Under the pieces are notes generated by a model. The model saw only the letters and a program-made list of their open reading frames with translations, did no database searches and was not told the DNA's origin. Both the position numbers and the translations under genes were made by a program. From Pseudoxanthomonas kaohsiungensis (lineage in GTDB: Bacteria; Pseudomonadota; Gammaproteobacteria; Xanthomonadales; Xanthomonadaceae): 64,000 nucleotides of DNA. How positions within the stretch are numbered: position 1 is the first letter of the stretch; every line of letters begins with the position of its first letter. Shown here one piece after another: positions 1 to 64,000 of the stretch. Location: NCBI RefSeq assembly GCF_010211765.1, contig NZ_PDWO01000004.1, forward strand, positions 124,001 to 188,000, in the 5' to 3' direction.

Positions 1-782
1 ACGAAGAGTCCGGCCAGACCATCATCTCGGGCATGGGCGAGCTGCACCTGGACATCATCGTTGACCGCATGAAGCGCGAGTTCAACGTCGAGGCCAACGT
101 CGGCAAGCCGCAGGTGGCGTATCGCGAAACGATCCGCCTGAGCGACGTCAAGTCGGACTACAAGCACGCCAAGCAGTCGGGCGGCAAGGGCCAGTACGGC
201 CACGTCGTCATCGAGCTGTCGCCGCTGACCGCCGAGGATCGCGAGAAGTACGCGGCCGACATCAAGGACGATTTCCTGTTCCTCAACGAGATCACCGGCG
301 GCGTCATTCCGAAGGAGTTCATTCCCTCGGTCGAGAAGGGCATGCGCGAGACCATCACCAGCGGTCCGCTGGCCGGCTTCCCGGTCGTGGGCGTGAAGGC
401 CAAGCTCGTGTTCGGTTCGTACCACGACGTCGACTCGTCGGAAATGGCATTCAAGCTGGCCGCCTCGATGGCGTTCAAGCAGGGCTTCGCCAAGGCCAAG
501 CCGGTGCTGCTGGAGCCGATCATGAAGGTCGAAATCGTCAGCCCGGAGGATTACCTGGGCGACGTGATGGGCGACGTGAGCCGCCGCCGCGGCGTGCTGC
601 AGGGCCAGGACGAAAGCCCGTCGGGCAAGATCATCAACGCGATGATCCCGCTGGGCGAGATGTTCGGCTACGCGACCACCCTGCGTTCCATGAGCCAGGG
701 CCGCGCGACCTTCTCGATGGAGTTCGACCATTACGAAGAAGCGCCGAACAACATCGCCGAGACGGTTATCAAGAAGGCATGA
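1..782 (+). CDS. fusA: Elongation factor G, C-terminal part (truncated by window edge)
   Basis: Translocation GTPase of the ribosome. The reading frame is open from the window edge, so the start and the GTPase domain lie outside. About 259 residues are visible, a little over a third of a normal EF-G of about 700. Visible landmarks are the end of domain III ([17 protein letters not shown]), domain IV with [10 protein letters not shown], and domain V with RRRGVLQGQ and [14 protein letters not shown]. It is followed on the same strand by tuf, the usual str-operon order. The ATG at 33 is internal and not a start. Confidence 0.97.
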
Positions 783-787
783 CGTGT

Positions 788-835
788 GCGCCCCTCCATG
801 GGCGCGAATATCAGGAAGCGGCCATCCGTGGCCGC
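788..835 (+). other. Two hairpins in the fusA-tuf spacer
   Basis: Two inverted repeats lie back to back in the 89-bp spacer: GCGCCC/GGGCGC (788-805, 6-bp arms) and GCGGCCA/TGGCCGC (818-835, 7-bp arms, TCCG loop). Neither has a T-tract, so they are not convincing terminators. They may protect or process the tuf message in a joint fusA-tuf transcript. No promoter was recognised in front of tuf. Confidence 0.35.
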
Positions 836-871
836 ACTTCTCAAGAAAATCCAGTTCAAGAGGCATAGACA

Positions 872-2062
<1,191 letters not shown>

Positions 2063-2116
2063 TTCAGCAAGTTACAGGCGCCGCCCCCTGGGTGGGCGGC
2101 CGCCTTACAGCGAAAA

Positions 2117-2135
2117 GAGGCACAGGAAGTGCCTC
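2117..2135 (+). other. Hairpin downstream of tuf
   Basis: A perfect inverted repeat GAGGCAC-AGGAA-GTGCCTC lies 55 bp after the tuf stop. It is preceded by a second GC-rich pairing (GCCGCC.../...GGCGGC near 2083-2103). No T-tract follows, so it could be a weak or Rho-assisted terminator or an mRNA 3' end stabiliser. It separates tuf from the strong rpsJ promoter about 60 bp further on. Confidence 0.4.
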
Positions 2136-2194
2136 GTGTTCGCCGGACAGGGAAGGGTCGCGTGACGTTACGCGCGTAGCAGCCTCACAGGCTG

Positions 2195-2223
2195 TTGACG
2201 CGCATGTTTACGCGTTCTATACT
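2195..2223 (+). promoter_or_regulatory. Sigma-70 promoter of the S10 operon
   Basis: TTGACG at 2195-2200 and TATACT at 2218-2223 are separated by exactly 17 bp. This is close to the sigma-70 consensus and stands out in GC-rich DNA. The predicted transcript start is near 2230, giving a leader of about 155 nt before rpsJ. It is the best promoter match seen in the window and explains separate expression of the ribosomal-protein genes from fusA-tuf. Confidence 0.75.
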
Positions 2224-2229
2224 TTTCCG

Positions 2230-2384
2230 TCTGGGCAGGCCGGCTTGCTGGTCTGCCCGCGCTTTTGGGGCCGGATGGCCCTGGCCGGAATCGTCGCCGA
2301 TGCGCGGCCGAAGTCTTACGAACCATATCGGGGCAGGCATCCCAGAGGCCTAGCCCGTCGCTCTTTTAACGAAGGAACTCCGTC
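2230..2384 (+). promoter_or_regulatory. Structured 5' leader of the S10 operon
   Basis: The leader begins with a 9-bp stem, GGGCAGGCC at 2233-2241 paired with GGTCTGCCC at 2250-2258 (one G-U pair). It is followed by GCGCTTTT. A GC-rich pairing region follows at about 2267-2300. In enterobacteria the S10 leader is the target of L4 feedback control by attenuation. A stem followed by a short T-run here is compatible with that, but the resemblance is only structural and L4 binding is inference. Confidence 0.35.
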
Positions 2385-2696
2385 ATGGCGGACCAAAAGA
2401 TCCGGATTCGGCTCAAGGCGTTCGATCATCGTCTGATCGACCGTTCGGCCAGCGAGATCGTCGAGACGGCCAAGAGGACCGGCGCGCAGGTGCGTGGCCC
2501 GATCCCGCTGCCGACCAAGATCGAACGTTACACCGTTCTCGTCTCCCCGCATGCCGACAAGGATGCGCGTGACCAGTACGAGACCCGCACGCACAAGCGC
2601 GTGCTCGACATCGTCGACCCCAACGACAAGACCGTGGACGCGCTGATGAAGCTCGAGCTCGCGGCTGGCGTCGACGTCCAGATCAAGCTCGCCTGA
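2385..2696 (+). CDS. rpsJ: 30S ribosomal protein S10
   Basis: First gene of the S10 block; also the transcription antitermination factor NusE in other bacteria. It has 103 residues, the same as the E. coli protein. The family start [14 protein letters not shown] and the conserved GPIPLPTK and THKRVLDI stretches are present. A GAAGGA ribosome-binding sequence precedes the ATG. rplC begins 11 bp after its stop. Confidence 0.98.
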
Positions 2697-2707
2697 GGAA
2701 TGCCGAC

Positions 2708-3358
2708 ATGACGAAGAAGTATTCGTTGGGTCTGGTCGGCCGCAAGGCCGGCATGAGCCGCGTGTTCACCGACGATGGTCGTTCCATCCCGGTGACGCTG
2801 ATCGAGGCCACCCCGAACCGCATCACCCAGATCAAGACCGTCGAAGCCGATGGTTACAGCGCCGTCCAGGTGACGACCGGCTCGCGCCGCGCCGCGCTGG
2901 TCAACAAGCCGCTGGCCGGCCATTACGCCAAGGCCAAGGTCGAAGCCGGCCGTGGCCTGTGGGAGTTCCGCGTCGCCGACGACAAGCTCGGTGACTTCGC
3001 CATCGGAGGCGAGATCAAGGCCGACATCTTCGAAGTCGGCCAGATCGTCGACGTCCAGGGCGTGACCAAGGGCAAGGGCTTCCAGGGCACGATCAAGCGC
3101 CACAACTTCACCATGGGCGACGCCACCCACGGTAACTCGCTGTCGCATCGGTCGCCGGGTTCGATCGGCCAGCGCCAGACGCCGGGTCGCGTGTTCCCGG
3201 GCAAGAAGATGTCCGGTCACATGGGTGCCGAAACCCAGAGTGCGCAGAACCTCGAAGTGGTGCGCGTCGATGCCGAGCGCGGCCTGATCGCCGTTCGCGG
3301 CGCCGTCCCGGGTGCCCCGGGTGGCGACGTGGTCGTGCGCCCGGCGAGCAAGGCGTAA
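2708..3358 (+). CDS. rplC: 50S ribosomal protein L3
   Basis: Early-assembly 23S rRNA binding protein near the peptidyl-transferase centre. Its 216 residues are slightly longer than the 209 of E. coli. The internal loop [14 protein letters not shown] and the [15 protein letters not shown] segment are intact; in E. coli the glutamine in this loop is methylated by PrmB. It sits between rpsJ and rplD with short spacers. Confidence 0.98.
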
Positions 3359-3369
3359 GGAGAATCACG

Positions 3370-3975
3370 ATGGAACTCACCATTACGGGTAGCGCCAACA
3401 AGCTGTCGGTCTCCGACGAAGTGTTCGGCCGCGATTTCAGCGAGGACCTGGTCCACCAGGTCGTCGTCGCCTACCGCAACGCCGGCCGTTCCGGCACCAA
3501 GGCGCAGAAGACCCGCGCCGAGGTCAACGGCACCACCAAGAAGTCCAAGAAGCAGAAGGGCGGCGGCGCGCGTCACGGCGCCCTGACGGCCCCGATCTTC
3601 GTCGGCGGCGGCGTGACCTTCGCGGCCAAGCCGCGCAGCTTCGCGCAGAAGGTCAACCGCAAGCAGTACCGCGCCGCGATGGCCGCGATCCTGTCCGAGC
3701 TGAACCGCCAGGGCCGTCTGAAGGTCGTCGAGTCGTTCGACGTCGAGACCGTGAAGACCAAGGGCCTGATCGAGAAGCTGGCCGGTTTCGACCTGGGCAA
3801 GCGCCCGCTGATCGTCACCGAGGATGCCTCCGAGAACCTGTTCCTGTCGGCCCGCAACCTGCCGTACGTGCAGGTCCGCGACGTGCAGGGGCTCGATCCG
3901 GTCGCACTGGTCGGCGCCGATTCCGTGCTGATCACCGCCGATGCGGTCAAGAAGGTCGAGGAGTGGCTGGCATGA
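3370..3975 (+). CDS. rplD: 50S ribosomal protein L4
   Basis: 23S rRNA binding protein lining the exit tunnel, with 201 residues as in E. coli. The long basic loop ([19 protein letters not shown] followed by ARHG) that reaches into the tunnel is present. In enterobacteria L4 represses the S10 operon; the leader upstream of rpsJ could be such a target. Its stop overlaps the rplW start as ATGA, which suggests translational coupling. Confidence 0.98.
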
Positions 3976-4271
3976 GCGCCAACGAGAAAGTTTTCAGCGT
4001 GCTGCTCGCGCCGCGCGTGTCCGAAAAGACCGCGCGCTTGCAGGAGGTCAGCAACCAGTACGTGTTCGAGGTTTCGAGCGACGCCACCAAGGCCGACGTC
4101 AAGGCCGCCGTGGAGAAGCTGTTCGACGTGAAGGTCGAGTCGGTCAACGTCGTCAACGTGAAGGGCAAGAACAAGTCCTTCCGCTTCCGTTCCGGTCGCC
4201 GCGGCGACTGGCGTAAGGCGTACGTGCGCCTGGCCGATGGCCAGAGCATCGACGTGTCCGCCAAGGCCTGA
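3972..4271 (+). CDS. rplW: 50S ribosomal protein L23
   Basis: Protein at the tunnel exit that docks trigger factor and SRP. The start chosen is ATG 3972, which overlaps the rplD stop (ATGA) and gives 99 residues, matching the family. An in-frame GTG at 3963 would only add MAG. Conserved features are [11 protein letters not shown] near the N terminus and [11 protein letters not shown]. Confidence 0.96.
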
Positions 4272-4281
4272 GGGTAAACCC

Positions 4282-5109
4282 ATGCCATTGATGAAATTCA
4301 AGCCCACCTCTGCCGGCCGCCGCTCCGCGGTCCGCGTGGTCACGCCCGACCTGCACAAGGGTGCTCCGCACGCCGCGCTGGTCGAGAAGCAGAGCAAGTC
4401 CGGTGGCCGCAACCACCACGGCCGCATCACGACCCGCCACGTCGGCGGCGGCCACAAGCAGCACTACCGCCTGATCGACTTCAAGCGCAACAAGGAAGGC
4501 ATCGTCGCGCGCGTCGAGCGGATCGAGTACGACCCGAACCGCACCGCGCACATCGCCCTGCTGTGCTACGCCGACGGCGAGCGCCGCTACATCATCGCGC
4601 CGAAGGGCCTGAAGGCTGGCGACCAGGTGATCGCCGGTTCCGACGCCCCGATCAAGGCCGGCAACACCCTGCCGCTGCGCAACGTCCCGGTCGGTACGAC
4701 GGTGCATTGCATCGAGCTGAAGCCGGGCAAGGGCGCCCAGATCGCCCGCGCCGCCGGTGCCGGCGTGCAGCTGGTGGCCCGCGAGGCCGGTTACGCGCTG
4801 CTCCGCCTGCGTTCGGGCGAGATGCGCAAGGTGCCGGTCGAGTGCCGCGCCACCATCGGCGAAGTCGGCAACGACGAGCACAATCTGGAGAAGCTGGGCA
4901 AGGCTGGCGCCAAGCGCTGGCGTGGCGTGCGCCCGACCGTTCGCGGCGCGGCCATGAACCCGGTCGACCACCCGCACGGCGGTGGTGAGGCCAAGGCCGG
5001 CCAGGGCAACCCGCACCCGGTCACCCCGTGGGGCGTGCCGACCAAGGGTTACAAGACGCGCAAGAACAAGCGCACCCAGCAGTTCATCGTGCGCGATCGC
5101 AGGAGCTAA
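4282..5109 (+). CDS. rplB: 50S ribosomal protein L2
   Basis: Central 23S rRNA binding protein needed for peptidyl transfer. Translation from ATG 4282 ([14 protein letters not shown]) gives 275 residues, close to the 273 of E. coli; an upstream in-frame ATG at 4237 lies inside rplW and is rejected. The conserved [17 protein letters not shown] segment with the functional histidine is near residue 225. The next gene is rpsS, 6 bp away. Confidence 0.98.
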
Positions 5110-5115
5110 TCGGCC

Positions 5116-5382
5116 ATGCCACGTTCCCTCAAGAAAGGCCCGTTCGTCGATCACCACCTCGTCAAGAAGGTGGAAGCCGCGGGCGGCACCAAGAAGCCGA
5201 TCAAGACCTGGTCGCGCCGTTCCATGATCCTGCCGGAAATGGTGGGGTTCACGATCGCTGTGCATAACGGCAAGAACCATGTTCCGGTCCTCGTGAACGA
5301 GAACATGGTCGGCCACAAGCTCGGCGAGTTTGCCGTCACCCGGACCTTCAAGGGTCACGGCGGCGACAAGAAGTCGAAGTAA
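5116..5382 (+). CDS. rpsS: 30S ribosomal protein S19
   Basis: Small-subunit head protein that binds 16S rRNA with S13. It has 88 residues and typical blocks [18 protein letters not shown] and [18 protein letters not shown]. Its TAA stop overlaps the AAGGAG ribosome-binding sequence of rplV, so the two are tightly packed. Confidence 0.98.
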
Positions 5383-5394
5383 GGAGAGATGACC

Positions 5395-5730
5395 ATGGAA
5401 GCGAAAGCCATCCTGCGCACCGCGCGCATCTCCCCGCAGAAGGCCCGCCTGGTCGCCGACCAGGTGCGCGGCCTGCCGGCCGAACGTGCCGTCAACCTGC
5501 TGAAGTTCTCCGACAAGAAGGCCGCCGCCCTGATCAAGAAGGTGGTGGAGTCTGCGATCGCCAACGCCGAGAACAACCAGGGCGCGGACGTCGACGCGCT
5601 GAAGGTCAAGACCATCATGGTCGACGAAGGTCCGACGCTGAAGCGCTTCATGGCGCGTGCGAAGGGTCGCGGCACCCGCATCCTGAAGCGGACCAGCCAC
5701 ATCACCGTCGTCGTCGGAGAGGGCAAGTAA
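5395..5730 (+). CDS. rplV: 50S ribosomal protein L22
   Basis: Tunnel-lining 23S rRNA binding protein. ATG 5395 ([20 protein letters not shown]) is preferred over the in-frame ATG at 5389, because AAGGAG at 5382-5387 is properly spaced only from 5395 and the resulting 111 residues match relatives. The beta-hairpin that reaches the tunnel ([16 protein letters not shown]) is intact, as is the end SHITVVV. Confidence 0.95.
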
Positions 5731-5731
5731 T

Positions 5732-6460
5732 ATGGGTCACAAAGTTCACCCCACCGGCATCCGTCTTGGCATCGCCAAGGACTGGAATTCGAAGTGGTAC
5801 GCCGACAAGGGCGAGTACGCCCAGTACCTGGCGGCCGACCTGAAGGTGCGCGAGATGCTGCGCAAGAAGCTGGCGCAGGCCGGGATCAGCAAGATCCTGA
5901 TCGAGCGCCCGGCCAAGACCGCGCGCGTCACGATCCACACCGCCCGCCCGGGCGTGGTGATCGGCAAGCGTGGCGAGGACATCGAGAAGCTGCGCAAGGA
6001 AGTCAGCGAGTTGATGGGCGTCCCGGCGCACATCAACGTGACCGAGGTCCGCAAGCCGGAACTCGATGCGCAGCTGGTCGCCGAGTCGATCGCCCAGCAG
6101 CTCGAGCGCCGCATCATGTTCCGCCGCGCGATGAAGCGCGCCGTCGGCAACGCGATGCGCCTGGGCGCCCTGGGCATCAAGGTCAACGTCGCCGGCCGCC
6201 TGAACGGCGCCGAGATCGCGCGTTCGGAGTGGTACCGCGAAGGCCGCGTGCCGCTGCATACCCTGCGCGCGGACATCGACTACGGGTTTGCCGAGGCTCA
6301 CACCACCTATGGCGTGATCGGCATCAAGGTATGGGTCTACAAGGGCGAGATCTTCGACTTCGCCCAGGTCGGACAGGAGAAGCAGGAAGAAGCCAGCAGC
6401 CCGCGCGGCGAGCGCGGCGACCGCGAGCGTCCCTCCCGTCCCGCACGTGAAGCGAGGTAA
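5732..6460 (+). CDS. rpsC: 30S ribosomal protein S3
   Basis: Small-subunit protein at the mRNA entry channel with helicase activity. The KH domain carries [16 protein letters not shown] near residue 74. The C-terminal domain ([20 protein letters not shown]) and [13 protein letters not shown] follow. At 242 residues it has a longer charged tail, rich in Arg, Glu and Ser, than E. coli S3 (233). Confidence 0.98.
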
Positions 6461-6465
6461 CGGCG

Positions 6466-6879
6466 ATGTTGCAACCCAAGCGAACCAAGTTCCGCAAGCA
6501 GTTCAAGGGCCGTAACGAGGGCCTGAGCTGGAGCGCCAACGCCGTTTCCTTCGGCGAGTACGGCCTGAAGGCCACCGCCCACGGCCGCCTGACCGCGCGC
6601 CAGATCGAGGCGGCTCGCCGCACGATCAGCCGCTACGTCAAGCGCGGCGGCAAGATGTGGATCCGCGTGTTCCCGGACAAGCCGATCACCCAGAAGCCGA
6701 TCGAAGTCCGCATGGGCTCGGGCAAGGGTAACGTCGAGTACTGGGTGGCCCAGATCCAGCCCGGCCGCATGATCTATGAAATCGAGGGAGTGCCGGAAGA
6801 CCAGGCGCGCGAGGCGTTCCGCCTGGCGGCCGCCAAGCTCTCGGTCACCACCACCTTCGTGACCCGCACGGTGCGCTAA
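6466..6879 (+). CDS. rplP: 50S ribosomal protein L16
   Basis: Late-assembly protein near the A site. It has 137 residues and the landmarks [15 protein letters not shown] and [18 protein letters not shown], the latter holding the arginine that is hydroxylated in E. coli L16. The stop overlaps the rpmC start by one base (TAATG). Confidence 0.98.
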
Positions 6880-7067
6880 TGGCTACGATCAACGAACTCC
6901 GCGAAAAGTCGGCTGACCAGCTGAAGGCCCACCTGCTGGATCTGCGCAAGGAGCAGTTTTCCCTGCGCATGCAGAAGGCGACCGGCCAGCTGTCGAAGAC
7001 CCACGAAACCAGCCGGGTGCGCCGCGAGATCGCGCGCGTGAAGACCCTGCTCGGCAGCAACCAGTAA
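6879..7067 (+). CDS. rpmC: 50S ribosomal protein L29
   Basis: Small helical protein at the exit tunnel. It has 62 residues, with the family motif [14 protein letters not shown] and an Arg/Lys-rich second helix ending [12 protein letters not shown]. The one-base overlap with rplP indicates coupled translation. Confidence 0.97.
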
Positions 7068-7079
7068 GGGATCGCAGCG

Positions 7080-7346
7080 ATGAGCGACAACAACAACAAG
7101 GCGCTGCGCACGGTCGAAGGCCGCGTGATCAGCAACAAGATGGACAAGACGGTAACCATCCTCGTCGAGCGCCAGGTCAAGCACGCCCTGTACGGCAAGT
7201 ACATCAAGCGCTCGACCAAGCTCCACGCCCACGATGCGGACAATAGCTGCAACGAAGGTGACGTGGTGCGCGTGACCGAGATCGCGCCGATGTCCAAGAC
7301 CAAGAACTGGCGCGTGGTGGAAATCGTCACCCGCGCGGTCGAATAA
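7080..7346 (+). CDS. rpsQ: 30S ribosomal protein S17
   Basis: OB-fold protein that binds 16S rRNA early in assembly. It has 88 residues, with the family blocks [33 protein letters not shown] and [15 protein letters not shown]. It lies between rpmC and rplN in the standard order. Confidence 0.98.
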
Positions 7347-7360
7347 GGGAGATCTGAATC

Positions 7361-7729
7361 ATGATCCAGATGCAGAGCTACCTCGACGTGGCCGACAACT
7401 CGGGTGCCAAGGAACTGATGTGCATCAAGGTGCTCGGCGGCTCCAAGCGCCGCTACGCGGGCATCGGCGACATCATCAAGGTGACCGTCAAGGACGCGAT
7501 CCCGCGCGGCAAGGTCAAGAAGGGTGAAGTCTACGACGCCGTCGTGGTCCGTACCCGCAAGGGCGTCCGTCGTGCCGACGGCTCGCTCATCCGCTTCGAT
7601 GGCAACGCTGCCGTCCTGCTGAACAACAAGCAGGAGCCGATCGGTACCCGCATCTTCGGACCGGTGACCCGTGAGCTGCGTTCCGAGAAGTTCATGAAGA
7701 TCGTCTCGCTCGCGCCTGAAGTGCTCTGA
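7361..7729 (+). CDS. rplN: 50S ribosomal protein L14
   Basis: Subunit-interface protein that contacts 16S rRNA and the silencing factor RsfS. It has 122 residues beginning [18 protein letters not shown]. The conserved [21 protein letters not shown] and [11 protein letters not shown] are present. A GGGAG ribosome-binding sequence precedes the ATG. Confidence 0.98.
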
Positions 7730-7744
7730 GCGGAGGAAGCAGAC

Positions 7745-8062
7745 ATGGCTAACCGTATCAAGAAGGGCGACCAGGTGGTCGTCACGACCGGCAAGGACAA
7801 GGGCAAGCAGGGCGAGGTGGTGCGTGTGGATGGCGACCGCGTGGTCGTTTCCAACGTCAACCTGGTCAAGCGGCACACCAAGCCGAACCCGCAGGCGGGC
7901 GTCGCCGGCGGCGTGGTCGAGCGCGAGAGCTCGATCCACATTTCCAACGTGATGCCGGTCAACCCTGCCACTGGCAAGGGCGAGCGGATCGGATTCAAGG
8001 TCCTGGAGGATGGACGCAAACTGCGTGTGTTCCGCTCCAGTGGTGAGGCGCTCGACGCCTGA
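7745..8062 (+). CDS. rplX: 50S ribosomal protein L24
   Basis: KOW-domain protein that starts 50S assembly. It has 105 residues. The KOW motif [19 protein letters not shown] is at the N terminus, followed by [10 protein letters not shown] and the [16 protein letters not shown] tail region. It lies directly before rplE. Confidence 0.98.
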
Positions 8063-8073
8063 GGAATGAAGCA

Positions 8074-8616
8074 ATGACCACGCGGCTCGAAAAGATCTAC
8101 AAGGAACAGGTTGTGCCGGCTCTCATGGAGAAGTTCGGCTACACCAACCCCATGGAAGTCCCCAAGCTCGTCAAGATCACGCTGAACATGGGCGTGGGCG
8201 AAGCGGCTGCCAACAAGAAGGTGCTCGAGAACGCCGTCGCCGACCTGGCCAAGATCACCGGCCAGAAGCCGGTGACGACCAAGTCGCGCGTCTCGGTGGC
8301 CTCGTTCAAGATCCGTGACGGCTGGCCGATCGGCTGCAAGGTCACCCTGCGGCGCCACCAGATGTTCGAGTTCCTGGACCGCCTGATCAGCGTCTCGCTG
8401 CCGCGCGTCCGCGACTTCCGCGGCGTGTCGGGCCGCTCGTTCGACGGCCGTGGCAACTTCAACATGGGCGTGAAGGAACAGATCATCTTCCCGGAAATCG
8501 ACTTCGACGCCGTCGACGCGATCCGCGGCATGGATATCGCCATCACCACGACCGCCAAGACCGACGCCGAAGCGAAGGCGCTGCTCGAAGCGTTCAAGTT
8601 CCCGTTCCGCAATTAA
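8074..8616 (+). CDS. rplE: 50S ribosomal protein L5
   Basis: 5S rRNA binding protein of the central protuberance. It has 180 residues, with [10 protein letters not shown] near residue 37, [19 protein letters not shown] and [19 protein letters not shown]. Order and spacing are those of the spc operon. Confidence 0.98.
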
Positions 8617-8627
8617 GGGTTAGACAC

Positions 8628-8933
8628 ATGGCAAAGACCTCGATGGTCAACCGCGACGTGAAGCGGGAAAAGCTGGCCAAGAAGTACGCGGCCAAGCGTG
8701 ACGCGCTGAAGGCGGTCATCGCGAGCCAGACCGCTTCGTACGACGAGAAGGCCGAGGCGGTGGTCAAGCTGCAGAAGCTGCCGCGTGACTCCTCGCCGAG
8801 CCGCCAGCGCAACCGCTGCGAGCTGTCCGGCCGCCCGCGTGGCGTCTACAGCAAATTCGGCCTGGGCCGGAACAAGCTGCGCGAAGCCACCATGCGCGGC
8901 GACGTGCCCGGCCTGCGCAAGGCCAGCTGGTAA
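8628..8933 (+). CDS. rpsN: 30S ribosomal protein S14, zinc-independent form
   Basis: Small-subunit head protein. Its 101 residues are the long form without the paired CxxC zinc sites; only the single Cys of [12 protein letters not shown] is present. It ends [11 protein letters not shown], as in other gammaproteobacteria. It is followed by a 186-bp spacer with a terminator-like hairpin and a promoter candidate, unusual in the middle of the spc block. Confidence 0.98.
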
Positions 8934-8983
8934 GACGGGCGGGGCGACCCCGGGTCGCCCGACCGGATGCTGTAACCGGCGAG

Positions 8984-9003
8984 CCGGCCCAAGGGCCGGT
9001 TTT
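8984..9003 (+). terminator. Terminator-like hairpin between rpsN and rpsH
   Basis: CCGGCCC-AA-GGGCCGG followed at once by TTTT. The very short loop would open to a slightly smaller stem, but the GC-rich stem plus T-run fits an intrinsic terminator or attenuator. It lies 50 bp after the rpsN stop, inside the spc block, so full termination would be unexpected unless rpsH has its own promoter. Confidence 0.55.
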
Positions 9004-9005
9004 CC

Positions 9006-9014
9006 TGCTATTAT
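9006..9014 (+). promoter_or_regulatory. Extended -10 promoter candidate for rpsH
   Basis: TGC-TATTAT is an extended -10 element directly after the terminator-like hairpin, about 105 bp before rpsH. No good -35 box lies 17 bp upstream, which extended -10 promoters can tolerate. The AT-rich patch is conspicuous in this GC-rich spacer. Confidence 0.35.
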
Positions 9015-9119
9015 TCCGCGCTTCCCCCGGCCAGCCCGGGATGGCCAAGGGCCCTGGCCCCTTCCAGGAACAATCCAGATTTCGCGAAAGCGGATATCGG
9101 TGCACTCAAGGAACCATTC

Positions 9120-9518
9120 ATGAGCATGACTGATCCCATCGCCGACATGCTGGTCCGCATCAAGAATGCGGCCGCTGTGGGCAAGCCGACGGTGAAGCTG
9201 CCGTCCTCGAAGATCAAGGTCGCCATCGCCAACGTCCTCAAGGACGAAGGCTACATCTCGGACCTGCGCGTTACCCAGGGCGAGAACAACAAGGCCGAAC
9301 TCGAGATCGTGCTGAAGTACTTCGAAGGCCGCCCGGTCATCGACCAGCTCAAGCGCGCCTCGCGCTCGGGCCTGCGCCTGTACCGCGGCAAGAGCGACCT
9401 GCCGAAGGTCCTCGGCGGCCTCGGCGTGGCCATCATTTCCACCTCCCAGGGCATCATGACCGACAAGCAGGCGCGCAACGCCGGCGTGGGCGGCGAAGTC
9501 CTGTGCTACGTGGCCTAA
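9120..9518 (+). CDS. rpsH: 30S ribosomal protein S8
   Basis: 16S rRNA binding protein; in E. coli it represses the spc operon at the L5 region. It has 132 residues beginning [17 protein letters not shown]. The C-terminal landmarks [19 protein letters not shown] and [20 protein letters not shown] are complete. An AAGGA sequence precedes the start. Confidence 0.98.
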
Positions 9519-9537
9519 TCGAAGGAGTACGACGAGC

Positions 9538-10065
9538 ATGTCCCGCGTAGCCAAGAAGCCGATCGCCCTCCCGAAGGGCGTCGAACTGAACATCCAGGAC
9601 ACCAGCGTCAGCGCCAAGGGTCCGAAGGGCACGCTGTCGCTGGCCAAGCCGGCCGGCGTGCAGATCGCCGTCGAGGACGGCAACGCCGTGCTGTCGGCCA
9701 ACGATGCCTCGCTGGTCCCGCTGACCGGCACCGTGCGCGCGATCCTGGCCAACATGGTCAAGGGCGTCTCGGAAGGCTTCGAGCGCAAGCTCGAGCTGGT
9801 CGGCGTCGGTTACCGCGCCGCGATGCAGGGCAAGGACCTGAGCCTGTCGCTCGGTTTCTCGCATCCGGTCGTGTACGCGGCGCCGGAAGGCATCACCATC
9901 ACCACGCCGACCCAGACCGAAATCCTGGTCCAGGGCGCGGACAAGCAGCTGGTGGGCGAAGTCGCCGCCAAGATCCGCGCTTACCGCAAGCCCGAGCCGT
10001 ACAAGGGCAAGGGCGTGAAGTACTCCGACGAAGTCATCATCCGTAAGGAAGCCAAGAAGGCGTAA
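9538..10065 (+). CDS. rplF: 50S ribosomal protein L6
   Basis: Protein near the GTPase-associated centre, built from two similar domains. It has 175 residues, starting [17 protein letters not shown]. The C-terminal signature [20 protein letters not shown] is intact. A 92-bp spacer with a CCGGC/GCCGG hairpin separates it from rplR, longer than usual inside this block. Confidence 0.98.
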
Positions 10066-10157
10066 GTGTTCGCGGGTCGTCCACTGGAGCCCGGCCGTCG
10101 GCCGGACGTCCCGGCAGCGCCCCGCACCATCCTTCAGCTTCCACGAGGTAAATACAC

Positions 10158-10514
10158 ATGAGCATCAAGAACGACGCCCGCCTGCGCCGCGCCAAGTCCA
10201 CCCGGGCCCACATCCGCAAGCTCGGCGTGCCGCGCCTGTCGGTGCTGCGCACCGGCCAGCACCTGTATGCCCAGCTGTTCACCGCCGATGGCGCCAAGGT
10301 CATCGCGGCCGCCAACACCCTGCAGGCCGACGTCAAGGAAGGCCTGAAGAACGGCAAGAACAGCGACGCCGCCGCCAAGGTCGGCAAGCTGATCGCCGAG
10401 CGCGCCAAGGCCGCGGGCATCGAGAAGGTCGCCTTCGACCGCTCGGGCTACCGTTACCACGGCCGCATCAAGGCCCTGGCCGACGCCGCCCGCGAGGGTG
10501 GCCTGCAGTTCTGA
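10158..10514 (+). CDS. rplR: 50S ribosomal protein L18
   Basis: 5S rRNA binding protein with 118 residues. An Arg/Lys-rich N terminus is followed by [15 protein letters not shown], and it ends [26 protein letters not shown], split here only by reading. It is separated from rpsE by 154 bp that contain a GGGCCCGC/GCGGGTCCC hairpin with one bulge. Confidence 0.97.
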
Positions 10515-10668
10515 TCCAGCGGGCCCGCTGCGGCGGGTCCCGACCTGCCGGCGCAGGGTGCGCCGGACGCCGTCCTCCTTCTGCGGGGGCGTGACGTTGC
10601 ACCGCGACAGCCCACAACCATAAGCGGCCACGAGCCGTACATATCCAGACAACCAAGGAATCACAGCA

Positions 10669-11211
10669 ATGGCAGAAGAGCGTCAGCCGCGGGGCCGCGA
10701 TCGCGACCGCAACCGCGAAGAGAAAGTCGACGACGGCATGATCGAGAAGCTGGTCGCGGTCAACCGCGTCAGCAAGACCGTCAAGGGCGGCCGCCAGTTC
10801 ACCTTCACCGCGCTGACCGTGGTCGGCGACGGCGACGGCAAGGTCGGTTTCGGCTACGGCAAGGCCCGCGAGGTCCCGGTCGCCATCCAGAAGTCGATGG
10901 AGTATGCGCGCAAGGGCATGCTGACCGTCGACCTGAACAACGGCACCCTGTGGCACCCGGTGAAGGCCGGCCACGGCGCCGCGCGCGTGTTCATGCAGCC
11001 GGCCTCCGAAGGTACCGGCGTGATCGCCGGCGGCGCCATGCGCGCCGTCCTGGAAGCGGTCGGCGTGAAGAACGTGCTGGCCAAGGCCGTCGGTTCGCGC
11101 AACCCGATCAACCTGGTCCGCGCCACCCTGGCCGGCCTGGAAGCCATGCAGTCGCCGACCCGCATCGCGGCCAAGCGCGGCAAGAAGGCGGAGGAACTCC
11201 TCAATGGCTAA
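10669..11211 (+). CDS. rpsE: 30S ribosomal protein S5
   Basis: Decoding-fidelity protein of the small subunit. Its 180 residues exceed the 167 of E. coli mainly through a charged N-terminal stretch of about 20 residues ([17 protein letters not shown]). The S5 domains follow, with [16 protein letters not shown] and [19 protein letters not shown]. It overlaps rpmD by 8 bp. Confidence 0.98.
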
Positions 11212-11395
11212 CGAGTCCAACAAGACCGTCAAGGTGCGCCTGGTGCGCGGCCTGCGCGGCACCCAGGCCCGCCACCGCCTGTCGGTCAAGGCCCTGGGCC
11301 TGAACAAGCTCAACGACGTGCGCGAGCTGAAGGACAGCCCGCAGGTCCGCGGTCTGATCAACCAGCTGCACTACCTGGTGCGGGTCGAGGACTAA
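11204..11395 (+). CDS. rpmD: 50S ribosomal protein L30
   Basis: Small 50S protein with 63 residues. It shows [32 protein letters not shown] and [12 protein letters not shown]. It overlaps the end of rpsE by 8 bp, so translation is probably coupled, and rplO starts 10 bp after its stop. Confidence 0.97.
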
Positions 11396-11405
11396 GGAGA
11401 ACACC

Positions 11406-11843
11406 ATGCGTCTCAACACTCTCAAGCCCGCAGAGGGCGCCCGCCAGGAGCGGACCCGCGTCGGTCGCGGCATCGGTTCCGGCCTGGGCAAGACCGCCGG
11501 CCGCGGCCACAAGGGCTCGTTCGCCCGCTCCGGCAAGGGCAAGATCAAGGCAGGCTTCGAAGGCGGCCAGACCCCGATGCAGCGTCGCCTGCCGAAGGTC
11601 GGCTTCCGCTCGGTGACCGCCAAGGACACCGCCGAAGTGCTGCTGTACAAGCTCGACCTGGTCGAAGGCGACACCGTCGACTTCGCCACGCTGAAGGCGG
11701 CCAAGCTGGTTCCGTCGACGGCCAAGCGCGCCAAGATCGTCAAGAAGGGCGAACTGTCGCGCAAGCTGACCATCAAGGGCGTGCAGGTGACCGCGGGTGC
11801 CAAGACCGCGATCGAAGCCGCCGGCGGCAGCATCGAGGAGTAA
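11406..11843 (+). CDS. rplO: 50S ribosomal protein L15
   Basis: Late 50S assembly protein with 145 residues. It has the Gly-rich N-terminal arm [20 protein letters not shown], then [18 protein letters not shown] and the C-terminal ITAGAK-like segment [14 protein letters not shown]. It lies 7 bp before secY. Confidence 0.98.
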
Positions 11844-11850
11844 GAAGCAC

Positions 11851-13206
11851 ATGGCGCAAGCTGGCATCGGCAATCTCGGCAGCGGCCTGGGCAAGTTCAC
11901 CGAACTTCGCCAGCGCCTGCTGTTCGTGCTGGGTGCGTTGGTCGTCTACCGGATCGGCTGTTTCGTGCCGGTCCCGGGCGTCAACCCCGATGCCATGCTC
12001 GCCATGATGCAGGCGCAGGGCGGCGGCATCGTGGACATGTTCAACATGTTCTCGGGCGGCGCCCTGCACCGCTTCAGCATTTTCGCGCTCAACGTGATGC
12101 CGTACATCTCGGCGTCGATCGTGATGCAGCTGGCCGTCCATATCTTCCCGGCGCTGAAGGCGCTGCAGAAGGAGGGCGAGTCCGGCCGCCGCAAGATCAC
12201 CCAGTACTCGCGCGTCGGCGCGGTGCTGCTGGCGGTGGTGCAGGGCGGAAGCATCGCCATGGCGCTGCAGAACCAGACCGCGCCGGGCGGCGTGCCGGTC
12301 GTCTATACCCCGGGCATCGGCTTCGTCCTGACCGCAGTGGTGGCGCTGACCGCCGGCACCATCTTCCTGATGTGGCTTGGCGAGCAGGTCACCGAGCGCG
12401 GCATCGGCAACGGCGTGTCGCTGATCATCTTCGCGGGTATCGTCGCCGGCCTGCCGTCGGCCGTGATCCAGACCGTGCAGGCCTACCAGAACGGCAGCCT
12501 CAACTTCCTGTCGCTGCTGCTGATCGTGGTGGTGGTGCTGGGCTTCACCTGGTTCGTGGTGTTCGTCGAGCGCGGCCAGCGCCGGATCACGGTCAACTAC
12601 GCGCGGCGCCAGGGTGGCCGCAACGCGTACATGAACCAGACCTCGTTCCTGCCGCTCAAGCTCAACATGTCGGGCGTGATCCCGGCGATCTTCGCCTCCA
12701 GCATCCTGGCGTTCCCGGCGACGCTGAGCATGTGGTCCGGCCAGGCCACGCAGGCGACCTGGCTGCAGCGCGTGTCCAATGCGCTGGCCCCGGGCGAGCC
12801 CCTGCACATGATCGTGTTCGCCGCGCTGATCACCGGCTTCGCGTTCTTCTATACCGCGCTGGTGTTCAACTCGCAGGAAACCGCGGACAACCTGAAGAAG
12901 TCCGGCGCGCTGATCCCGGGCATCCGGCCGGGCAAGGCCACCGCCGACTACATCGACGGCGTGCTGACCCGCCTGACCGCCGCCGGCGCCGCCTACCTGG
13001 TGATCGTCTGCCTCCTGCCGGAGGTGATGCGCACCCAGCTCAACACGTCGTTCTACTTCGGCGGCACCTCGCTGCTGATCGTGGTGGTCGTGGTGATGGA
13101 CTTCATCGCCCAGATCCAGGCCCACCTGATGTCGCACCAGTACGAGAGCCTTCTGAAGAAGGCCAACCTCAAGGGTGGCTCCCGCGGCGGTCTCGCCCGG
13201 GGCTGA
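11851..13206 (+). CDS. secY: Preprotein translocase subunit SecY
   Basis: Channel-forming inner-membrane protein of the Sec translocon. ATG 11851 ([14 protein letters not shown]) gives 451 residues; longer in-frame extensions run into rplO and are rejected. About ten hydrophobic helices are readable. Landmarks include [12 protein letters not shown] in the plug region, [20 protein letters not shown], and the cytoplasmic loop [13 protein letters not shown]. The rpmJ gene that follows secY in many bacteria is absent. Confidence 0.98.
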
Positions 13207-13529
13207 CCCCAGATTCCATCCCGGCGGACCCATTCCGCCGGCATCCGGACATGACCGGATCAACCAAATGGGCGGCCCTCGCGACGTCTCGCGCGAGGGT
13301 GAGATTCTGCGGTGCCGCGCTGGAGTAGCGCGGCCGGCCACCGGGCAACCGGGCGGTCAGCGGGATCCGGCGCCGGAGCATGGGCACACTCCCCATGCCG
13401 GGTCCAGGGCCTTCGGGCCCCGGGCTTCCAAGTAATCCGGGACATTGATAGAATTCGCAGTTCACTTTTGAACCATCCTGTCGGGCGTGCCCTGGGCGCG
13501 TGCCGACCCTCAAGTTTGGAGATCGCGTC
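13207..13529 (+). other. 323-bp secY-rpsM spacer with hairpin and weak promoter; no rpmJ
   Basis: No gene is visible. The expected 37-38-residue L36 frame is not present on either strand. A GGGCC-TTCG-GGCCC hairpin (13407-13420) has a stable UUCG loop but no T-run. A possible promoter, TTCCAA (13426-13431), 17 bp, TAGAAT (13449-13454), lies 75 bp before rpsM and could serve the alpha block (rpsM-rpsK-rpsD-rpoA). Confidence 0.45.
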
Positions 13530-13886
13530 ATGGCGCGTATTGCAGGCGTCAACCTGCCGACTCAGAAGCACGTCTGGGTGGGATTGCAGAGCATCTTTGG
13601 CATCGGCCGGACCCGGTCGAAGAAGGTGTGCGAAGCCGCGGGTGTGGCTTCCAACACCAAGATCCGTGACCTGTCCGAGCCCGAAGTCGAGCGCCTGCGC
13701 GCCGAAGTCGGCAAGTACGTGGTCGAAGGCGACCTGCGTCGCGAAATCGGCATCGCCATCAAGCGACTGATGGACCTGGGCTGCTACCGCGGCCTGCGTC
13801 ACCGTCGTGGCCTGCCCCTGCGCGGCCAGCGCACCCGCACCAACGCCCGCACCCGCAAGGGTCCGCGCAAGGCGATCAGGAAGTAA
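13530..13886 (+). CDS. rpsM: 30S ribosomal protein S13
   Basis: Small-subunit head protein contacting the P-site tRNA and the 50S subunit. ATG 13530 ([19 protein letters not shown]) gives 118 residues as in E. coli; the in-frame GTG at 13500 adds ten residues foreign to the family. The C-terminal [20 protein letters not shown] tail is intact. Confidence 0.97.
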
Positions 13887-13898
13887 GGGATACCGACC

Positions 13899-14291
13899 AT
13901 GGCAAAGCCGGCAGCAGCCAAGACCAAGAAGAAGATCAAGCGCGTCGTCACCGACGGCATCGCGCATGTCCACGCTTCTTTCAACAACACCATCGTGACG
14001 ATCACCGACCGCCAGGGCAACGCGCTCTCGTGGGCGACTTCGGGCGGCGCGGGTTTCCGCGGCTCGCGCAAGTCGACCCCGTTCGCCGCGCAGGTCGCCG
14101 CCGAGAAGGCCGGCAAGGCCGCGCTCGACTACGGTGTGAAGTCGCTTGAAGTCCGCATCAAGGGGCCGGGCCCGGGTCGTGAATCGGCCGTCCGCTCGCT
14201 CAACAACGTGGGCTACAAGATCACCAACATCATCGACGTGACGCCAATCCCGCACAACGGGTGCCGTCCGCCGAAGAAGCGTCGCGTCTAA
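13899..14291 (+). CDS. rpsK: 30S ribosomal protein S11
   Basis: Platform protein of the small subunit, with 130 residues. [19 protein letters not shown] is near residue 25. The C-terminal [20 protein letters not shown] includes the Asn-Gly pair that forms isoaspartate in some bacteria. It lies 12 bp after rpsM. Confidence 0.98.
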
Positions 14292-14305
14292 GGGGGCGAT
14301 AAGAA

Positions 14306-14935
14306 ATGGCTCGTTATATCGGTCCTACCTGTAAGCTCGCGCGCCGCGAAGGCGCCGATCTTTCCCTCAAGAGCCCGGCCCGTGCGCTGGACTCCAAGTG
14401 CAAGCTGGAGCAGAAGCCCGGCCAGCACGGCGCGACCGCGCGCAAGGGCAAGCTGTCCGACTACGCCACCCAGCTGCGCGAGAAGCAGAAGGTCAAGCGC
14501 ATCTACGGCCTGCTGGAGCGCCAGTTCCGCAACTACTACAAGAAGGCCTCGACCAAGAAGGGCAACACCGGCGAGAACCTGCTGCAGCTGCTGGAAACCC
14601 GCCTGGACAACGTGATCTACCGCATGGGTTTCGCGGTCACGCGTCCGTCGGCGCGCCAGCTGGTCAGCCACCGCGGCGTGCTGGTCAACGGCAAGCCGGT
14701 GAACCTGCCGTCGTACCAGGTCAAGGCCGGCGACGCGATCGCCCTGTCCGAGAAGGCGCAGAAGCAGCTGCGCGTCCAGGAAGCCCTGACCGTGGCCGAG
14801 CAGCACGACATGACCCCGTCGTGGATCGAGGTCGACGCCAAGAAGTTCGCCGGCGTGTTCAAGGCCGTCCCGGACCGGGCCGACCTGCCGGCCGACATCA
14901 ACGAAGCGCTGATCGTCGAGCTGTACTCGAAGTAA
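14306..14935 (+). CDS. rpsD: 30S ribosomal protein S4
   Basis: Primary 16S rRNA binding protein and, in E. coli, the repressor of the alpha operon. It has 209 residues with [18 protein letters not shown] at the start. The S4 RNA-binding domain is centred on [20 protein letters not shown]. The spacer to rpoA is 156 bp and carries a CCGCGCCC/GGGCGCGG hairpin at 14949-14968. Confidence 0.98.
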
Positions 14936-15091
14936 CAGTGGCTGGCCGCCGCGCCCTCCCGGGCGCGGCGCCGCATCCCACACCCCGGCCGGATCGCGTC
15001 GCCCCGCCTTCCGGCCGCCCCCGGATGACGGGGCCACAAGCCAGAGCCGGCGGTTCCCAGATCGTCGGCTCATTGCAGGAGAATCCGCAAC

Positions 15092-16090
15092 ATGACGGTT
15101 ACCGCCAACCAGGTCCTGCGTCCCCGCGGACCGCAGATCGAACGCCTCACCGACAATCGCGCCAAGATCGTGATCGAACCGCTCGAGCGCGGTTACGGCC
15201 ACACGCTGGGCAACGCGCTGCGCCGCGTCCTGCTGTCCTCGATCCCCGGCTTCGCGATCACCGAGGTCGAGATCGACGGCGTGCTGCACGAGTACACCAC
15301 GGTCGAAGGCCTGCAGGAGGACGTGCTGGAAGTCCTGCTGAACCTGAAGGACGTCGCCATCCGCATGCACAACGGCGAGAGCGCCACCCTGAGCCTGTCC
15401 AAGCAGGGTCCGGGCGTGGTCACCGCCGGTGACATCAAGACCGACCACAACGTCGAGATCCTCAACGTCGACCACGTGATCTGCCACCTCACCAAGGACA
15501 CGGCGCTGAACATGCGCCTGAAGATCGAGCGCGGCTTCGGCTACCAGCCGGCGACCGCCCGTCGCCGTCCGGACGAGGAAACCCGCACGATCGGCCGCCT
15601 GGTCCTGGACGCCTCGTTCTCGCCGGTCCGCCGCGTCGCCTACGCCGTGGAAGCCGCGCGCGTGGAGCAGCGCACCGACCTGGACAAGCTGGTCCTGGAC
15701 ATCGAGACCAACGGCACGATCGACGCCGAGGAAGCCGTGCGCACCGCCGCCGACATCCTCAGCGACCAGCTGTCGGTGTTCGGCGACTTCACCCACCGCG
15801 ACCGTGGCGCCGCCAAGGCCACCCCGACCGGCGTGGATCCGGTGCTGCTGCGCCCGATCGACGACCTCGAGCTGACCGTGCGTTCGGCCAACTGCCTCAA
15901 GGCCGAGAGCATCTACTACATCGGCGACCTGATCCAGAAGACCGAGGTCGAGCTGCTCAAGACCCCGAACCTGGGCAAGAAGTCGCTGACCGAGATCAAG
16001 GAAGTCCTCGCCCAGCGTGGCCTTTCGCTCGGCATGAAGCTCGAGAACTGGCCGCCGGCGGGCGTCGCCGCCCACGGCATGCTCGGCTAA
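15092..16090 (+). CDS. rpoA: DNA-directed RNA polymerase subunit alpha
   Basis: Scaffold for RNA polymerase assembly. Its 332 residues compare with 329 in E. coli. The N-terminal domain has [20 protein letters not shown] near residue 30. The C-terminal domain that binds UP elements and activators has [20 protein letters not shown] and [21 protein letters not shown] 20-residue Ala/Thr-containing linker joins them. Confidence 0.98.
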
Positions 16091-16100
16091 GAAGCAACAC

Positions 16101-16133
16101 CGTTCCCGCATCCATCGCGATGCGGGAACGTTT
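16101..16133 (+). terminator. Terminator-like hairpin between rpoA and rplQ
   Basis: A perfect 12-bp stem, CGTTCCCGCATC with GATGCGGGAACG around a CATCGC loop, lies 10 bp after rpoA and is followed by TTT. The stem is strong but the T-run is short, so partial termination or attenuation is more likely than a full stop. rplQ follows after about 140 bp with no clear promoter. Confidence 0.5.
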
Positions 16134-16271
16134 CGGCGCCGACGGGCCTGAAGGCCCGCGGCGACTCACCGGCCAAGGAGTGCCGGTTCGGGCCAGCGCA
16201 GTCCACAGCAGCAACGCCTGGATGGCGACAGCGAACCACAACCGCCACAACATTCCACAGGAACCACGACC

Positions 16272-16643
16272 ATGCGCCACCAGAAAGCCGGCCGCAAGTT
16301 CAGCCGCACCAGCGCCCACCGCGAAGCGATGTTCAAGAACATGGCCGCCTCGCTGTTCAAGCACGAACTGATCAAGACCACCCTGCCCAAGGCCAAGGAA
16401 CTGCGCCGCGTCGCCGAGCCGCTGATCACCCTGGCCAAGGTCGACAGCGTCGCCAACCGCCGCCTGGCGTTCGCCCGCCTGCGTGACAAGGAAGCCGTCG
16501 GCAACCTGTTCACCATGCTGGGCCCGCGCTACCAGGGCCGCCCGGGCGGCTACCTGCGCATCCTCAAGTGCGGCTTCCGCGCCGGCGACAACGCGCCGAT
16601 GGCGTATGTCGAGCTGGTCGATCGCCCGCAGGCCGCCGAGTAA
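16272..16643 (+). CDS. rplQ: 50S ribosomal protein L17
   Basis: Tunnel-exit region protein and last gene of the block. It has 123 residues with [20 protein letters not shown] and [19 protein letters not shown]. It ends [17 protein letters not shown] 181-bp spacer with a hairpin separates it from rpoA and a strong terminator follows. Confidence 0.98.
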
Positions 16644-16689
16644 TCCGGCACGACACATTCCGTCCGCCGCCCCCGTGGCGACGGGATCG

Positions 16690-16717
16690 AAAGCCCCGGC
16701 ACGGCCGGGGCTTTTTC
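16690..16717 (+). terminator. Intrinsic terminator after rplQ
   Basis: AGCCCCGGC-ACG-GCCGGGGCT (16692-16712) is preceded by AA and followed by TTTTCG. The A-run/T-run symmetry and 9-bp GC stem are those of a Rho-independent terminator. It closes the ribosomal-protein supercluster. Confidence 0.88.
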
Positions 16718-16803
16718 GTTTCAGGCGCGACGATTACCGTTGCGGCCCCGGATGCGGAATAATCGCTGCATCTTCCCTGCGGGCGGCGGCCCCGATCCTG
16801 CCA

Positions 16804-17322
16804 ATGAATCCTTTCCGCTGGAGTTTCCGCGCGCAGTTCCTCGCCGGCTTCCTCGGTTGCGTCGCGCTTGTCGGCTACGCGATCTATACCCAGCTCTACC
16901 AGGGCCTGGAACCCTGCCCGCTGTGCATCTTCCAGCGCATCGCCTACGCGGCGCTGGGACTGGTGTTCCTGCTCGGTGGCCTGCATGCGCCGCGTTCCCC
17001 GGGCGGCCGCGGCTTCTACGGCGTGCTGGTGCTGCTGGCGTCGGCCGTCGGCATCGGCATCGCCGGCCGCCATGTGTGGCTGCAATCCCTGCCCAAGGAG
17101 CTGGCGCCGTCGTGCGGTCCGCCCCTGTCGTTCCTGCAGGAGACACACGGCCCGCTCGAGCTGGTGCGCAAGGTGCTCACGGGCACCGGCAACTGCGGCG
17201 ATGTCGACTGGACCCTGTTCGGCCTCAGCATGCCGGCCTGGAGCCTGGCCGGCTTCGTCCTGCTGGCGCTGTGGGGCCTGTTCGCCGCCTTCCGGCGCCG
17301 CAAGGGACGCAACCGCCTGTGA
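16804..17322 (+). CDS. dsbB: Disulfide bond formation protein B
   Basis: Inner-membrane oxidoreductase that reoxidises periplasmic DsbA and passes electrons to quinone. ATG 16804 gives 172 residues with four hydrophobic segments. The first periplasmic pair is in EPCPLCIFQR near residue 38. The second pair is the Cys of APSCGPP and the Cys of GTGNCGDVDW. Upstream frame extension runs into rplQ DNA and is rejected. The DAHP synthase gene starts 25 bp after its stop, so the two may be cotranscribed. Confidence 0.95.
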   Translation: MNPFRWSFRAQFLAGFLGCVALVGYAIYTQLYQGLEPCPLCIFQRIAYAALGLVFLLGGLHAPRSPGGRGFYGVLVLLASAVGIGIAGRHVWLQSLPKELAPSCGPPLSFLQETHGPLELVRKVLTGTGNCGDVDWTLFGLSMPAWSLAGFVLLALWGLFAAFRRRKGRNRL

Positions 17323-17347
17323 TCCTCCTTCCGACGCGAACCCGCCC

Positions 17348-18742
17348 ATGAGCACGCCCGAGCGCACCCTGCACGCCGTCGACCTGGCGCAGAGCTGGTC
17401 GCCTTCCAGCTGGCGCGCCCGTCCGGCGCTGCAGATGCCGCAATACCCCGATGCAGCCGCGCTGGAGGCGGCGCTGGCCGAGCTGCGGCAGCTGCCGCCA
17501 CTGGTGACCTCGTGGGAGATCTTCGCGCTGAAGAAGCAGCTCGCCGAAGCGCAGGAAGGCAAGCGTTTCCTGCTGCAGGGCGGCGACTGCGCCGAGAACT
17601 TCAGCGACTGCGAGTCCGGCACCATTTCCAACCGGCTCAAGGTGCTGCTGCAGATGAGCCTGGTGCTGGTCCATGGCCTGCGGCTGCCGGTGGTCCGCGT
17701 CGGCCGCTTCGCCGGCCAGTACGCCAAGCCGCGATCGGCCGACCTGGAAACCCGTGGCGAGGTCAGCCTTCCGAGTTATCGCGGCGACGTGGTCAACGGC
17801 CCGGCGTTCACGGCGGAAGCGCGCGTGCCCGATCCCCGGCGCATGATCACCGCGCATGCGCGCTCGGCGATGACGATGAACTTCGTGCGCGCGCTGATCG
17901 ACGGCGGTTTCGCCGACCTGCACCATCCCGAGTACTGGAGCCTGAGCTGGGTCGGCTGCTCGCCGCTGGCCGAGGACTACCAGAAGATGGTGAACTCGAT
18001 CGGCGACGCCGTGCGGTTCATGGAGACGCTGGCCGGCGTGGAGGTGCACAACCTCAACCGGATCGATTTCTACACCTCGCACGAAGCCCTGTTGCTGCCG
18101 TACGAGGAGGCGCTGACACGGCAGGTACCGCGGCAGTGGGGCTGGTTCAACCTGTCCACGCACTATCCGTGGATCGGCATGCGCACCGCCGCGCTGGACG
18201 GCGCCCACGTGGAGTACTTCCGCGGCATCCGCAATCCGATCGCGATCAAGGTGGGCCCGTCGGTGCAGCCGGACCAGCTGCTGCGCCTGGTCGACGTGCT
18301 CAACCCGGATGACGAGCCCGGGCGGCTGACCTTCATCCACCGCATGGGGGCCGCCCAGATCGCGGACCGGCTGCCACCGCTGCTCGATGCCGTCCGCCGC
18401 GACGGCCGGCGCGTGCTGTGGGTCTGCGATGCGATGCACGGCAACACCGAGAGCACTGCCAACGGCTATAAGACCCGCCGCTTCGCCAACATCCTGTCCG
18501 AGGTGGAGCAGTCCTTCGACCTGCATGCAGCCGCCGGGACGCGTCTGGGTGGCGTGCACCTGGAGCTCACCGGGGAAGACGTGACCGAATGCACCGGTGG
18601 GGCGCGCGAACTGACCGAGGTCGACCTCGAGCGCGCCTACCGCTCCTCCGTGGACCCGCGGCTCAACTACGAGCAGTCGCTGGAGATCGCGATGGCGATC
18701 GTGCGCAAGCAGGGCCAGCGCAGCGGCGACGCATCGACCTGA
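17348..18742 (+). CDS. 3-deoxy-7-phosphoheptulonate synthase, class II
   Basis: First enzyme of the shikimate pathway: condenses phosphoenolpyruvate with erythrose 4-phosphate. This is the plant/actinobacterial type II family, not the AroFGH type. ATG 17348 (MSTPERTLHAVDL) gives 464 residues. Landmarks are LLQGGDCAENF with the metal-binding Cys near residue 80, RVGRFAGQYAKPRS, KVGPSV, and CDAMHGNT near residue 360. Upstream in-frame residues overlap dsbB in another frame and are rejected. Confidence 0.95.
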   Translation: MSTPERTLHAVDLAQSWSPSSWRARPALQMPQYPDAAALEAALAELRQLPPLVTSWEIFALKKQLAEAQEGKRFLLQGGDCAENFSDCESGTISNRLKVLLQMSLVLVHGLRLPVVRVGRFAGQYAKPRSADLETRGEVSLPSYRGDVVNGPAFTAEARVPDPRRMITAHARSAMTMNFVRALIDGGFADLHHPEYWSLSWVGCSPLAEDYQKMVNSIGDAVRFMETLAGVEVHNLNRIDFYTSHEALLLPYEEALTRQVPRQWGWFNLSTHYPWIGMRTAALDGAHVEYFRGIRNPIAIKVGPSVQPDQLLRLVDVLNPDDEPGRLTFIHRMGAAQIADRLPPLLDAVRRDGRRVLWVCDAMHGNTESTANGYKTRRFANILSEVEQSFDLHAAAGTRLGGVHLELTGEDVTECTGGARELTEVDLERAYRSSVDPRLNYEQSLEIAMAIVRKQGQRSGDAST

Positions 18743-18889
18743 GCCACGCGCGCCAGGGCACGCAAGGATAGGGCTTGGCGCTGCAGCAGCGGGGCGCCCC
18801 GCGTATCGCCGCGTCTCGCTCATCCTCGAAGGGCACTCAACGCGCGCTGCGACCTTCCGTGGCGTGCCGCCGCCAGCCGACGCCACCAT

Positions 18890-18916
18890 CACCCCGCATC
18901 CTGCAGGATGGGAAGC
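18890..18916 (+). other. Palindrome in the spacer before the MscS gene
   Basis: CATCCTGCAGGATG at 18897-18910 is a perfect 14-bp palindrome inside the 259-bp gap between the DAHP synthase and MscS genes. It has no T-run. It could be a protein site or part of the 3' end of the upstream message; nothing else was recognised in this gap. Confidence 0.25.
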
Positions 18917-19001
18917 CATCGCGCGTTCCATCGCGTGGCTCCTGCCTGGAGCCACACGCGTGCCACGCGCACCTTCCCGAGCCCCCCACAGGAGGAGAAC
19001 G

Positions 19002-20138
19002 ATGGACGCATGGAGTTGGAGCCACTGGGGAGACTACGTGGTCCCATTGGGCGGGGCGTTGCTGCTCGGCCTGCTCGTCCATTTCGGATTGCGCCTGCTT
19101 GCGCGCCGAGCCGCCCAGCGCGACTCAAGCCGGGCGCGCTGGGTGCGGGTGGTGACCGTGCCGATGGCATTCGCGCTGCCGCTGCTGTTCGTGAGCGTGG
19201 CGGTGCGCACGGTGCCGATGCCCGAATCGCAGCTGGAGCTGTGGATCCACGTGCTGCGCCTGGCGCTGCTCGCCTGCGTCACCTGGCTGCTGGTGCGCAT
19301 CGTCGGGGCGATCGAGTCCTCGATCCTGCGCCGCAATCCGATGGAGGTCGCCGACAACCTGCATGCGCGGCGGATCCAGACCCAGGCGCGGGTGCTCAGC
19401 CGCATCGCCATGGGCACCATCATCCTGCTCGGCGTCTCCCTGGCGCTGATGACGTTTCCCGCGGTGCGCCAGATTGGCACCACGCTACTGGCCTCGGCCG
19501 GCATCATGGGCCTGGTGGCCGGCATCGCCGCACGGCCGGTGTTCGGCAACCTGATCGCCGGCCTGCAGATCGCGCTGGCGCAGCCGATCCGCCTGGACGA
19601 CGTGGTGATCGTGGAGGGCGAGTGGGGGCGGATCGAGGAGATCTCCAGCACGTACGTCGTGGTGCGCATCTGGGACGAGCGCAGGATGGTGGTGCCGTTG
19701 TCCTGGTTCATCGAGAACCCGTTCCAGAACTGGACGCGCAGCACGGCGCAGATGCTGGGTACGGCGTTCCTGTGGCTCGACTACCGCACGCCGATGGACC
19801 AGGTCCGCGCGGAGCTTGAGCGCATCTGCCACGACGATCCGCGCTGGGATGGCCGCGTCTGCATCGCCCAGGTCACCGAAACCAGCGAGCACGTCATGCA
19901 GGTGCGGTTGCTCGTCAGTGCCAGGGATTCGGGCGAGGCGTTCGACCTGCGCTGCGCGGTGCGGGAGCGGATGATCGCCTTCCTGGCCGAGCACCACCCG
20001 CAGGCGTTGCCGAGGTTGCGTGCGCAGGTCGAACGGCACGCAGAGGCTGCCGGTGCCTCGCCGACGCAGCTGCCGGCGGCCGGCATTCCGAGTTCCCCGC
20101 GTGCCGAAGACGTCGACGACCTGCCCGGAACGCCATGA
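19002..20138 (+). CDS. Mechanosensitive ion channel of the MscS family
   Basis: Predicted inner-membrane channel that opens under hypo-osmotic tension. ATG 19002 (MDAWSWSHWGDYVV) is preceded by GGAGGAG and gives 378 residues. Four or five hydrophobic helices occupy the first 175 residues. The pore helix and beta domain follow as GLVAGIAARPVFGNLIAGLQ, then LDDVVIVEGEWGRIEEISST and RRMVVPLSWFIENPFQNW. The C-terminal 40 residues are Pro/Ala-rich and variable. It is close to the YbdG/YnaI-like larger MscS proteins; gating properties cannot be read. Confidence 0.9.
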   Translation: MDAWSWSHWGDYVVPLGGALLLGLLVHFGLRLLARRAAQRDSSRARWVRVVTVPMAFALPLLFVSVAVRTVPMPESQLELWIHVLRLALLACVTWLLVRIVGAIESSILRRNPMEVADNLHARRIQTQARVLSRIAMGTIILLGVSLALMTFPAVRQIGTTLLASAGIMGLVAGIAARPVFGNLIAGLQIALAQPIRLDDVVIVEGEWGRIEEISSTYVVVRIWDERRMVVPLSWFIENPFQNWTRSTAQMLGTAFLWLDYRTPMDQVRAELERICHDDPRWDGRVCIAQVTETSEHVMQVRLLVSARDSGEAFDLRCAVRERMIAFLAEHHPQALPRLRAQVERHAEAAGASPTQLPAAGIPSSPRAEDVDDLPGTP

Positions 20139-20147
20139 GACGAGGCT

Positions 20148-21773
20148 TCAGCGGGCGTTGCCCGGCGCAATGGATTGCGGGCTGCCCGCGGCAAACCCCG
20201 GCGGATGGCGCGCACGGGTGAGTTGTTCGTAGGCATGACCGATGCGCAGCAACCGCGCCTCGCTCCATGCCGGGCCGATGAAGGTCAGGCCCAGCGGCAG
20301 GCCATCGCTGTGGCCCATCGGCACGGTCAGCGCGGGATAGCCGGCGACCGCGGCGGCGCCGTAGCCGCTGCCGGGGAAGTGGTCGCCCTGCGCCGGATCG
20401 ACCGGCCAGGCCACCCCCGTGGTCGGCGCTACGAGGACATCCAGCTGCTGCGCCTCCAGCGCGGCATCGATGCCTTCCGGTCCCGCCAGGCGACGGGCCC
20501 GCGTGCGCGCGGAGATGTAGTCGGGTGAAGCCAGGCCGGTGCGGGCGTCGGCCTGCTCGAACAGGTCCTGGCCGAACAGGGGCATCACCTGGGACGCATG
20601 CGCGCGGTTGTAGTCGATCAGTGCCCGCAGGCTCTGCACCGGCGCCTGCCGCTGGCGCAGGTACTGCTCCAGCGCCGGCTTGAATTCGGACAGCAGTACT
20701 TCGCGCTCGTCGTCCCGCCACTGGTCCTGGGTGGGAATGCGTGCGTCGACCACGACCGCGCCGGCATCGCGCATCGCCGCCACCGCGCGCTCGGTCGCCG
20801 TGGCCGCCTCGGGCGAGATCGACAGGCGGTCGCGGAGCAGCCCGATGCGCACACCGCGCAGGCTGGCGCCGCGCAGCTGCTGCGCGTAGTCGAAACTGGC
20901 CAGCACGCTGTTGTCGGCGGTGGCCGGATCGGCTGGATCGCGACCGGCGATCGCCGCCAGCAGGATCGCGGCATCCTCCACGCTGCGCGCCATCGGCCCG
21001 GCGGTGTCCTGGCTGGGTGCTATCGGCACGATGCCGTTGCGGCTGACCAGGCCGACGGTCGGCTTCAGCCCCACCACGCCATTGACCGCGGCGGGGCAGA
21101 GGATGCTGCCGTCGGTCTCCGTGCCGATGCCGACCGCGGTCATGTTCGCCGCCACCGCCACCGCCGTGCCCGAGCTCGAACCACAAGGGGAGCGGTCCAG
21201 CGCGTAGGGATTGCGCGTCTGCCCACCGATCGAACTCCAGCCGGACAGCGAGCGGCTGGAGCGGAAATTGGCCCATTCGCTGAGGTTGGCCTTGCCCAGG
21301 ACCACCGCGCCGGCCTCGCGCAGCCGCGCCACCAAGAATGCGTCGTGCGCCGGCCGCAGCTCGGCCAGGGCAAGCGACCCGGCGGTGGTGGCCATGGGCG
21401 TGGCGTCGATGTTGTCCTTGAGCAGGACCGGGATGCCATGCAGGGGGCCGCGCACGCGCCCCGCGGCGCGCTCGGCGTCGAGCGCAGCGGCGTCGGCGCG
21501 TGCGCGTGGATTGAGGCTGATGATCGCATTGAGGCGCGGGCCATTGCGGTCGAGCTCGATGATCCGCGCCAGGTAGGCCTGCACCAGCGCGTGGCTGCTG
21601 GTTTCGCCGCGGGCCATTGCCGCCTGCAGGTCGGCGATGCCGGCTTCGGCATAGGCGAAGCCGGTGGTGGATGGCGTCGGTCGTGCGGCGTCCTGCGCTG
21701 GCTCCGGATCGGGCCGACAGGCCGATGCCAGGCAGCACAGGACGGCGGTGACCAGCCATGTGGTCGGGCGCAT
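20148..21773 (-). CDS. Lipoprotein amidase (amidase signature family)
   Basis: Predicted envelope-anchored amide hydrolase with 541 residues. A type II signal peptide ends in LASAC near residue 19. The Ser-Ser-Lys catalytic set of the family is readable: Lys in [11 protein letters not shown], Ser in TDGSILCPA, and the Gly/Ser-rich [17 protein letters not shown]. The substrate cannot be inferred; relatives are usually annotated as glutamyl-tRNA amidotransferase A-like, but gatCAB partners are not adjacent and the signal peptide argues against a tRNA role. It converges on the MscS gene with a 9-bp gap. Confidence 0.9.
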
Positions 21774-21845
21774 CGAACTCTCCCCGGAGCCTCCGGAAAG
21801 AGCCTACGACCGCTTCGCGGCCTTGGCAAACCTGCGAAACGCAGA

Positions 21846-21867
21846 ACGCCGGCGTGGGAGCCGGCGT
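21846..21867 (-). terminator. Hairpin downstream of typA
   Basis: ACGCCGGC-GTGGGA-GCCGGCGT has perfect 8-bp arms and lies 44 bp past the typA stop in the direction of typA transcription. On that strand it is followed by TTCTGCGTTTCG, an interrupted T-run, so it is a moderate terminator candidate. Confidence 0.45.
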
Positions 21868-21910
21868 CCTGGAGGGGCAGGCACGCAGCCGCAGCAGGCT
21901 GCTGCGGGCG

Positions 21911-23740
<1,830 letters not shown>

Positions 23741-23836
23741 GGATTCTGGGATCGTGACGCGTGGGATCGGGAACGCGCACCCAGGTACCCCCTTCGAAGG
23801 GGCAAGGCGCGGGGAGGGGGCGAAAGGAAGCGCGCT

Positions 23837-23842
23837 ATTATA
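23837..23842 (-). promoter_or_regulatory. -10 element candidate for typA (and possibly ppiB)
   Basis: Read on the minus strand this is a perfect TATAAT about 97 bp before the typA start, inside the 142-bp divergent typA/ppiB spacer. No standard -35 was found 16-18 bp away. The same AT patch reads TATTAT on the plus strand (23836-23841), 41 bp before ppiB, so it may serve both directions. Confidence 0.35.
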
Positions 23843-23882
23843 ACCGGTCAACCGCCCCCACCGGGCATCTGGAGCTGAACAC

Positions 23883-24377
23883 ATGAGCCTGACCGCCACC
23901 TTCGACACCGCCAAGGGCGTCATCAAGGTCGACCTGCTGCCCGAGAAGGCGCCGCTGACCGTGGCCAATTTCGTCAACCTGGCCCAGCGCGGCTTCTACG
24001 ACGGCCTGAGCTTCCATCGGGTCATCGCCGACTTCATGATCCAGGGCGGCTGCCCGGAGGGCTCCGGCCGCGGCGGCCCGGGCTACCGCTTCGAGGACGA
24101 GACCAGCAATGGCGTGGCCCACGAGCGCGGCGTCCTGTCCATGGCCAACGCCGGTCCGAACACCAACGGCAGCCAGTTCTTCATCACCCACGTGGCCACC
24201 CCGTGGCTGGACGGCCGCCACACCGTGTTCGGCAAGGTGGTCGAGGGACTGGACGTGGTCGACGCCGTCGCCCAGGGCGACAAGATCAACTCGGTGAAGA
24301 TCGAGGGCGACGCCGCCGCGGTGCTGGCGGCCAAGGCCGACCGCGTCGCCGAGTGGAACCGTTACCTGAGCGCCTGA
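23883..24377 (+). CDS. ppiB: Peptidyl-prolyl cis-trans isomerase, cyclophilin type
   Basis: Cytosolic cyclophilin: no signal peptide precedes the domain. It has 164 residues, the size of PpiB. Catalytic-site landmarks are [13 protein letters not shown], containing the Arg and Phe of the active site, [15 protein letters not shown], and the [12 protein letters not shown] block. It is divergent from typA. Confidence 0.95.
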
Positions 24378-24436
24378 CCGGCATCCGACCTGGCCGGCCC
24401 GCCCGTACCCGCGGGCCCGGCCGCCCGGGGGCCGCG

Positions 24437-24445
24437 TGATAAAAT
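24437..24445 (+). promoter_or_regulatory. Extended -10 promoter candidate before the glutaredoxin-like gene
   Basis: TGA-TAAAAT is an extended -10 motif 61 bp upstream of the ATG at 24506. It is also the core of a small palindrome, GTGAT-AAA-ATCAC (24436-24448), which could bind a regulator. No -35 match was found. Confidence 0.35.
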
Positions 24446-24505
24446 CACCGGCCCCGGACCCACCCTCCTGACCGGCCCGCCACGCGCCGGCCCTGACCCG
24501 ACCCC

Positions 24506-24865
24506 ATGCGCATCCTCGGTCTCCTGCTGATCGCCGGCCTCGCCGGCGGGCTCTATGCCTGGTGGTCCCACGACCGCCAGCCCGACCTGCATCCGGACGA
24601 CCCGCGGGTGGCCACCGGCGAGGCGGGCATCGTCATGCTGGCGGCCGAGTGGTGCGGTTACTGCCGCAAGCAGCAGGGCGATTTCGAGCGGGCCGGGGTG
24701 CGCTACCGGGTGCTGGACATCGACGACGAGGACGGCGGGCGCGCCATGCGCGCGCTCGGCGCCCGCGGCGTGCCGGTGACCGTGATCGGGCAGGCCGTGG
24801 TCCGCGGCTACGACACCGGCGCCCTTGACGAAGGTCTGACGCCCCTGGGCTACGACGTCTACTAA
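24506..24865 (+). CDS. Membrane-anchored glutaredoxin-like protein
   Basis: 119 residues. A hydrophobic N-terminal helix (ILGLLLIAGLAGGLYAWW) probably anchors it to the inner membrane with the domain outside the cytoplasm. The redox site WCGYC is near residue 51. It is followed by YRVLDIDDEDGGRAMRALGA and the cis-Pro loop GVPVTVIG, which are glutaredoxin hallmarks. Its partner is unknown; neighbours ppiB and mdh give no pathway. Unusual because glutaredoxins normally work in the reducing cytosol. Confidence 0.8.
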   Translation: MRILGLLLIAGLAGGLYAWWSHDRQPDLHPDDPRVATGEAGIVMLAAEWCGYCRKQQGDFERAGVRYRVLDIDDEDGGRAMRALGARGVPVTVIGQAVVRGYDTGALDEGLTPLGYDVY

Positions 24866-24940
24866 CCTGCGCGGTGCCGCGCACGCGGTCCGCTCCACTC
24901 CCACGCGAACCACCGCATCCAACGAAGGACCTCCCACCCG

Positions 24941-25927
24941 ATGAAGACCCCCGTTCGAGTTGCCGTCACCGGCGCCGCCGGCCAGATCGGCTACGCCCTG
25001 CTGTTCCGCATCGCCTCCGGCGAAATGCTCGGCAAGGACCAGCCCGTGATCCTGCAGTTGCTGGAGCTGCCGATGGAGAAGGCCCAGGCGGCGCTGAAGG
25101 GCGTGATCATGGAGCTGGAGGACTGCGCCTTCCCGCTGCTGGCCGGCGTGGTCGGCACGGACGATCCGGAAGTGGCGTTCAAGGACGCCGACGTGGCCCT
25201 GCTGGTCGGCGCGCGTCCGCGCGGCCCGGGCATGGAGCGCAAGGACCTGCTGCTGGAGAACGCGAAGATCTTCACCGCCCAGGGCGCGGCGCTGAACAAG
25301 GTCGCCAGCCGCGACGTCAAGGTGCTGGTGGTCGGCAACCCGGCCAACACCAACGCCTACATCGCGATGAAGTCGGCGCCGGACCTGAAGCCGGAGAACT
25401 TCACCGCCATGTTGCGCCTGGACCACAATCGTGCGCTGAGCCAGCTGGCCGCCAAGGCCGGCGTGGCCGTGGGCGACATCGAGAAGCTGGTGGTGTGGGG
25501 CAACCACAGCCCGACCATGTACCCGGACTACCGCTTCGCCACCGCCAAGGGCGTATCGCTGAAGGACAAGATCAACGACGCCGACTGGAACGCCAACGAG
25601 TTCATCCCGAAGGTGGGCAAGCGCGGTGCGGCGATCATCGAGGCCCGCGGCCTGTCCTCGGCCGCCTCGGCCGCCAATGCCGCCATCGACCACGTCCGCG
25701 ACTGGGTGCTGGGCAGCAACGGCAAGTGGGTGACGATGGGCATTCCGTCGGACGGCTCCTACGGCATCCCCGAAGGCGTGATCTTCGGCTTCGCCGTCAC
25801 CACCGAGAACGGCAAGTACACGATGGTCCGCGACCTGCCGATCGACGAGTTCAGCCAGAAGGCGATCGACAAGACCCTGGGCGAGCTGGAAGAAGAGCGC
25901 GCCGGCGTCGCCCACCTGCTGGGCTGA
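24941..25927 (+). CDS. mdh: Malate dehydrogenase
   Basis: Interconverts malate and oxaloacetate in the TCA cycle. It has 328 residues and belongs to the NAD-dependent group that resembles cytosolic eukaryotic enzymes. The Rossmann motif is [15 protein letters not shown]. The substrate Arg segment is [14 protein letters not shown] and the catalytic His is in [12 protein letters not shown] near residue 188. A strong palindromic terminator follows. Confidence 0.96.
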
Positions 25928-25976
25928 GGCGCGGGTCGGAACGGGTTGACCGGACCGGTCAACCTGTTGCCAGGGG

Positions 25977-26003
25977 AAAGGCCGGGAATTCCCGGCCTTT
26001 TCC
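25977..26003 (+). terminator. Intrinsic terminator after mdh
   Basis: A perfect 24-bp palindrome, AAAGGCCGGGAA/TTCCCGGCCTTT at 25977-26000, is followed by TCC. The A-rich left and T-rich right flanks fit a Rho-independent terminator 50 bp after mdh. It lies 104 bp before prpE and separates the two units. Confidence 0.75.
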
Positions 26004-26106
26004 GTTTCCGGGGCGGATTTTCGACCAAGGTCGCAAGGCCGGGAGCGGGGGGCGGGACTAAGCTCCGCCCATCGCCAGCCCGCCGCCCCCGGGAGGGGAA
26101 GCCGCC

Positions 26107-27999
26107 ATGCGCTACGAAGACCTGTACCGGCGTTCGATCGAGCAGCCCGAGGCGTTCTGGGCCGAGGCGGCCACCGCCATCGACTGGAACGAGCCGCCCC
26201 GGAAGATCCTCGAGTACACGCAGCCCCCGTTCCGCAAGTGGTTCGCCGGCGGCACCACCAACCTGTGCCACAACGCCGTCGACCGGCACCTGGCGCAGCG
26301 TGCCGACCAGCTGGCGCTGGTGGCGGTATCCACCGAGACCGGGGTCACCCGCGAGATCACCTACCGCGAGCTGCACCGCGAGGTGAACGCGTTCGCCGCG
26401 GTGCTCAAGCGGCTGGGCGTGGGACGCGGCGAGCGGGTGGTGATCTACATGCCGAACATGGCCGAGGCGGTGTTCGCGATGCTGGCATGCGCGCGCATCG
26501 GCGCGATCCACTCGGTGGTGTTCGGCGGATTCGCCGCGCACAACCTGGCCCTGCGCATCGACGACGCGCGGCCCAGGCTGCTGATCGCCGCCGACGCCGG
26601 CAGCCGCGGCGGCAAGGTGATCCCGTACAAGCCGCTGGTGGACCAGGCCTGCGCGGAGGCGAAGTTCCCGCCGTCGAAGGTGCTGATCGTCTCGCGTGGA
26701 CTGGACGCCGCACAGCCGCGCGTGGAAGGTCGCGACGAGGATTACGCGGCGCTGCGCGCGCAGGTCGGCGACCAGGAAGTTCCGGTGGAGTGGCTGGAAT
26801 CCAACGAGCCCAGCTACCTGCTCTACACCTCCGGTACCACCGGCAAGCCCAAGGGCGTGCAGCGCGATGTCGGTGGCCATGCGGTCGCGTTGGCGCTGTC
26901 GATGCGCACGGTCTACGACGTCGGTCCCGGCCAGGTGATGTTCTCCACCTCCGACGTGGGCTGGGCCGTGGGGCATTCGTACAACGTGTACGGCCCGCTG
27001 CTGGTCGGTGCCACCTCGCTGCTCTACGAAGGCCTGCCGGTGAACCCCGATCCGGGCATCTGGTGGTCGCTGTGCGAGAAGTACGGCGTGCGCACCATGT
27101 TCTCCTCGCCCACGGCGGTCCGGGTGCTGAAGAAGCACGACGTGGCATACATCCGCGACCACGACCTGTCGAAGCTGCACTACCTGTTCCTGGCCGGCGA
27201 GCCGCTGGACGAACCGACGGCGCAATGGATCACCAATGCGCTGGGCAAGCCGGTCATCGACAACTACTGGCAGACCGAGACCGGTTGGCCGGTGCTGTGC
27301 CTGCTGCCGGGCGTGGACATGAAGCCGGTGAAGTTCGGCTCGCCGGGCCTGCCCAACCTGGGCTACAGGCTGCGGGTCATCGACGAGACCACCGGCAACG
27401 AGGCGGCGGTGGGCGAGAAGGGCGTGCTCGTGATCGAACCACCGCTGCCGCCCGGCTGCATGACCACGGTGTGGAACGACGACGCGCGCTTCCTCTCCAG
27501 CTACTTCGGCCACTTCCGCCAGCTGCTCTACAGCTCGCTGGACTGGGCCATCCGCGACAAGGACGGCTACACCTTCATCCTGGGTCGCGCCGATGACGTG
27601 ATCAATGTCGCCGGCCACCGGCTCGGCACGCGCGAGATCGAAGAGTCGGTATCGAGCCATCCGGCTGTGGCCGAGGCGGCGGTGATCGGCGTGCACGACG
27701 AGCTGAAGGGCCAGGTTCCCGTGGTGTTCGCCACGCTCAAGCGCAGCGATGCCGGATCGGCGGAAGCGGCCGCGCAGATGATGCGCACCGTCACCGAGCA
27801 GCTGGGCGCGGTCGCGCGGCCCTCGCGCGTTTACGTGGTCAATGCCCTGCCCAAGACCCGCTCGGGCAAGCTGCTGCGCCGCTCCCTGCAGGCCTTGGCC
27901 GAGCACCGCGACCCGGGCGACCTCTCCACGCTCGACGATCCCAACGCGCTGGAGGAAGTGAAGCGCGCGCTGGAGCGGGGCGCCGACGCGGGCAGCTGA
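26107..27999 (+). CDS. prpE: Propionate-CoA ligase
   Basis: AMP-forming ligase making propionyl-CoA, the entry step of the methylcitrate cycle. The 630 residues match PrpE more than Acs (about 650); the start RYEDLYRRSIEQPEAFW is PrpE-like. The ATP loop is YTSGTTGKPKG near residue 243. YWQTETGWPV lies in the acyl-binding region, GRADDVINVAGHRLGT in the hinge, and SGKLLRR carries the C-terminal catalytic Lys. It is about 9-10 kb from prpB and prpC. Acetate could be a secondary substrate. Confidence 0.92.
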   Translation: MRYEDLYRRSIEQPEAFWAEAATAIDWNEPPRKILEYTQPPFRKWFAGGTTNLCHNAVDRHLAQRADQLALVAVSTETGVTREITYRELHREVNAFAAVLKRLGVGRGERVVIYMPNMAEAVFAMLACARIGAIHSVVFGGFAAHNLALRIDDARPRLLIAADAGSRGGKVIPYKPLVDQACAEAKFPPSKVLIVSRGLDAAQPRVEGRDEDYAALRAQVGDQEVPVEWLESNEPSYLLYTSGTTGKPKGVQRDVGGHAVALALSMRTVYDVGPGQVMFSTSDVGWAVGHSYNVYGPLLVGATSLLYEGLPVNPDPGIWWSLCEKYGVRTMFSSPTAVRVLKKHDVAYIRDHDLSKLHYLFLAGEPLDEPTAQWITNALGKPVIDNYWQTETGWPVLCLLPGVDMKPVKFGSPGLPNLGYRLRVIDETTGNEAAVGEKGVLVIEPPLPPGCMTTVWNDDARFLSSYFGHFRQLLYSSLDWAIRDKDGYTFILGRADDVINVAGHRLGTREIEESVSSHPAVAEAAVIGVHDELKGQVPVVFATLKRSDAGSAEAAAQMMRTVTEQLGAVARPSRVYVVNALPKTRSGKLLRRSLQALAEHRDPGDLSTLDDPNALEEVKRALERGADAGS

Positions 28000-28032
28000 C
28001 GCGGCGGTGGCGCGGCCCGTGCCGGGTGTCCG

Positions 28033-28596
28033 TCAATCGCCGCCCAGGCTCCGCAGGGCGCGGTACTCCCGGAGCAGGGCGCGGCGGCGGTGGCTGCCGT
28101 ACCCGGCGATGCCCAGCGCCCAGGCCAGCGAAAGCCCGAACAGCACCAGCGCGGCGGACTGCCAGTCGGCATCGCCATGCAGCCACGCACCCACGTTGGC
28201 GGCGACCGAATACCCCAGCAGCGACCAGGCCGCGACCCGCGCCAGCCACAGGTCGCGCAGGCCGGTGCGCAGCTGCGCCATGCGCAAGCGAGCGTAGTCG
28301 TGCGCGCTTTCCGCCAGGCCACTGGCCGCGCGCCGCGGCCCGCGGAGAATGAACAGCCAGGCGCCCGGCAGGAACACCAGGTAGAACGGTAGCAGCAGCC
28401 AGTGCGAAGGCGACAGGCGGCCAGTCGCCAGCGCCTGACCGAACACCAGCACTGCGACCACGGTCAGCGCCACCTCCAGCGCGCGCAGCAGCCGGTGCCG
28501 CCAACGCTGGCGCTGTACGCGCCGGTGGAGGAGGGCCTGCGCGGCTGGCACGGCCTGGGCCTGCCAGGCGTCCTTCAGCATGTCGTCAAAGTCCAT
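28033..28596 (-). CDS. Membrane protein cotranscribed with ECF sigma factor, putative anti-sigma
   Basis: 187 residues. A short basic cytoplasmic N terminus (MDFDDMLKDAWQAQAVP, then an Arg-rich stretch) is followed by four hydrophobic segments at about 38-60, 65-85, 120-140 and 147-167. Its start overlaps the sigma-factor end by 11 bp, so it is translated with it. Genes in this position usually encode the anti-sigma factor. No zinc-type HxxxCxxC anti-sigma motif is present, so the role is inferred from context only. Confidence 0.75.
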   Translation of the reverse strand: MDFDDMLKDAWQAQAVPAAQALLHRRVQRQRWRHRLLRALEVALTVVAVLVFGQALATGRLSPSHWLLLPFYLVFLPGAWLFILRGPRRAASGLAESAHDYARLRMAQLRTGLRDLWLARVAAWSLLGYSVAANVGAWLHGDADWQSAALVLFGLSLAWALGIAGYGSHRRRALLREYRALRSLGGD

Positions 28597-29077
28597 CGTT
28601 GTCCTCCCGGCGCGACAGCGCCTTCAACCGTTCGCGGGCGCGGTGCAGGCGTACGCCCACGTTCTCCTGGCTGATCCCCAGCATCTGCGCGATCTCCTGG
28701 TAGTCGAAGCCCTCCAGCTGCAGCATCTGTACCTGGCGCAGGTTGAGCGGCAGCGTCGCCAGCGCCTGGAACAGCCACTGCGTGCGCGCGCAGCCACCGT
28801 CCGCCGGCGCGGGTACGTCGTGCACCTCCTCGTCGAACGGCACCGGCGTGGGCGTGCGGGTTTCCGAGCGCGCGTGGCTGGCGCCCAGGTTGTGGGCGAT
28901 GCGCAGCACGAACGGCAGCAGGCGGTCCGGCTCGCGCAGGCCTGGCAGGCTCTCCCAGATCGCCAGCAGCACCTCCTGCAGCAGTTCCTCGCGCACGGCA
29001 TGGTTGAGCTCATAGCCGCACACCGCGCGCCACAGCTGCGGATGGAAGGCCTGGACTCGGGGCCAGAGGGCATGCAT
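28586..29077 (-). CDS. ECF-type RNA polymerase sigma factor
   Basis: 163 residues with the two-domain layout of group IV sigma factors. Region 2 contains ELLQEVLLAIWESLPGLREP and ends FVLRIAHNLGASHAR. A 30-residue acidic/Pro linker follows. Region 4 has FQALATLPLNLRQVQMLQLE and YQEIAQMLGISQENVGVRLH, a clear helix-turn-helix. A TGTAAG-N17-CGACTG box in front of it suggests autoregulation. It is divergent from the amidohydrolase gene, which has a matching box. Confidence 0.9.
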   Translation of the reverse strand: MHALWPRVQAFHPQLWRAVCGYELNHAVREELLQEVLLAIWESLPGLREPDRLLPFVLRIAHNLGASHARSETRTPTPVPFDEEVHDVPAPADGGCARTQWLFQALATLPLNLRQVQMLQLEGFDYQEIAQMLGISQENVGVRLHRARERLKALSRREDNDGL

Positions 29078-29130
29078 GCGGGAGCGGATCCGTGGAGTGG
29101 CGGGGTGGGCGGAGGTCCGCCCGGTATTGC

Positions 29131-29159
29131 CAGTCGCCGCGGGCAGGCGGTTTCTTACA
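29131..29159 (-). promoter_or_regulatory. Candidate ECF promoter for the sigma-factor operon
   Basis: Read on the minus strand: TGTAAG (29159-29154), 17 bp, CGACTG (29136-29131), about 54 bp before the sigma start. The -35-like and -10-like parts match the box on the opposite strand 22 bp away. GTAA and CGAC type elements are typical of ECF promoters rather than sigma-70. The call is based on two local matches only. Confidence 0.5.
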
Positions 29160-29180
29160 GCCGGTGCGGGAAATTTTTTT

Positions 29181-29209
29181 CGTAAGGTTTGCTTCGTCGC
29201 CGGCGACTA
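29181..29209 (+). promoter_or_regulatory. Candidate ECF promoter for the amidohydrolase operon
   Basis: CGTAAG (29181-29186), 17 bp, CGACTA (29204-29209), 36 bp before the ATG at 29246. It is preceded by an AAATTTTTTT tract that would favour RNA polymerase binding. It matches the divergent sigma-operon box in both hexamers and in spacing, which suggests both operons answer to the same sigma factor. Confidence 0.5.
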
Positions 29210-29245
29210 CGGAGGTGGAACCCACCGACCGGAAGCCACTTCATC

Positions 29246-30694
29246 ATGCGACACCTCATGCTTGCCACCCTGCTGTCGACCATCGTGCCCGCGGCGATGG
29301 CACACGCCTCCCCGGATGCGCGGGCGGACACCGGGCCCTTGGCGCTGGACCAGGTCCACCTGGTCGATGTCGAACAGGCGCGCACCAGCCCGCCGCGCTG
29401 CGTGCGGATCGAATACGGGCGCCTGGCGCGGATCGACGACGCCGGCGACCCGGCCTGCCTGCGGGCGGCGCGCCGCATCGACCTCGGTGGCCGCTACCTG
29501 CTGCCGGGCCTGGTCGACATGCACGCCCACCACACGCTCGGGCCGCTGGAAATCGTGGGCGAGGGTGCGGACATGGTCGTGCAGGCGCTGCCCGACGATG
29601 CCATCGCCGCGCACAACGCCCGCCGACTGGTCGCTTTCGGTGTCACCACCATACGCAATCCCGGCGGCGACCTGGCGGCCGCCGCGCGCTACCGGGACGC
29701 GCTCGCACTCGGCGCGCTGACCGGGCCAGAGGCCTTCGACGCCGGCCCGGTGATCAACAATGCCGAGCTGCCGGGCCTGGCCGTGGCCGTGCACGATGCG
29801 CAGGAGATGGAGCGCGTGGTCGAAGCGCAGGTCGAGGCCGGTGCCGACTGGATCAAGCTCTACACGGGCCTGTCGCCGGCGCTGCTGCAGGCCGGCATCG
29901 ATGCGGCGCACCGGCACGGGCGCCCGGCGGTGGCGCACCTGGATGGCGTCGCCTGGCCCGACGCGCTGGCGATGGGCCTGGATGGCATCGTCCACCTGAT
30001 GCCGCTCAGCCCGGACCTGCTCGATGCGCCGCAACGTGCCGCGTGGCAGGCCGGCTCGCGCGGCGCCACCTGGTCGTTCTTCGAGTGGTGGGAACACTTC
30101 GATCCTGATGGGCCGGGTGGCGACGCGCTGGTGGCCGCGTTCGAGCGGCACCGGCCGGTGTTCGACGCCACCCTGGTGGCGTTCCATGCGGCGTTCGTGC
30201 AGGACGACCCGGACAACCCCTACCGGACCGACGCGCGCGAGCTGGCGCCGGCGCGGCTGCTGGCGAGCTGGAACGGCGGCTTCACCTTCGCCATGGGCTG
30301 GGAGCCGGGGGATTTCGTCCGCGCCCGTGCGATCTGGACGAAGGTCCAGCGCATGGCGGTGCGGCTGCACGCCACCGGTGCGCGCATGACCGTGGGCACC
30401 GACATGGGCAACCCGTGGGTCGCCCCCGGCATCAGCCTGCACCGCGAGATGCAGCTGCTGGCCGAGGCCGGCGTGTCGGCACCGCAGGTGCTGCTCGCGG
30501 CCACCCGCAATGGTGCCGAGGCGCTGGGCGCCGGCACGCGCCTTGGCCGCATCGCCGAGGGCTACGAGGCCGACCTGCTGGTGCTCGATGCCAATCCGCT
30601 GGACGACATCACCCGTACCCGGGGCATCCACGCCGTCGTCCTGGACGGCCGGTACCTCGACCGCGCCACCCTCGATCGATTCACTGGAGAATGA
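29246..30694 (+). CDS. Exported amidohydrolase family protein
   Basis: ATG 29246 (MRHLMLATLL) opens a cleavable signal peptide ending near MAHA, giving 482 residues. Metal-dependent hydrolase landmarks are LLPGLVDMHAHHTLG (HxH), DWIKLYTG with a possible bridging Lys, DGIVHL and MTVGTDMGNPW with the Asp ligand. The C-terminal LGRIAEGYEADLLVLDANPL is typical of imidazolonepropionase-like or prolidase-like amidohydrolases. The substrate is unknown. Its stop overlaps the next gene as ATGA. In-frame upstream ATG-less extension to 29189 would remove the signal position and is rejected. Confidence 0.88.
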   Translation: MRHLMLATLLSTIVPAAMAHASPDARADTGPLALDQVHLVDVEQARTSPPRCVRIEYGRLARIDDAGDPACLRAARRIDLGGRYLLPGLVDMHAHHTLGPLEIVGEGADMVVQALPDDAIAAHNARRLVAFGVTTIRNPGGDLAAAARYRDALALGALTGPEAFDAGPVINNAELPGLAVAVHDAQEMERVVEAQVEAGADWIKLYTGLSPALLQAGIDAAHRHGRPAVAHLDGVAWPDALAMGLDGIVHLMPLSPDLLDAPQRAAWQAGSRGATWSFFEWWEHFDPDGPGGDALVAAFERHRPVFDATLVAFHAAFVQDDPDNPYRTDARELAPARLLASWNGGFTFAMGWEPGDFVRARAIWTKVQRMAVRLHATGARMTVGTDMGNPWVAPGISLHREMQLLAEAGVSAPQVLLAATRNGAEALGAGTRLGRIAEGYEADLLVLDANPLDDITRTRGIHAVVLDGRYLDRATLDRFTGE

Positions 30695-31020
30695 AAATGA
30701 AGCATGCACGCATGAACTGCCACCACACGCCGCAGGTGCAGGCGATGTCCCGCGCGCGGGCGCAAGCCGGCGACACCCCTCGCCAGGCACGCGCCAAGGT
30801 GCGCTGGATGGGAGTTGCTGCCGCCCTGTGCCTGTCGGCCTGGATCGCCCTGGGCGCAGGCATCGTGCTGGAAGCGGGGACCGGCACGATGGTCGTGCTG
30901 GCCAGCATCGCCGCCGTCACCACCGAAGGGACGATCTGGGTGGCGGCGGCGGTACTGGGAGTCCGTGCCCTGCAGGGGCGGCGCAGGTGGCTGGGAGCGC
31001 TCCGTCGCCGCTTCTCCTGA
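30691..31020 (+). CDS. Small two-helix membrane protein
   Basis: 109 residues from ATG 30691, overlapping the amidohydrolase stop (ATGA) with GGAGA just upstream, so translational coupling is likely. A basic, His/Met-containing N terminus of about 48 residues leads into two hydrophobic helices (MGVAAALCLSAWIALGAGIV and IAAVTTEGTIWVAAAVLG) and a strongly basic C terminus. No family was recognised. Position suggests work with the amidohydrolase or with the divergent sigma system. Confidence 0.7.
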   Translation: MKMKHARMNCHHTPQVQAMSRARAQAGDTPRQARAKVRWMGVAAALCLSAWIALGAGIVLEAGTGTMVVLASIAAVTTEGTIWVAAAVLGVRALQGRRRWLGALRRRFS

Positions 31021-31177
31021 GCGGCATTGGGCCGATCGCGGCCCGGGTGGCACGGCTCGCCGGACGCATCATTCGGCGCTTCGAGGTCGAGGTCCTGGGG
31101 CGGGTGCTCCTACCGGCCCCGCGCGCCGCCAGCGATGGCGCATCCGGCCTGGGCACGGCGCCGGCCCGATGTCGGCG

Positions 31178-31456
31178 CTATCCGCGCCCGGCCTCGTTCT
31201 TCATCGCACGGGAGACGATGGCGTCGTACAGCTGGACGATCTGCGCTCCCAGGGCGTGGAACTGCGGGTTCCGGGCCACGAACCTCTGCCCCTGCTTCGC
31301 GTCCTCCAGTGCCCGCTTGAGAAAGTCGATGTCGGCGTCACCCAGGCGTTCGCCGGCGTCGACGCGTTGCTTCAGGTCGAGCGCACGGGGCAGGCGGAAC
31401 CGCAGCAAGCGGTCCAGCAGCGTCTTCAGGACGGCGTCGTCGTTCACGTCGGACAT
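31178..31456 (-). CDS. Hypothetical protein, 92 residues
   Basis: Start at 31456 (MSDVNDDAVLKTLLDRLLRF) is chosen over an in-frame one at 31516 whose added residues are Arg/Pro-rich and unlike a protein start. The product is soluble, helical and charged, with DADIDFLKRALEDAKQGQRF in the middle and a basic end. No recognised domain or active site. It stands alone on the minus strand between the membrane protein gene and the DoxX-like gene. Confidence 0.65.
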   Translation of the reverse strand: MSDVNDDAVLKTLLDRLLRFRLPRALDLKQRVDAGERLGDADIDFLKRALEDAKQGQRFVARNPQFHALGAQIVQLYDAIVSRAMKNEAGRG

Positions 31457-31624
31457 GCGGGCCCTCCGCTGGCGGTCGCGCAATCGCGCAGGCAGGGTAG
31501 GCGCAGGACTGGCCACGGGGAATGGGCCCTTGGCCCCACGCGCATAGTCCGGGTGCGGTGCGTCCTGCGTACACCACGTCCACTTCCGCCTCCTGCCGGG
31601 TTGGCGTGGCGGGGCGCCCTGGAT

Positions 31625-31996
31625 TCACTCGTCGATGCGCACGATGCGTCGGCCGAAGAACAGCGCATCCATCGAGTACGCGCCGGGGCCCAGCAGCGCC
31701 AGGGCGACGACCGACAGGCCCTGGGCGGCGAGTGCGATCGCGCGCGCATCCGGCATGGCCTGGACCAGGCCGAGCAGGGCGCAGGCGCCGGCCAGCCAGG
31801 CGATCCACGAAGTGAACAGGCCCAGTACCAGCCCCAGCGCGGCAATGCCGGTGAGGAAACCGGACACCGGCGAGGGCAGTGGCAGGCCGGCCAACGGATT
31901 GCACGCCAGCATTCCCGCCAGCACGCCCAGCCGCAGGGCCAGCAGCCCGGCGCCGGGCGAGCCCCTGGGAAACAACGGCATCAACGGTTGGGTCAT
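31625..31996 (-). CDS. DoxX-like membrane protein
   Basis: 123 residues from ATG 31996 (MTQPLMPLFPRG); an alternative ATG at 32026 adds ten residues and cannot be excluded, since neither has a strong ribosome-binding site. Four hydrophobic helices are readable. The last loop LGPGAYSMDALFFGRR is typical of small DoxX-family proteins. Function unknown; in other bacteria the family is linked to redox or thiosulfate metabolism. The antisense frame continues far upstream through the kinase gene, but that is a shadow frame. Confidence 0.7.
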   Translation of the reverse strand: MTQPLMPLFPRGSPGAGLLALRLGVLAGMLACNPLAGLPLPSPVSGFLTGIAALGLVLGLFTSWIAWLAGACALLGLVQAMPDARAIALAAQGLSVVALALLGPGAYSMDALFFGRRIVRIDE

Positions 31997-32131
31997 CGGC
32001 AAGAGCCAGGCGGAGCGTGACGCCATCCCAGCCGAAGACGGCGCGCGGGCGCCTCCCCCAATTTGGGGAGGCGGGGCCATCGCGCCGGCCGGATGGATAG
32101 ACTCTGGCGGAAAGCGGGGAGAAGAAGCGGC

Positions 32132-35100
32132 GTGTCGACCGGGTCCGTTAGTGCGCGTGGGAGGCGGTACTGGCTGTTCCCGCTGTGCGCGCTGCTGTGG
32201 CTGCAGGCCGCGGCCGGCATCGCTGCACCGACGGAAGCGTCCGGCTACCACCGCAGTTCGTGGACCCAGCTCGACGGTGCCCCGCCGGATATCTGGGCAC
32301 TGGCCCAGGACCGCGCCGGCACCCTGTGGCTGGGCACGGGGGTGGGCCTGTACCGGTTCGACGGGATCCAGTTCGAGCACTTCGACCCGCCGCAGGGCCA
32401 GGGCTTCGCCTCCAGCAACATCACCGCGCTGCACGCGGATGCGCGTGGACGGCTCTGGATCGGCTTCTATCCCGGCGGCATCAGCGTGCTGGACGAAGGC
32501 CGGCTGCGGCATTACCCGCCATCCCCGCAGTTGCCGACCTCCCTGGTGATGCGGATCGTCGAAGACCGCCTCGGCCAGGTCTGGGTGGCGTCGTTCAGCG
32601 GGCTCTACCGCTTCGATGGCGATGGCTGGCGGCGCATCGGTGCCGAAATGGGCTATCCATCGGAGTCGGCCGATGACGTGATGGTGGATTCGCAGGGCAA
32701 CGTGTGGGTGGCGGCGGGCAAGACGTTGCTCAAGTTGCCGCCCGGCGGACGGCGCTTCGAGCAGACCGGCATCGCGACCGGCCTGTACGCCTCGCTGCTG
32801 GAAACGCCGGCCGGCGCGCTGTGGGTTTCCGATGGCACCTATGGCACGCGCTCGCTGTCGCAGCAGGCGACGGAAGCGGCGAGCGCATCCGGCTTCGGCC
32901 ATTTCGCGAGCATGCGGCTGGATCGCAACGGTGCCCTGTGGGGGACCGACCGGCGCCAGGGAGGGGTGGTCCGGGTGCCGGCACTGGATGCCTTCCCGCC
33001 CGGCCACGTGCTGCGCGAACAGGATGCCGCCGCGATCATCCGCAAGCGCGACGGCCTGGCGTCGGACCGCACCATTCCCGTTCTGGCCGATCGCGAAGGC
33101 AACATCTGGGTGGGCACCAACATGGGCCTGCACCGTTTCCGCACGAGCAGCGTGCAGGTGCTGCAGGACGAGCGCCTGAGCCAGAACGATGTCTACGGCA
33201 TGGCGTTCTCCGCCGCCCATGGCCTGCTGGTTTCGAGCGAACGCCGGCTGTACCGGGTGGGCGACGATGGCCTGGCCCTGCTCGCCGAAACCCCGGGCAG
33301 GCGGATCTACGCGATCCATCCGGCCGGGGCCGCGACCTACCTGGTCGCGTGGGACGGCGTTTACCGCTATTCGGCCGGCGGCCTGCGCAGGCTGGAGTTG
33401 CCGGGTGCGGGCACGCTGGGCGCGGTCGCCGGGGACGGCGCCTCGGGGCTGCTGGTGATGCGCTCGGACGAGGGCCTGTTCCGCTACGACGGCCAGGAGT
33501 GGAGCCGCGTGGGGGAGGGGGTGATACCCGCGCACGGCGCGACTGCGCTGCTGCGCGATGCCGACGGATCGCTGTGGATCGGCTACAACGGCAGCCGCCT
33601 CGTGCACTGGCGCGATGGCGTGCTGCGCAGCTACGGAACGCGCGACGGACTGGACATCGGTACGGTGTCGGCGCTGGCGCGGGTGGGCGATGGCGTGCTC
33701 GCCGGTGGAGAGAGCGGCGCCGCGCTGCTGCGCGGTGGCCAGGTGCAGCCGCTGCGCGCGGCGGACAGGAATCGCCTCAACGGCATCACCGGCATCCACC
33801 TGGCGGCCGATGGTGATGTGTGGATGAACGGCATCAACGGCGCGCTCCACATTCCGGGCCAGGTGATGGCACGGGCCGCGCGGAGCGGGTACGTCGACGG
33901 CCGGCTGTACGACACCGCCGATGGCATGCTCGGCATCGCCCAGCAATCGGCGCTGACGTCCACGATCGCGGCCGATGGCCAGGGCCGGCTCTGGTTCGCC
34001 ACCAACCAGGGCCTGGCGATGATCGATCCAGGCACGTCGTCCCACAATCCGGTGGTGCCCACGGTCAGGATCCAGGGCCTGGCGGTCGGGGCGGTCGAGC
34101 ATGCGCCGGCCGATGGACGGCAGTTCGCGCCGGGTACGCGCGACATCCGGATCCGGTACGCGGCCAGCAGCCTCGCCTTTCCGGAGCGGTTGCGGTTCCG
34201 CTACCGGCTGGAGGGTTTCGACGATGCCTGGCAGGACGCCGGCAACCGCCGGGTCGCCTACTACACCAACCTCGGTCCGGGCGACTACCGCTTCCAGGTG
34301 CAGGCCGCGAACGAGAGCGGCGTATGGAGCGCCGAGAGCGCGACGTTGGCGTTCTCGGTCGCACCGCGCTTCACCCAGACCGGGTGGTTCCTCGCCCTCT
34401 GCGCGGTCGGAGCCGGGGCGCTGGCCTACGCCGCCTACCTGTTGCGTCTTCGCCGGATTTCGCAGCACATGCGCATGCGCTTCGACGAGCGCCATCGCGA
34501 GCGCGAACGCATCGCGCGCGAACTGCACGACACCCTGCTGCAGAGTTTCCAGGGCCTGCTGCTGCGGTTCCAGGCCGTCGCCAACCGCCTGCCGGAAGCC
34601 GACCCGGTGCGCACCGCGCTGGAGCAGGCGCTGGACCGCGGCGAGGAGGCGATCGACGAGGGCCGCGAGCGCGTGCTCTCCCTGCGCCTGGCCGAAGCCT
34701 CGGTGCGGCAGGCGCTGCCCGAGGCCTTCGCCCGCATCGGTGGCGAGCTGGCACAGCTTTACCCGGCGGCGTTCGACGTGGTGGTCGAAGGCCGGTTGCC
34801 ACCACTGGATGCATTGGTGCGCGACGAGGTCTACTGGATCGGCCGCGAAACATTGGCAAACGCGTTCCGGCACGCGGACGCGCGCAGGATCGAAGTGGTG
34901 ATATCCGGTTCCGGCGGCAACCTCGTGCTGCGCTTCCGCGACGACGGTTGCGGCATCGGCAATGACGTGCAGCGCCAGGGCGCCCGCGCCGGCCACTGGG
35001 GGCTGTCCGGCATGCGCGAGCGCGCGGCGGGCATCGGCGCGGAGCTGCGCATCTGGAGCGAGCCGGGCAACGGCACGGAAGTGGAGCTGATGGTCCCGCG

Positions 35101-35170
35101 CGGCGCGAGCGCGCGCATGCGGCGCAGCAGGCGCGCGTTCGGCGGCAGGACGGCCGGGGACCGCCCCTAG
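32132..35170 (+). CDS. Two-component beta-propeller sensor histidine kinase
   Basis: GTG 32132 follows GGGGAG and gives 1012 residues. A signal peptide or anchor (YWLFPLCALLWLQAAAGI) is followed by about a dozen propeller repeats of the LWIGT.GL type (residues ~45-640), pointing to two seven-bladed propellers in the periplasm. A Y_Y_Y domain (~670-745) and a membrane helix (~751-775) come next. The HisKA_3 domain carries ARELHDTLLQSF with phospho-acceptor His799. The HATPase domain has LANAFRH, DDGCGIG and GLSGMRERA. This is NarX/DesK-type kinase architecture. No response-regulator gene is adjacent. An ATG at 32093 is a weaker start. Confidence 0.9.
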   Translation: MSTGSVSARGRRYWLFPLCALLWLQAAAGIAAPTEASGYHRSSWTQLDGAPPDIWALAQDRAGTLWLGTGVGLYRFDGIQFEHFDPPQGQGFASSNITALHADARGRLWIGFYPGGISVLDEGRLRHYPPSPQLPTSLVMRIVEDRLGQVWVASFSGLYRFDGDGWRRIGAEMGYPSESADDVMVDSQGNVWVAAGKTLLKLPPGGRRFEQTGIATGLYASLLETPAGALWVSDGTYGTRSLSQQATEAASASGFGHFASMRLDRNGALWGTDRRQGGVVRVPALDAFPPGHVLREQDAAAIIRKRDGLASDRTIPVLADREGNIWVGTNMGLHRFRTSSVQVLQDERLSQNDVYGMAFSAAHGLLVSSERRLYRVGDDGLALLAETPGRRIYAIHPAGAATYLVAWDGVYRYSAGGLRRLELPGAGTLGAVAGDGASGLLVMRSDEGLFRYDGQEWSRVGEGVIPAHGATALLRDADGSLWIGYNGSRLVHWRDGVLRSYGTRDGLDIGTVSALARVGDGVLAGGESGAALLRGGQVQPLRAADRNRLNGITGIHLAADGDVWMNGINGALHIPGQVMARAARSGYVDGRLYDTADGMLGIAQQSALTSTIAADGQGRLWFATNQGLAMIDPGTSSHNPVVPTVRIQGLAVGAVEHAPADGRQFAPGTRDIRIRYAASSLAFPERLRFRYRLEGFDDAWQDAGNRRVAYYTNLGPGDYRFQVQAANESGVWSAESATLAFSVAPRFTQTGWFLALCAVGAGALAYAAYLLRLRRISQHMRMRFDERHRERERIARELHDTLLQSFQGLLLRFQAVANRLPEADPVRTALEQALDRGEEAIDEGRERVLSLRLAEASVRQALPEAFARIGGELAQLYPAAFDVVVEGRLPPLDALVRDEVYWIGRETLANAFRHADARRIEVVISGSGGNLVLRFRDDGCGIGNDVQRQGARAGHWGLSGMRERAAGIGAELRIWSEPGNGTEVELMVPRGASARMRRSRRAFGGRTAGDRP

Positions 35171-35269
35171 CGCGCCGGCGGGATGCCTGCGCGCCGGTGG
35201 CCCCGGGCCGCCGTACGGTCGTGTTCGTGCCTGCGCCACGGCGATGCCGACAATGCCGGCAAAGCGGCG

Positions 35270-36496
35270 CTAGTCGTGCGCCACATCCGCGTCGGCTTCG
35301 GGCTGCAGGCCGGTATAGCTGGCGCGCGGCCGGATCAGCTGGCCCTGGGCTTGCTGTTCCAGCGCATGCGCCAGCCACCCGGCGAGCCGTCCGGCGGCGA
35401 ACATCGACAGCGCTGGCGCAGCCGGAAGATCGTGCGCCAGGCAGATCGCGGCCAGGGTGAAGTCGACGTTCGGGCGGCGGCCGCTGGCCGCTTCGGCGGC
35501 GGTGATCACCGCTTCCAGCGTGCGCATGGCATCGGCGTCGACCGGGGTGGCGCGCAGCATCGCCAGCAGCGTGGCCGCGCGCGGGTCGCCGTCGGGGTAA
35601 AGCGCGTGGCCGAAACCGGGCAGGTCTTCGCCGCGCTGCCAGCGCTTGGCGATGAAACGGGCGATGTCGGTCGAGTCGCGCGCGCTTTCGACCAGCGCGT
35701 AGGCGCGGGCCGTGGCGCCGCCATGGCGCGGGCCGGACAACGCCGCAAGGCCGGCGCAGACGGTCGCATGCAGGTGCGCGCCGGTCGAGGCCACCACGCG
35801 CGCCGCGAACGCGGACACGTTGAGTTCGTGGTCGGCGCACAACACCAGCGCGGCGCGGACCAGCCCGGCGAAGTCCGCATCGCCGGGACGCCAGGCGTCG
35901 GCGAGCAGGCGGTGGACCGGCCCGGCCGGCCGCCGGGCGACCAGCAGCGCGGCGTTCTGGCGCAGGAGGGTGGCGGCTACCGCGCGGCGGGTGGGCTGGT
36001 CGGCCTGGAACGAGTGCGGAACGTGCAGGGCCAGTAGCGGGATTGCCGCCATCGCCCGGCTCAGCGGCGGCAGGGCGGCATCCGTGGCCAGCGGCGCGAT
36101 CCGAGCCGGCCAGTCGCCGGGCGGGTCGGCGAACGGATCCTGGCTGCCGCAATCCCACAACAGCCGGGCGATGTCCTCCAGGGTGGCGCCGGCCTCGGCG
36201 GCGGCGACCGCCGAGCGGCCCCGGTAGTAGGGGCCATCGGGGCGGATCAGCGAGATCCGGGTCTCCAGCACCGGCAGGCCGCGGTCCAGGCTCTGCGCGG
36301 CGCCGCGGGCCGGGCCGCGTCCCAGGCGCTTGCGCTGCGCCAGCCGCTCCACGTCCTGGCGGCGGTAGACGCGGCTGCGGTGGTCCGCGCCCGGACGCGA
36401 CTCGAGCAGGCCGCGGCTGACGTAGGCGTACAGGGTGGCGGCGCTGATGCCGAGGATCCGGCAGGCTTCCGCCGCGGGGATGAGGTCGCGATCCAT
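35270..36496 (-). CDS. Helix-turn-helix/citrate-synthase fusion protein
   Basis: 408 residues. Residues ~5-55 form a MerR/excisionase-type DNA-binding domain (EACRILGISAATLYAYVSRG, then RVYRRQDVERL). The rest is a citrate synthase fold: ADHELNVSAFAARVVASTGA, GPRHGG, FGHALYPDGDPRA and RPNVDFTLA. These hold the two catalytic His and the catalytic Asp of active enzymes, so catalysis is not excluded. It is divergent from prpB with palindromic TTGATC sites between. I infer a regulator of the methylcitrate genes that senses a citrate-synthase ligand, or a second citrate/methylcitrate synthase. The frame upstream of 36496 is antisense to prpB and rejected. Confidence 0.88.
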   Translation of the reverse strand: MDRDLIPAAEACRILGISAATLYAYVSRGLLESRPGADHRSRVYRRQDVERLAQRKRLGRGPARGAAQSLDRGLPVLETRISLIRPDGPYYRGRSAVAAAEAGATLEDIARLLWDCGSQDPFADPPGDWPARIAPLATDAALPPLSRAMAAIPLLALHVPHSFQADQPTRRAVAATLLRQNAALLVARRPAGPVHRLLADAWRPGDADFAGLVRAALVLCADHELNVSAFAARVVASTGAHLHATVCAGLAALSGPRHGGATARAYALVESARDSTDIARFIAKRWQRGEDLPGFGHALYPDGDPRAATLLAMLRATPVDADAMRTLEAVITAAEAASGRRPNVDFTLAAICLAHDLPAAPALSMFAAGRLAGWLAHALEQQAQGQLIRPRASYTGLQPEADADVAHD

Positions 36497-36505
36497 CGGG
36501 AAATA

Positions 36506-36532
36506 TTGATCGATACGATCAAGATTGATCAA
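36506..36532. promoter_or_regulatory. Paired palindromic TTGATC operator candidate
   Basis: TTGATCG-ATA-CGATCAA (36506-36522) has perfect 7-bp arms and is followed, two bases later, by the perfect palindrome TTGATCAA (36525-36532). Together they give four half-sites of TTGATC type in 27 bp, just upstream of the HTH-citrate synthase start and 75 bp before prpB. The AT-rich block stands out in GC-rich DNA. It is a strong candidate binding site for the HTH-citrate synthase protein. Confidence 0.55.
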
Positions 36533-36607
36533 CTGGTGGCAGGGTGACACATTGCCGCTGCCGCGGGGCTGCCCGCGCACACCATCGCCAGGCCGAGGAA
36601 CCGAACC

Positions 36608-37522
36608 ATGTCCACTCCCGCCAACGCAGGCGCTGCCGCCGGCCACTCGGCCGGTGCAAAGTTCCGCGCCGCCCTGGCCGCCGAATCGCCCTTGCAGGTG
36701 ATCGGCGCGATCAACGCCAACCACGCCCTGCTCGCGCAGCGCGCCGGCTACCGGGCGATCTACTTGTCCGGCGGCGGCGTGGCGGCCGGCTCGCTGGGCC
36801 TGCCGGACCTGGGCATCAACACGCTCGACGACGTGCTGGTCGACACCCGCCGCATCACCGACGTGTGCGACCTGCCGCTGCTGGTGGACATCGACACCGG
36901 CTTCGGCCCGAGCGCGTTCAACATCGAGCGCACGATCAAATCGCTGATCAAGGCCGGCGCGGCGGCGTGCCACATCGAGGACCAGGTCGGCGCCAAGCGC
37001 TGCGGCCACCGCCCGGGCAAGGAGATCGTTTCCGCCGGCGAGATGGCCGACCGGGTCAAGGCCGCCGCCGATGCGAAGACCGATGCAGCGTTCTTCCTGA
37101 TCGCGCGTACCGACGCCATCGCCGTGGACGGCGTGGATGCGGCGATCGAGCGTGCCATCGCCTGCGTGGAGGCCGGCGCCGACGGCATCTTCGCCGAGGC
37201 CGCCTACGACCTGCCGACCTACCGGCGCTTCGTCGAGGCGGTGAAGGTGCCGGTGCTGGCCAACATCACCGAGTTCGGCAAGACCCCGCTGTTCACCCGC
37301 CAGGAGCTGGCCTCGGTGGGCGTGGCGATCCAGCTGTTCCCGCTGTCGGCGTTCCGGGCCGCCAACAAGGCCGCCGAGAACGTCTACCAGGCCATCCGCC
37401 GCGACGGCGGCCAGCAGGCCGTGCTCGACACGATGCAGACCCGCGAGGAGCTGTACGACCGCATCGGCTACCACGCCTTCGAGCAGAAGCTCGACGCGTT
37501 GTTCGCGCGCAAGGGCGGCTGA
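36608..37522 (+). CDS. prpB: Methylisocitrate lyase
   Basis: Cleaves 2-methylisocitrate to pyruvate and succinate, the last step of the methylcitrate cycle. It has 304 residues of the PEP mutase/isocitrate lyase superfamily. Landmarks are [26 protein letters not shown] for metal binding, the catalytic loop [15 protein letters not shown] with the Cys near residue 123, and [13 protein letters not shown]. It is divergent from the HTH-citrate synthase gene; DUF1003 and prpC genes follow. Confidence 0.95.
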
Positions 37523-37562
37523 GCGGCGCACACTGGGGAGACCTCCTGCCCGGACCCGAGCC

Positions 37563-38162
37563 ATGAGCACGACCGCCGCCCATCCGCATGCGCGCCGCCC
37601 CCTCGACCGCCGCGACACCGCGCGCCTGTTGTTGCAGGCGGAGATCGAGAAACTGCCGCCGGACGAGCGCGAGGTGGTCGAGCGCTTCATCGCCAGGCGC
37701 CGGGTGGCGCGCAACATCGGCCGGGAGTTCCCGGCCTCGCTCACCCTGGGCCAGCGCGTGGCCGATCGCGTGGCCCGGATCGGCGGCAGCTGGCGCTTCA
37801 TCATCGCGTTCTGCGTGTTCCTGGCGGCGTGGATGGCGTTGAACAGCGCGACGGGCAGCGCATTCGACCCCTATCCGTTCATCCTGCTCAACCTGGTGCT
37901 GTCGAGCCTGGCCGCGCTGCAGGCGCCGGTGATCATGATGAGCCAGAACCGCCAGGCCGAAGCCGATCGCATGCAGGCGCAGAACGACTACGAGGTCAAC
38001 ATCAAGTCCGAACTGGAGATCCTCCAGGTGCACGAGAAGCTCAACGAGCTGCGCGAGCGCGACTGGGCGACCCTGGTCGACCTGCAGAACCGCCAGATCG
38101 AGATGCTGCAGCAGCTGCTGCAGCGCGCCGCGGACGCCGGCCCCCGCCCGGCCCAGCCGTGA
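37563..38162 (+). CDS. DUF1003 family membrane protein
   Basis: 199 residues. Soluble N terminus, then two close hydrophobic helices ([20 protein letters not shown] and [20 protein letters not shown]) joined by the family loop with [27 protein letters not shown] then leads into a helical, probably coiled-coil tail. This matches DUF1003 proteins, whose function is not established. It lies between prpB and prpC, an unusual place, with 40- and 37-bp spacers, so it is probably cotranscribed. Confidence 0.85.
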
Positions 38163-38199
38163 TACCGAATACCGACACCGAGACGCCGGGAGGCATCGC

Positions 38200-39351
38200 A
38201 TGAACGACACCGCCACCACCTTCAAGCCGAAGAAATCGGTCGCCCTCAGCGGTACTGCCGCCGGCAACACCGCCCTGTGCACGGTCGGCCGCAGCGGCAA
38301 CGACCTGCACTACCGCGGCTACGACATCCTCGACCTGGCCACCACCAGCGAGTTCGAGGAGATCGCCCACCTGCTGGTCCACGGCAAGCTACCCAACGCG
38401 GCCGAGCTGGCCGGCTACAAGGCCAAGCTGAAGTCGCTGCGCGGCATCCCGGCCGCGGTCAAGGCCGCGCTGGAGGAGCTGCCTCCTTCGGCCCACCCGA
38501 TGGACGTGATGCGCACCGGCGTGTCGGTGCTCGGCTGCGTGTCGCCCGAGAAGGACGACCACAACCACCCCGGCGCGCGCGACATCGCCGACAAGCTGAT
38601 GGCCTGCCTGGGTTCGATGCTGCTGTACTGGTACCACTGGTCGCACAACGGCCGCGCGATCGATGTGGAAACCGACGACGACTCCATCGGCGGCCACTTC
38701 CTGCACCTGCTGCACGGCGTGCCGCCGCGCGCGTCGTGGGTGCGGGCGATGCACACCTCGCTGATCCTGTACGCCGAGCACGAGTTCAACGCCTCGACCT
38801 TCACCGCGCGCGTGATCGCCGGCACCGGCAGCGACATGCACTCGTGCATCGCCGGGGCGATCGGCGCGCTGCGCGGGCCCAAGCACGGCGGCGCCAACGA
38901 GGTCGCGTTCGAGGTGCAGAAGCGCTACGACAGCCCCGAGGACGCCGAGGCCGACATCCGGGCCCGGGTCGAGCGCAAGGAGGTGGTGATCGGCTTCGGC
39001 CACCCGGTCTACACCGTCGGCGACCCGCGCAACCAGGTGATCAAGCAGGTGGCCCGCGACCTGTCGGCCGAGCAGTCGAGCATGAAGATGTACGCCATCG
39101 CCGAGCGGCTGGAGGCGGTGATGTGGGACATCAAGAAGATGTTCCCCAACCTGGACTGGTTCAGCGCGGTCAGCTACCACATGATGGGGGTGCCCACGGC
39201 CATGTTCACCCCGCTTTTCGTGATCGCGCGCACGTCCGGCTGGAGCGCCCACGTGATCGAGCAGCGGATCGATGGCAAGATCATCCGTCCCAGCGCCAAT
39301 TACACCGGTCCGGAGAACCTGGAGTTCGTCCCGATCGACCGGCGCGGGTAG
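38200..39351 (+). CDS. prpC: 2-methylcitrate synthase
   Basis: Condenses propionyl-CoA with oxaloacetate. Its 383 residues are the short, hexamer-independent citrate synthase type typical of PrpC. Landmarks are [41 protein letters not shown] with one catalytic His, [15 protein letters not shown] with the other, and [17 protein letters not shown] with the Asp. Neighbouring prpB fixes the pathway. The dehydratase genes acnD/prpF or prpD are not in this window. Confidence 0.95.
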
Positions 39352-39389
39352 GGGATACAACCAGGCCACGCTGATGCTCGGGGGGAGCG

Positions 39390-39956
39390 ATGCGCGAGGG
39401 GATCTACCGCAAGACCGATGCGGGACGGGACGAGATACGTGATCGCGGCCGGCGGCTGTCGCCGCCGCTGCGCACGGTCCTGCTGATGGTGGACGGCCAG
39501 CGCACGCTGGCCCAGCTGCGCGAGGTGATGGCCGGCATGAAGGCCCCCGCCGACGCGCTCGAGGCGCTGCTGGCCGACGGGCTGATCGAAGCGGTGCCCA
39601 GTGGCTTCGACCCGGCCGGCCTGATGGGCGCGATCGGGCCGCGGGCGGCCAGCCGGCCGCCGAGCGTGGTGCTGGCCGAGGCAGCCGCCAATGCCGCGGC
39701 GCCGGCGCCGGTGGCCGGGTCGGCCGCCGCGGCGGACACGGGCTCGGGTGCCTACCTGTACCTCTACGAGCGCATGAGCGAGGCCGTGCGCGCCCACCTG
39801 GGGCTTCGCGGCTACTTCCTGCAGCTCAAGGTCGAGCGTTGCACCGACATCGCGAGCCTGCAGGCCCTGCTGCCCGAGCTGCGCGCCGCCGTGGCCAAGG
39901 CCAAGGGCGAGAGCTTCGCCAGCGACTGGGAACGCACCCTGGAGGTGCCGGCCTGA
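39390..39956 (+). CDS. Hypothetical protein downstream of prpC
   Basis: 188 residues, no recognised family. The N-terminal ~75 residues (LRTVLLMVDGQRTLAQLREV, then ALEALLADGLIEAVPSG) look like a small winged-helix-type module. An Ala/Pro-rich linker follows at ~95-120. The C-terminal ~65 residues begin YLYLYERMSEAVRAHLGLRG. It starts 38 bp after prpC and may be the last gene of the prp operon. A regulatory or adaptor role is a guess from the layout. Confidence 0.7.
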   Translation: MREGIYRKTDAGRDEIRDRGRRLSPPLRTVLLMVDGQRTLAQLREVMAGMKAPADALEALLADGLIEAVPSGFDPAGLMGAIGPRAASRPPSVVLAEAAANAAAPAPVAGSAAAADTGSGAYLYLYERMSEAVRAHLGLRGYFLQLKVERCTDIASLQALLPELRAAVAKAKGESFASDWERTLEVPA

Positions 39957-40068
39957 CCGGCATGCGCGGGGCCCGGCCGGTCGGCCGGGAACGCTGCGCG
40001 CCCGCCATCCTTCATGGCGACCCGGTTGCAGGTCCGGGCGCGGTCCTGTGGCCGCGCCGGGCCTTGTG

Positions 40069-40680
40069 TCAGGCCAGGCCTTCGGCCTTGAGCACGTGCC
40101 GCACGCCCGGATCGGCCTCCATGCGCGCCTGGAACGCGGCCAGCGCCTGCAGGTCGGACAGGTCGATGCCGCAGCGCCCGGCCCAGCGCAGGGTCACGTA
40201 CAGATAGGGGTCGGCGAAGCTGCGGAAGCCGGCCAGCCATTGCCGGCCCGTCAACTGCCGGTCGGCGCTCTCGAACAGCCCGCGCACGCGCCGCCGCGCG
40301 GCGGCCTTGACCGAATCGAACTGCGCCGGGTCTTCGATGAAGGCGGCCGGGCCGAACAACGGCTTGAATGCCGGGTGCAGGTCGGAATTGACGAAGGCCA
40401 GCCAGCGGGTCGCTTCGGCGCGCTGGCGCGCGCTGCCGTCGCCACCCAGGCCGGCCTGCGGGAAGGTGTCGGCGATGTAGCCGACGATGGCTGCGTTCTG
40501 GGTCAGCACGAAGTCGCCGTCCACCAGCACCGGCACCGAGCCGGCCGGGTTCAGGGCGCGGAAGGCGGGCGCCTTCATCGACTCGGCGTCCATCACTTCG
40601 ACTTCGAACGGCTGGCCGGTCCAGGCCAGGTCGATGTGGACCGCGGTGGAGCAGGCGCCGGGCTTGGTATAGAGCTTCAT
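40069..40680 (-). CDS. gst: Glutathione S-transferase
   Basis: 203 residues, beta-class-like. The N-terminal thioredoxin fold has MKLYTKPGACSTAVHIDLAW, with Cys and Ser in the glutathione site, and NPAGSVPVLVDGDFVLTQNA, with the cis-Pro and the gamma-glutamyl binding residues. The C-terminal helical domain contains FRSFADPYLYVTLRW. Substrate unknown. It is the downstream gene on the minus strand after the cell-wall hydrolase, but a terminator separates the two. Confidence 0.9.
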   Translation of the reverse strand: MKLYTKPGACSTAVHIDLAWTGQPFEVEVMDAESMKAPAFRALNPAGSVPVLVDGDFVLTQNAAIVGYIADTFPQAGLGGDGSARQRAEATRWLAFVNSDLHPAFKPLFGPAAFIEDPAQFDSVKAAARRRVRGLFESADRQLTGRQWLAGFRSFADPYLYVTLRWAGRCGIDLSDLQALAAFQARMEADPGVRHVLKAEGLA

Positions 40681-40709
40681 GCGGGTTCCTTGGGGGCGGC
40701 GGAAAAGGA

Positions 40710-40734
40710 AAGGCCCGCGATTATCGCGGGCCTT
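40710..40734 (-). terminator. Intrinsic terminator after the cell-wall hydrolase gene
   Basis: AAGGCCCGCGAT-T-ATCGCGGGCCTT is a near-perfect palindrome. On the minus strand it is followed by TCCTTTTCC, giving a T-rich tail. It lies 59 bp past the hydrolase stop and 30 bp before the GST start, so GST must have its own promoter or rely on read-through. Confidence 0.75.
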
Positions 40735-40792
40735 CCGTTGCTGGTGCGTGCCGGTCCCGCAACGGACCGTCGTGGCAGCCGGGCTTGCCGGG

Positions 40793-41266
40793 TCAGGTGC
40801 CGGTGGCGGCCAGCGCGCGCGGCTTGAGCTTCTGCACCCGGTAGAAGGTGTGGTCGCCGATGGTGGCCACCTGGTAGGAGTTGCTCCAGCTCGGGCTGGT
40901 GATGGCGTGGGCGGCGAAGTGGCTGGCCCCCGGCACGATCTCCCGGCGCTGGCCCACCGGCAGGGCCCAGTTGCGCTCGGCGCGCAGGGCCACGTCGATC
41001 GAGCGGTCCCAGGCCTTCATGTTGGCCAGCTGGGTGTTGGGCGAGACGATGGTCGGGGCGAACTGCTTGCGCGCGGTGACCACGTCGCACATCGAGTCGC
41101 CCCACAGCCCGCTGTCCAGCCGGCGCAGGGCCACCTCGGCGACCGCCTCCTGGCCGCGCAGGCTCTGGTCGCGGGCTTCCAGGTACACGGTGGTGCTGAG
41201 GCAGAGCGAATCGGCGGCCGGCTGCGGCATCAGCTGCGACAGCCAGAGGATCCATGCCAGTTTCAT
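40793..41266 (-). CDS. Cell wall hydrolase (SleB/Hydrolase_2 type)
   Basis: Start at 41266 (MKLAWILWLSQLMPQPAADS) has AAGGAGA 8 bp upstream and a short hydrophobic leader; 157 residues. The family core is CLSTTVYLEARDQSLRGQEA with the catalytic Glu, then QFAPTIVSPN and a His in SHFAAHAI. Relatives are lytic transglycosylase-like peptidoglycan hydrolases, including spore cortex SleB. It is probably exported. An in-frame extension to 41464 has no family character. Confidence 0.8.
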   Translation of the reverse strand: MKLAWILWLSQLMPQPAADSLCLSTTVYLEARDQSLRGQEAVAEVALRRLDSGLWGDSMCDVVTARKQFAPTIVSPNTQLANMKAWDRSIDVALRAERNWALPVGQRREIVPGASHFAAHAITSPSWSNSYQVATIGDHTFYRVQKLKPRALAATGT

Positions 41267-41608
41267 CTGTTTCTCCTTGCTCCGTCTGCGCGGGGTCGTG
41301 CCGCGACCGTGGGTACGGACGGGCGCTGCGCCGCGGGGCGTCATGGGGAGGCGGCCTTGGTGACCACGGGCCGCCCGGGTTGCCGGCGAATCTGGAGGCC
41401 GGCGGGCTCGCCGAAGAGGGCGGGCTGGGGGAAGTGGCGCGCAAGATAGGTGGCGGTTTGCCAACCGAAACTGAACGGCCCCGCTTGACAGGCGGGCTTG
41501 GCACGGGGTGTGAAAGCGTGATCGACGGCCGGTTTCACTCGCCTATTCAGGCGGTTGCGCGGATGGTTCCTGCCGCCGGACCGGTTGAAACAGCGGCATG
41601 CGCGTTCT
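41267..41608. other. Non-coding stretch before the REP-like repeat
   Basis: No gene supported by codon pattern or homology. It holds the 5' region of the cell-wall hydrolase gene, and a CCCGC/GCGGG hairpin near 41482-41497. No promoter could be assigned with confidence. The stretch is followed by the repeat at 41609. Confidence 0.4.
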
Positions 41609-41752
41609 TTGTAGGAGCCGATTCATCGGCGACCCGACGCCGTCGGCACAGGCGACGCTCCCATCGGTCCGACGCCCGTGTCGCCCATAAGGATGGGCTC
41701 CTACAAGGGTCCGGGCCCGCCGCGGTTGCAGCAGCCGATTCATCGGCGACCC
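41609..41752. repeat. GTAGGAGC REP-like element with partial second copy
   Basis: TTGTAGGAGC (41609-41618) and its exact inverse GCTCCTACAA (41697-41706) bracket a 98-bp element. A 20-bp piece, AGCCGATTCATCGGCGACCC, occurs at 41616-41635 and again at 41733-41752, which adds a partial direct copy. It contains the small hairpin GCCGATtCATCGGC-like pairing. Such GTAG-headed palindromes are scattered in Stenotrophomonas, Xanthomonas and Lysobacter genomes. It lies between genes on the same strand (fadH and the hydrolase). Confidence 0.65.
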
Positions 41753-41802
41753 TATGCCATCTACACCAGCGACGGCTCCACGGTCTCCCGACGCCGCCGA
41801 CG

Positions 41803-45002
<3,200 letters not shown>

Positions 45003-45323
45003 GCGGTCATCCCGGTGGGTGCCTGGCCAGTATGCCGCCGCCCCCGATCCGGGTCCCGGTCCTTTGGTCGGAGGGGTCGGTTGCCAACCACAAAACCGCT
45101 TGCGGAGCATTAAGGAATGGGTAAAAGTGCAACCGGATCGACGGTTTTCACATGTTATGGTACTGTTAACACCGTCTTCACCTGGTCCCGCCTAGGCTTT
45201 CGCGGGACGACGTGCAGAACGGCCGTCAGGGATGTCCGCCGAAAAAAACGAACACGTGGGCATCTGGTGTGACCTGAGGCAACAAGGTTTCTTCACCCCC
45301 GAATCAGCAAGGAGCTAGATGAG
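45003..45323 (+). promoter_or_regulatory. Upstream region of the OmpA gene
   Basis: 321 bp without a gene. Between 45090 and 45175 the DNA is unusually AT-rich for the window and contains several promoter-like pieces (TTGCGG-16-TAAAAG at 45100-45127; TTTTCA and TTATGG near 45145-45160) and the palindrome TGTTAACA, none clearly best. The long leader of about 150 nt before the ATG at 45324, with AAGGAG just upstream, would suit post-transcriptional control as for other ompA genes. Confidence 0.4.
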
Positions 45324-46406
45324 ATGAACAAGAAACTTCTGACCGCAGCACTGCTTGGCGGCCTCGCCATGGCACAGGCTGCCTCCGCGCAGGAGTTCGA
45401 CGACCGCTGGTACCTGACCGGTTCGGCGGGCTTCAACTTCCAGGATAGCGATCGCGGCACCGAAGACGTCCCCTTCCTGGGCCTGGGCCTGGGCAAGTTC
45501 GTCAGCCCCAACTGGTCGATCGACGGCGAACTGAACTACCAGAACCCCGGTCTGAACAGCAACCGCCACCTGAACTGGAGCCAGTACGGCGTGTCGCTGG
45601 ACTTCCGCCGCTTCTGGATCCAGGACGGCCGTGACTACAACCCGTACTTCCTGTTCGGCGTCGGCTACCAGCAGGCCGAGGAAGAGTGGGATGCGTTCCC
45701 GAACCCGGATTCGCCGCAGCAGCGCGAAGACGGCAACCTGGCCGCCAAGGTCGGCCTGGGCCTGCAGACCACCTTCGACCAGCGCGTCGCCGTGCGCGCC
45801 GAAGTCGCCTACCGCGCCGACTTCGACGACCGCAGCGTCAATGCCCCGACCGAAGACTGGTTCGGCGACATCCTCGCCTCGATCGGCGTGGTGATCCCGC
45901 TGGGCCCGCCGCCGGTCGCCCCGGCTCCGCCGGCTCCGGTCGCGCCGAGCTGCGCCGACCTGGATGACGACGGCGACGGCGTCAACAACTGCGACGACAA
46001 GTGCCCCGACACCCAGGCCGGTACCGTCGTCGGTCCGGATGGCTGCCCGGTGCCGGTGTCGATCGACCTGAAGGGCGTGAACTTCGACTTCGACAAGGCG
46101 AACCTGCGTCCGGACGCCCTGGCCGTGCTCGGCGAGGCGACCGAGATCCTGCGTCGCTACCCGCAGATCCGCGTCGAAGTGGCTGGCCACACCGACCTGT
46201 GCGGTGCCGAGGACTACAACCAGAAGCTGTCCGAGCGTCGTGCCCAGGCCGTGTACGACTACCTGACCAGCAATGGCATCGAGTCCTCGCGCCTGGCCGG
46301 TCCGGTGGGCTACGGCGAGAGCCGTCCGCTGGAGCCGACCGCGCAGACGCTGCCGGGCTGCAAGAACGAGCGTAACCGCCGCACCGAGCTGAACGTCCAG
46401 AACTGA
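45324..46406 (+). CDS. OmpA family outer membrane protein
   Basis: 360 residues. Signal peptide to about residue 22 (LLGGLAMAQAASA). A beta-barrel domain (~25-195) has alternating aromatic strands. A Pro/Ala hinge (GPPPVAPAPPAPVAP) leads to a calcium-binding type repeat (DLDDDGDGVNNCDDKCPDT). The C-terminal OmpA peptidoglycan-binding domain has VNFDFDKANLRPDA and VAGHTDLCGAEDYNQKLSER. It probably links outer membrane and cell wall. A strong terminator follows. Confidence 0.95.
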   Translation: MNKKLLTAALLGGLAMAQAASAQEFDDRWYLTGSAGFNFQDSDRGTEDVPFLGLGLGKFVSPNWSIDGELNYQNPGLNSNRHLNWSQYGVSLDFRRFWIQDGRDYNPYFLFGVGYQQAEEEWDAFPNPDSPQQREDGNLAAKVGLGLQTTFDQRVAVRAEVAYRADFDDRSVNAPTEDWFGDILASIGVVIPLGPPPVAPAPPAPVAPSCADLDDDGDGVNNCDDKCPDTQAGTVVGPDGCPVPVSIDLKGVNFDFDKANLRPDALAVLGEATEILRRYPQIRVEVAGHTDLCGAEDYNQKLSERRAQAVYDYLTSNGIESSRLAGPVGYGESRPLEPTAQTLPGCKNERNRRTELNVQN

Positions 46407-46429
46407 GCGGACGCGAAGCGGTAACACCA

Positions 46430-46462
46430 CAAGGCCCGGCGCGATGCCGGGCCTTGTTTTTT
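46430..46462 (+). terminator. Intrinsic terminator after the OmpA gene
   Basis: CAAGGCCCGGC-GCGAT-GCCGGGCCTTG has 11-bp perfect arms and is followed directly by six T (46457-46462). A classic Rho-independent terminator 23 bp after the stop codon. Confidence 0.92.
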
Positions 46463-46555
46463 GTGCGCGCGTCGAGGGATTTGCGGGCGACCCGTCCTTG
46501 AATCGCCGGGACGCGCTGCCTACACTCGTGCGCACTGTTACGAGGGAGTCTTCCG

Positions 46556-47068
46556 ATGCGCGCGTTCGTCGCTGCCGGCCTGTTCGGCCTTGCTTCCGTC
46601 CCGGCTGCCGCGATCGCCGCCGCCAACTGCACCGGTCCCACGGTGCAACCGCCGCTGCCCCTGCCGGCCACGGCCGTCGCGCCCGTCGCCGCCGAACTCG
46701 GCTCGCGCACCTCGCAGCTGGGCATGCCCAGTGGCGTGCTCGCCCCCGGCGGCGACAGCGCCCAGTCGCTGGACCGCGTCCTGCTGCGCCTGCGCATCGA
46801 GGGCTGCCGCAATGTCGCCAAGGCGTTGCCGGCCACCCCGGCCGCGGCCAACCCGAACGATCCGGCCGCCTACAAGCCCAAGACCGAGTTCGACAACACC
46901 CCCTGGCGCTTCGACATGACCCAGGGCGGCAAGCGCATGACCGCAGACGAGTTCGATGCCTGGATGAAGGCGCGTGGTGCGCGCGTGGCCACGGGCAAGC
47001 CCAAGCCCAACGGCGCGGCGCAGCCGGCCGCGGCCACGCCCCCGGCGACGCCGCCGAAGAAGGACTGA
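46556..47068 (+). CDS. Exported protein with C-terminal FDMTQ/FDAWM module
   Basis: 170 residues with a signal peptide to about residue 23 (GLFGLASVPAAAIAAA). Residues ~24-115 are Pro/Ala-rich with two Cys. From residue 117 comes WRFDMTQGGKRMTADEFDAW and the following MKARGARVATG, nearly the same as residues 49 onward of the lipoprotein at 48032. The last 25 residues are Pro/Ala/Lys. No known domain. The next gene starts 8 bp after its stop. Confidence 0.75.
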   Translation: MRAFVAAGLFGLASVPAAAIAAANCTGPTVQPPLPLPATAVAPVAAELGSRTSQLGMPSGVLAPGGDSAQSLDRVLLRLRIEGCRNVAKALPATPAAANPNDPAAYKPKTEFDNTPWRFDMTQGGKRMTADEFDAWMKARGARVATGKPKPNGAAQPAAATPPATPPKKD

Positions 47069-47076
47069 TCCCAGGC

Positions 47077-47883
47077 ATGGGCGGGAGGCCATCCCGTCCG
47101 CCGGCTCCGCCGACGCGCACCGCCGTTCCGGCCGGCTCCGTGCGCCATGGCCTGGCACGGGTACTGTCCAAGGCCGGGCTGTGTTCGCGCACCGATGCCA
47201 CGGCCTGGATACGCGACGGCCGCGTGCGCGTGGATGGGCGCATCGTCCGCGATCCCGAGTATCCGATCCACGATGGCATGCGCCGGGTCAGCATCGATGG
47301 ACTGGATCCGTCGCCACCGCAGCGGCACTACCTGATGCTCAACAAGCCGCGCGGCCTCGTCACCACCGCGCGCGACGAGCGCGGCCGCGACACCGTGTAC
47401 CGATGCCTCGATGGCGCGGGCCTGCCCTGGCTGGCGCCGGTCGGCCGCCTCGACAAGGCCAGCGAGGGCCTGCTGCTCTTCAGCAACGACCCGCAGTGGG
47501 CCGCCGCGATCCTGGATCCGGCCAGCGGCCCGGACAAGACCTACCACGTGCAGGTCGACCGGCAGCCCGACGAGGCGCTGCTGTCGGCCTTGCGCCACGG
47601 CGCCGGCGACGGCGGCGAGTGGCTGCGCGCGAAGTCCGTCGTCCCCTTGCGTAGCGGTGGGCGCAACGCGTGGCTGGAGATCGTGCTGGACGAAGGCCGC
47701 AACCGGCAGATCCGGCGGTTGCTGGAGGCCTTCGACGTCGGGGTGCTGCGCCTGGTCCGCGTGGCCATCGGCGGGGTGCCGCTGGGCACGCTGGGCAAGG
47801 GCCAGTGGCGCGCGCTGGACGCGCACGAGCGCGACGCGCTGGCGCGGGCCACGCCCGGCGTGCCGTCACGTGGACAGCGATGA
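47077..47883 (+). CDS. Pseudouridine synthase, RsuA/RluB/E/F type
   Basis: Isomerises specific uridines in rRNA. ATG 47077 gives 268 residues with a Pro/Arg-rich lead. An S4 RNA-binding domain (LARVLSKAGLCSRTDATAWI) comes first, then the catalytic domain with GRLDKASEGLLLFSND, whose Asp is the nucleophile, and the C-terminal LDEGRNRQIRRLLEAF. Which nucleotide is modified cannot be decided. It is flanked by two genes sharing the FDMTQ module. The frame upstream of 47077 overlaps the previous gene and is rejected. Confidence 0.88.
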   Translation: MGGRPSRPPAPPTRTAVPAGSVRHGLARVLSKAGLCSRTDATAWIRDGRVRVDGRIVRDPEYPIHDGMRRVSIDGLDPSPPQRHYLMLNKPRGLVTTARDERGRDTVYRCLDGAGLPWLAPVGRLDKASEGLLLFSNDPQWAAAILDPASGPDKTYHVQVDRQPDEALLSALRHGAGDGGEWLRAKSVVPLRSGGRNAWLEIVLDEGRNRQIRRLLEAFDVGVLRLVRVAIGGVPLGTLGKGQWRALDAHERDALARATPGVPSRGQR

Positions 47884-48031
47884 GCTGGCTCCGGGCACGC
47901 ACTGCCGGACGGTGCCGGAGGCGTGGGTGGGGAAGCGTCGCCCGCACCGCGTGCGCCATTTACGCACTGCCGCACGGTTTGCGCGGCAAGGCCGTGACTA
48001 CACTGCGCGCGACCATTGCCCCGGGGATTCC

Positions 48032-48322
48032 ATGACGACTTCGCTGCGCCTGCTTCCTTTCGCGTGCCTGTTCGCCGGCGCGTTGCTGTTGTCGGCCTGC
48101 TCCGGTGCCCGGCAGCAGGCCAGGGCCGAGGCTGGGACGCCGGCGGTGGTGGTCAAGGGTACCGATGCCAAGGCCTATCGCTTCGACATGACCCAGCGCG
48201 GCAAGAAGATGAGCGCCGACGATTTCGACGCGTGGATGAAGGCCAACGGCCTGCGCATCGCCAAGGGCCCGGACGCCAAGGGCGCCAAGTCCAAGTCCAA
48301 GGACAAGCGCAAGCGCGACTGA
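48032..48322 (+). CDS. Small lipoprotein with FDMTQ/FDAWM module
   Basis: 96 residues. Lipoprotein signal peptide with lipobox LLSAC near residue 24. After a short linker, residues 49 on read YRFDMTQRGKKMSADDFDAW and MKANGLRIAKG, matching the module in the exported protein at 46556. The end is Lys-rich (SKSKDKRKRD). The lipobox Cys is followed by Ser, consistent with outer-membrane sorting. No known function. It is convergent with kbl. Confidence 0.75.
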   Translation: MTTSLRLLPFACLFAGALLLSACSGARQQARAEAGTPAVVVKGTDAKAYRFDMTQRGKKMSADDFDAWMKANGLRIAKGPDAKGAKSKSKDKRKRD

Positions 48323-48353
48323 CGGCGCCCGCCGTGTCCGCCGGGGGCCAGCC

Positions 48354-49550
48354 TCAGCGGATGACGCCCAGTTCGCGGCCGATGCGGGTGAACGCGTCGA
48401 TCGCCTGGTCCAGGTGCCGGCGGGTGTGGGCCGCGCTCATCTGCGTGCGGATCCGGGCCTGGCCCTGCGGCACCACCGGGAAGAAGAACCCGATCGCGTA
48501 GATGCCTTCTTCCAGCAGCCGCTGGGCGAACTTCTGCGCCAGCGGCGCGTCGTAAAGCATCACCGGGCAGATCGGGTGGGTGCCGGGCTTGATGTCGAAG
48601 CCGGCCGCCGCCATGCGCTCGCGGAAGTAGGTGGTGTTCTCCTGCAGGCGGACGCGCAGGTCGCCGGCCGAAGCCAGCATGTCGAAGGCCTTGATGCCCG
48701 CGGCGACCACGTGCGGCGGCAGCGAGTTGGAGAACAGGTACGGGCGCGAGCGCTGGCGCAGCAGCTCGATCACCTCCGCGCGCGCGGTGGTGAAGCCGCC
48801 CAGCGCGCCGCCCATCGCCTTGCCGAGGGTGCCGGTGAAGATGTCGATCCGGTCCATCACGCCCTTGACCTCGGCCGAGCCGCGGCCGGTCGCGCCGAGG
48901 AAGCCGGTGGCATGGCATTCGTCGATATGGACCAGGGCGTCGTACTTCTTCGCCAGCGCGGTGATCTCGTCGAGCGGGGCGATGAAGCCGTCCATCGAGA
49001 ACACGCCGTCGGTGGTGATCATGATCGTGCGCGCGCCGTCGGCCCGGGCCTGCTGCAGCTGCTTCTCCAGGTCGGCCATGTCGCAGTTGGCGTAGCGGTA
49101 GCGCCTGGCCTTGCACAGGCGCACGCCGTCAATGATCGAGGCGTGGTTGAGCGCGTCGGAGATGATCGCGTCGTGCTCGTCCAGCAGCGGCTCGAACAGG
49201 CCGCCGTTGGCATCGAAGCAGGCCGCGTACAGGATCGTGTCCTGGGTGCCGAAGAACCCGGCGATGGCCTGTTCGAGCTGCTTGTGCAGGTCCTGGGTGC
49301 CGCAGATGAAGCGCACCGACGCCATGCCGAAGCCGTGGCTGTCCAGCGCGCCCTTGGCGGCCGCGATCACGTCCGGGTGGTCGGCCAGGCCCAGGTAGTT
49401 GTTGGCGCAGAAGTTCAGCACCTTGCGGCCATCGGCCAGTTCGATCTCCGCCGACTGCGGGCTGGTGATGATCCGCTCGGACTTGAACAGGCCCTGCGCG
49501 CGCAGGCCCTCGAGCTGGGCGGCGTAGCGGGCGAGGGCGGCGTCGGACAT
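48354..49550 (-). CDS. kbl: Glycine C-acetyltransferase (2-amino-3-ketobutyrate CoA ligase)
   Basis: PLP enzyme that splits 2-amino-3-ketobutyrate with CoA into glycine and acetyl-CoA, the second step of threonine breakdown. It has 398 residues, the same as E. coli Kbl. Landmarks are [32 protein letters not shown] and the PLP Lys in [15 protein letters not shown] near residue 244. Its usual operon partner tdh lies 6.6 kb away on the same strand at 56177. Confidence 0.95.
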
Positions 49551-49682
49551 GGGGCAAATCCTTTTCTGGCAACGGTCGGGCGGAGCAGGGGCGGCATTTT
49601 ACCCGGCCGCTGCGAGGCAGGCCGGCTCATGCTCATCCGCTATATCGGCCGGCCCGTTATTCATTTCCCGCCTGGAACCTGA

Positions 49683-49699
49683 ATAGGGAGCATCCCTAT
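49683..49699. promoter_or_regulatory. Palindrome upstream of the porin-sulfate operon
   Basis: ATAGGGA-GCA-TCCCTAT is a perfect 17-bp inverted repeat 33 bp before the porin ATG, in the kbl/porin divergent spacer. An outer pair ATTCA (49659-49663)/TGAAT (49680-49684) also exists. The ATA-N11-TAT symmetry would suit a LysR-type regulator such as CysB, but the standard T-N11-A core is not met exactly. Candidate operator only. Confidence 0.4.
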
Positions 49700-49731
49700 C
49701 GGCCATCCGGCCATGACGAAGGGGACAGCTC

Positions 49732-51189
49732 ATGCAGCAGCGACCAGCGGGCGAGAGGCGTGGTGCCGGCGGGAGGCCGGTTTTCTGGCTGACCGGGGCG
49801 CTGGCCTGTTCGCTGGCGGCGCCTGCGCTGGCCCAGTCCAAGCCCACCCTGGAGGAACTGCAGCGGCGCCTGGAAGCACTGGAGCAGCGCTACGGCGGCA
49901 CTGCCGCGCAGGCCACCGCCGACGGCCAGGCCCTGGACGTGGCAGCCCTGGACCAGCGCCTGCGCGTACTGGAGCGCAACCTGGAACTGCAGGAAGAGGC
50001 GCGCGTGGCCAGGGAGAAGGAGGCCGCGGTGGTGGCCGTCAACGACAAGGGCGCCTCGTTCAGGTCGGCCAATGGCGACTACGAGGTCAGGATCCGTGGC
50101 CTGATCCAGGGCGACGGGCGCTTCTATAGCGGCGGCGAGCCGGCCGGCACCTACGACACCTTCCTGCTGCGCACCGCGCGGCCGACCATCGAAGGCACGC
50201 TGGGCAAGTGGATCGGCTACCGGTTCACCCCGGAGTTCGCCGGAGACAGCGCGAGCATCGTCGATGTCTATGCGGACCTGAAGTTCTCGCCGGCGGCCAC
50301 GGTGCGGGTCGGCAAGTTCACCTCGCCGGTCGGACTGGAGCGGCTGGAGTCCTCTTCGGCGCTGTCGGCGATCGAGCGCGCGCTGCCCAGCGAACTGGCG
50401 CCCAACCGCGACATCGGCGTGCAGCTGCAGGGCGAGGTGGCCAAGGGCACGGTTTCATACGGCATCGGCGTGTTCAATGGCACCGTGGATGGTCGCGATG
50501 CGATCACCAGCAACCCGGACAACGAGTTCGAGTACGCAGGCCGCCTGTTCTTCGAACCGTTCAAGAACGACGCCAGCTTCTGGTCGGGCCTGGGCTTCGG
50601 TATCGGCGGCAGCGTCGGTGATACCGAGGGCACCGGCAACAACTTCCTGCCGCGCTACCGCACGCCGGGCCAGGTGCAGTTCTTCAACTACCACGCCGCG
50701 GTGGCTGCCGATGGCCGCCGCACCCGCTGGTCGCCGCAGGGCTACTTCTACCGCAACGCCTTCGGCCTGCTGGCCGAGTACATCGAGACGGCGCAGGAGC
50801 TGCGCGTGGGCGCCACCCGCGCCGAACTGGAAAACAACGCCTGGCAGGCCACCGTCAGCTGGGTGCTGACCGGCGAGGACGCCAGCTACCGCGGCGTGGC
50901 CAAGCCTTCCAGTCCCTTCAGCCCGGGCAAGGGTGGCTGGGGCGCCTGGGAACTGGTCGGTCGCTACGGCGAACTGGACGTGGATGAGCGTGCGTTCCCC
51001 CTGTTCGCCGACCCGGCCGTGGCCGCGCGCAGCGCGCAATCCTGGACCGTCGGCGTCAACTGGTATCTCAACAGCAACCTGAAGCTGGTCGCGAACTACC
51101 TGCAGACCCGCTTCGATGGCGGCGGCGCCGCCGGCGCCGATCGCGATGACGAGAGGGCGGTGTTCACCCGGCTGCAGGTCGCGTTCTGA
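49732..51189 (+). CDS. OprO/OprP-type anion porin
   Basis: 485 residues. Signal peptide to about residue 34 ([14 protein letters not shown]). A coiled-coil stretch of ~60 residues ([17 protein letters not shown] and a second [17 protein letters not shown]) precedes the barrel, as in OprP, where it helps trimers form. The barrel includes [20 protein letters not shown] and [17 protein letters not shown]. OprP/OprO carry phosphate or polyphosphate, but here sbp follows in 26 bp with cysTWA, so sulfate passage is a reasonable inference. Confidence 0.85.
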
Positions 51190-51215
51190 CCTGCACCCCT
51201 ACGACAACCGGAGCG

Positions 51216-52247
51216 ATGCACATGAAGACTCACAACCGCCGCAGGACCACGTTGCGCCTGGCCGCGGCCGCCTTCGGGCTGGTGCTGTCGATGGGCGCGG
51301 TGGCCAAGGATGCGCAACTGCTCAACGTCTCCTACGACCCCACCCGCGAGCTGTACCGCGATTTCAACGACGCCTTCGCCAGGCACTGGCAGGCGACCAA
51401 GGGCCAGAAGGTCGCCATCGAGACCTCGCACGGCGGCTCGGGCAAGCAGGCACGCGCGGTGATCGACGGCCTGGAGGCCGACGTGGTCACCCTGGCGCTG
51501 GCCTATGACATCGACTCGATCGCCGAGCGGGCCAAGCTGTTCCCGGCCAACTGGCAGAAGCGCCTGCCGGACAACAGCGCGCCGTACACCTCCACGATCG
51601 TGTTCCTGGTGCGCAAGGGCAACCCGAAGGGCATCCGCGACTGGCCCGACCTGCTCAAGTCCGGCGTGTCGGTGATCACGCCCAACCCCAAGACTTCCGG
51701 CGGCGCGCGCTGGAACTACCTGGCTGCCTGGGCATACGGCCTGAAGATCTTCAAGGGCGACGAGGCCAAGACCCGCAACTTCATGGCCGCGCTCTTCCGC
51801 AACGTGCCGGTGCTCGACACCGGTGCGCGCGGTTCCACCACCACCTTCGTCCAGCGCGGCATCGGCGACGTGCTGCTGGCCTGGGAGAACGAGGCGTTCC
51901 TGTCGATCGAGGAACTGGGCCCGGACAAGTTCGACATCGTCGTGCCCTCGCTGTCGATCCTGGCCGAGCCGCCGGTGGCGCTGGTCGACAGGAACGTGGA
52001 CAAGCATGGGACCCGCGAGGTCGCCCAGGCCTACCTGCAGTACCTGTACTCGCCGGAAGGCCAGCGCATCGCGGCCAGGCACTACTACCGCCCGCGCCAT
52101 CCGCAGCACGCCGATCCGGCCGACATCGCACGTTTCCCCCAGGTCGAGCTGGTGACGATCGAAGGCGTATTCGGCTCGTGGGCCGCCGCGCAGAAGAAGC
52201 ACTTCGCCGACGGCGGCGAATTCGACCAGATCCAGGCCAAGAAGTGA
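51216..52247 (+). CDS. sbp: Periplasmic sulfate-binding protein
   Basis: Captures sulfate for the CysTWA importer. 343 residues from ATG 51216 (an ATG two codons on at 51222 is equally possible). Signal peptide to about residue 30 ([18 protein letters not shown]). Family landmarks are [58 protein letters not shown] and the C-terminal [19 protein letters not shown]. It is placed between the porin and cysT genes. Confidence 0.95.
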
Positions 52248-52296
52248 TCCGGCCGATCGGACCCCGCACCGGCGTGACCGGCCGGAGCGCGCGGTG

Positions 52297-53193
52297 ATGA
52301 CCGCGATGCGAGCCGGTGTGTCGTCGCCATCCACGCCGCCTGCGGGCGGCGTGTCCGTGGGCGGACGCAGGCGCCGGGTGATCCCTGGTTTCGGCCTGAG
52401 CCTGGGCTACACGATGGCCTGGCTGGGCCTGATCGTGCTGGTTCCCCTGGTGGGGCTGTTCGTGCATTCGGCGCAGCTGGGGCTGGACGGGCTGTGGCGG
52501 ATATGGACCGAGCCCCGCGTGCTGGCCGCGTTGCGGATCAGCTTCGGCACCTCGCTGGCGGCGGCGGCGTTCAACGCGGTGATGGGCACGCTGGTGGCAT
52601 GGGTGTTCGTGCGCTACCGGTTCCCGGGCCGGCGCCTGTTCGACGCGATGATCGACCTGCCGTTCGCCTTGCCGACCGCGGTGGCCGGCATCGCCCTCAC
52701 CGCGCTCTACGGGCCCAACGGCTGGCTGGGGCGATGGCTGGAGGCGATCGGTATCCAGGTCGCTTACACGCCACTGGGCATCACCGTGGCCCTGGTCTTC
52801 ATCGGCCTGCCGTTCGTCGTCCGCGTAGTGCAGCCGGTGCTGGCCGAGGTCGAGCGCGAGCTGGAGGAGGCCGCGGCCACCCTCGGCGCCGGCCGCTGGC
52901 AGATCGTGCGCCGGGTGGTGCTGCCGGCGCTGTGGCCGGCGGTCCTGGCCGGCTTCGCGCTGGCGTTCGCGCGTGGCGTCGGCGAGTACGGCTCGGTGAT
53001 CTTCATCGCCGGCAACATCCCGCAGGTGTCCGAGATCGCTCCGTTGCTGATCACGATCAAGCTGGAGGAGTTCGACTATGCCGGCGCCACCGCGATCGCC
53101 GCGGCGATGCTGCTGCTGTCGTTCGCGCTTCTGCTGGTGATCAACAGCCTGCAGTCGCGGCTGGCGCGCGGCGAGCGCAGGGGAGGCGGCTGA
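52297..53193 (+). CDS. cysT: Sulfate ABC transporter permease CysT/CysU
   Basis: First permease of the importer. ATG 52297 (a GTG one codon earlier is possible) gives 298 residues with six hydrophobic helices. [20 protein letters not shown] and the EAA loop [20 protein letters not shown] for ATPase contact are clear, and [13 protein letters not shown] is typical of CysT. It is 49 bp after sbp and one base before cysW. Confidence 0.95.
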
Positions 53194-53194
53194 C

Positions 53195-54160
53195 ATGGGT
53201 GATACATCGGGTGCGGGCCTTGCCATGGATGCAGGCGGGTCGGTGGCGCAACGCGCGCGCGAACGCAGTCGGTCCCATCCGGCCTCGCCGACCACCGAGC
53301 CTCGCTGGGTGCAGTGGGTGCTGATCGCCGGCGCGCTGCTGTTCCTGCTCTCGTTCCTGCTGCTGCCGCTGGTGCTGGTGTTCGCCGAAGCGCTGCGCGG
53401 GGGCGCGCACGCCTTCGTCCAGGCGGTCACCGAGCCCGATGCACTGGCTGCGATCAAGCTGACCTTGCTGATCACCGCGATCGTGCTGCCGCTGAACCTG
53501 GTGTTCGGCGTGGCCGCGGCGTGGCTGGTCTCCAAGCACGAGTTCCCCGGCAAGCGCTGGCTGGTCACCCTGATCGACCTGCCGTTCGCGGTATCCCCGG
53601 TGGTCGCCGGCCTGGTGTTCGTGCTGATCTTCGGCGCGCAGGGCTGGGCCTGGCCGCTGATCGACGAGGGCTGGCGCTTCACCCTGCCGATGTGGGGCGA
53701 AGTGCACCTGCAGCTGCCGAAGATCATCTTCGGCGTGCCGGGCATCGTCCTGGCGACGATCTTCGTCACCTTCCCGTTCATCGCCCGCGAACTCATGCCG
53801 CTGATGGAGCAGCAGGGCGCCGACGAAGAGCTGGCCGCGCTGAGTCTGGGCGCCAGCGGCTGGCAGACGTTCTGGCGGGTCACCCTGCCCAACATCCGCT
53901 GGGCGCTGCTGTACGGCGTGCTGCTGTGCGGGGCACGGGCGATGGGCGAGTTCGGCGCGGTGTCGGTGGTGTCGGGCCACATCCGCGGACGCACCAATAC
54001 GCTGCCGCTGCACGTGGAGATCCTCTACAACGAGTACGCCTACAGCGCCGCGTTCGCCGCCGCCTCGCTGCTGGCATTGAGCGCACTGGTCACGCTGGTG
54101 CTGAAGACCTGGCTGGAATGGCGCCACGGCGAATCACTGGCCGCCAACCACCGCCACTGA
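53195..54160 (+). CDS. cysW: Sulfate ABC transporter permease CysW
   Basis: Second permease, 321 residues and six helices. Landmarks are [20 protein letters not shown], the EAA loop [20 protein letters not shown], and [15 protein letters not shown]. The N-terminal ~45 residues before the first helix are hydrophilic and longer than in E. coli CysW (291 residues); a later start at ATG 53225 is possible. Starts one base after the cysT stop. Confidence 0.95.
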
Positions 54161-54169
54161 GGAACGGAG

Positions 54170-55207
54170 ATGGGCATCAGGATCGAACACCTCGACAAGA
54201 AGTTCGGCGCGTTCGCCGCACTGGACGACATCAGCCTGGATATCCGCGAGGGCGAGCTGCTGGCGTTGCTCGGTCCGTCCGGCTCGGGCAAGACCACGCT
54301 GCTGCGGGTCATTGCCGGGCTCGAACACGCCGACGGCGGGCGGGTACTGTTCGGCGGCGAGGATGCCACCCAGCTGAGCGTGCAGGACCGCCGGGTCGGC
54401 TTCGTGTTCCAGCATTACGCACTGTTCCGCCACCTCAGCGTCGCCGACAACATCGCCTTCGGCCTGAAGGTGCGTCGAGGCCGTGATCGCTGGCCGGCCG
54501 CGAAGATCGCCGGCCGCGTCGAGGAACTGCTGTCGCTGGTGCAGCTGCAGGGCCTGGGTGGGCGCTATCCGGCACAACTGTCCGGCGGCCAGCGCCAGCG
54601 CGTGGCGCTGGCGCGTGCACTGGCCATCGAGCCGCGCGTGCTGTTGCTGGACGAGCCGTTCGGCGCGCTGGACGCGCAGGTGCGCCGCGACCTGCGTGGC
54701 TGGTTGCGCCAGCTGCACGAGCAGACCGGCCTGACCACCGTGTTCGTCACCCACGACCAGGAGGAGGCACTGGAACTGGCCGACCGGGTCGCCATCCTCA
54801 ACGGCGGGCGCATCGAACAGCTGGCCACCCCGGCCGATGCCTACGACCTGCCGGCCACGCCGTTCGTGTATTCGTTCGTCGGCGCGGTCAACCGCCTGCG
54901 CGGTCGCCGCAGCGGTGACCGGATCGAAGTGGCGGGCCTTGCGTTGCCGGCCGCCGCAGGTTCATCCGGCGACGGCGAGCTGGACCTCTACGTGCGGCCG
55001 GAAGACCTGCGCGTCGGCGAGGGCGGCTGGGAAGCGACCGTGGTGGGCAGCCAGCGCAGCGGCCCGCGGGTACGGTTGCGCGCGCAACTGCATGGCGTGG
55101 ACGAACAAGTGGAGCTGGAGCTGCCGGTGGACGCGGCCGCCGCGCATCCGCCGGGCAGCCGGATTGGCTTGCTGCCGGCGCGGTACGGCGCGTTTCCAGC
55201 CGCGTGA
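54170..55207 (+). CDS. cysA: Sulfate ABC transporter ATP-binding protein CysA
   Basis: ATPase of the importer, 345 residues. Walker A is [13 protein letters not shown] near residue 34, the Q-loop [12 protein letters not shown], the signature [15 protein letters not shown], and Walker [14 protein letters not shown]; the switch His is in [11 protein letters not shown]. The C-terminal ~110 residues form the TOBE-type regulatory part with [14 protein letters not shown]. Last gene of the operon. Confidence 0.96.
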
Positions 55208-55393
55208 ACTGGCGTTTCGCTGTCCTGTGATGTCCATTCCGGACAGGGCAGGACGCATGCGTTCCGGGACTTGATGTCGGTAATGTTGCATCGCAGTATC
55301 GGGTCGGTTAATTATTTGTGAAGCCGTGCGCACGTTCGCGAAACGCACACGGTCCCGCCCGCCGCAGCAGCCCCCACCGACAGGAGATCCAGG

Positions 55394-56095
55394 ATGAAGC
55401 CGTCCAAGCTCGCCGCTTCGCTCGCCGTTGTGCTGTCCGCCGTACCGTTCGCTTCGTTCGCACAGGAAGCCGAGGAAGCCTCCTCGCCGTTCACCTGGTC
55501 CGTTTCCGCGGTCTCCGATTACGTCTGGCGCGGCGTCTCGCAGACCGACGAAGATCCCACTGCCCAGGCCGGCCTGACCTATTCGCACGACTCCGGGTTC
55601 TATGCCGGTGTCTGGGGTTCGGGCGTGGACTTCGGCCCGGGCGACCCGAGCGTCGAGGTCGACGGCTTCGTCGGCTACAACACCGACTTCAGCGATTCGG
55701 TCAATTTCGACGTGATGATCAACCGCTACATGTACCCCGATGCCGGCGGCCTGAACTTCAACGAGCTGATCACCAAGTTCACCTTCATCGACACCTATAG
55801 CCTGCTGGTCGCCTACAGCGACGACTTCGGCGGCACCGACGAGGACGCGTGGTACTTCAACGCCGGTGGCAGCTGGGAGTTGCCGCACGAGTTCGGCCTC
55901 AGCGCGGGCGTCGGCTACAACATGACCGATGACGCGCTGGGCGACGACTACCTCGACTGGAACATCGGCGTCAGCCGCAGCTGGGGCCTGTTCACCGCTG
56001 GCCTGTCGTACGTGGGCACCGATGGCAGCGGGACCGACCTGTTCGGCGACCTTGCCGACGACCGCGTCGTGCTGACCCTTACGGTAGGCAACTGA
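55394..56095 (+). CDS. TorF family putative porin
   Basis: 233 residues. Signal peptide to about residue 24 (AVVLSAVPFASFAQEA). The rest is beta-barrel-like, beginning FTWSVSAVSDYVWRGVSQTD, the hallmark of the proteobacterial TorF/Gcw_chp family, with many aromatic and acidic residues and a C-terminal strand ending VVLTLTVGN. Substrate not known. It lies 186 bp after cysA with its own ribosome-binding sequence (GACAGGAGAT), so it may be separately transcribed. Confidence 0.85.
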   Translation: MKPSKLAASLAVVLSAVPFASFAQEAEEASSPFTWSVSAVSDYVWRGVSQTDEDPTAQAGLTYSHDSGFYAGVWGSGVDFGPGDPSVEVDGFVGYNTDFSDSVNFDVMINRYMYPDAGGLNFNELITKFTFIDTYSLLVAYSDDFGGTDEDAWYFNAGGSWELPHEFGLSAGVGYNMTDDALGDDYLDWNIGVSRSWGLFTAGLSYVGTDGSGTDLFGDLADDRVVLTLTVGN

Positions 56096-56125
56096 GCGAT
56101 TGCCGGAGCAGTAGTCCGGATGAAG

Positions 56126-56154
56126 AAAAAGGCGCCGGAGGGCGCCTTTTTCTT
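56126..56154. terminator. Bidirectional terminator between the TorF gene and tdh
   Basis: AAAAAGGCGCC-GGAG-GGCGCCTTTTT (56126-56151) carries A-runs on the left and T-runs on the right, so it can stop transcription from both sides. It lies 30 bp after the TorF gene and 23 bp after the convergent tdh. Confidence 0.88.
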
Positions 56155-56176
56155 TGCCTGCAGCGCAGGGGGCAGG

Positions 56177-57199
56177 TCAGTTCCAGCTCAGCACGACCTT
56201 GCCGGCCTTGCCCTGTTCCATCAGGTCGAAGCCCTGCTGGAATTCGTCGATCGACAGCTGGTGCGTGAGTACCTTGCCCAGCGGGAAGCCGGACAGCACC
56301 AGCTGGGTCATCTTGTACCAGGTCTCGTACATCTTGCGGCCGTAGATGCCCTGCACCGTCAGGCCCTTGAAGATGATCTTGTCCCAGTCGCAGCCGGCGC
56401 CCTTGGGCATGATCCCGAGCATGGCGATCTTGCCGCCGTGGTACATGCAGTCGAGCATGTCGTTGAACGCGCGCGGGTTGCCGCTCATCTCCAGGCCGAC
56501 GTCGAAGCCTTCCATGTGCAGGTCGTTCATCACGTCCTTGAGCGACTGGTTGGCGACATTGACCACGCGGGTGGCGCCCATGTCGGCGGCCAGCTTCAGG
56601 CGGAAGTCGTTGACGTCGGTGACGACCACGTTGCGCGCGCCGATGTGCTTGCAGATGCCCGCGGCGATGATCCCGATCGGGCCGGCGCCGGTGATCAGCA
56701 CGTCCTCGCCGACCACGTCGAACTCCAGCGCGCAGTGCGCGGCGTTGCCGTAGGGATCGAAGAACGCGGCCAGCTCCGACGGGATCGGGTCGGGGATCGG
56801 CCACAGGTTGGAGGCCGGCATCACGATGTATTCGGCGAACGCGCCATCGCGGTTCACACCAATACCCACGGTCTTCGGGCACAGGTGCGGGCGGCCGCCG
56901 CGGCAGTTGCGGCAGTGGCCGCAGACGATGTGGCCCTCGGCCGACACGCGCTGGCCGACCTTGTAGCCGGACACGCCCGGGCCCAGCTCGGCGACGCGGC
57001 CGACGAACTCGTGGCCGATCACCAGGCCCGGCTTGATCGTGCGCTGGCTCCACTCGTCCCACAGGTAGATGTGCAGGTCGGTGCCGCAGATGGCGGTCTT
57101 CTCGACCTTGATCAGGACCTCGTTCGGGCCGGGTGCCGGCACCGGTACCTCTTCGAGCCAGATGCCCTTGGCGGCTTGGCGCTTGACCAGCGCCTTCAT
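56177..57199 (-). CDS. tdh: L-threonine 3-dehydrogenase
   Basis: Oxidises threonine to 2-amino-3-ketobutyrate, feeding Kbl. Start at 57199 ([20 protein letters not shown]) gives 340 residues, the family length; an in-frame ATG at 57211 adds MART and has a slightly better GAGG spacing. Landmarks are the catalytic zinc Cys in [12 protein letters not shown] and GHEFVGRV, the structural-zinc [15 protein letters not shown], and [18 protein letters not shown] for NAD. Confidence 0.96.
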
Positions 57200-57241
57200 G
57201 GTACGGGCCATCGTCGGGAACCTCGGCAGGGAAAGAGCGAC

Positions 57242-57247
57242 ATTATA
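57242..57247 (-). promoter_or_regulatory. -10 element candidate for tdh
   Basis: On the minus strand this is a perfect TATAAT, about 30-40 bp before the tdh start. No good -35 was found at 16-18 bp. The upstream side is occupied by the GGGGTCAG repeat element. Confidence 0.38.
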
Positions 57248-57271
57248 GGTTGCGGGGGAAACCACCGGACG

Positions 57272-57345
57272 GGGGTCAGCGTGCCTTTTCCCGCTACATG
57301 GGGTCAGCACCTCCACTCAGACGGGGGGAAAGACACGCTGACCCC
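57272..57345. repeat. GGGGTCAGCGTG inverted-repeat element (REP-like)
   Basis: GGGGTCAGCGTG at 57272-57283, followed by CCTTTTCCCGC, is matched in inverse orientation by CACGCTGACCCC at 57334-57345 with a matching pyrimidine/purine flank. The arms are about 22 bp with a few mismatches. A third partial copy, GGGGTCAGCAC, lies in the loop at 57300-57310. The sequence style resembles repeats mobilised by REP-associated tyrosine transposases in Xanthomonadaceae. It occupies the divergent tdh/S46-peptidase spacer. Confidence 0.65.
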
Positions 57346-57429
57346 ATCCCGCCCCCTGCCGAAGGTCATGGGCCGGCGCCGCGGGCGCCACCGCTAGAAT
57401 CGGGAATCCTTTCAACTGGAACCGTCCCG

Positions 57430-59595
57430 ATGCGCCTACGCCTGCTTACCGCTTCCGTCCTGGCCGCGCTGGCCGCCGCCCCTGCCGTCCAGGCGGGCGA
57501 GGGCATGTGGGTCCCGCAGCAGCTGCCGGAGATCGCCAGGCCGCTGAAGGAGGCCGGGCTGAAGCTGTCGCCGCAGCAGCTGGCCGACCTGACCGGCGAT
57601 CCCATGGGCGCGGTGGTGGCGCTGGGCGGCTGCACCGCCAGCTTCGTTTCCCCCGAGGGCCTGGTGGTGACCAACCACCACTGCGCCTATGGCGCGATCC
57701 AGCTGAATTCGACCCCCGAGAACAACCTGATCCGCAACGGCTTCAACGCCCCGACCCCCGCCGACGAAGTCAGCGCCGGGCCGAATGCGCGCGTGTTCGT
57801 GCTCGACGAGATCACCGACGTCACCCGCGAGGCGCAGGCGGCGATCGCGGCGGCGGGCGACGACGCGCTGGGCCGGACGAAGGCACTGGAAGCCTTCGAG
57901 AAGAAGCTCATCGCCGGCTGCGAAGCCGACGCCGGTTTCCGCTGCCGGCTGTACAGCTTCTCCGGCGGCAACGCCTACCGCCTGTTCAAGAACCTGGAGA
58001 TCCGCGACGTCCGCCTGGCCTATGCGCCCCCGGGCAGCGTGGGCAAGTTCGGCGGCGACATCGACAACTGGATGTGGCCGCGCCACACCGGCGATTTCGC
58101 CTTCTACCGCGCCTACGTCGGCAAGGACGGCAAGCCGGCCGCGTACTCGCCCGACAACGTCCCGTTCAAGCCCAAGCGCTGGCTGAAGATCGCCGACAAG
58201 CCGCTGGGCGAGGGCGACTTCGTCATGGTCGCCGGCTACCCGGGTTCGACCAACCGCTACGCGCTGGCGGCCGAGTTCGACAACACCGCGCAATGGACCT
58301 ACCCGACCGTCGCCCGCCACTACAAGAACCAGATCGCCCTGGTCGAGGCGGCCGGCAAGAAGGATCCGGAGGTCCAGGTCCGCTACGCCAACACCATGGC
58401 CAGCTGGAACAACACCAGCAAGAACTACGAGGGCCAGCTGGAAGGCTTCAAGCGCATCGACGCGGCCGGGCAGAAGCGCGCCGAGGAAGCGGCGGTGCTG
58501 GCGTGGCTGAAGGGGCAGGGGGCCAAGGGCTCCGCGGCGCTCGACGCGCACGCACAGCTGATCGCGCTGCTGGAGCAGGCCAAGGCCACGCGCGAACGCG
58601 ACCTGACCCTGGCCATGTTCAACAACACCGCCATGCTCGGCGCCGCCACCCAGCTGTACCGGCTGTCGATCGAGCGGCAGAAGCCCGATGCCGAACGCGA
58701 ATCGGGCTACCAGGATCGCGACCTGACCGCGATCGAGGGTGGGCTCAAGCAGCTCGAGCGCCGCTACGTGCCGGCGATGGACCGCCAGCTGCAGGAGTAC
58801 TGGCTCAACGAGTACCTCAAGCTGCCTGCCGGCCAGCGCGTGGCCGCGGTGGACCAGTGGCTGGGCGGCAACGACGCCGCGGCGGTCAAGCGCGCGCTCG
58901 ATCGCCTGGCCGGCACCAAGCTGGGCAGCACCGGGGAGCGCCTGAAGTGGTTCGGCGCCGACCGCGCCGCGTTCGAGGCCAGCACCGATCCGGCGATCCA
59001 GTACGCGGTGGCGGTCATGCCGACGCTGCTCAAGCTCGAGCAGGAGCGCAAGACCCGCGCCGGCGAGAACCTGGCCGCGCGTCCGGTCTACCTGCAGGCG
59101 CTGGCCGACTACAAGAAGAGCCAGGGCGAATTCGTGTATCCGGACGCCAACCTGTCGCTGCGGATCACCTTCGGCAACGTGAAGGGCTACGTGCCGCGCG
59201 ACGGCGTCAAGTACACGCCGTTCACCACCCTGGAAGGCGTGGTCGCCAAGGAGACCGGGGCCGATCCGTTCGACTCGCCCAAGGCGCTGCTCGACGCGGT
59301 GGCCGCCGGGCGCCATGGCGGGCTCGCCGACGAGCGCCTGGGCTCGGTGCCGGTGAACTTCCTTTCCGACCTGGACATCACCGGCGGCAACTCCGGTTCG
59401 CCGGTGCTCGACGCGCACGGGCGCCTGGTCGGCCTGGCGTTCGATGGCAACTGGGAGTCGGTGGCGTCGAACTGGGTGTTCGACCCGACGATGACGCGCA
59501 TGATCTCGGTCGACCAGCGCTACATGCGCTGGATCATGCAGGAGGTCTTCCCGGCGCCGCAGCTGCTTGAGGAAATGGACGTCGCGCCGCGCTGA
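57430..59595 (+). CDS. S46 family dipeptidyl peptidase (DPP7/DPP11-like)
   Basis: Exported serine peptidase removing dipeptides from N termini. ATG 57430 gives 721 residues with a signal peptide ending near residue 21 (LAAAPAVQA). The mature part starts GEGMWVPQQLPEIA, typical of S46. The chymotrypsin-like triad is His in TNHHCAYGAI (~84), Asp in GGDIDNWMWPRHTGDF (~220), and Ser in DITGGNSGSPVLDA (~655). Specificity for acidic or hydrophobic P1 cannot be fixed from reading alone. The upstream in-frame piece to 57250 lies in the repeat region and is rejected. Confidence 0.93.
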   Translation: MRLRLLTASVLAALAAAPAVQAGEGMWVPQQLPEIARPLKEAGLKLSPQQLADLTGDPMGAVVALGGCTASFVSPEGLVVTNHHCAYGAIQLNSTPENNLIRNGFNAPTPADEVSAGPNARVFVLDEITDVTREAQAAIAAAGDDALGRTKALEAFEKKLIAGCEADAGFRCRLYSFSGGNAYRLFKNLEIRDVRLAYAPPGSVGKFGGDIDNWMWPRHTGDFAFYRAYVGKDGKPAAYSPDNVPFKPKRWLKIADKPLGEGDFVMVAGYPGSTNRYALAAEFDNTAQWTYPTVARHYKNQIALVEAAGKKDPEVQVRYANTMASWNNTSKNYEGQLEGFKRIDAAGQKRAEEAAVLAWLKGQGAKGSAALDAHAQLIALLEQAKATRERDLTLAMFNNTAMLGAATQLYRLSIERQKPDAERESGYQDRDLTAIEGGLKQLERRYVPAMDRQLQEYWLNEYLKLPAGQRVAAVDQWLGGNDAAAVKRALDRLAGTKLGSTGERLKWFGADRAAFEASTDPAIQYAVAVMPTLLKLEQERKTRAGENLAARPVYLQALADYKKSQGEFVYPDANLSLRITFGNVKGYVPRDGVKYTPFTTLEGVVAKETGADPFDSPKALLDAVAAGRHGGLADERLGSVPVNFLSDLDITGGNSGSPVLDAHGRLVGLAFDGNWESVASNWVFDPTMTRMISVDQRYMRWIMQEVFPAPQLLEEMDVAPR

Positions 59596-59762
59596 TCGCG
59601 CCGCGGCATCCATGGGAGGGCGCCGGCCGTTGCCGGCGCCTTTTCCGTTATCGGGAACGGACGCGCGGATGCATGTGCGATGGCGGTCCGGCCGGCCGCC
59701 GGCGGGTTATCATTCGCACCCCCGCGCCGCCCGGCGCGGGAGACCGCCACACCGGGGACCCC

Positions 59763-60407
59763 ATGCGAATCCTGCTTGCCCGTCACGGAGAGACGCCGTG
59801 GAACGCCGAAGGCCGCTACCAGGGCCAGATCGACATTCCGCTTTCGCCGGTGGGCGAGGCGCAGGCGCGCGCCCTGGGCGAGCGCCTGCGCGAGGTTCCG
59901 ATCACCCGTGCGGTGGCCTCGCCGCTGTCGCGGGCGCGGCGCACCGCCGAGCTGGCGCTGGGCGAGCAGCGCGCATCCATGCTGCAGCTGGAGCCGGAGG
60001 TGCAGGAAATCGCCCACGGCGAGTGGGAAGGCCTGCTGGCCAGCGAGATCGGCGAGAAGGATCCGGCGCGCCTGCGCGCCTGGCGCGAGGAGCCGGATAC
60101 CGTGCTGATGCCCGGCGGCGAATCGCTGCGCCAGGTGCTGGACCGTTCCTGGCGCGGCCTGGCCCGCGCCACCGAGGGCCTGGCCGACGACGACACCCTG
60201 CTGGTGGTCGCGCACGACGCGGTCAACCGGGTGGTGCTGTGCCGGATCCTGGGCCTGCCGATCGGCAAGCTGTGGACCTTCCGCCAGGCCCCGACCACGC
60301 TCAACCTGCTCGAAGGCCCCGACCTGGAGAGCCTGGAAGTGGTGCGCCTGAACGACTGCGCGCACCACACCCCGTTCTTCGGCGAGGCCAAGCACCGGGC
60401 GCTGTGA
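59763..60407 (+). CDS. Histidine phosphatase family protein (phosphoglycerate-mutase-like)
   Basis: 214 residues from ATG 59763. The phospho-acceptor motif is LLARHGETPWNAEGRYQGQI at the very N terminus, the second Arg is in SPLSRARRTAE, and the second His is in LVVAHDAVNRVVL. This layout fits broad-specificity phosphatases such as GpmB/CobC relatives rather than glycolytic mutase. It is 24 bp before folC. The substrate is not known. Confidence 0.88.
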   Translation: MRILLARHGETPWNAEGRYQGQIDIPLSPVGEAQARALGERLREVPITRAVASPLSRARRTAELALGEQRASMLQLEPEVQEIAHGEWEGLLASEIGEKDPARLRAWREEPDTVLMPGGESLRQVLDRSWRGLARATEGLADDDTLLVVAHDAVNRVVLCRILGLPIGKLWTFRQAPTTLNLLEGPDLESLEVVRLNDCAHHTPFFGEAKHRAL

Positions 60408-60431
60408 GCGCAGGCACGCGGAACCCCGGCC

Positions 60432-61715
60432 ATGGTTGACGCGCCGACGACCGCAGCGGGCCTGGACGCCTGGCTCGCCTACATCGAATCACGGCATCCG
60501 CGCTCCATCGAGCTGGGGCTGGAGCGCGTGCGGGAAGTCGCGACGCGCATGGCGCTCGGCCGTCCCGCCGCGCAGGTGGTCACCGTCGCCGGCACCAACG
60601 GCAAGGGCTCGACGGTCGCCTTCGTCGAGGCCATCGCCCGCGCCGGCGGCTGGAAGGTCGGCGCCTACACCTCGCCGCACCTGTTGCGCTACAACGAGCG
60701 CGTGCGGATCGATGGTGAAGAAGCATCCGACCAGTCGCTGGTCGCGGGCTTCGCCGCGGTCGAGGCGTCGCGCGGCGACACCCCGCTGACCTACTTCGAG
60801 TACGGCACGCTGGCGGCGCTGTGGCTGTTCGGCCGCTCCGCGCTGGACCTGGCGGTGCTGGAGGTCGGCCTGGGCGGACGCCTGGACGCGGTCAACATCG
60901 TCGATGCGGACGTGGCCGTGGTCACCACCGTCGACATCGACCACACCGACTGGCTCGGCAGCGACCGCGAGGCGATCGGTCGGGAAAAGGCCGGCATCGC
61001 CCGCGCCTGGAAGCCGCTGGTGCTGGGCGAGGTCGATCCGCCGTCCAGCGTGCTGCGCCATGCCTACGCGATCGGCGCCAACGCGATCCGGCTGGGAAGC
61101 GACTTCTTCCACGAGCCGGTCGACGCCGCGCACTGGCGCTGGCGCGAAGTCGGTGCCGAACTGGTTCTTCCCCATCCGCGCCTGGACGCACCGGCACAAC
61201 GGGCCAACGCCGCCACCGCGATCGCCGCGCTGCGCGCGTTGCCACGCGCGCTGCCGGCGCATGCCTGGGCCGAGGGCGTGGCCGGCGCGCGCCTGGCCGG
61301 GCGCCTGCAACGCTTCGAACGCGATGGCGTCGAGGTGGTGGTCGATGTCGCCCACAACGCACAGGCCGCGCGCGGCCTGGCGGCCTGGCTGCTGGCACAG
61401 CCAGGTGCGCGCACGACGCGGGCGGTGTTCGCGGCACTGGCCGACAAGGACGCGGCGGCGATGGTGGACGCGCTCGCCGGCTCCGTGGCGGGCTGGCACC
61501 TGGCCGGCCTGGACGGCATGGCGCGCGGCCAGGACGTGGAGGCGTTCGCGGCGCGGCTGACGTCGACCGCCGCGGCCACGGCCAGCCGCGATGCACGGGT
61601 GGCCGATGCCCTGGCGCGTGCGCTGGCCGCCGCGGCGCCGGGCGACCGGGTGCTGGTGTTCGGTTCGTTCCATACCGCGGCCGCCGCGCTGGCGGCACTG
61701 CATTCAGCGGCCTGA
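60432..61715 (+). CDS. folC: Bifunctional folylpolyglutamate/dihydrofolate synthase
   Basis: Adds glutamate to folates and makes dihydrofolate from dihydropteroate. 427 residues. The Mur-ligase-type ATP loop is VTVAGTNGKGSTVAFVEAIA, followed by YTSPHLLRYNERVRIDG, and LEVGLGGRLDAVN with the metal-binding Glu. DVAHNAQAARGLA is the C-terminal family block. It starts the folC-SPOR-cvpA-purF group common in gammaproteobacteria. Confidence 0.95.
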   Translation: MVDAPTTAAGLDAWLAYIESRHPRSIELGLERVREVATRMALGRPAAQVVTVAGTNGKGSTVAFVEAIARAGGWKVGAYTSPHLLRYNERVRIDGEEASDQSLVAGFAAVEASRGDTPLTYFEYGTLAALWLFGRSALDLAVLEVGLGGRLDAVNIVDADVAVVTTVDIDHTDWLGSDREAIGREKAGIARAWKPLVLGEVDPPSSVLRHAYAIGANAIRLGSDFFHEPVDAAHWRWREVGAELVLPHPRLDAPAQRANAATAIAALRALPRALPAHAWAEGVAGARLAGRLQRFERDGVEVVVDVAHNAQAARGLAAWLLAQPGARTTRAVFAALADKDAAAMVDALAGSVAGWHLAGLDGMARGQDVEAFAARLTSTAAATASRDARVADALARALAAAAPGDRVLVFGSFHTAAAALAALHSAA

Positions 61716-61739
61716 CGGCGCGACCCCGAGCCGGCGGCC

Positions 61740-61745
61740 TATAAT
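61740..61745 (+). promoter_or_regulatory. -10 element candidate before the SPOR protein gene
   Basis: A perfect TATAAT in the 62-bp folC-SPOR spacer, 33 bp before the GTG start. No -35 match at proper distance. It could give the SPOR-cvpA-purF group its own promoter beside read-through from folC. Confidence 0.35.
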
Positions 61746-61777
61746 CCCCGCACTCCCGACGCTTCCCCCGAGTCCGA

Positions 61778-62803
61778 GTGGATACCCAGCTCAAACAACG
61801 CCTGATCGGCGGCGCCGTGCTGGTCGCACTGGCAGTCATCTTCCTGCCCATGCTCGTGCAGGGGCCTGCGCCCGACAGCGGCGTGGCCAATGTGTCCACG
61901 CGCGTCACCGACGCGCCGGCCGAGGGATTCGAGACCCGCGAACTGCCGCTCGCCGGGCCCGCGGCGACCACGCCCGCCGGGCCGGAGGCCCTGCCCGCCA
62001 CGGCGCCTGCGACCACCGCGGCCGAACCGGCGTCGCCCGCCGGTCCCGCCGCATCGCCCGATCCGGCCATCGCCGCCGGCCAGTGGGCGGTGAGCTTCGG
62101 CGCCTATGCCAGCGCCCGCGACGCCGATGCCGTGCTGCAGCGCCTGCGCCAGGCCGGCCTGGAGGGTTTCCGCGAGGAGGCCAGCATCAACGGCCGCCAG
62201 GCCTGGCGCGTACGCGTGGGCCCCTATGCGGACCGGGCGCTGGCCGAAGCCGGCCGCCTGCAGGCGGTCCGGATCCGTAGCGACGTGAACGCCCAGGTCA
62301 TCGCGCTCGATGCGGGCAAGGACGCCGCTGCCAGCGCGCCTGCTCCCGCCGCCAGCCCCGCGCCTGCCGCCGCCGCGCCGGCTGCCAGCCAGGCGACCGC
62401 GGCCGCATCGCCCGCGGCCACGCGTACCGAGAGCCTGCCGGCCGAGGCGCCGACGCCGCGGCCCGCCGTCGCCACGCCCGCCACGCCGGCGCCGAAGCCG
62501 GCGGCACCGGCCGCCGCTGCGCCCGCCGCCGCCAAGGCCGAGCCCGCCGCGCCGGCGCCGGCCGCATCGGGTGTCGGCTTCGCGGTGCAGATGGGTGCGT
62601 TCGCCAGCACGGCCGAGGCCAATGCGTTGCGCGACCGGCTGCGCGCGGCCGGGTTCAGCGCCATCGTCCAGCCGGTGCGGACCGACAAGGGCACGCTCAA
62701 CCGGGTCCGCGTCGGGCCGGTGTCCACCCGTGCCGAGGCCGACCAGCTGAAGGCGCGGCTGGCCTCGGGATTCGGTGCCGGCATGGTGGTCCCGCACCCG
62801 TGA
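61778..62803 (+). CDS. DedD-like cell-division protein with two SPOR domains
   Basis: GTG start, 341 residues. Single membrane helix at ~9-30 (LIGGAVLVALAVIFLPMLVQ). A Pro/Ala-rich linker leads to a first SPOR domain at ~105-180 (WAVSFGAYASARDADAVLQ, then RVRVGPYADRALAEA). A long Ala/Pro linker (~185-265) leads to a second SPOR domain (VGFAVQMGAFASTAEANAL, then RVRVGPVSTRAEADQLKARL). SPOR domains bind denuded peptidoglycan at the septum. DedD of E. coli has one, so the doubling is notable. The position next to cvpA matches dedD. Confidence 0.9.
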   Translation: MDTQLKQRLIGGAVLVALAVIFLPMLVQGPAPDSGVANVSTRVTDAPAEGFETRELPLAGPAATTPAGPEALPATAPATTAAEPASPAGPAASPDPAIAAGQWAVSFGAYASARDADAVLQRLRQAGLEGFREEASINGRQAWRVRVGPYADRALAEAGRLQAVRIRSDVNAQVIALDAGKDAAASAPAPAASPAPAAAAPAASQATAAASPAATRTESLPAEAPTPRPAVATPATPAPKPAAPAAAAPAAAKAEPAAPAPAASGVGFAVQMGAFASTAEANALRDRLRAAGFSAIVQPVRTDKGTLNRVRVGPVSTRAEADQLKARLASGFGAGMVVPHP

Positions 62804-62837
62804 CCGTGGACGCCGCCGCACGCGGAAGCTGCGACGC

Positions 62838-63473
62838 ATGAACACGATCGACCTGGTCCTGCTGTGCGTCCTGCTCGCCTCGGCATTGCTGGGGCTGTTT
62901 CGTGGCTTCGTCGGCACCATCGCTTCGCTGGTGGCCTGGATCGGCGCAGGCTGGTGCGCGTTCCATTACGGCGCCGAACTGGCGTTCTGGTTCGCCGACG
63001 ATGGCCAGCCCGGCGCCACCGAGCTGCTGGCGGGCTACGCGATGGCCTTCATCGGCGTGCTGTTGCTGGTCGGCATGGTCGGCTGGGTGGCGCGCAAGCT
63101 GTTGCAATCGATCGGGTTGACCGGCGTGGACCGCGTCCTGGGCCTGGGCCTGGGCCTGGCCCGCGGCCTGCTGGTCGCCTGCATGCTGGTGCTGCTGATG
63201 GCCTTCAGCAGCCTGCCGCAGGAGCCGGCCTGGCCGCAGTCGCGGGCGGTGGCCGTGCTGACGCCGGGCGCGCAGTGGATGGCGCGCTGGCTGCCTGACT
63301 GGGCCGTTCAGGAGCTGGATTTTGGCAATGGCCGGGCGAGCGGCGATAATGCGCTCCTCGAACACGCAGGTGCCGTGGTCGAAACGATCACCGGGGCGCT
63401 GCCCGTCCCGGTCGAAGAGAACGGAACCCCATCCGGCGCGGAGCCGCCACCCCCGTCCACCCCCGGTCAGTAG
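62838..63473 (+). CDS. cvpA: CvpA family membrane protein
   Basis: 211 residues from ATG 62838. Four hydrophobic helices cover residues ~3-140. The start MNTIDLVLLCVLLASALLGL and GLFRGFVGTIASLVAWIGAG are typical of CvpA. The C terminus is Pro-rich and variable. It was named after colicin V production in E. coli, and later work ties it to envelope stress survival; its molecular role is not settled. purF follows by 24 bp. Confidence 0.92.
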   Translation: MNTIDLVLLCVLLASALLGLFRGFVGTIASLVAWIGAGWCAFHYGAELAFWFADDGQPGATELLAGYAMAFIGVLLLVGMVGWVARKLLQSIGLTGVDRVLGLGLGLARGLLVACMLVLLMAFSSLPQEPAWPQSRAVAVLTPGAQWMARWLPDWAVQELDFGNGRASGDNALLEHAGAVVETITGALPVPVEENGTPSGAEPPPPSTPGQ

Positions 63474-63497
63474 GACCGTTGCGGAGACCCCCGGAAC

Positions 63498-64000
63498 ATG
63501 TGCGGCATCGTCGGAATCGTCGGCAACCAGAATGTTGCCGGTCAGCTCTATGACGGGTTGACCGTCCTCCAGCATCGCGGCCAGGACGCGGCGGGTATCG
63601 CGACCGCCGACGGCACCCGCCTGCGCGTGCACAAGGACAACGGCCTGGTGCGCGACGTGTTCAACGCCAAGGCGATGAGCGTGCTGGAAGGGCGGGTGGG
63701 CATCGCCCACTGCCGCTACCCGACCGCCGGTTCGGAGGGCATGGACGAGGCGCAGCCGTTCTACGTCAATTCCCCCTACGGCATCGCCCTGGCCCACAAC
63801 GGCAACCTGATCAACACCGACCACCTGCGCCAGCAGGTGTTCGCCCAGGATCGGCGCAACATCAACACCGATTCGGACAGCGAGGTGCTGCTGAACGTGT
63901 TCGCCCACGAGCTGGATACCCAGCGCACGCTGTCGCCGGAAGCGGCGATCCGCGCCGTGGCCGGGGTCAACAAGCGGGTGAAGGGCGGCTACGCGGTGGT
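63498..64000 (+). CDS. purF: Amidophosphoribosyltransferase, N-terminal part (cut by window edge)
   Basis: First committed step of purine synthesis: transfers the glutamine amide to PRPP. About 167 residues are visible. The catalytic Cys follows the initiator Met in [14 protein letters not shown] and is exposed after Met removal. Further glutaminase landmarks are [36 protein letters not shown] and [11 protein letters not shown]. The PRPP-binding domain lies beyond the window. Confidence 0.96.

Follow-up and report, generated by a model that had tools for sequence, protein, structure and literature searches.

We analyzed a 64,000-nucleotide stretch of the Pseudoxanthomonas kaohsiungensis genome (the window), in which a gene encoding a helix-turn-helix (HTH) domain fused to a citrate synthase (CS) fold lies divergent from prpB, a DUF1003 protein gene and prpC (Table 1). 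A preliminary description, made from the letters of the window, had named these three neighbors, and Pfam and NCBIfam matches confirmed all of them. We searched 38 loci by tblastn, a set lacking most of the remaining fusion genomes from the window's genus, and detected the DUF1003 gene in only two, that of G010 (L077) and that of G022 (L064).

Table 1. Genes, domains and predicted promoter features around the HTH-CS fusion gene (window coordinates)
Feature	Position	Strand	Basis
HTH-CS fusion gene	35270..36496	−	408 aa; ORF and Pfam
CS domain, residues 72–391, proposed ligand sensor	35324..36283	−	PF00285, fold match, arginines
Winged HTH domain, residues 5–59	36320..36484	−	Pfam HTH_17/MerR_1 and AlphaFold2
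Presumed recognition helix region, residues 19–29 (AATLYAYVSRG)	36410..36442	−	Near-invariance in HTH-CS proteins
Operator TTGAT-N7-ATCAA-GA-TTGATCAA, common to both divergent promoters (predicted)	36506..36532	+	Phylogenetic footprint
Predicted prpB promoter −35, TTGATC, overlapping the third box of the operator	36525..36530	+	Family-wide −10 peak 17 bp downstream
Predicted prpB promoter −10, CACATT after TGA	36548..36553	+	Sequence; related loci
prpB, 2-methylisocitrate lyase, divergent predicted target	36608..37522	+	NF008455, 518.7 bits (cut-off 353)
DUF1003 protein gene, between prpB and prpC	37563..38162	+	PF06210
prpC, bifunctional 2-methylcitrate/citrate synthase	38200..39351	+	NF009006, 718 bits (cut-off 550)
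188-aa ORF 3΄ of prpC	39390..39956		No Pfam match at E 0.001

The fusion of a MerR/excisionase-like HTH to a CS fold, also described previously, was recovered by Pfam searches: HTH_17 matched residues 9–56 (35.7 bits; cut-off 27), MerR_1 residues 9–58 (29.1 bits; cut-off 21.6) and Citrate_synt (PF00285) residues 72–391 (213 bits; cut-off 27), and the MerR profile (PF00376) scored 23 bits, below its cut-off of 28.2. The protein reached none of the 21 listed NCBIfam CS subfamily cut-offs, the best being PRK12350 (159 bits versus 332). An AlphaFold2 model computed from ten sequences (mean pLDDT 81.8, pTM 0.74) displayed a winged HTH with helices at residues 8–15 and 19–27, a hairpin at 33–35/42–45 and a helix at 46–59; the 10-residue pLDDT means of the HTH were 83–91 up to residue 50, and values below 50 fell in the linker and the C-terminus (residues 61–79, 82–91 and 389–408). 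The CS part of the model matched PrpC, a 2-methylcitrate synthase (6s6f; Z 30.5, rmsd 3.0, 305 aligned residues; VIA-align), as well as other CS entries. Since all matches of the fold search with the whole model concerned the CS domain, this search was uninformative on the HTH. A sequence search of solved structures retrieved none with the HTH-CS architecture at the limits used, and its best match to the HTH was SkgA (E 0.069, not significant).

Between the fusion gene and prpB, at the operator position in Table 1, lies the 27-bp block TTGATCGATACGATCAAGATTGATCAA. When both strands of the window were searched for TTGATCGATACGATCAA with up to three mismatches, this block was the only place found, with 0.07 expected. 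The hexamer TTGATC by itself was weak evidence, because it was common throughout the window (48 observed versus 15.7 expected). All of its 18 matches in positions 1–18300 were located on the minus strand, which is probably a coding-strand effect.

We then considered the third box of the operator (TTGAT/TTGAC) as a −35 element and scored −10 elements downstream of it in 46 clusters of similar proteins, using an approximate weight matrix. The mean −10 score was 0.12 at a spacer of 17, at which 27 of the 46 clusters scored above 1, and lay between −3.05 and −5.81 at every other spacer in the range 8–29. The −10 of the window, CACATT, is weak, and related loci carry a similar one (TGnCACATT/TGCCAGATT). 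On the regulator strand, −10-like scores peaked directly after the first half-site, at offsets 0 and 2; we left the regulator's own promoter unassigned because this placement in the window would leave almost no leader. With −10-like peaks on both strands, the operator appears to lie between two divergent promoters. Its fixed phase relative to the −35 element fits a direct interplay with RNA polymerase, with which repression and activation are both compatible. Thus, of the palindromic TTGATC sites that had been proposed for the shared intergenic DNA, the site itself is real and has a strong phylogenetic footprint, but it does not consist of two free palindromes; what was taken for the second one is instead the continuation of TTGAT-N7-ATCAA-GA into the apparent −35 of the target.

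To obtain this footprint, we compared 60 relatives, including the genome of the window itself, using the exact pattern TTGAT-N7-ATCAAGATTGATC. The fusion was present at near full length and at least 69% identity in 22 of the 60 genomes (G000–G016, G022, G028, G031, G036 and G046), that is, in 21 of the 59 other relatives (95–69% identical), and a distant HTH-CS copy split over two frames made G052 the 23rd fusion genome. All 23 fusion genomes contained the exact site, which was absent from the 37 fusion-less genomes; ten of the latter contained matches with one or two mismatches only. For comparison, the reversed pattern with up to two mismatches had matches in one genome only (G042). By coordinates, the exact site and the fusion gene are no more than 60 bp apart in 22 of these 23 genomes; in G006, the gene-adjacent copy has one mismatch and an exact copy lies ~225 bp upstream. 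The fusion genes of G014 (L024; two internal stops) and G052 (L060; two frames) are apparently broken; the adjoining operator is still exact in both. At L015 (G005), a GCCGCT hexamer repeat lies between the operator and prpB.

We also took 30 prp loci of fusion-less relatives, of which 25 were used; L041 was left out because the contig ends within prpB, and L043, L053, L055 and L062 because prpB was not found. The site was missing from the prpB upstream regions in all 25. The preliminary description had held that conservation of the palindromes in genomes lacking the fusion gene would speak against its proposal, and no such conservation was seen in these regions. In several fusion-less relatives, as read from the ORFs, prpB follows a malate-dehydrogenase-like or an acyl-CoA-synthetase-like gene.

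PrpR, a sigma-54-type regulator with a PrpR_N domain, senses 2-methylcitrate. Its domains are unrelated to those of the fusion, among whose Pfam matches PrpR_N does not occur. PrpR_N was found in two of the 60 relatives, neither of which has the fusion, and in both of them PrpR is divergent from prpB, the position that the fusion occupies elsewhere. A search of the whole genome of the window for PrpR_N returned no match, whereas the E. coli positive control matched; a PrpR encoded elsewhere in this genome was therefore ruled out as the controller. This outcome extends to the whole genome the earlier remark that no PrpR is visible, and it removes a separate prpR as an explanation of the regulation.

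A wider regulon in this genome was also considered and rejected, as the core RATCAAGATTGATC occurs exactly only once, at prpB. At the two places with one mismatch, the one on C23 reaches 11 of 14 positions as an operator and the one on C33 fewer than 11. The acnD gene is located on another contig, and the 5.6 kb around it reach only 11 of 14; the site seemingly does not cover acnD here.

Beyond the relatives, we searched with a family profile (A2) that comprises the HTH and the N-terminal half of the CS domain. HTH-CS genes were found in 53 of 398 genomes of a phylum sample and in 67 of 247 genomes, belonging to 10 of 54 genera, of a family sample; a class-level search yielded 4 of 369 at too strict a limit, a value unusable as a frequency. 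We pooled 96 distinct HTH-CS proteins, leaving out matches that started late in the profile, and determined that the 300 bp upstream of 87 of them contain TTGAT-N6/7-ATCAA-NN-TTGA with a match at 13 or all 14 positions, compared with 0 of 1920 shuffled windows. The site had itself led to 11 of the 96 proteins; without these, a fair count gives 76 of 85, 72 of them with a match at all 14 positions. When similar proteins were clustered, the site was present in 46 of 53 clusters (36 of 43 as the fair count, by subtraction); related species are not independent, and clustering lessens this dependence without removing it. In the 75 sites with the 7-base spacing, the unscored bases between ATCAA and TTGA were G in 92% and A in 99%. 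As an out-of-sample check, we took five of the 84 plasmid records that matched over at least 80% of the protein, and all five displayed a 14/14 site: Agrobacterium fabrum C58 pAt, Chelatococcus daeguensis, Paraburkholderia largidicola, Variovorax paradoxus and Azospirillum thermophilum. The search for TTGATC palindromes upstream of HTH-CS genes in other genomes, which had been suggested as a check, thus had a positive result.

Nine of the 96 proteins had no site within 300 bp (L102, L106, L108, L143, L160, L165, L166, L171 and L172). For L143, an exact site lies ~3 kb away, upstream of a D-2-hydroxyacid dehydrogenase gene; L143:979–2018 is a second HTH-CS in G728, and its own start has no site. 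In a genome-wide search of 47 further HTH-CS genomes from the phylum sample, 39 exact sites were detected in 37 genomes, and 36 of the 39 lay within 120 bp of an HTH-CS gene. The remaining three comprised the L143 site, 2.9 kb from the second HTH-CS copy, and single sites in G528 and G726. No match to the reversed pattern occurred in the 47 genomes. Ten of these genomes contained no exact site anywhere, three of which have a site at 13 of 14 positions (G786, G661 and G793; L103, L156 and L161).

A DNA scan of the whole collection with six bases between the half-sites returned at least 116 stretches. Of the 80 loci listed, 11 had an HTH-CS start no more than 85 bp away, and for the other 69 the surrounding DNA examined contained no HTH-CS; we estimate that dozens of chance matches are to be expected in such a scan. 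As 11 loci adjoin HTH-CS starts, the 6-base spacing variant is real, and it was also present in L104 (L148), whose protein was not found through the site. The 11 site-found proteins mentioned above are eight of these 11 adjacent loci together with L271, L273 and L293 from outside the listed 80; the 36 stretches beyond the 80 entered the pooled set only. The pooled records belong to Acidobacteriota, Chloroflexota, Gemmatimonadota, Myxococcota and Pseudomonadota, and all examples outside Pseudomonadota were found through the site. In a quick tree of CS domains (54 HTH-CS and 13 plain CS, the latter a small set consisting mostly of neighbors of HTH-CS genes), all HTH-CS proteins fell on one side of a branch (SH-aLRT 100), which is consistent with a single fusion event having given rise to the family.

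Residues were counted in 94 HTH-CS proteins, two short ones of the 96 being left out, and we assumed for the catalytic and carboxylate-binding residues the roles that they have in pig and E. coli CS. In the window protein, alignment identified both catalytic histidines and the aspartate (H258, H297 and D345), as had been read from its sequence before, together with the substrate-carboxylate residues H223, R306, R370 and R389. The three arginines, which we take to correspond to the oxaloacetate/citrate arginines of pig CS with which they align, were nearly invariant in the family (R306, 94/94; R370, 93/94; R389, 94/94). The other residues were less strictly kept (H223, 89/94; H258, 84/94; H297, 85/94), and D345 was D in 83 proteins and E in four; because 12 of the 13 plain CS compared have E at this position, E is no sign of loss. 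Catalytic residues are thus not kept throughout the family: five site-bearing proteins have lost a catalytic His, namely L101 (H297N), L104 (H258I) and, among the proteins found through the site, L189 (H258I), L239 (H297Q) and L293 (H258V). In the recognition region, T21, Y23 and R28 were present in 94 of 94 proteins, and L22, A24, Y25 and G29 in 91 of 94. In a subgroup from one genus (g390; L160, L165, L166, L171 and L172), the catalytic residues have been lost and no operator lies within 300 bp, yet the three arginines and the recognition region are kept; a divergent gene there may, by its look, be cation-efflux-like.

Across loci, the divergent gene varies, and the site remains with the fusion. 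This gene is prpB in the window and its relatives; in G046, the divergent genes encode AcnD (TIGR02333, 1782 bits) and PrpF (TIGR02334, 746 bits). Elsewhere, we found a second CS (L147 and L239, both exceeding the PRK12350 cut-off, and L184, just under it), a CoA-transferase family III protein (L141, L144 and L153), a TctC tricarboxylate receptor (L148 and L293), a D-2-hydroxyacid dehydrogenase (L156, and also at the L143 site), a methyltransferase (L151) and an HMGL-like protein (L271). In genomes of one family, f222, which we take to be Caulobacteraceae (L157, L162, L163 and L164), HTH-CS is divergent from a plain CS with the site in between. Chemistry involving (methyl)citrate, oxaloacetate or CoA esters would suit most of these neighbors, though not obviously the methyltransferase, and their position suggests that they would be under HTH-CS control. 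The link to propionate drawn in the preliminary description therefore holds for this locus, where the site lies before prpB, but it does not extend to the family, for which prpB is one of several neighbors.

These results suggest that the fusion protein derives from an enzyme and acts as a local transcription factor that also controls its own gene, with the CS pocket sensing oxaloacetate or a (methyl)citrate-like ligand; we assign this reading a probability of about 0.75. The comparative evidence supports the enzyme-derived regulator with TTGATC operators that had been proposed initially, in that the site is absent without the fusion and there is no PrpR_N. The MerR/excisionase-like winged HTH would recognize TTGAT-N7-ATCAA as a dimer, which, judging from CS enzymes, the CS fold probably supplies. 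The site would thereby place the protein directly upstream of the −35 element of the divergent operon, with the third box fitting that element, and also just upstream of the regulator start. The CS pocket, with its carboxylate-binding arginines, would serve as the sensor for oxaloacetate or a (methyl)citrate-like ligand, the likeliest candidate at this locus being 2-methylcitrate, or else oxaloacetate together with propionyl-CoA. On ligand binding, the CS domains would close and thereby reposition the two HTHs, which would switch prpB-DUF1003-prpC in addition to the regulator's own gene. As for the sign of regulation, we lean, at odds of about three to two, toward repression relieved by the ligand over activation.

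The strongest alternative is a bifunctional trigger enzyme, which would make citrate or 2-methylcitrate and also bind the operator, with substrate occupancy or turnover setting the binding; PutA and BirA are examples of trigger enzymes. The catalytic residues are complete in all 12 aligned proteins of the window's clade, so the window protein may also be an enzyme, and they are complete in most of the 94 HTH-CS proteins. However, a separate prpC is located in the same operon, plain-CS matches also occur in each of the 22 fusion genomes, and the five site-bearing members described above lack a catalytic His. In addition, in a study on Caulobacter crescentus, citB and citC are reported as CS-like genes with neighboring locus numbers, and citB, not citC, complements E. 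coli gltA (PMC7083601). The HTH-CS gene of this species may be citC (CCNA_03758). On balance, we regard the trigger enzyme as unlikely. Far less probable is an ordinary CS isozyme with a vestigial HTH, the conserved site being bound by another regulator. Database records do label these proteins as 'citrate synthase family protein' or 'citrate/2-methylcitrate synthase', but the presumed recognition region is near invariant, and the exact site is found in 0 of 37 fusion-less relatives and tracks the fusion when the divergent gene changes. The least credible explanation does without a regulator and takes the site as nothing more than a promoter element in common use or intergenic DNA kept by descent: the third box does behave as a −35, but a promoter does not need TTGAT-N7-ATCAA upstream of it, and the site is found in 0 of 25 prpB upstream regions of fusion-less relatives and recurs beside HTH-CS genes in other phyla.

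For the family as a whole, we consider it likely, with slightly less confidence than for the window protein as a local transcription factor, that HTH-CS proteins are ancient, multi-phylum local transcription factors. A single fusion would have retained a conserved promoter-embedded operator, TTGAT-N6/7-ATCAA-GA-TTGA, while its target was repeatedly exchanged; the CS pocket would be a sensor of carboxylates in general, and many proteins listed in databases as 'citrate synthases' would be regulators.

Enzyme-derived one-component regulators and trigger enzymes include MocR/GabR, BirA, PutA and NadR, which, like the fusion, combine a DNA-binding domain with a metabolic enzyme fold expected to read the ligand. 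The fusion belongs with them in that one chain holds an HTH and an enzyme fold and a DNA site is tied to the gene, and differs from them in that its enzyme fold is citrate synthase. MerR proteins consist of a winged HTH, a coiled coil and an effector domain, and their promoters have spacers of 19–20 bp. The winged HTH of the fusion scores above the MerR_1 cut-off; however, a CS fold replaces the coiled coil and effector domain, and the operator overlaps and precedes a −35 element with a predicted target spacer of 17 bp, which is not the over-long spacer of the MerR type. In the open-licence literature, no HTH-CS regulator was found by title or abstract among the matches listed. The NCBI record of ATU_RS25370 of A. 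fabrum C58, a near-full-length match of the same family with HTH and CS, gives an enzyme annotation only and no operator or regulatory role. In the accessible part of PMC12542777, 'citrate synthase family protein' appears only as a row of an expression table. Caulobacter CitA is reported to be a CS with a regulatory role independent of enzyme activity; in contrast to the fusion, it is GltA-like (65% identical to E. coli GltA) and acts on the cell cycle, and that text uses none of the terms helix-turn-helix, HTH and MerR (PMC7083601).

The operator is predicted precisely enough for immediate testing. If the proposed reading is true, a family annotated as a core metabolic enzyme becomes a family of gene regulators, whose predicted operator can be read from sequence across several phyla, and HTH-CS genes should not be counted as citrate synthases in metabolic models. 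Such proteins could also serve as a scaffold for genetically encoded sensors of oxaloacetate/citrate-type metabolites. For the lineage of the window, which lacks PrpR, the HTH-CS fusion would provide a control mechanism for the propionate genes.
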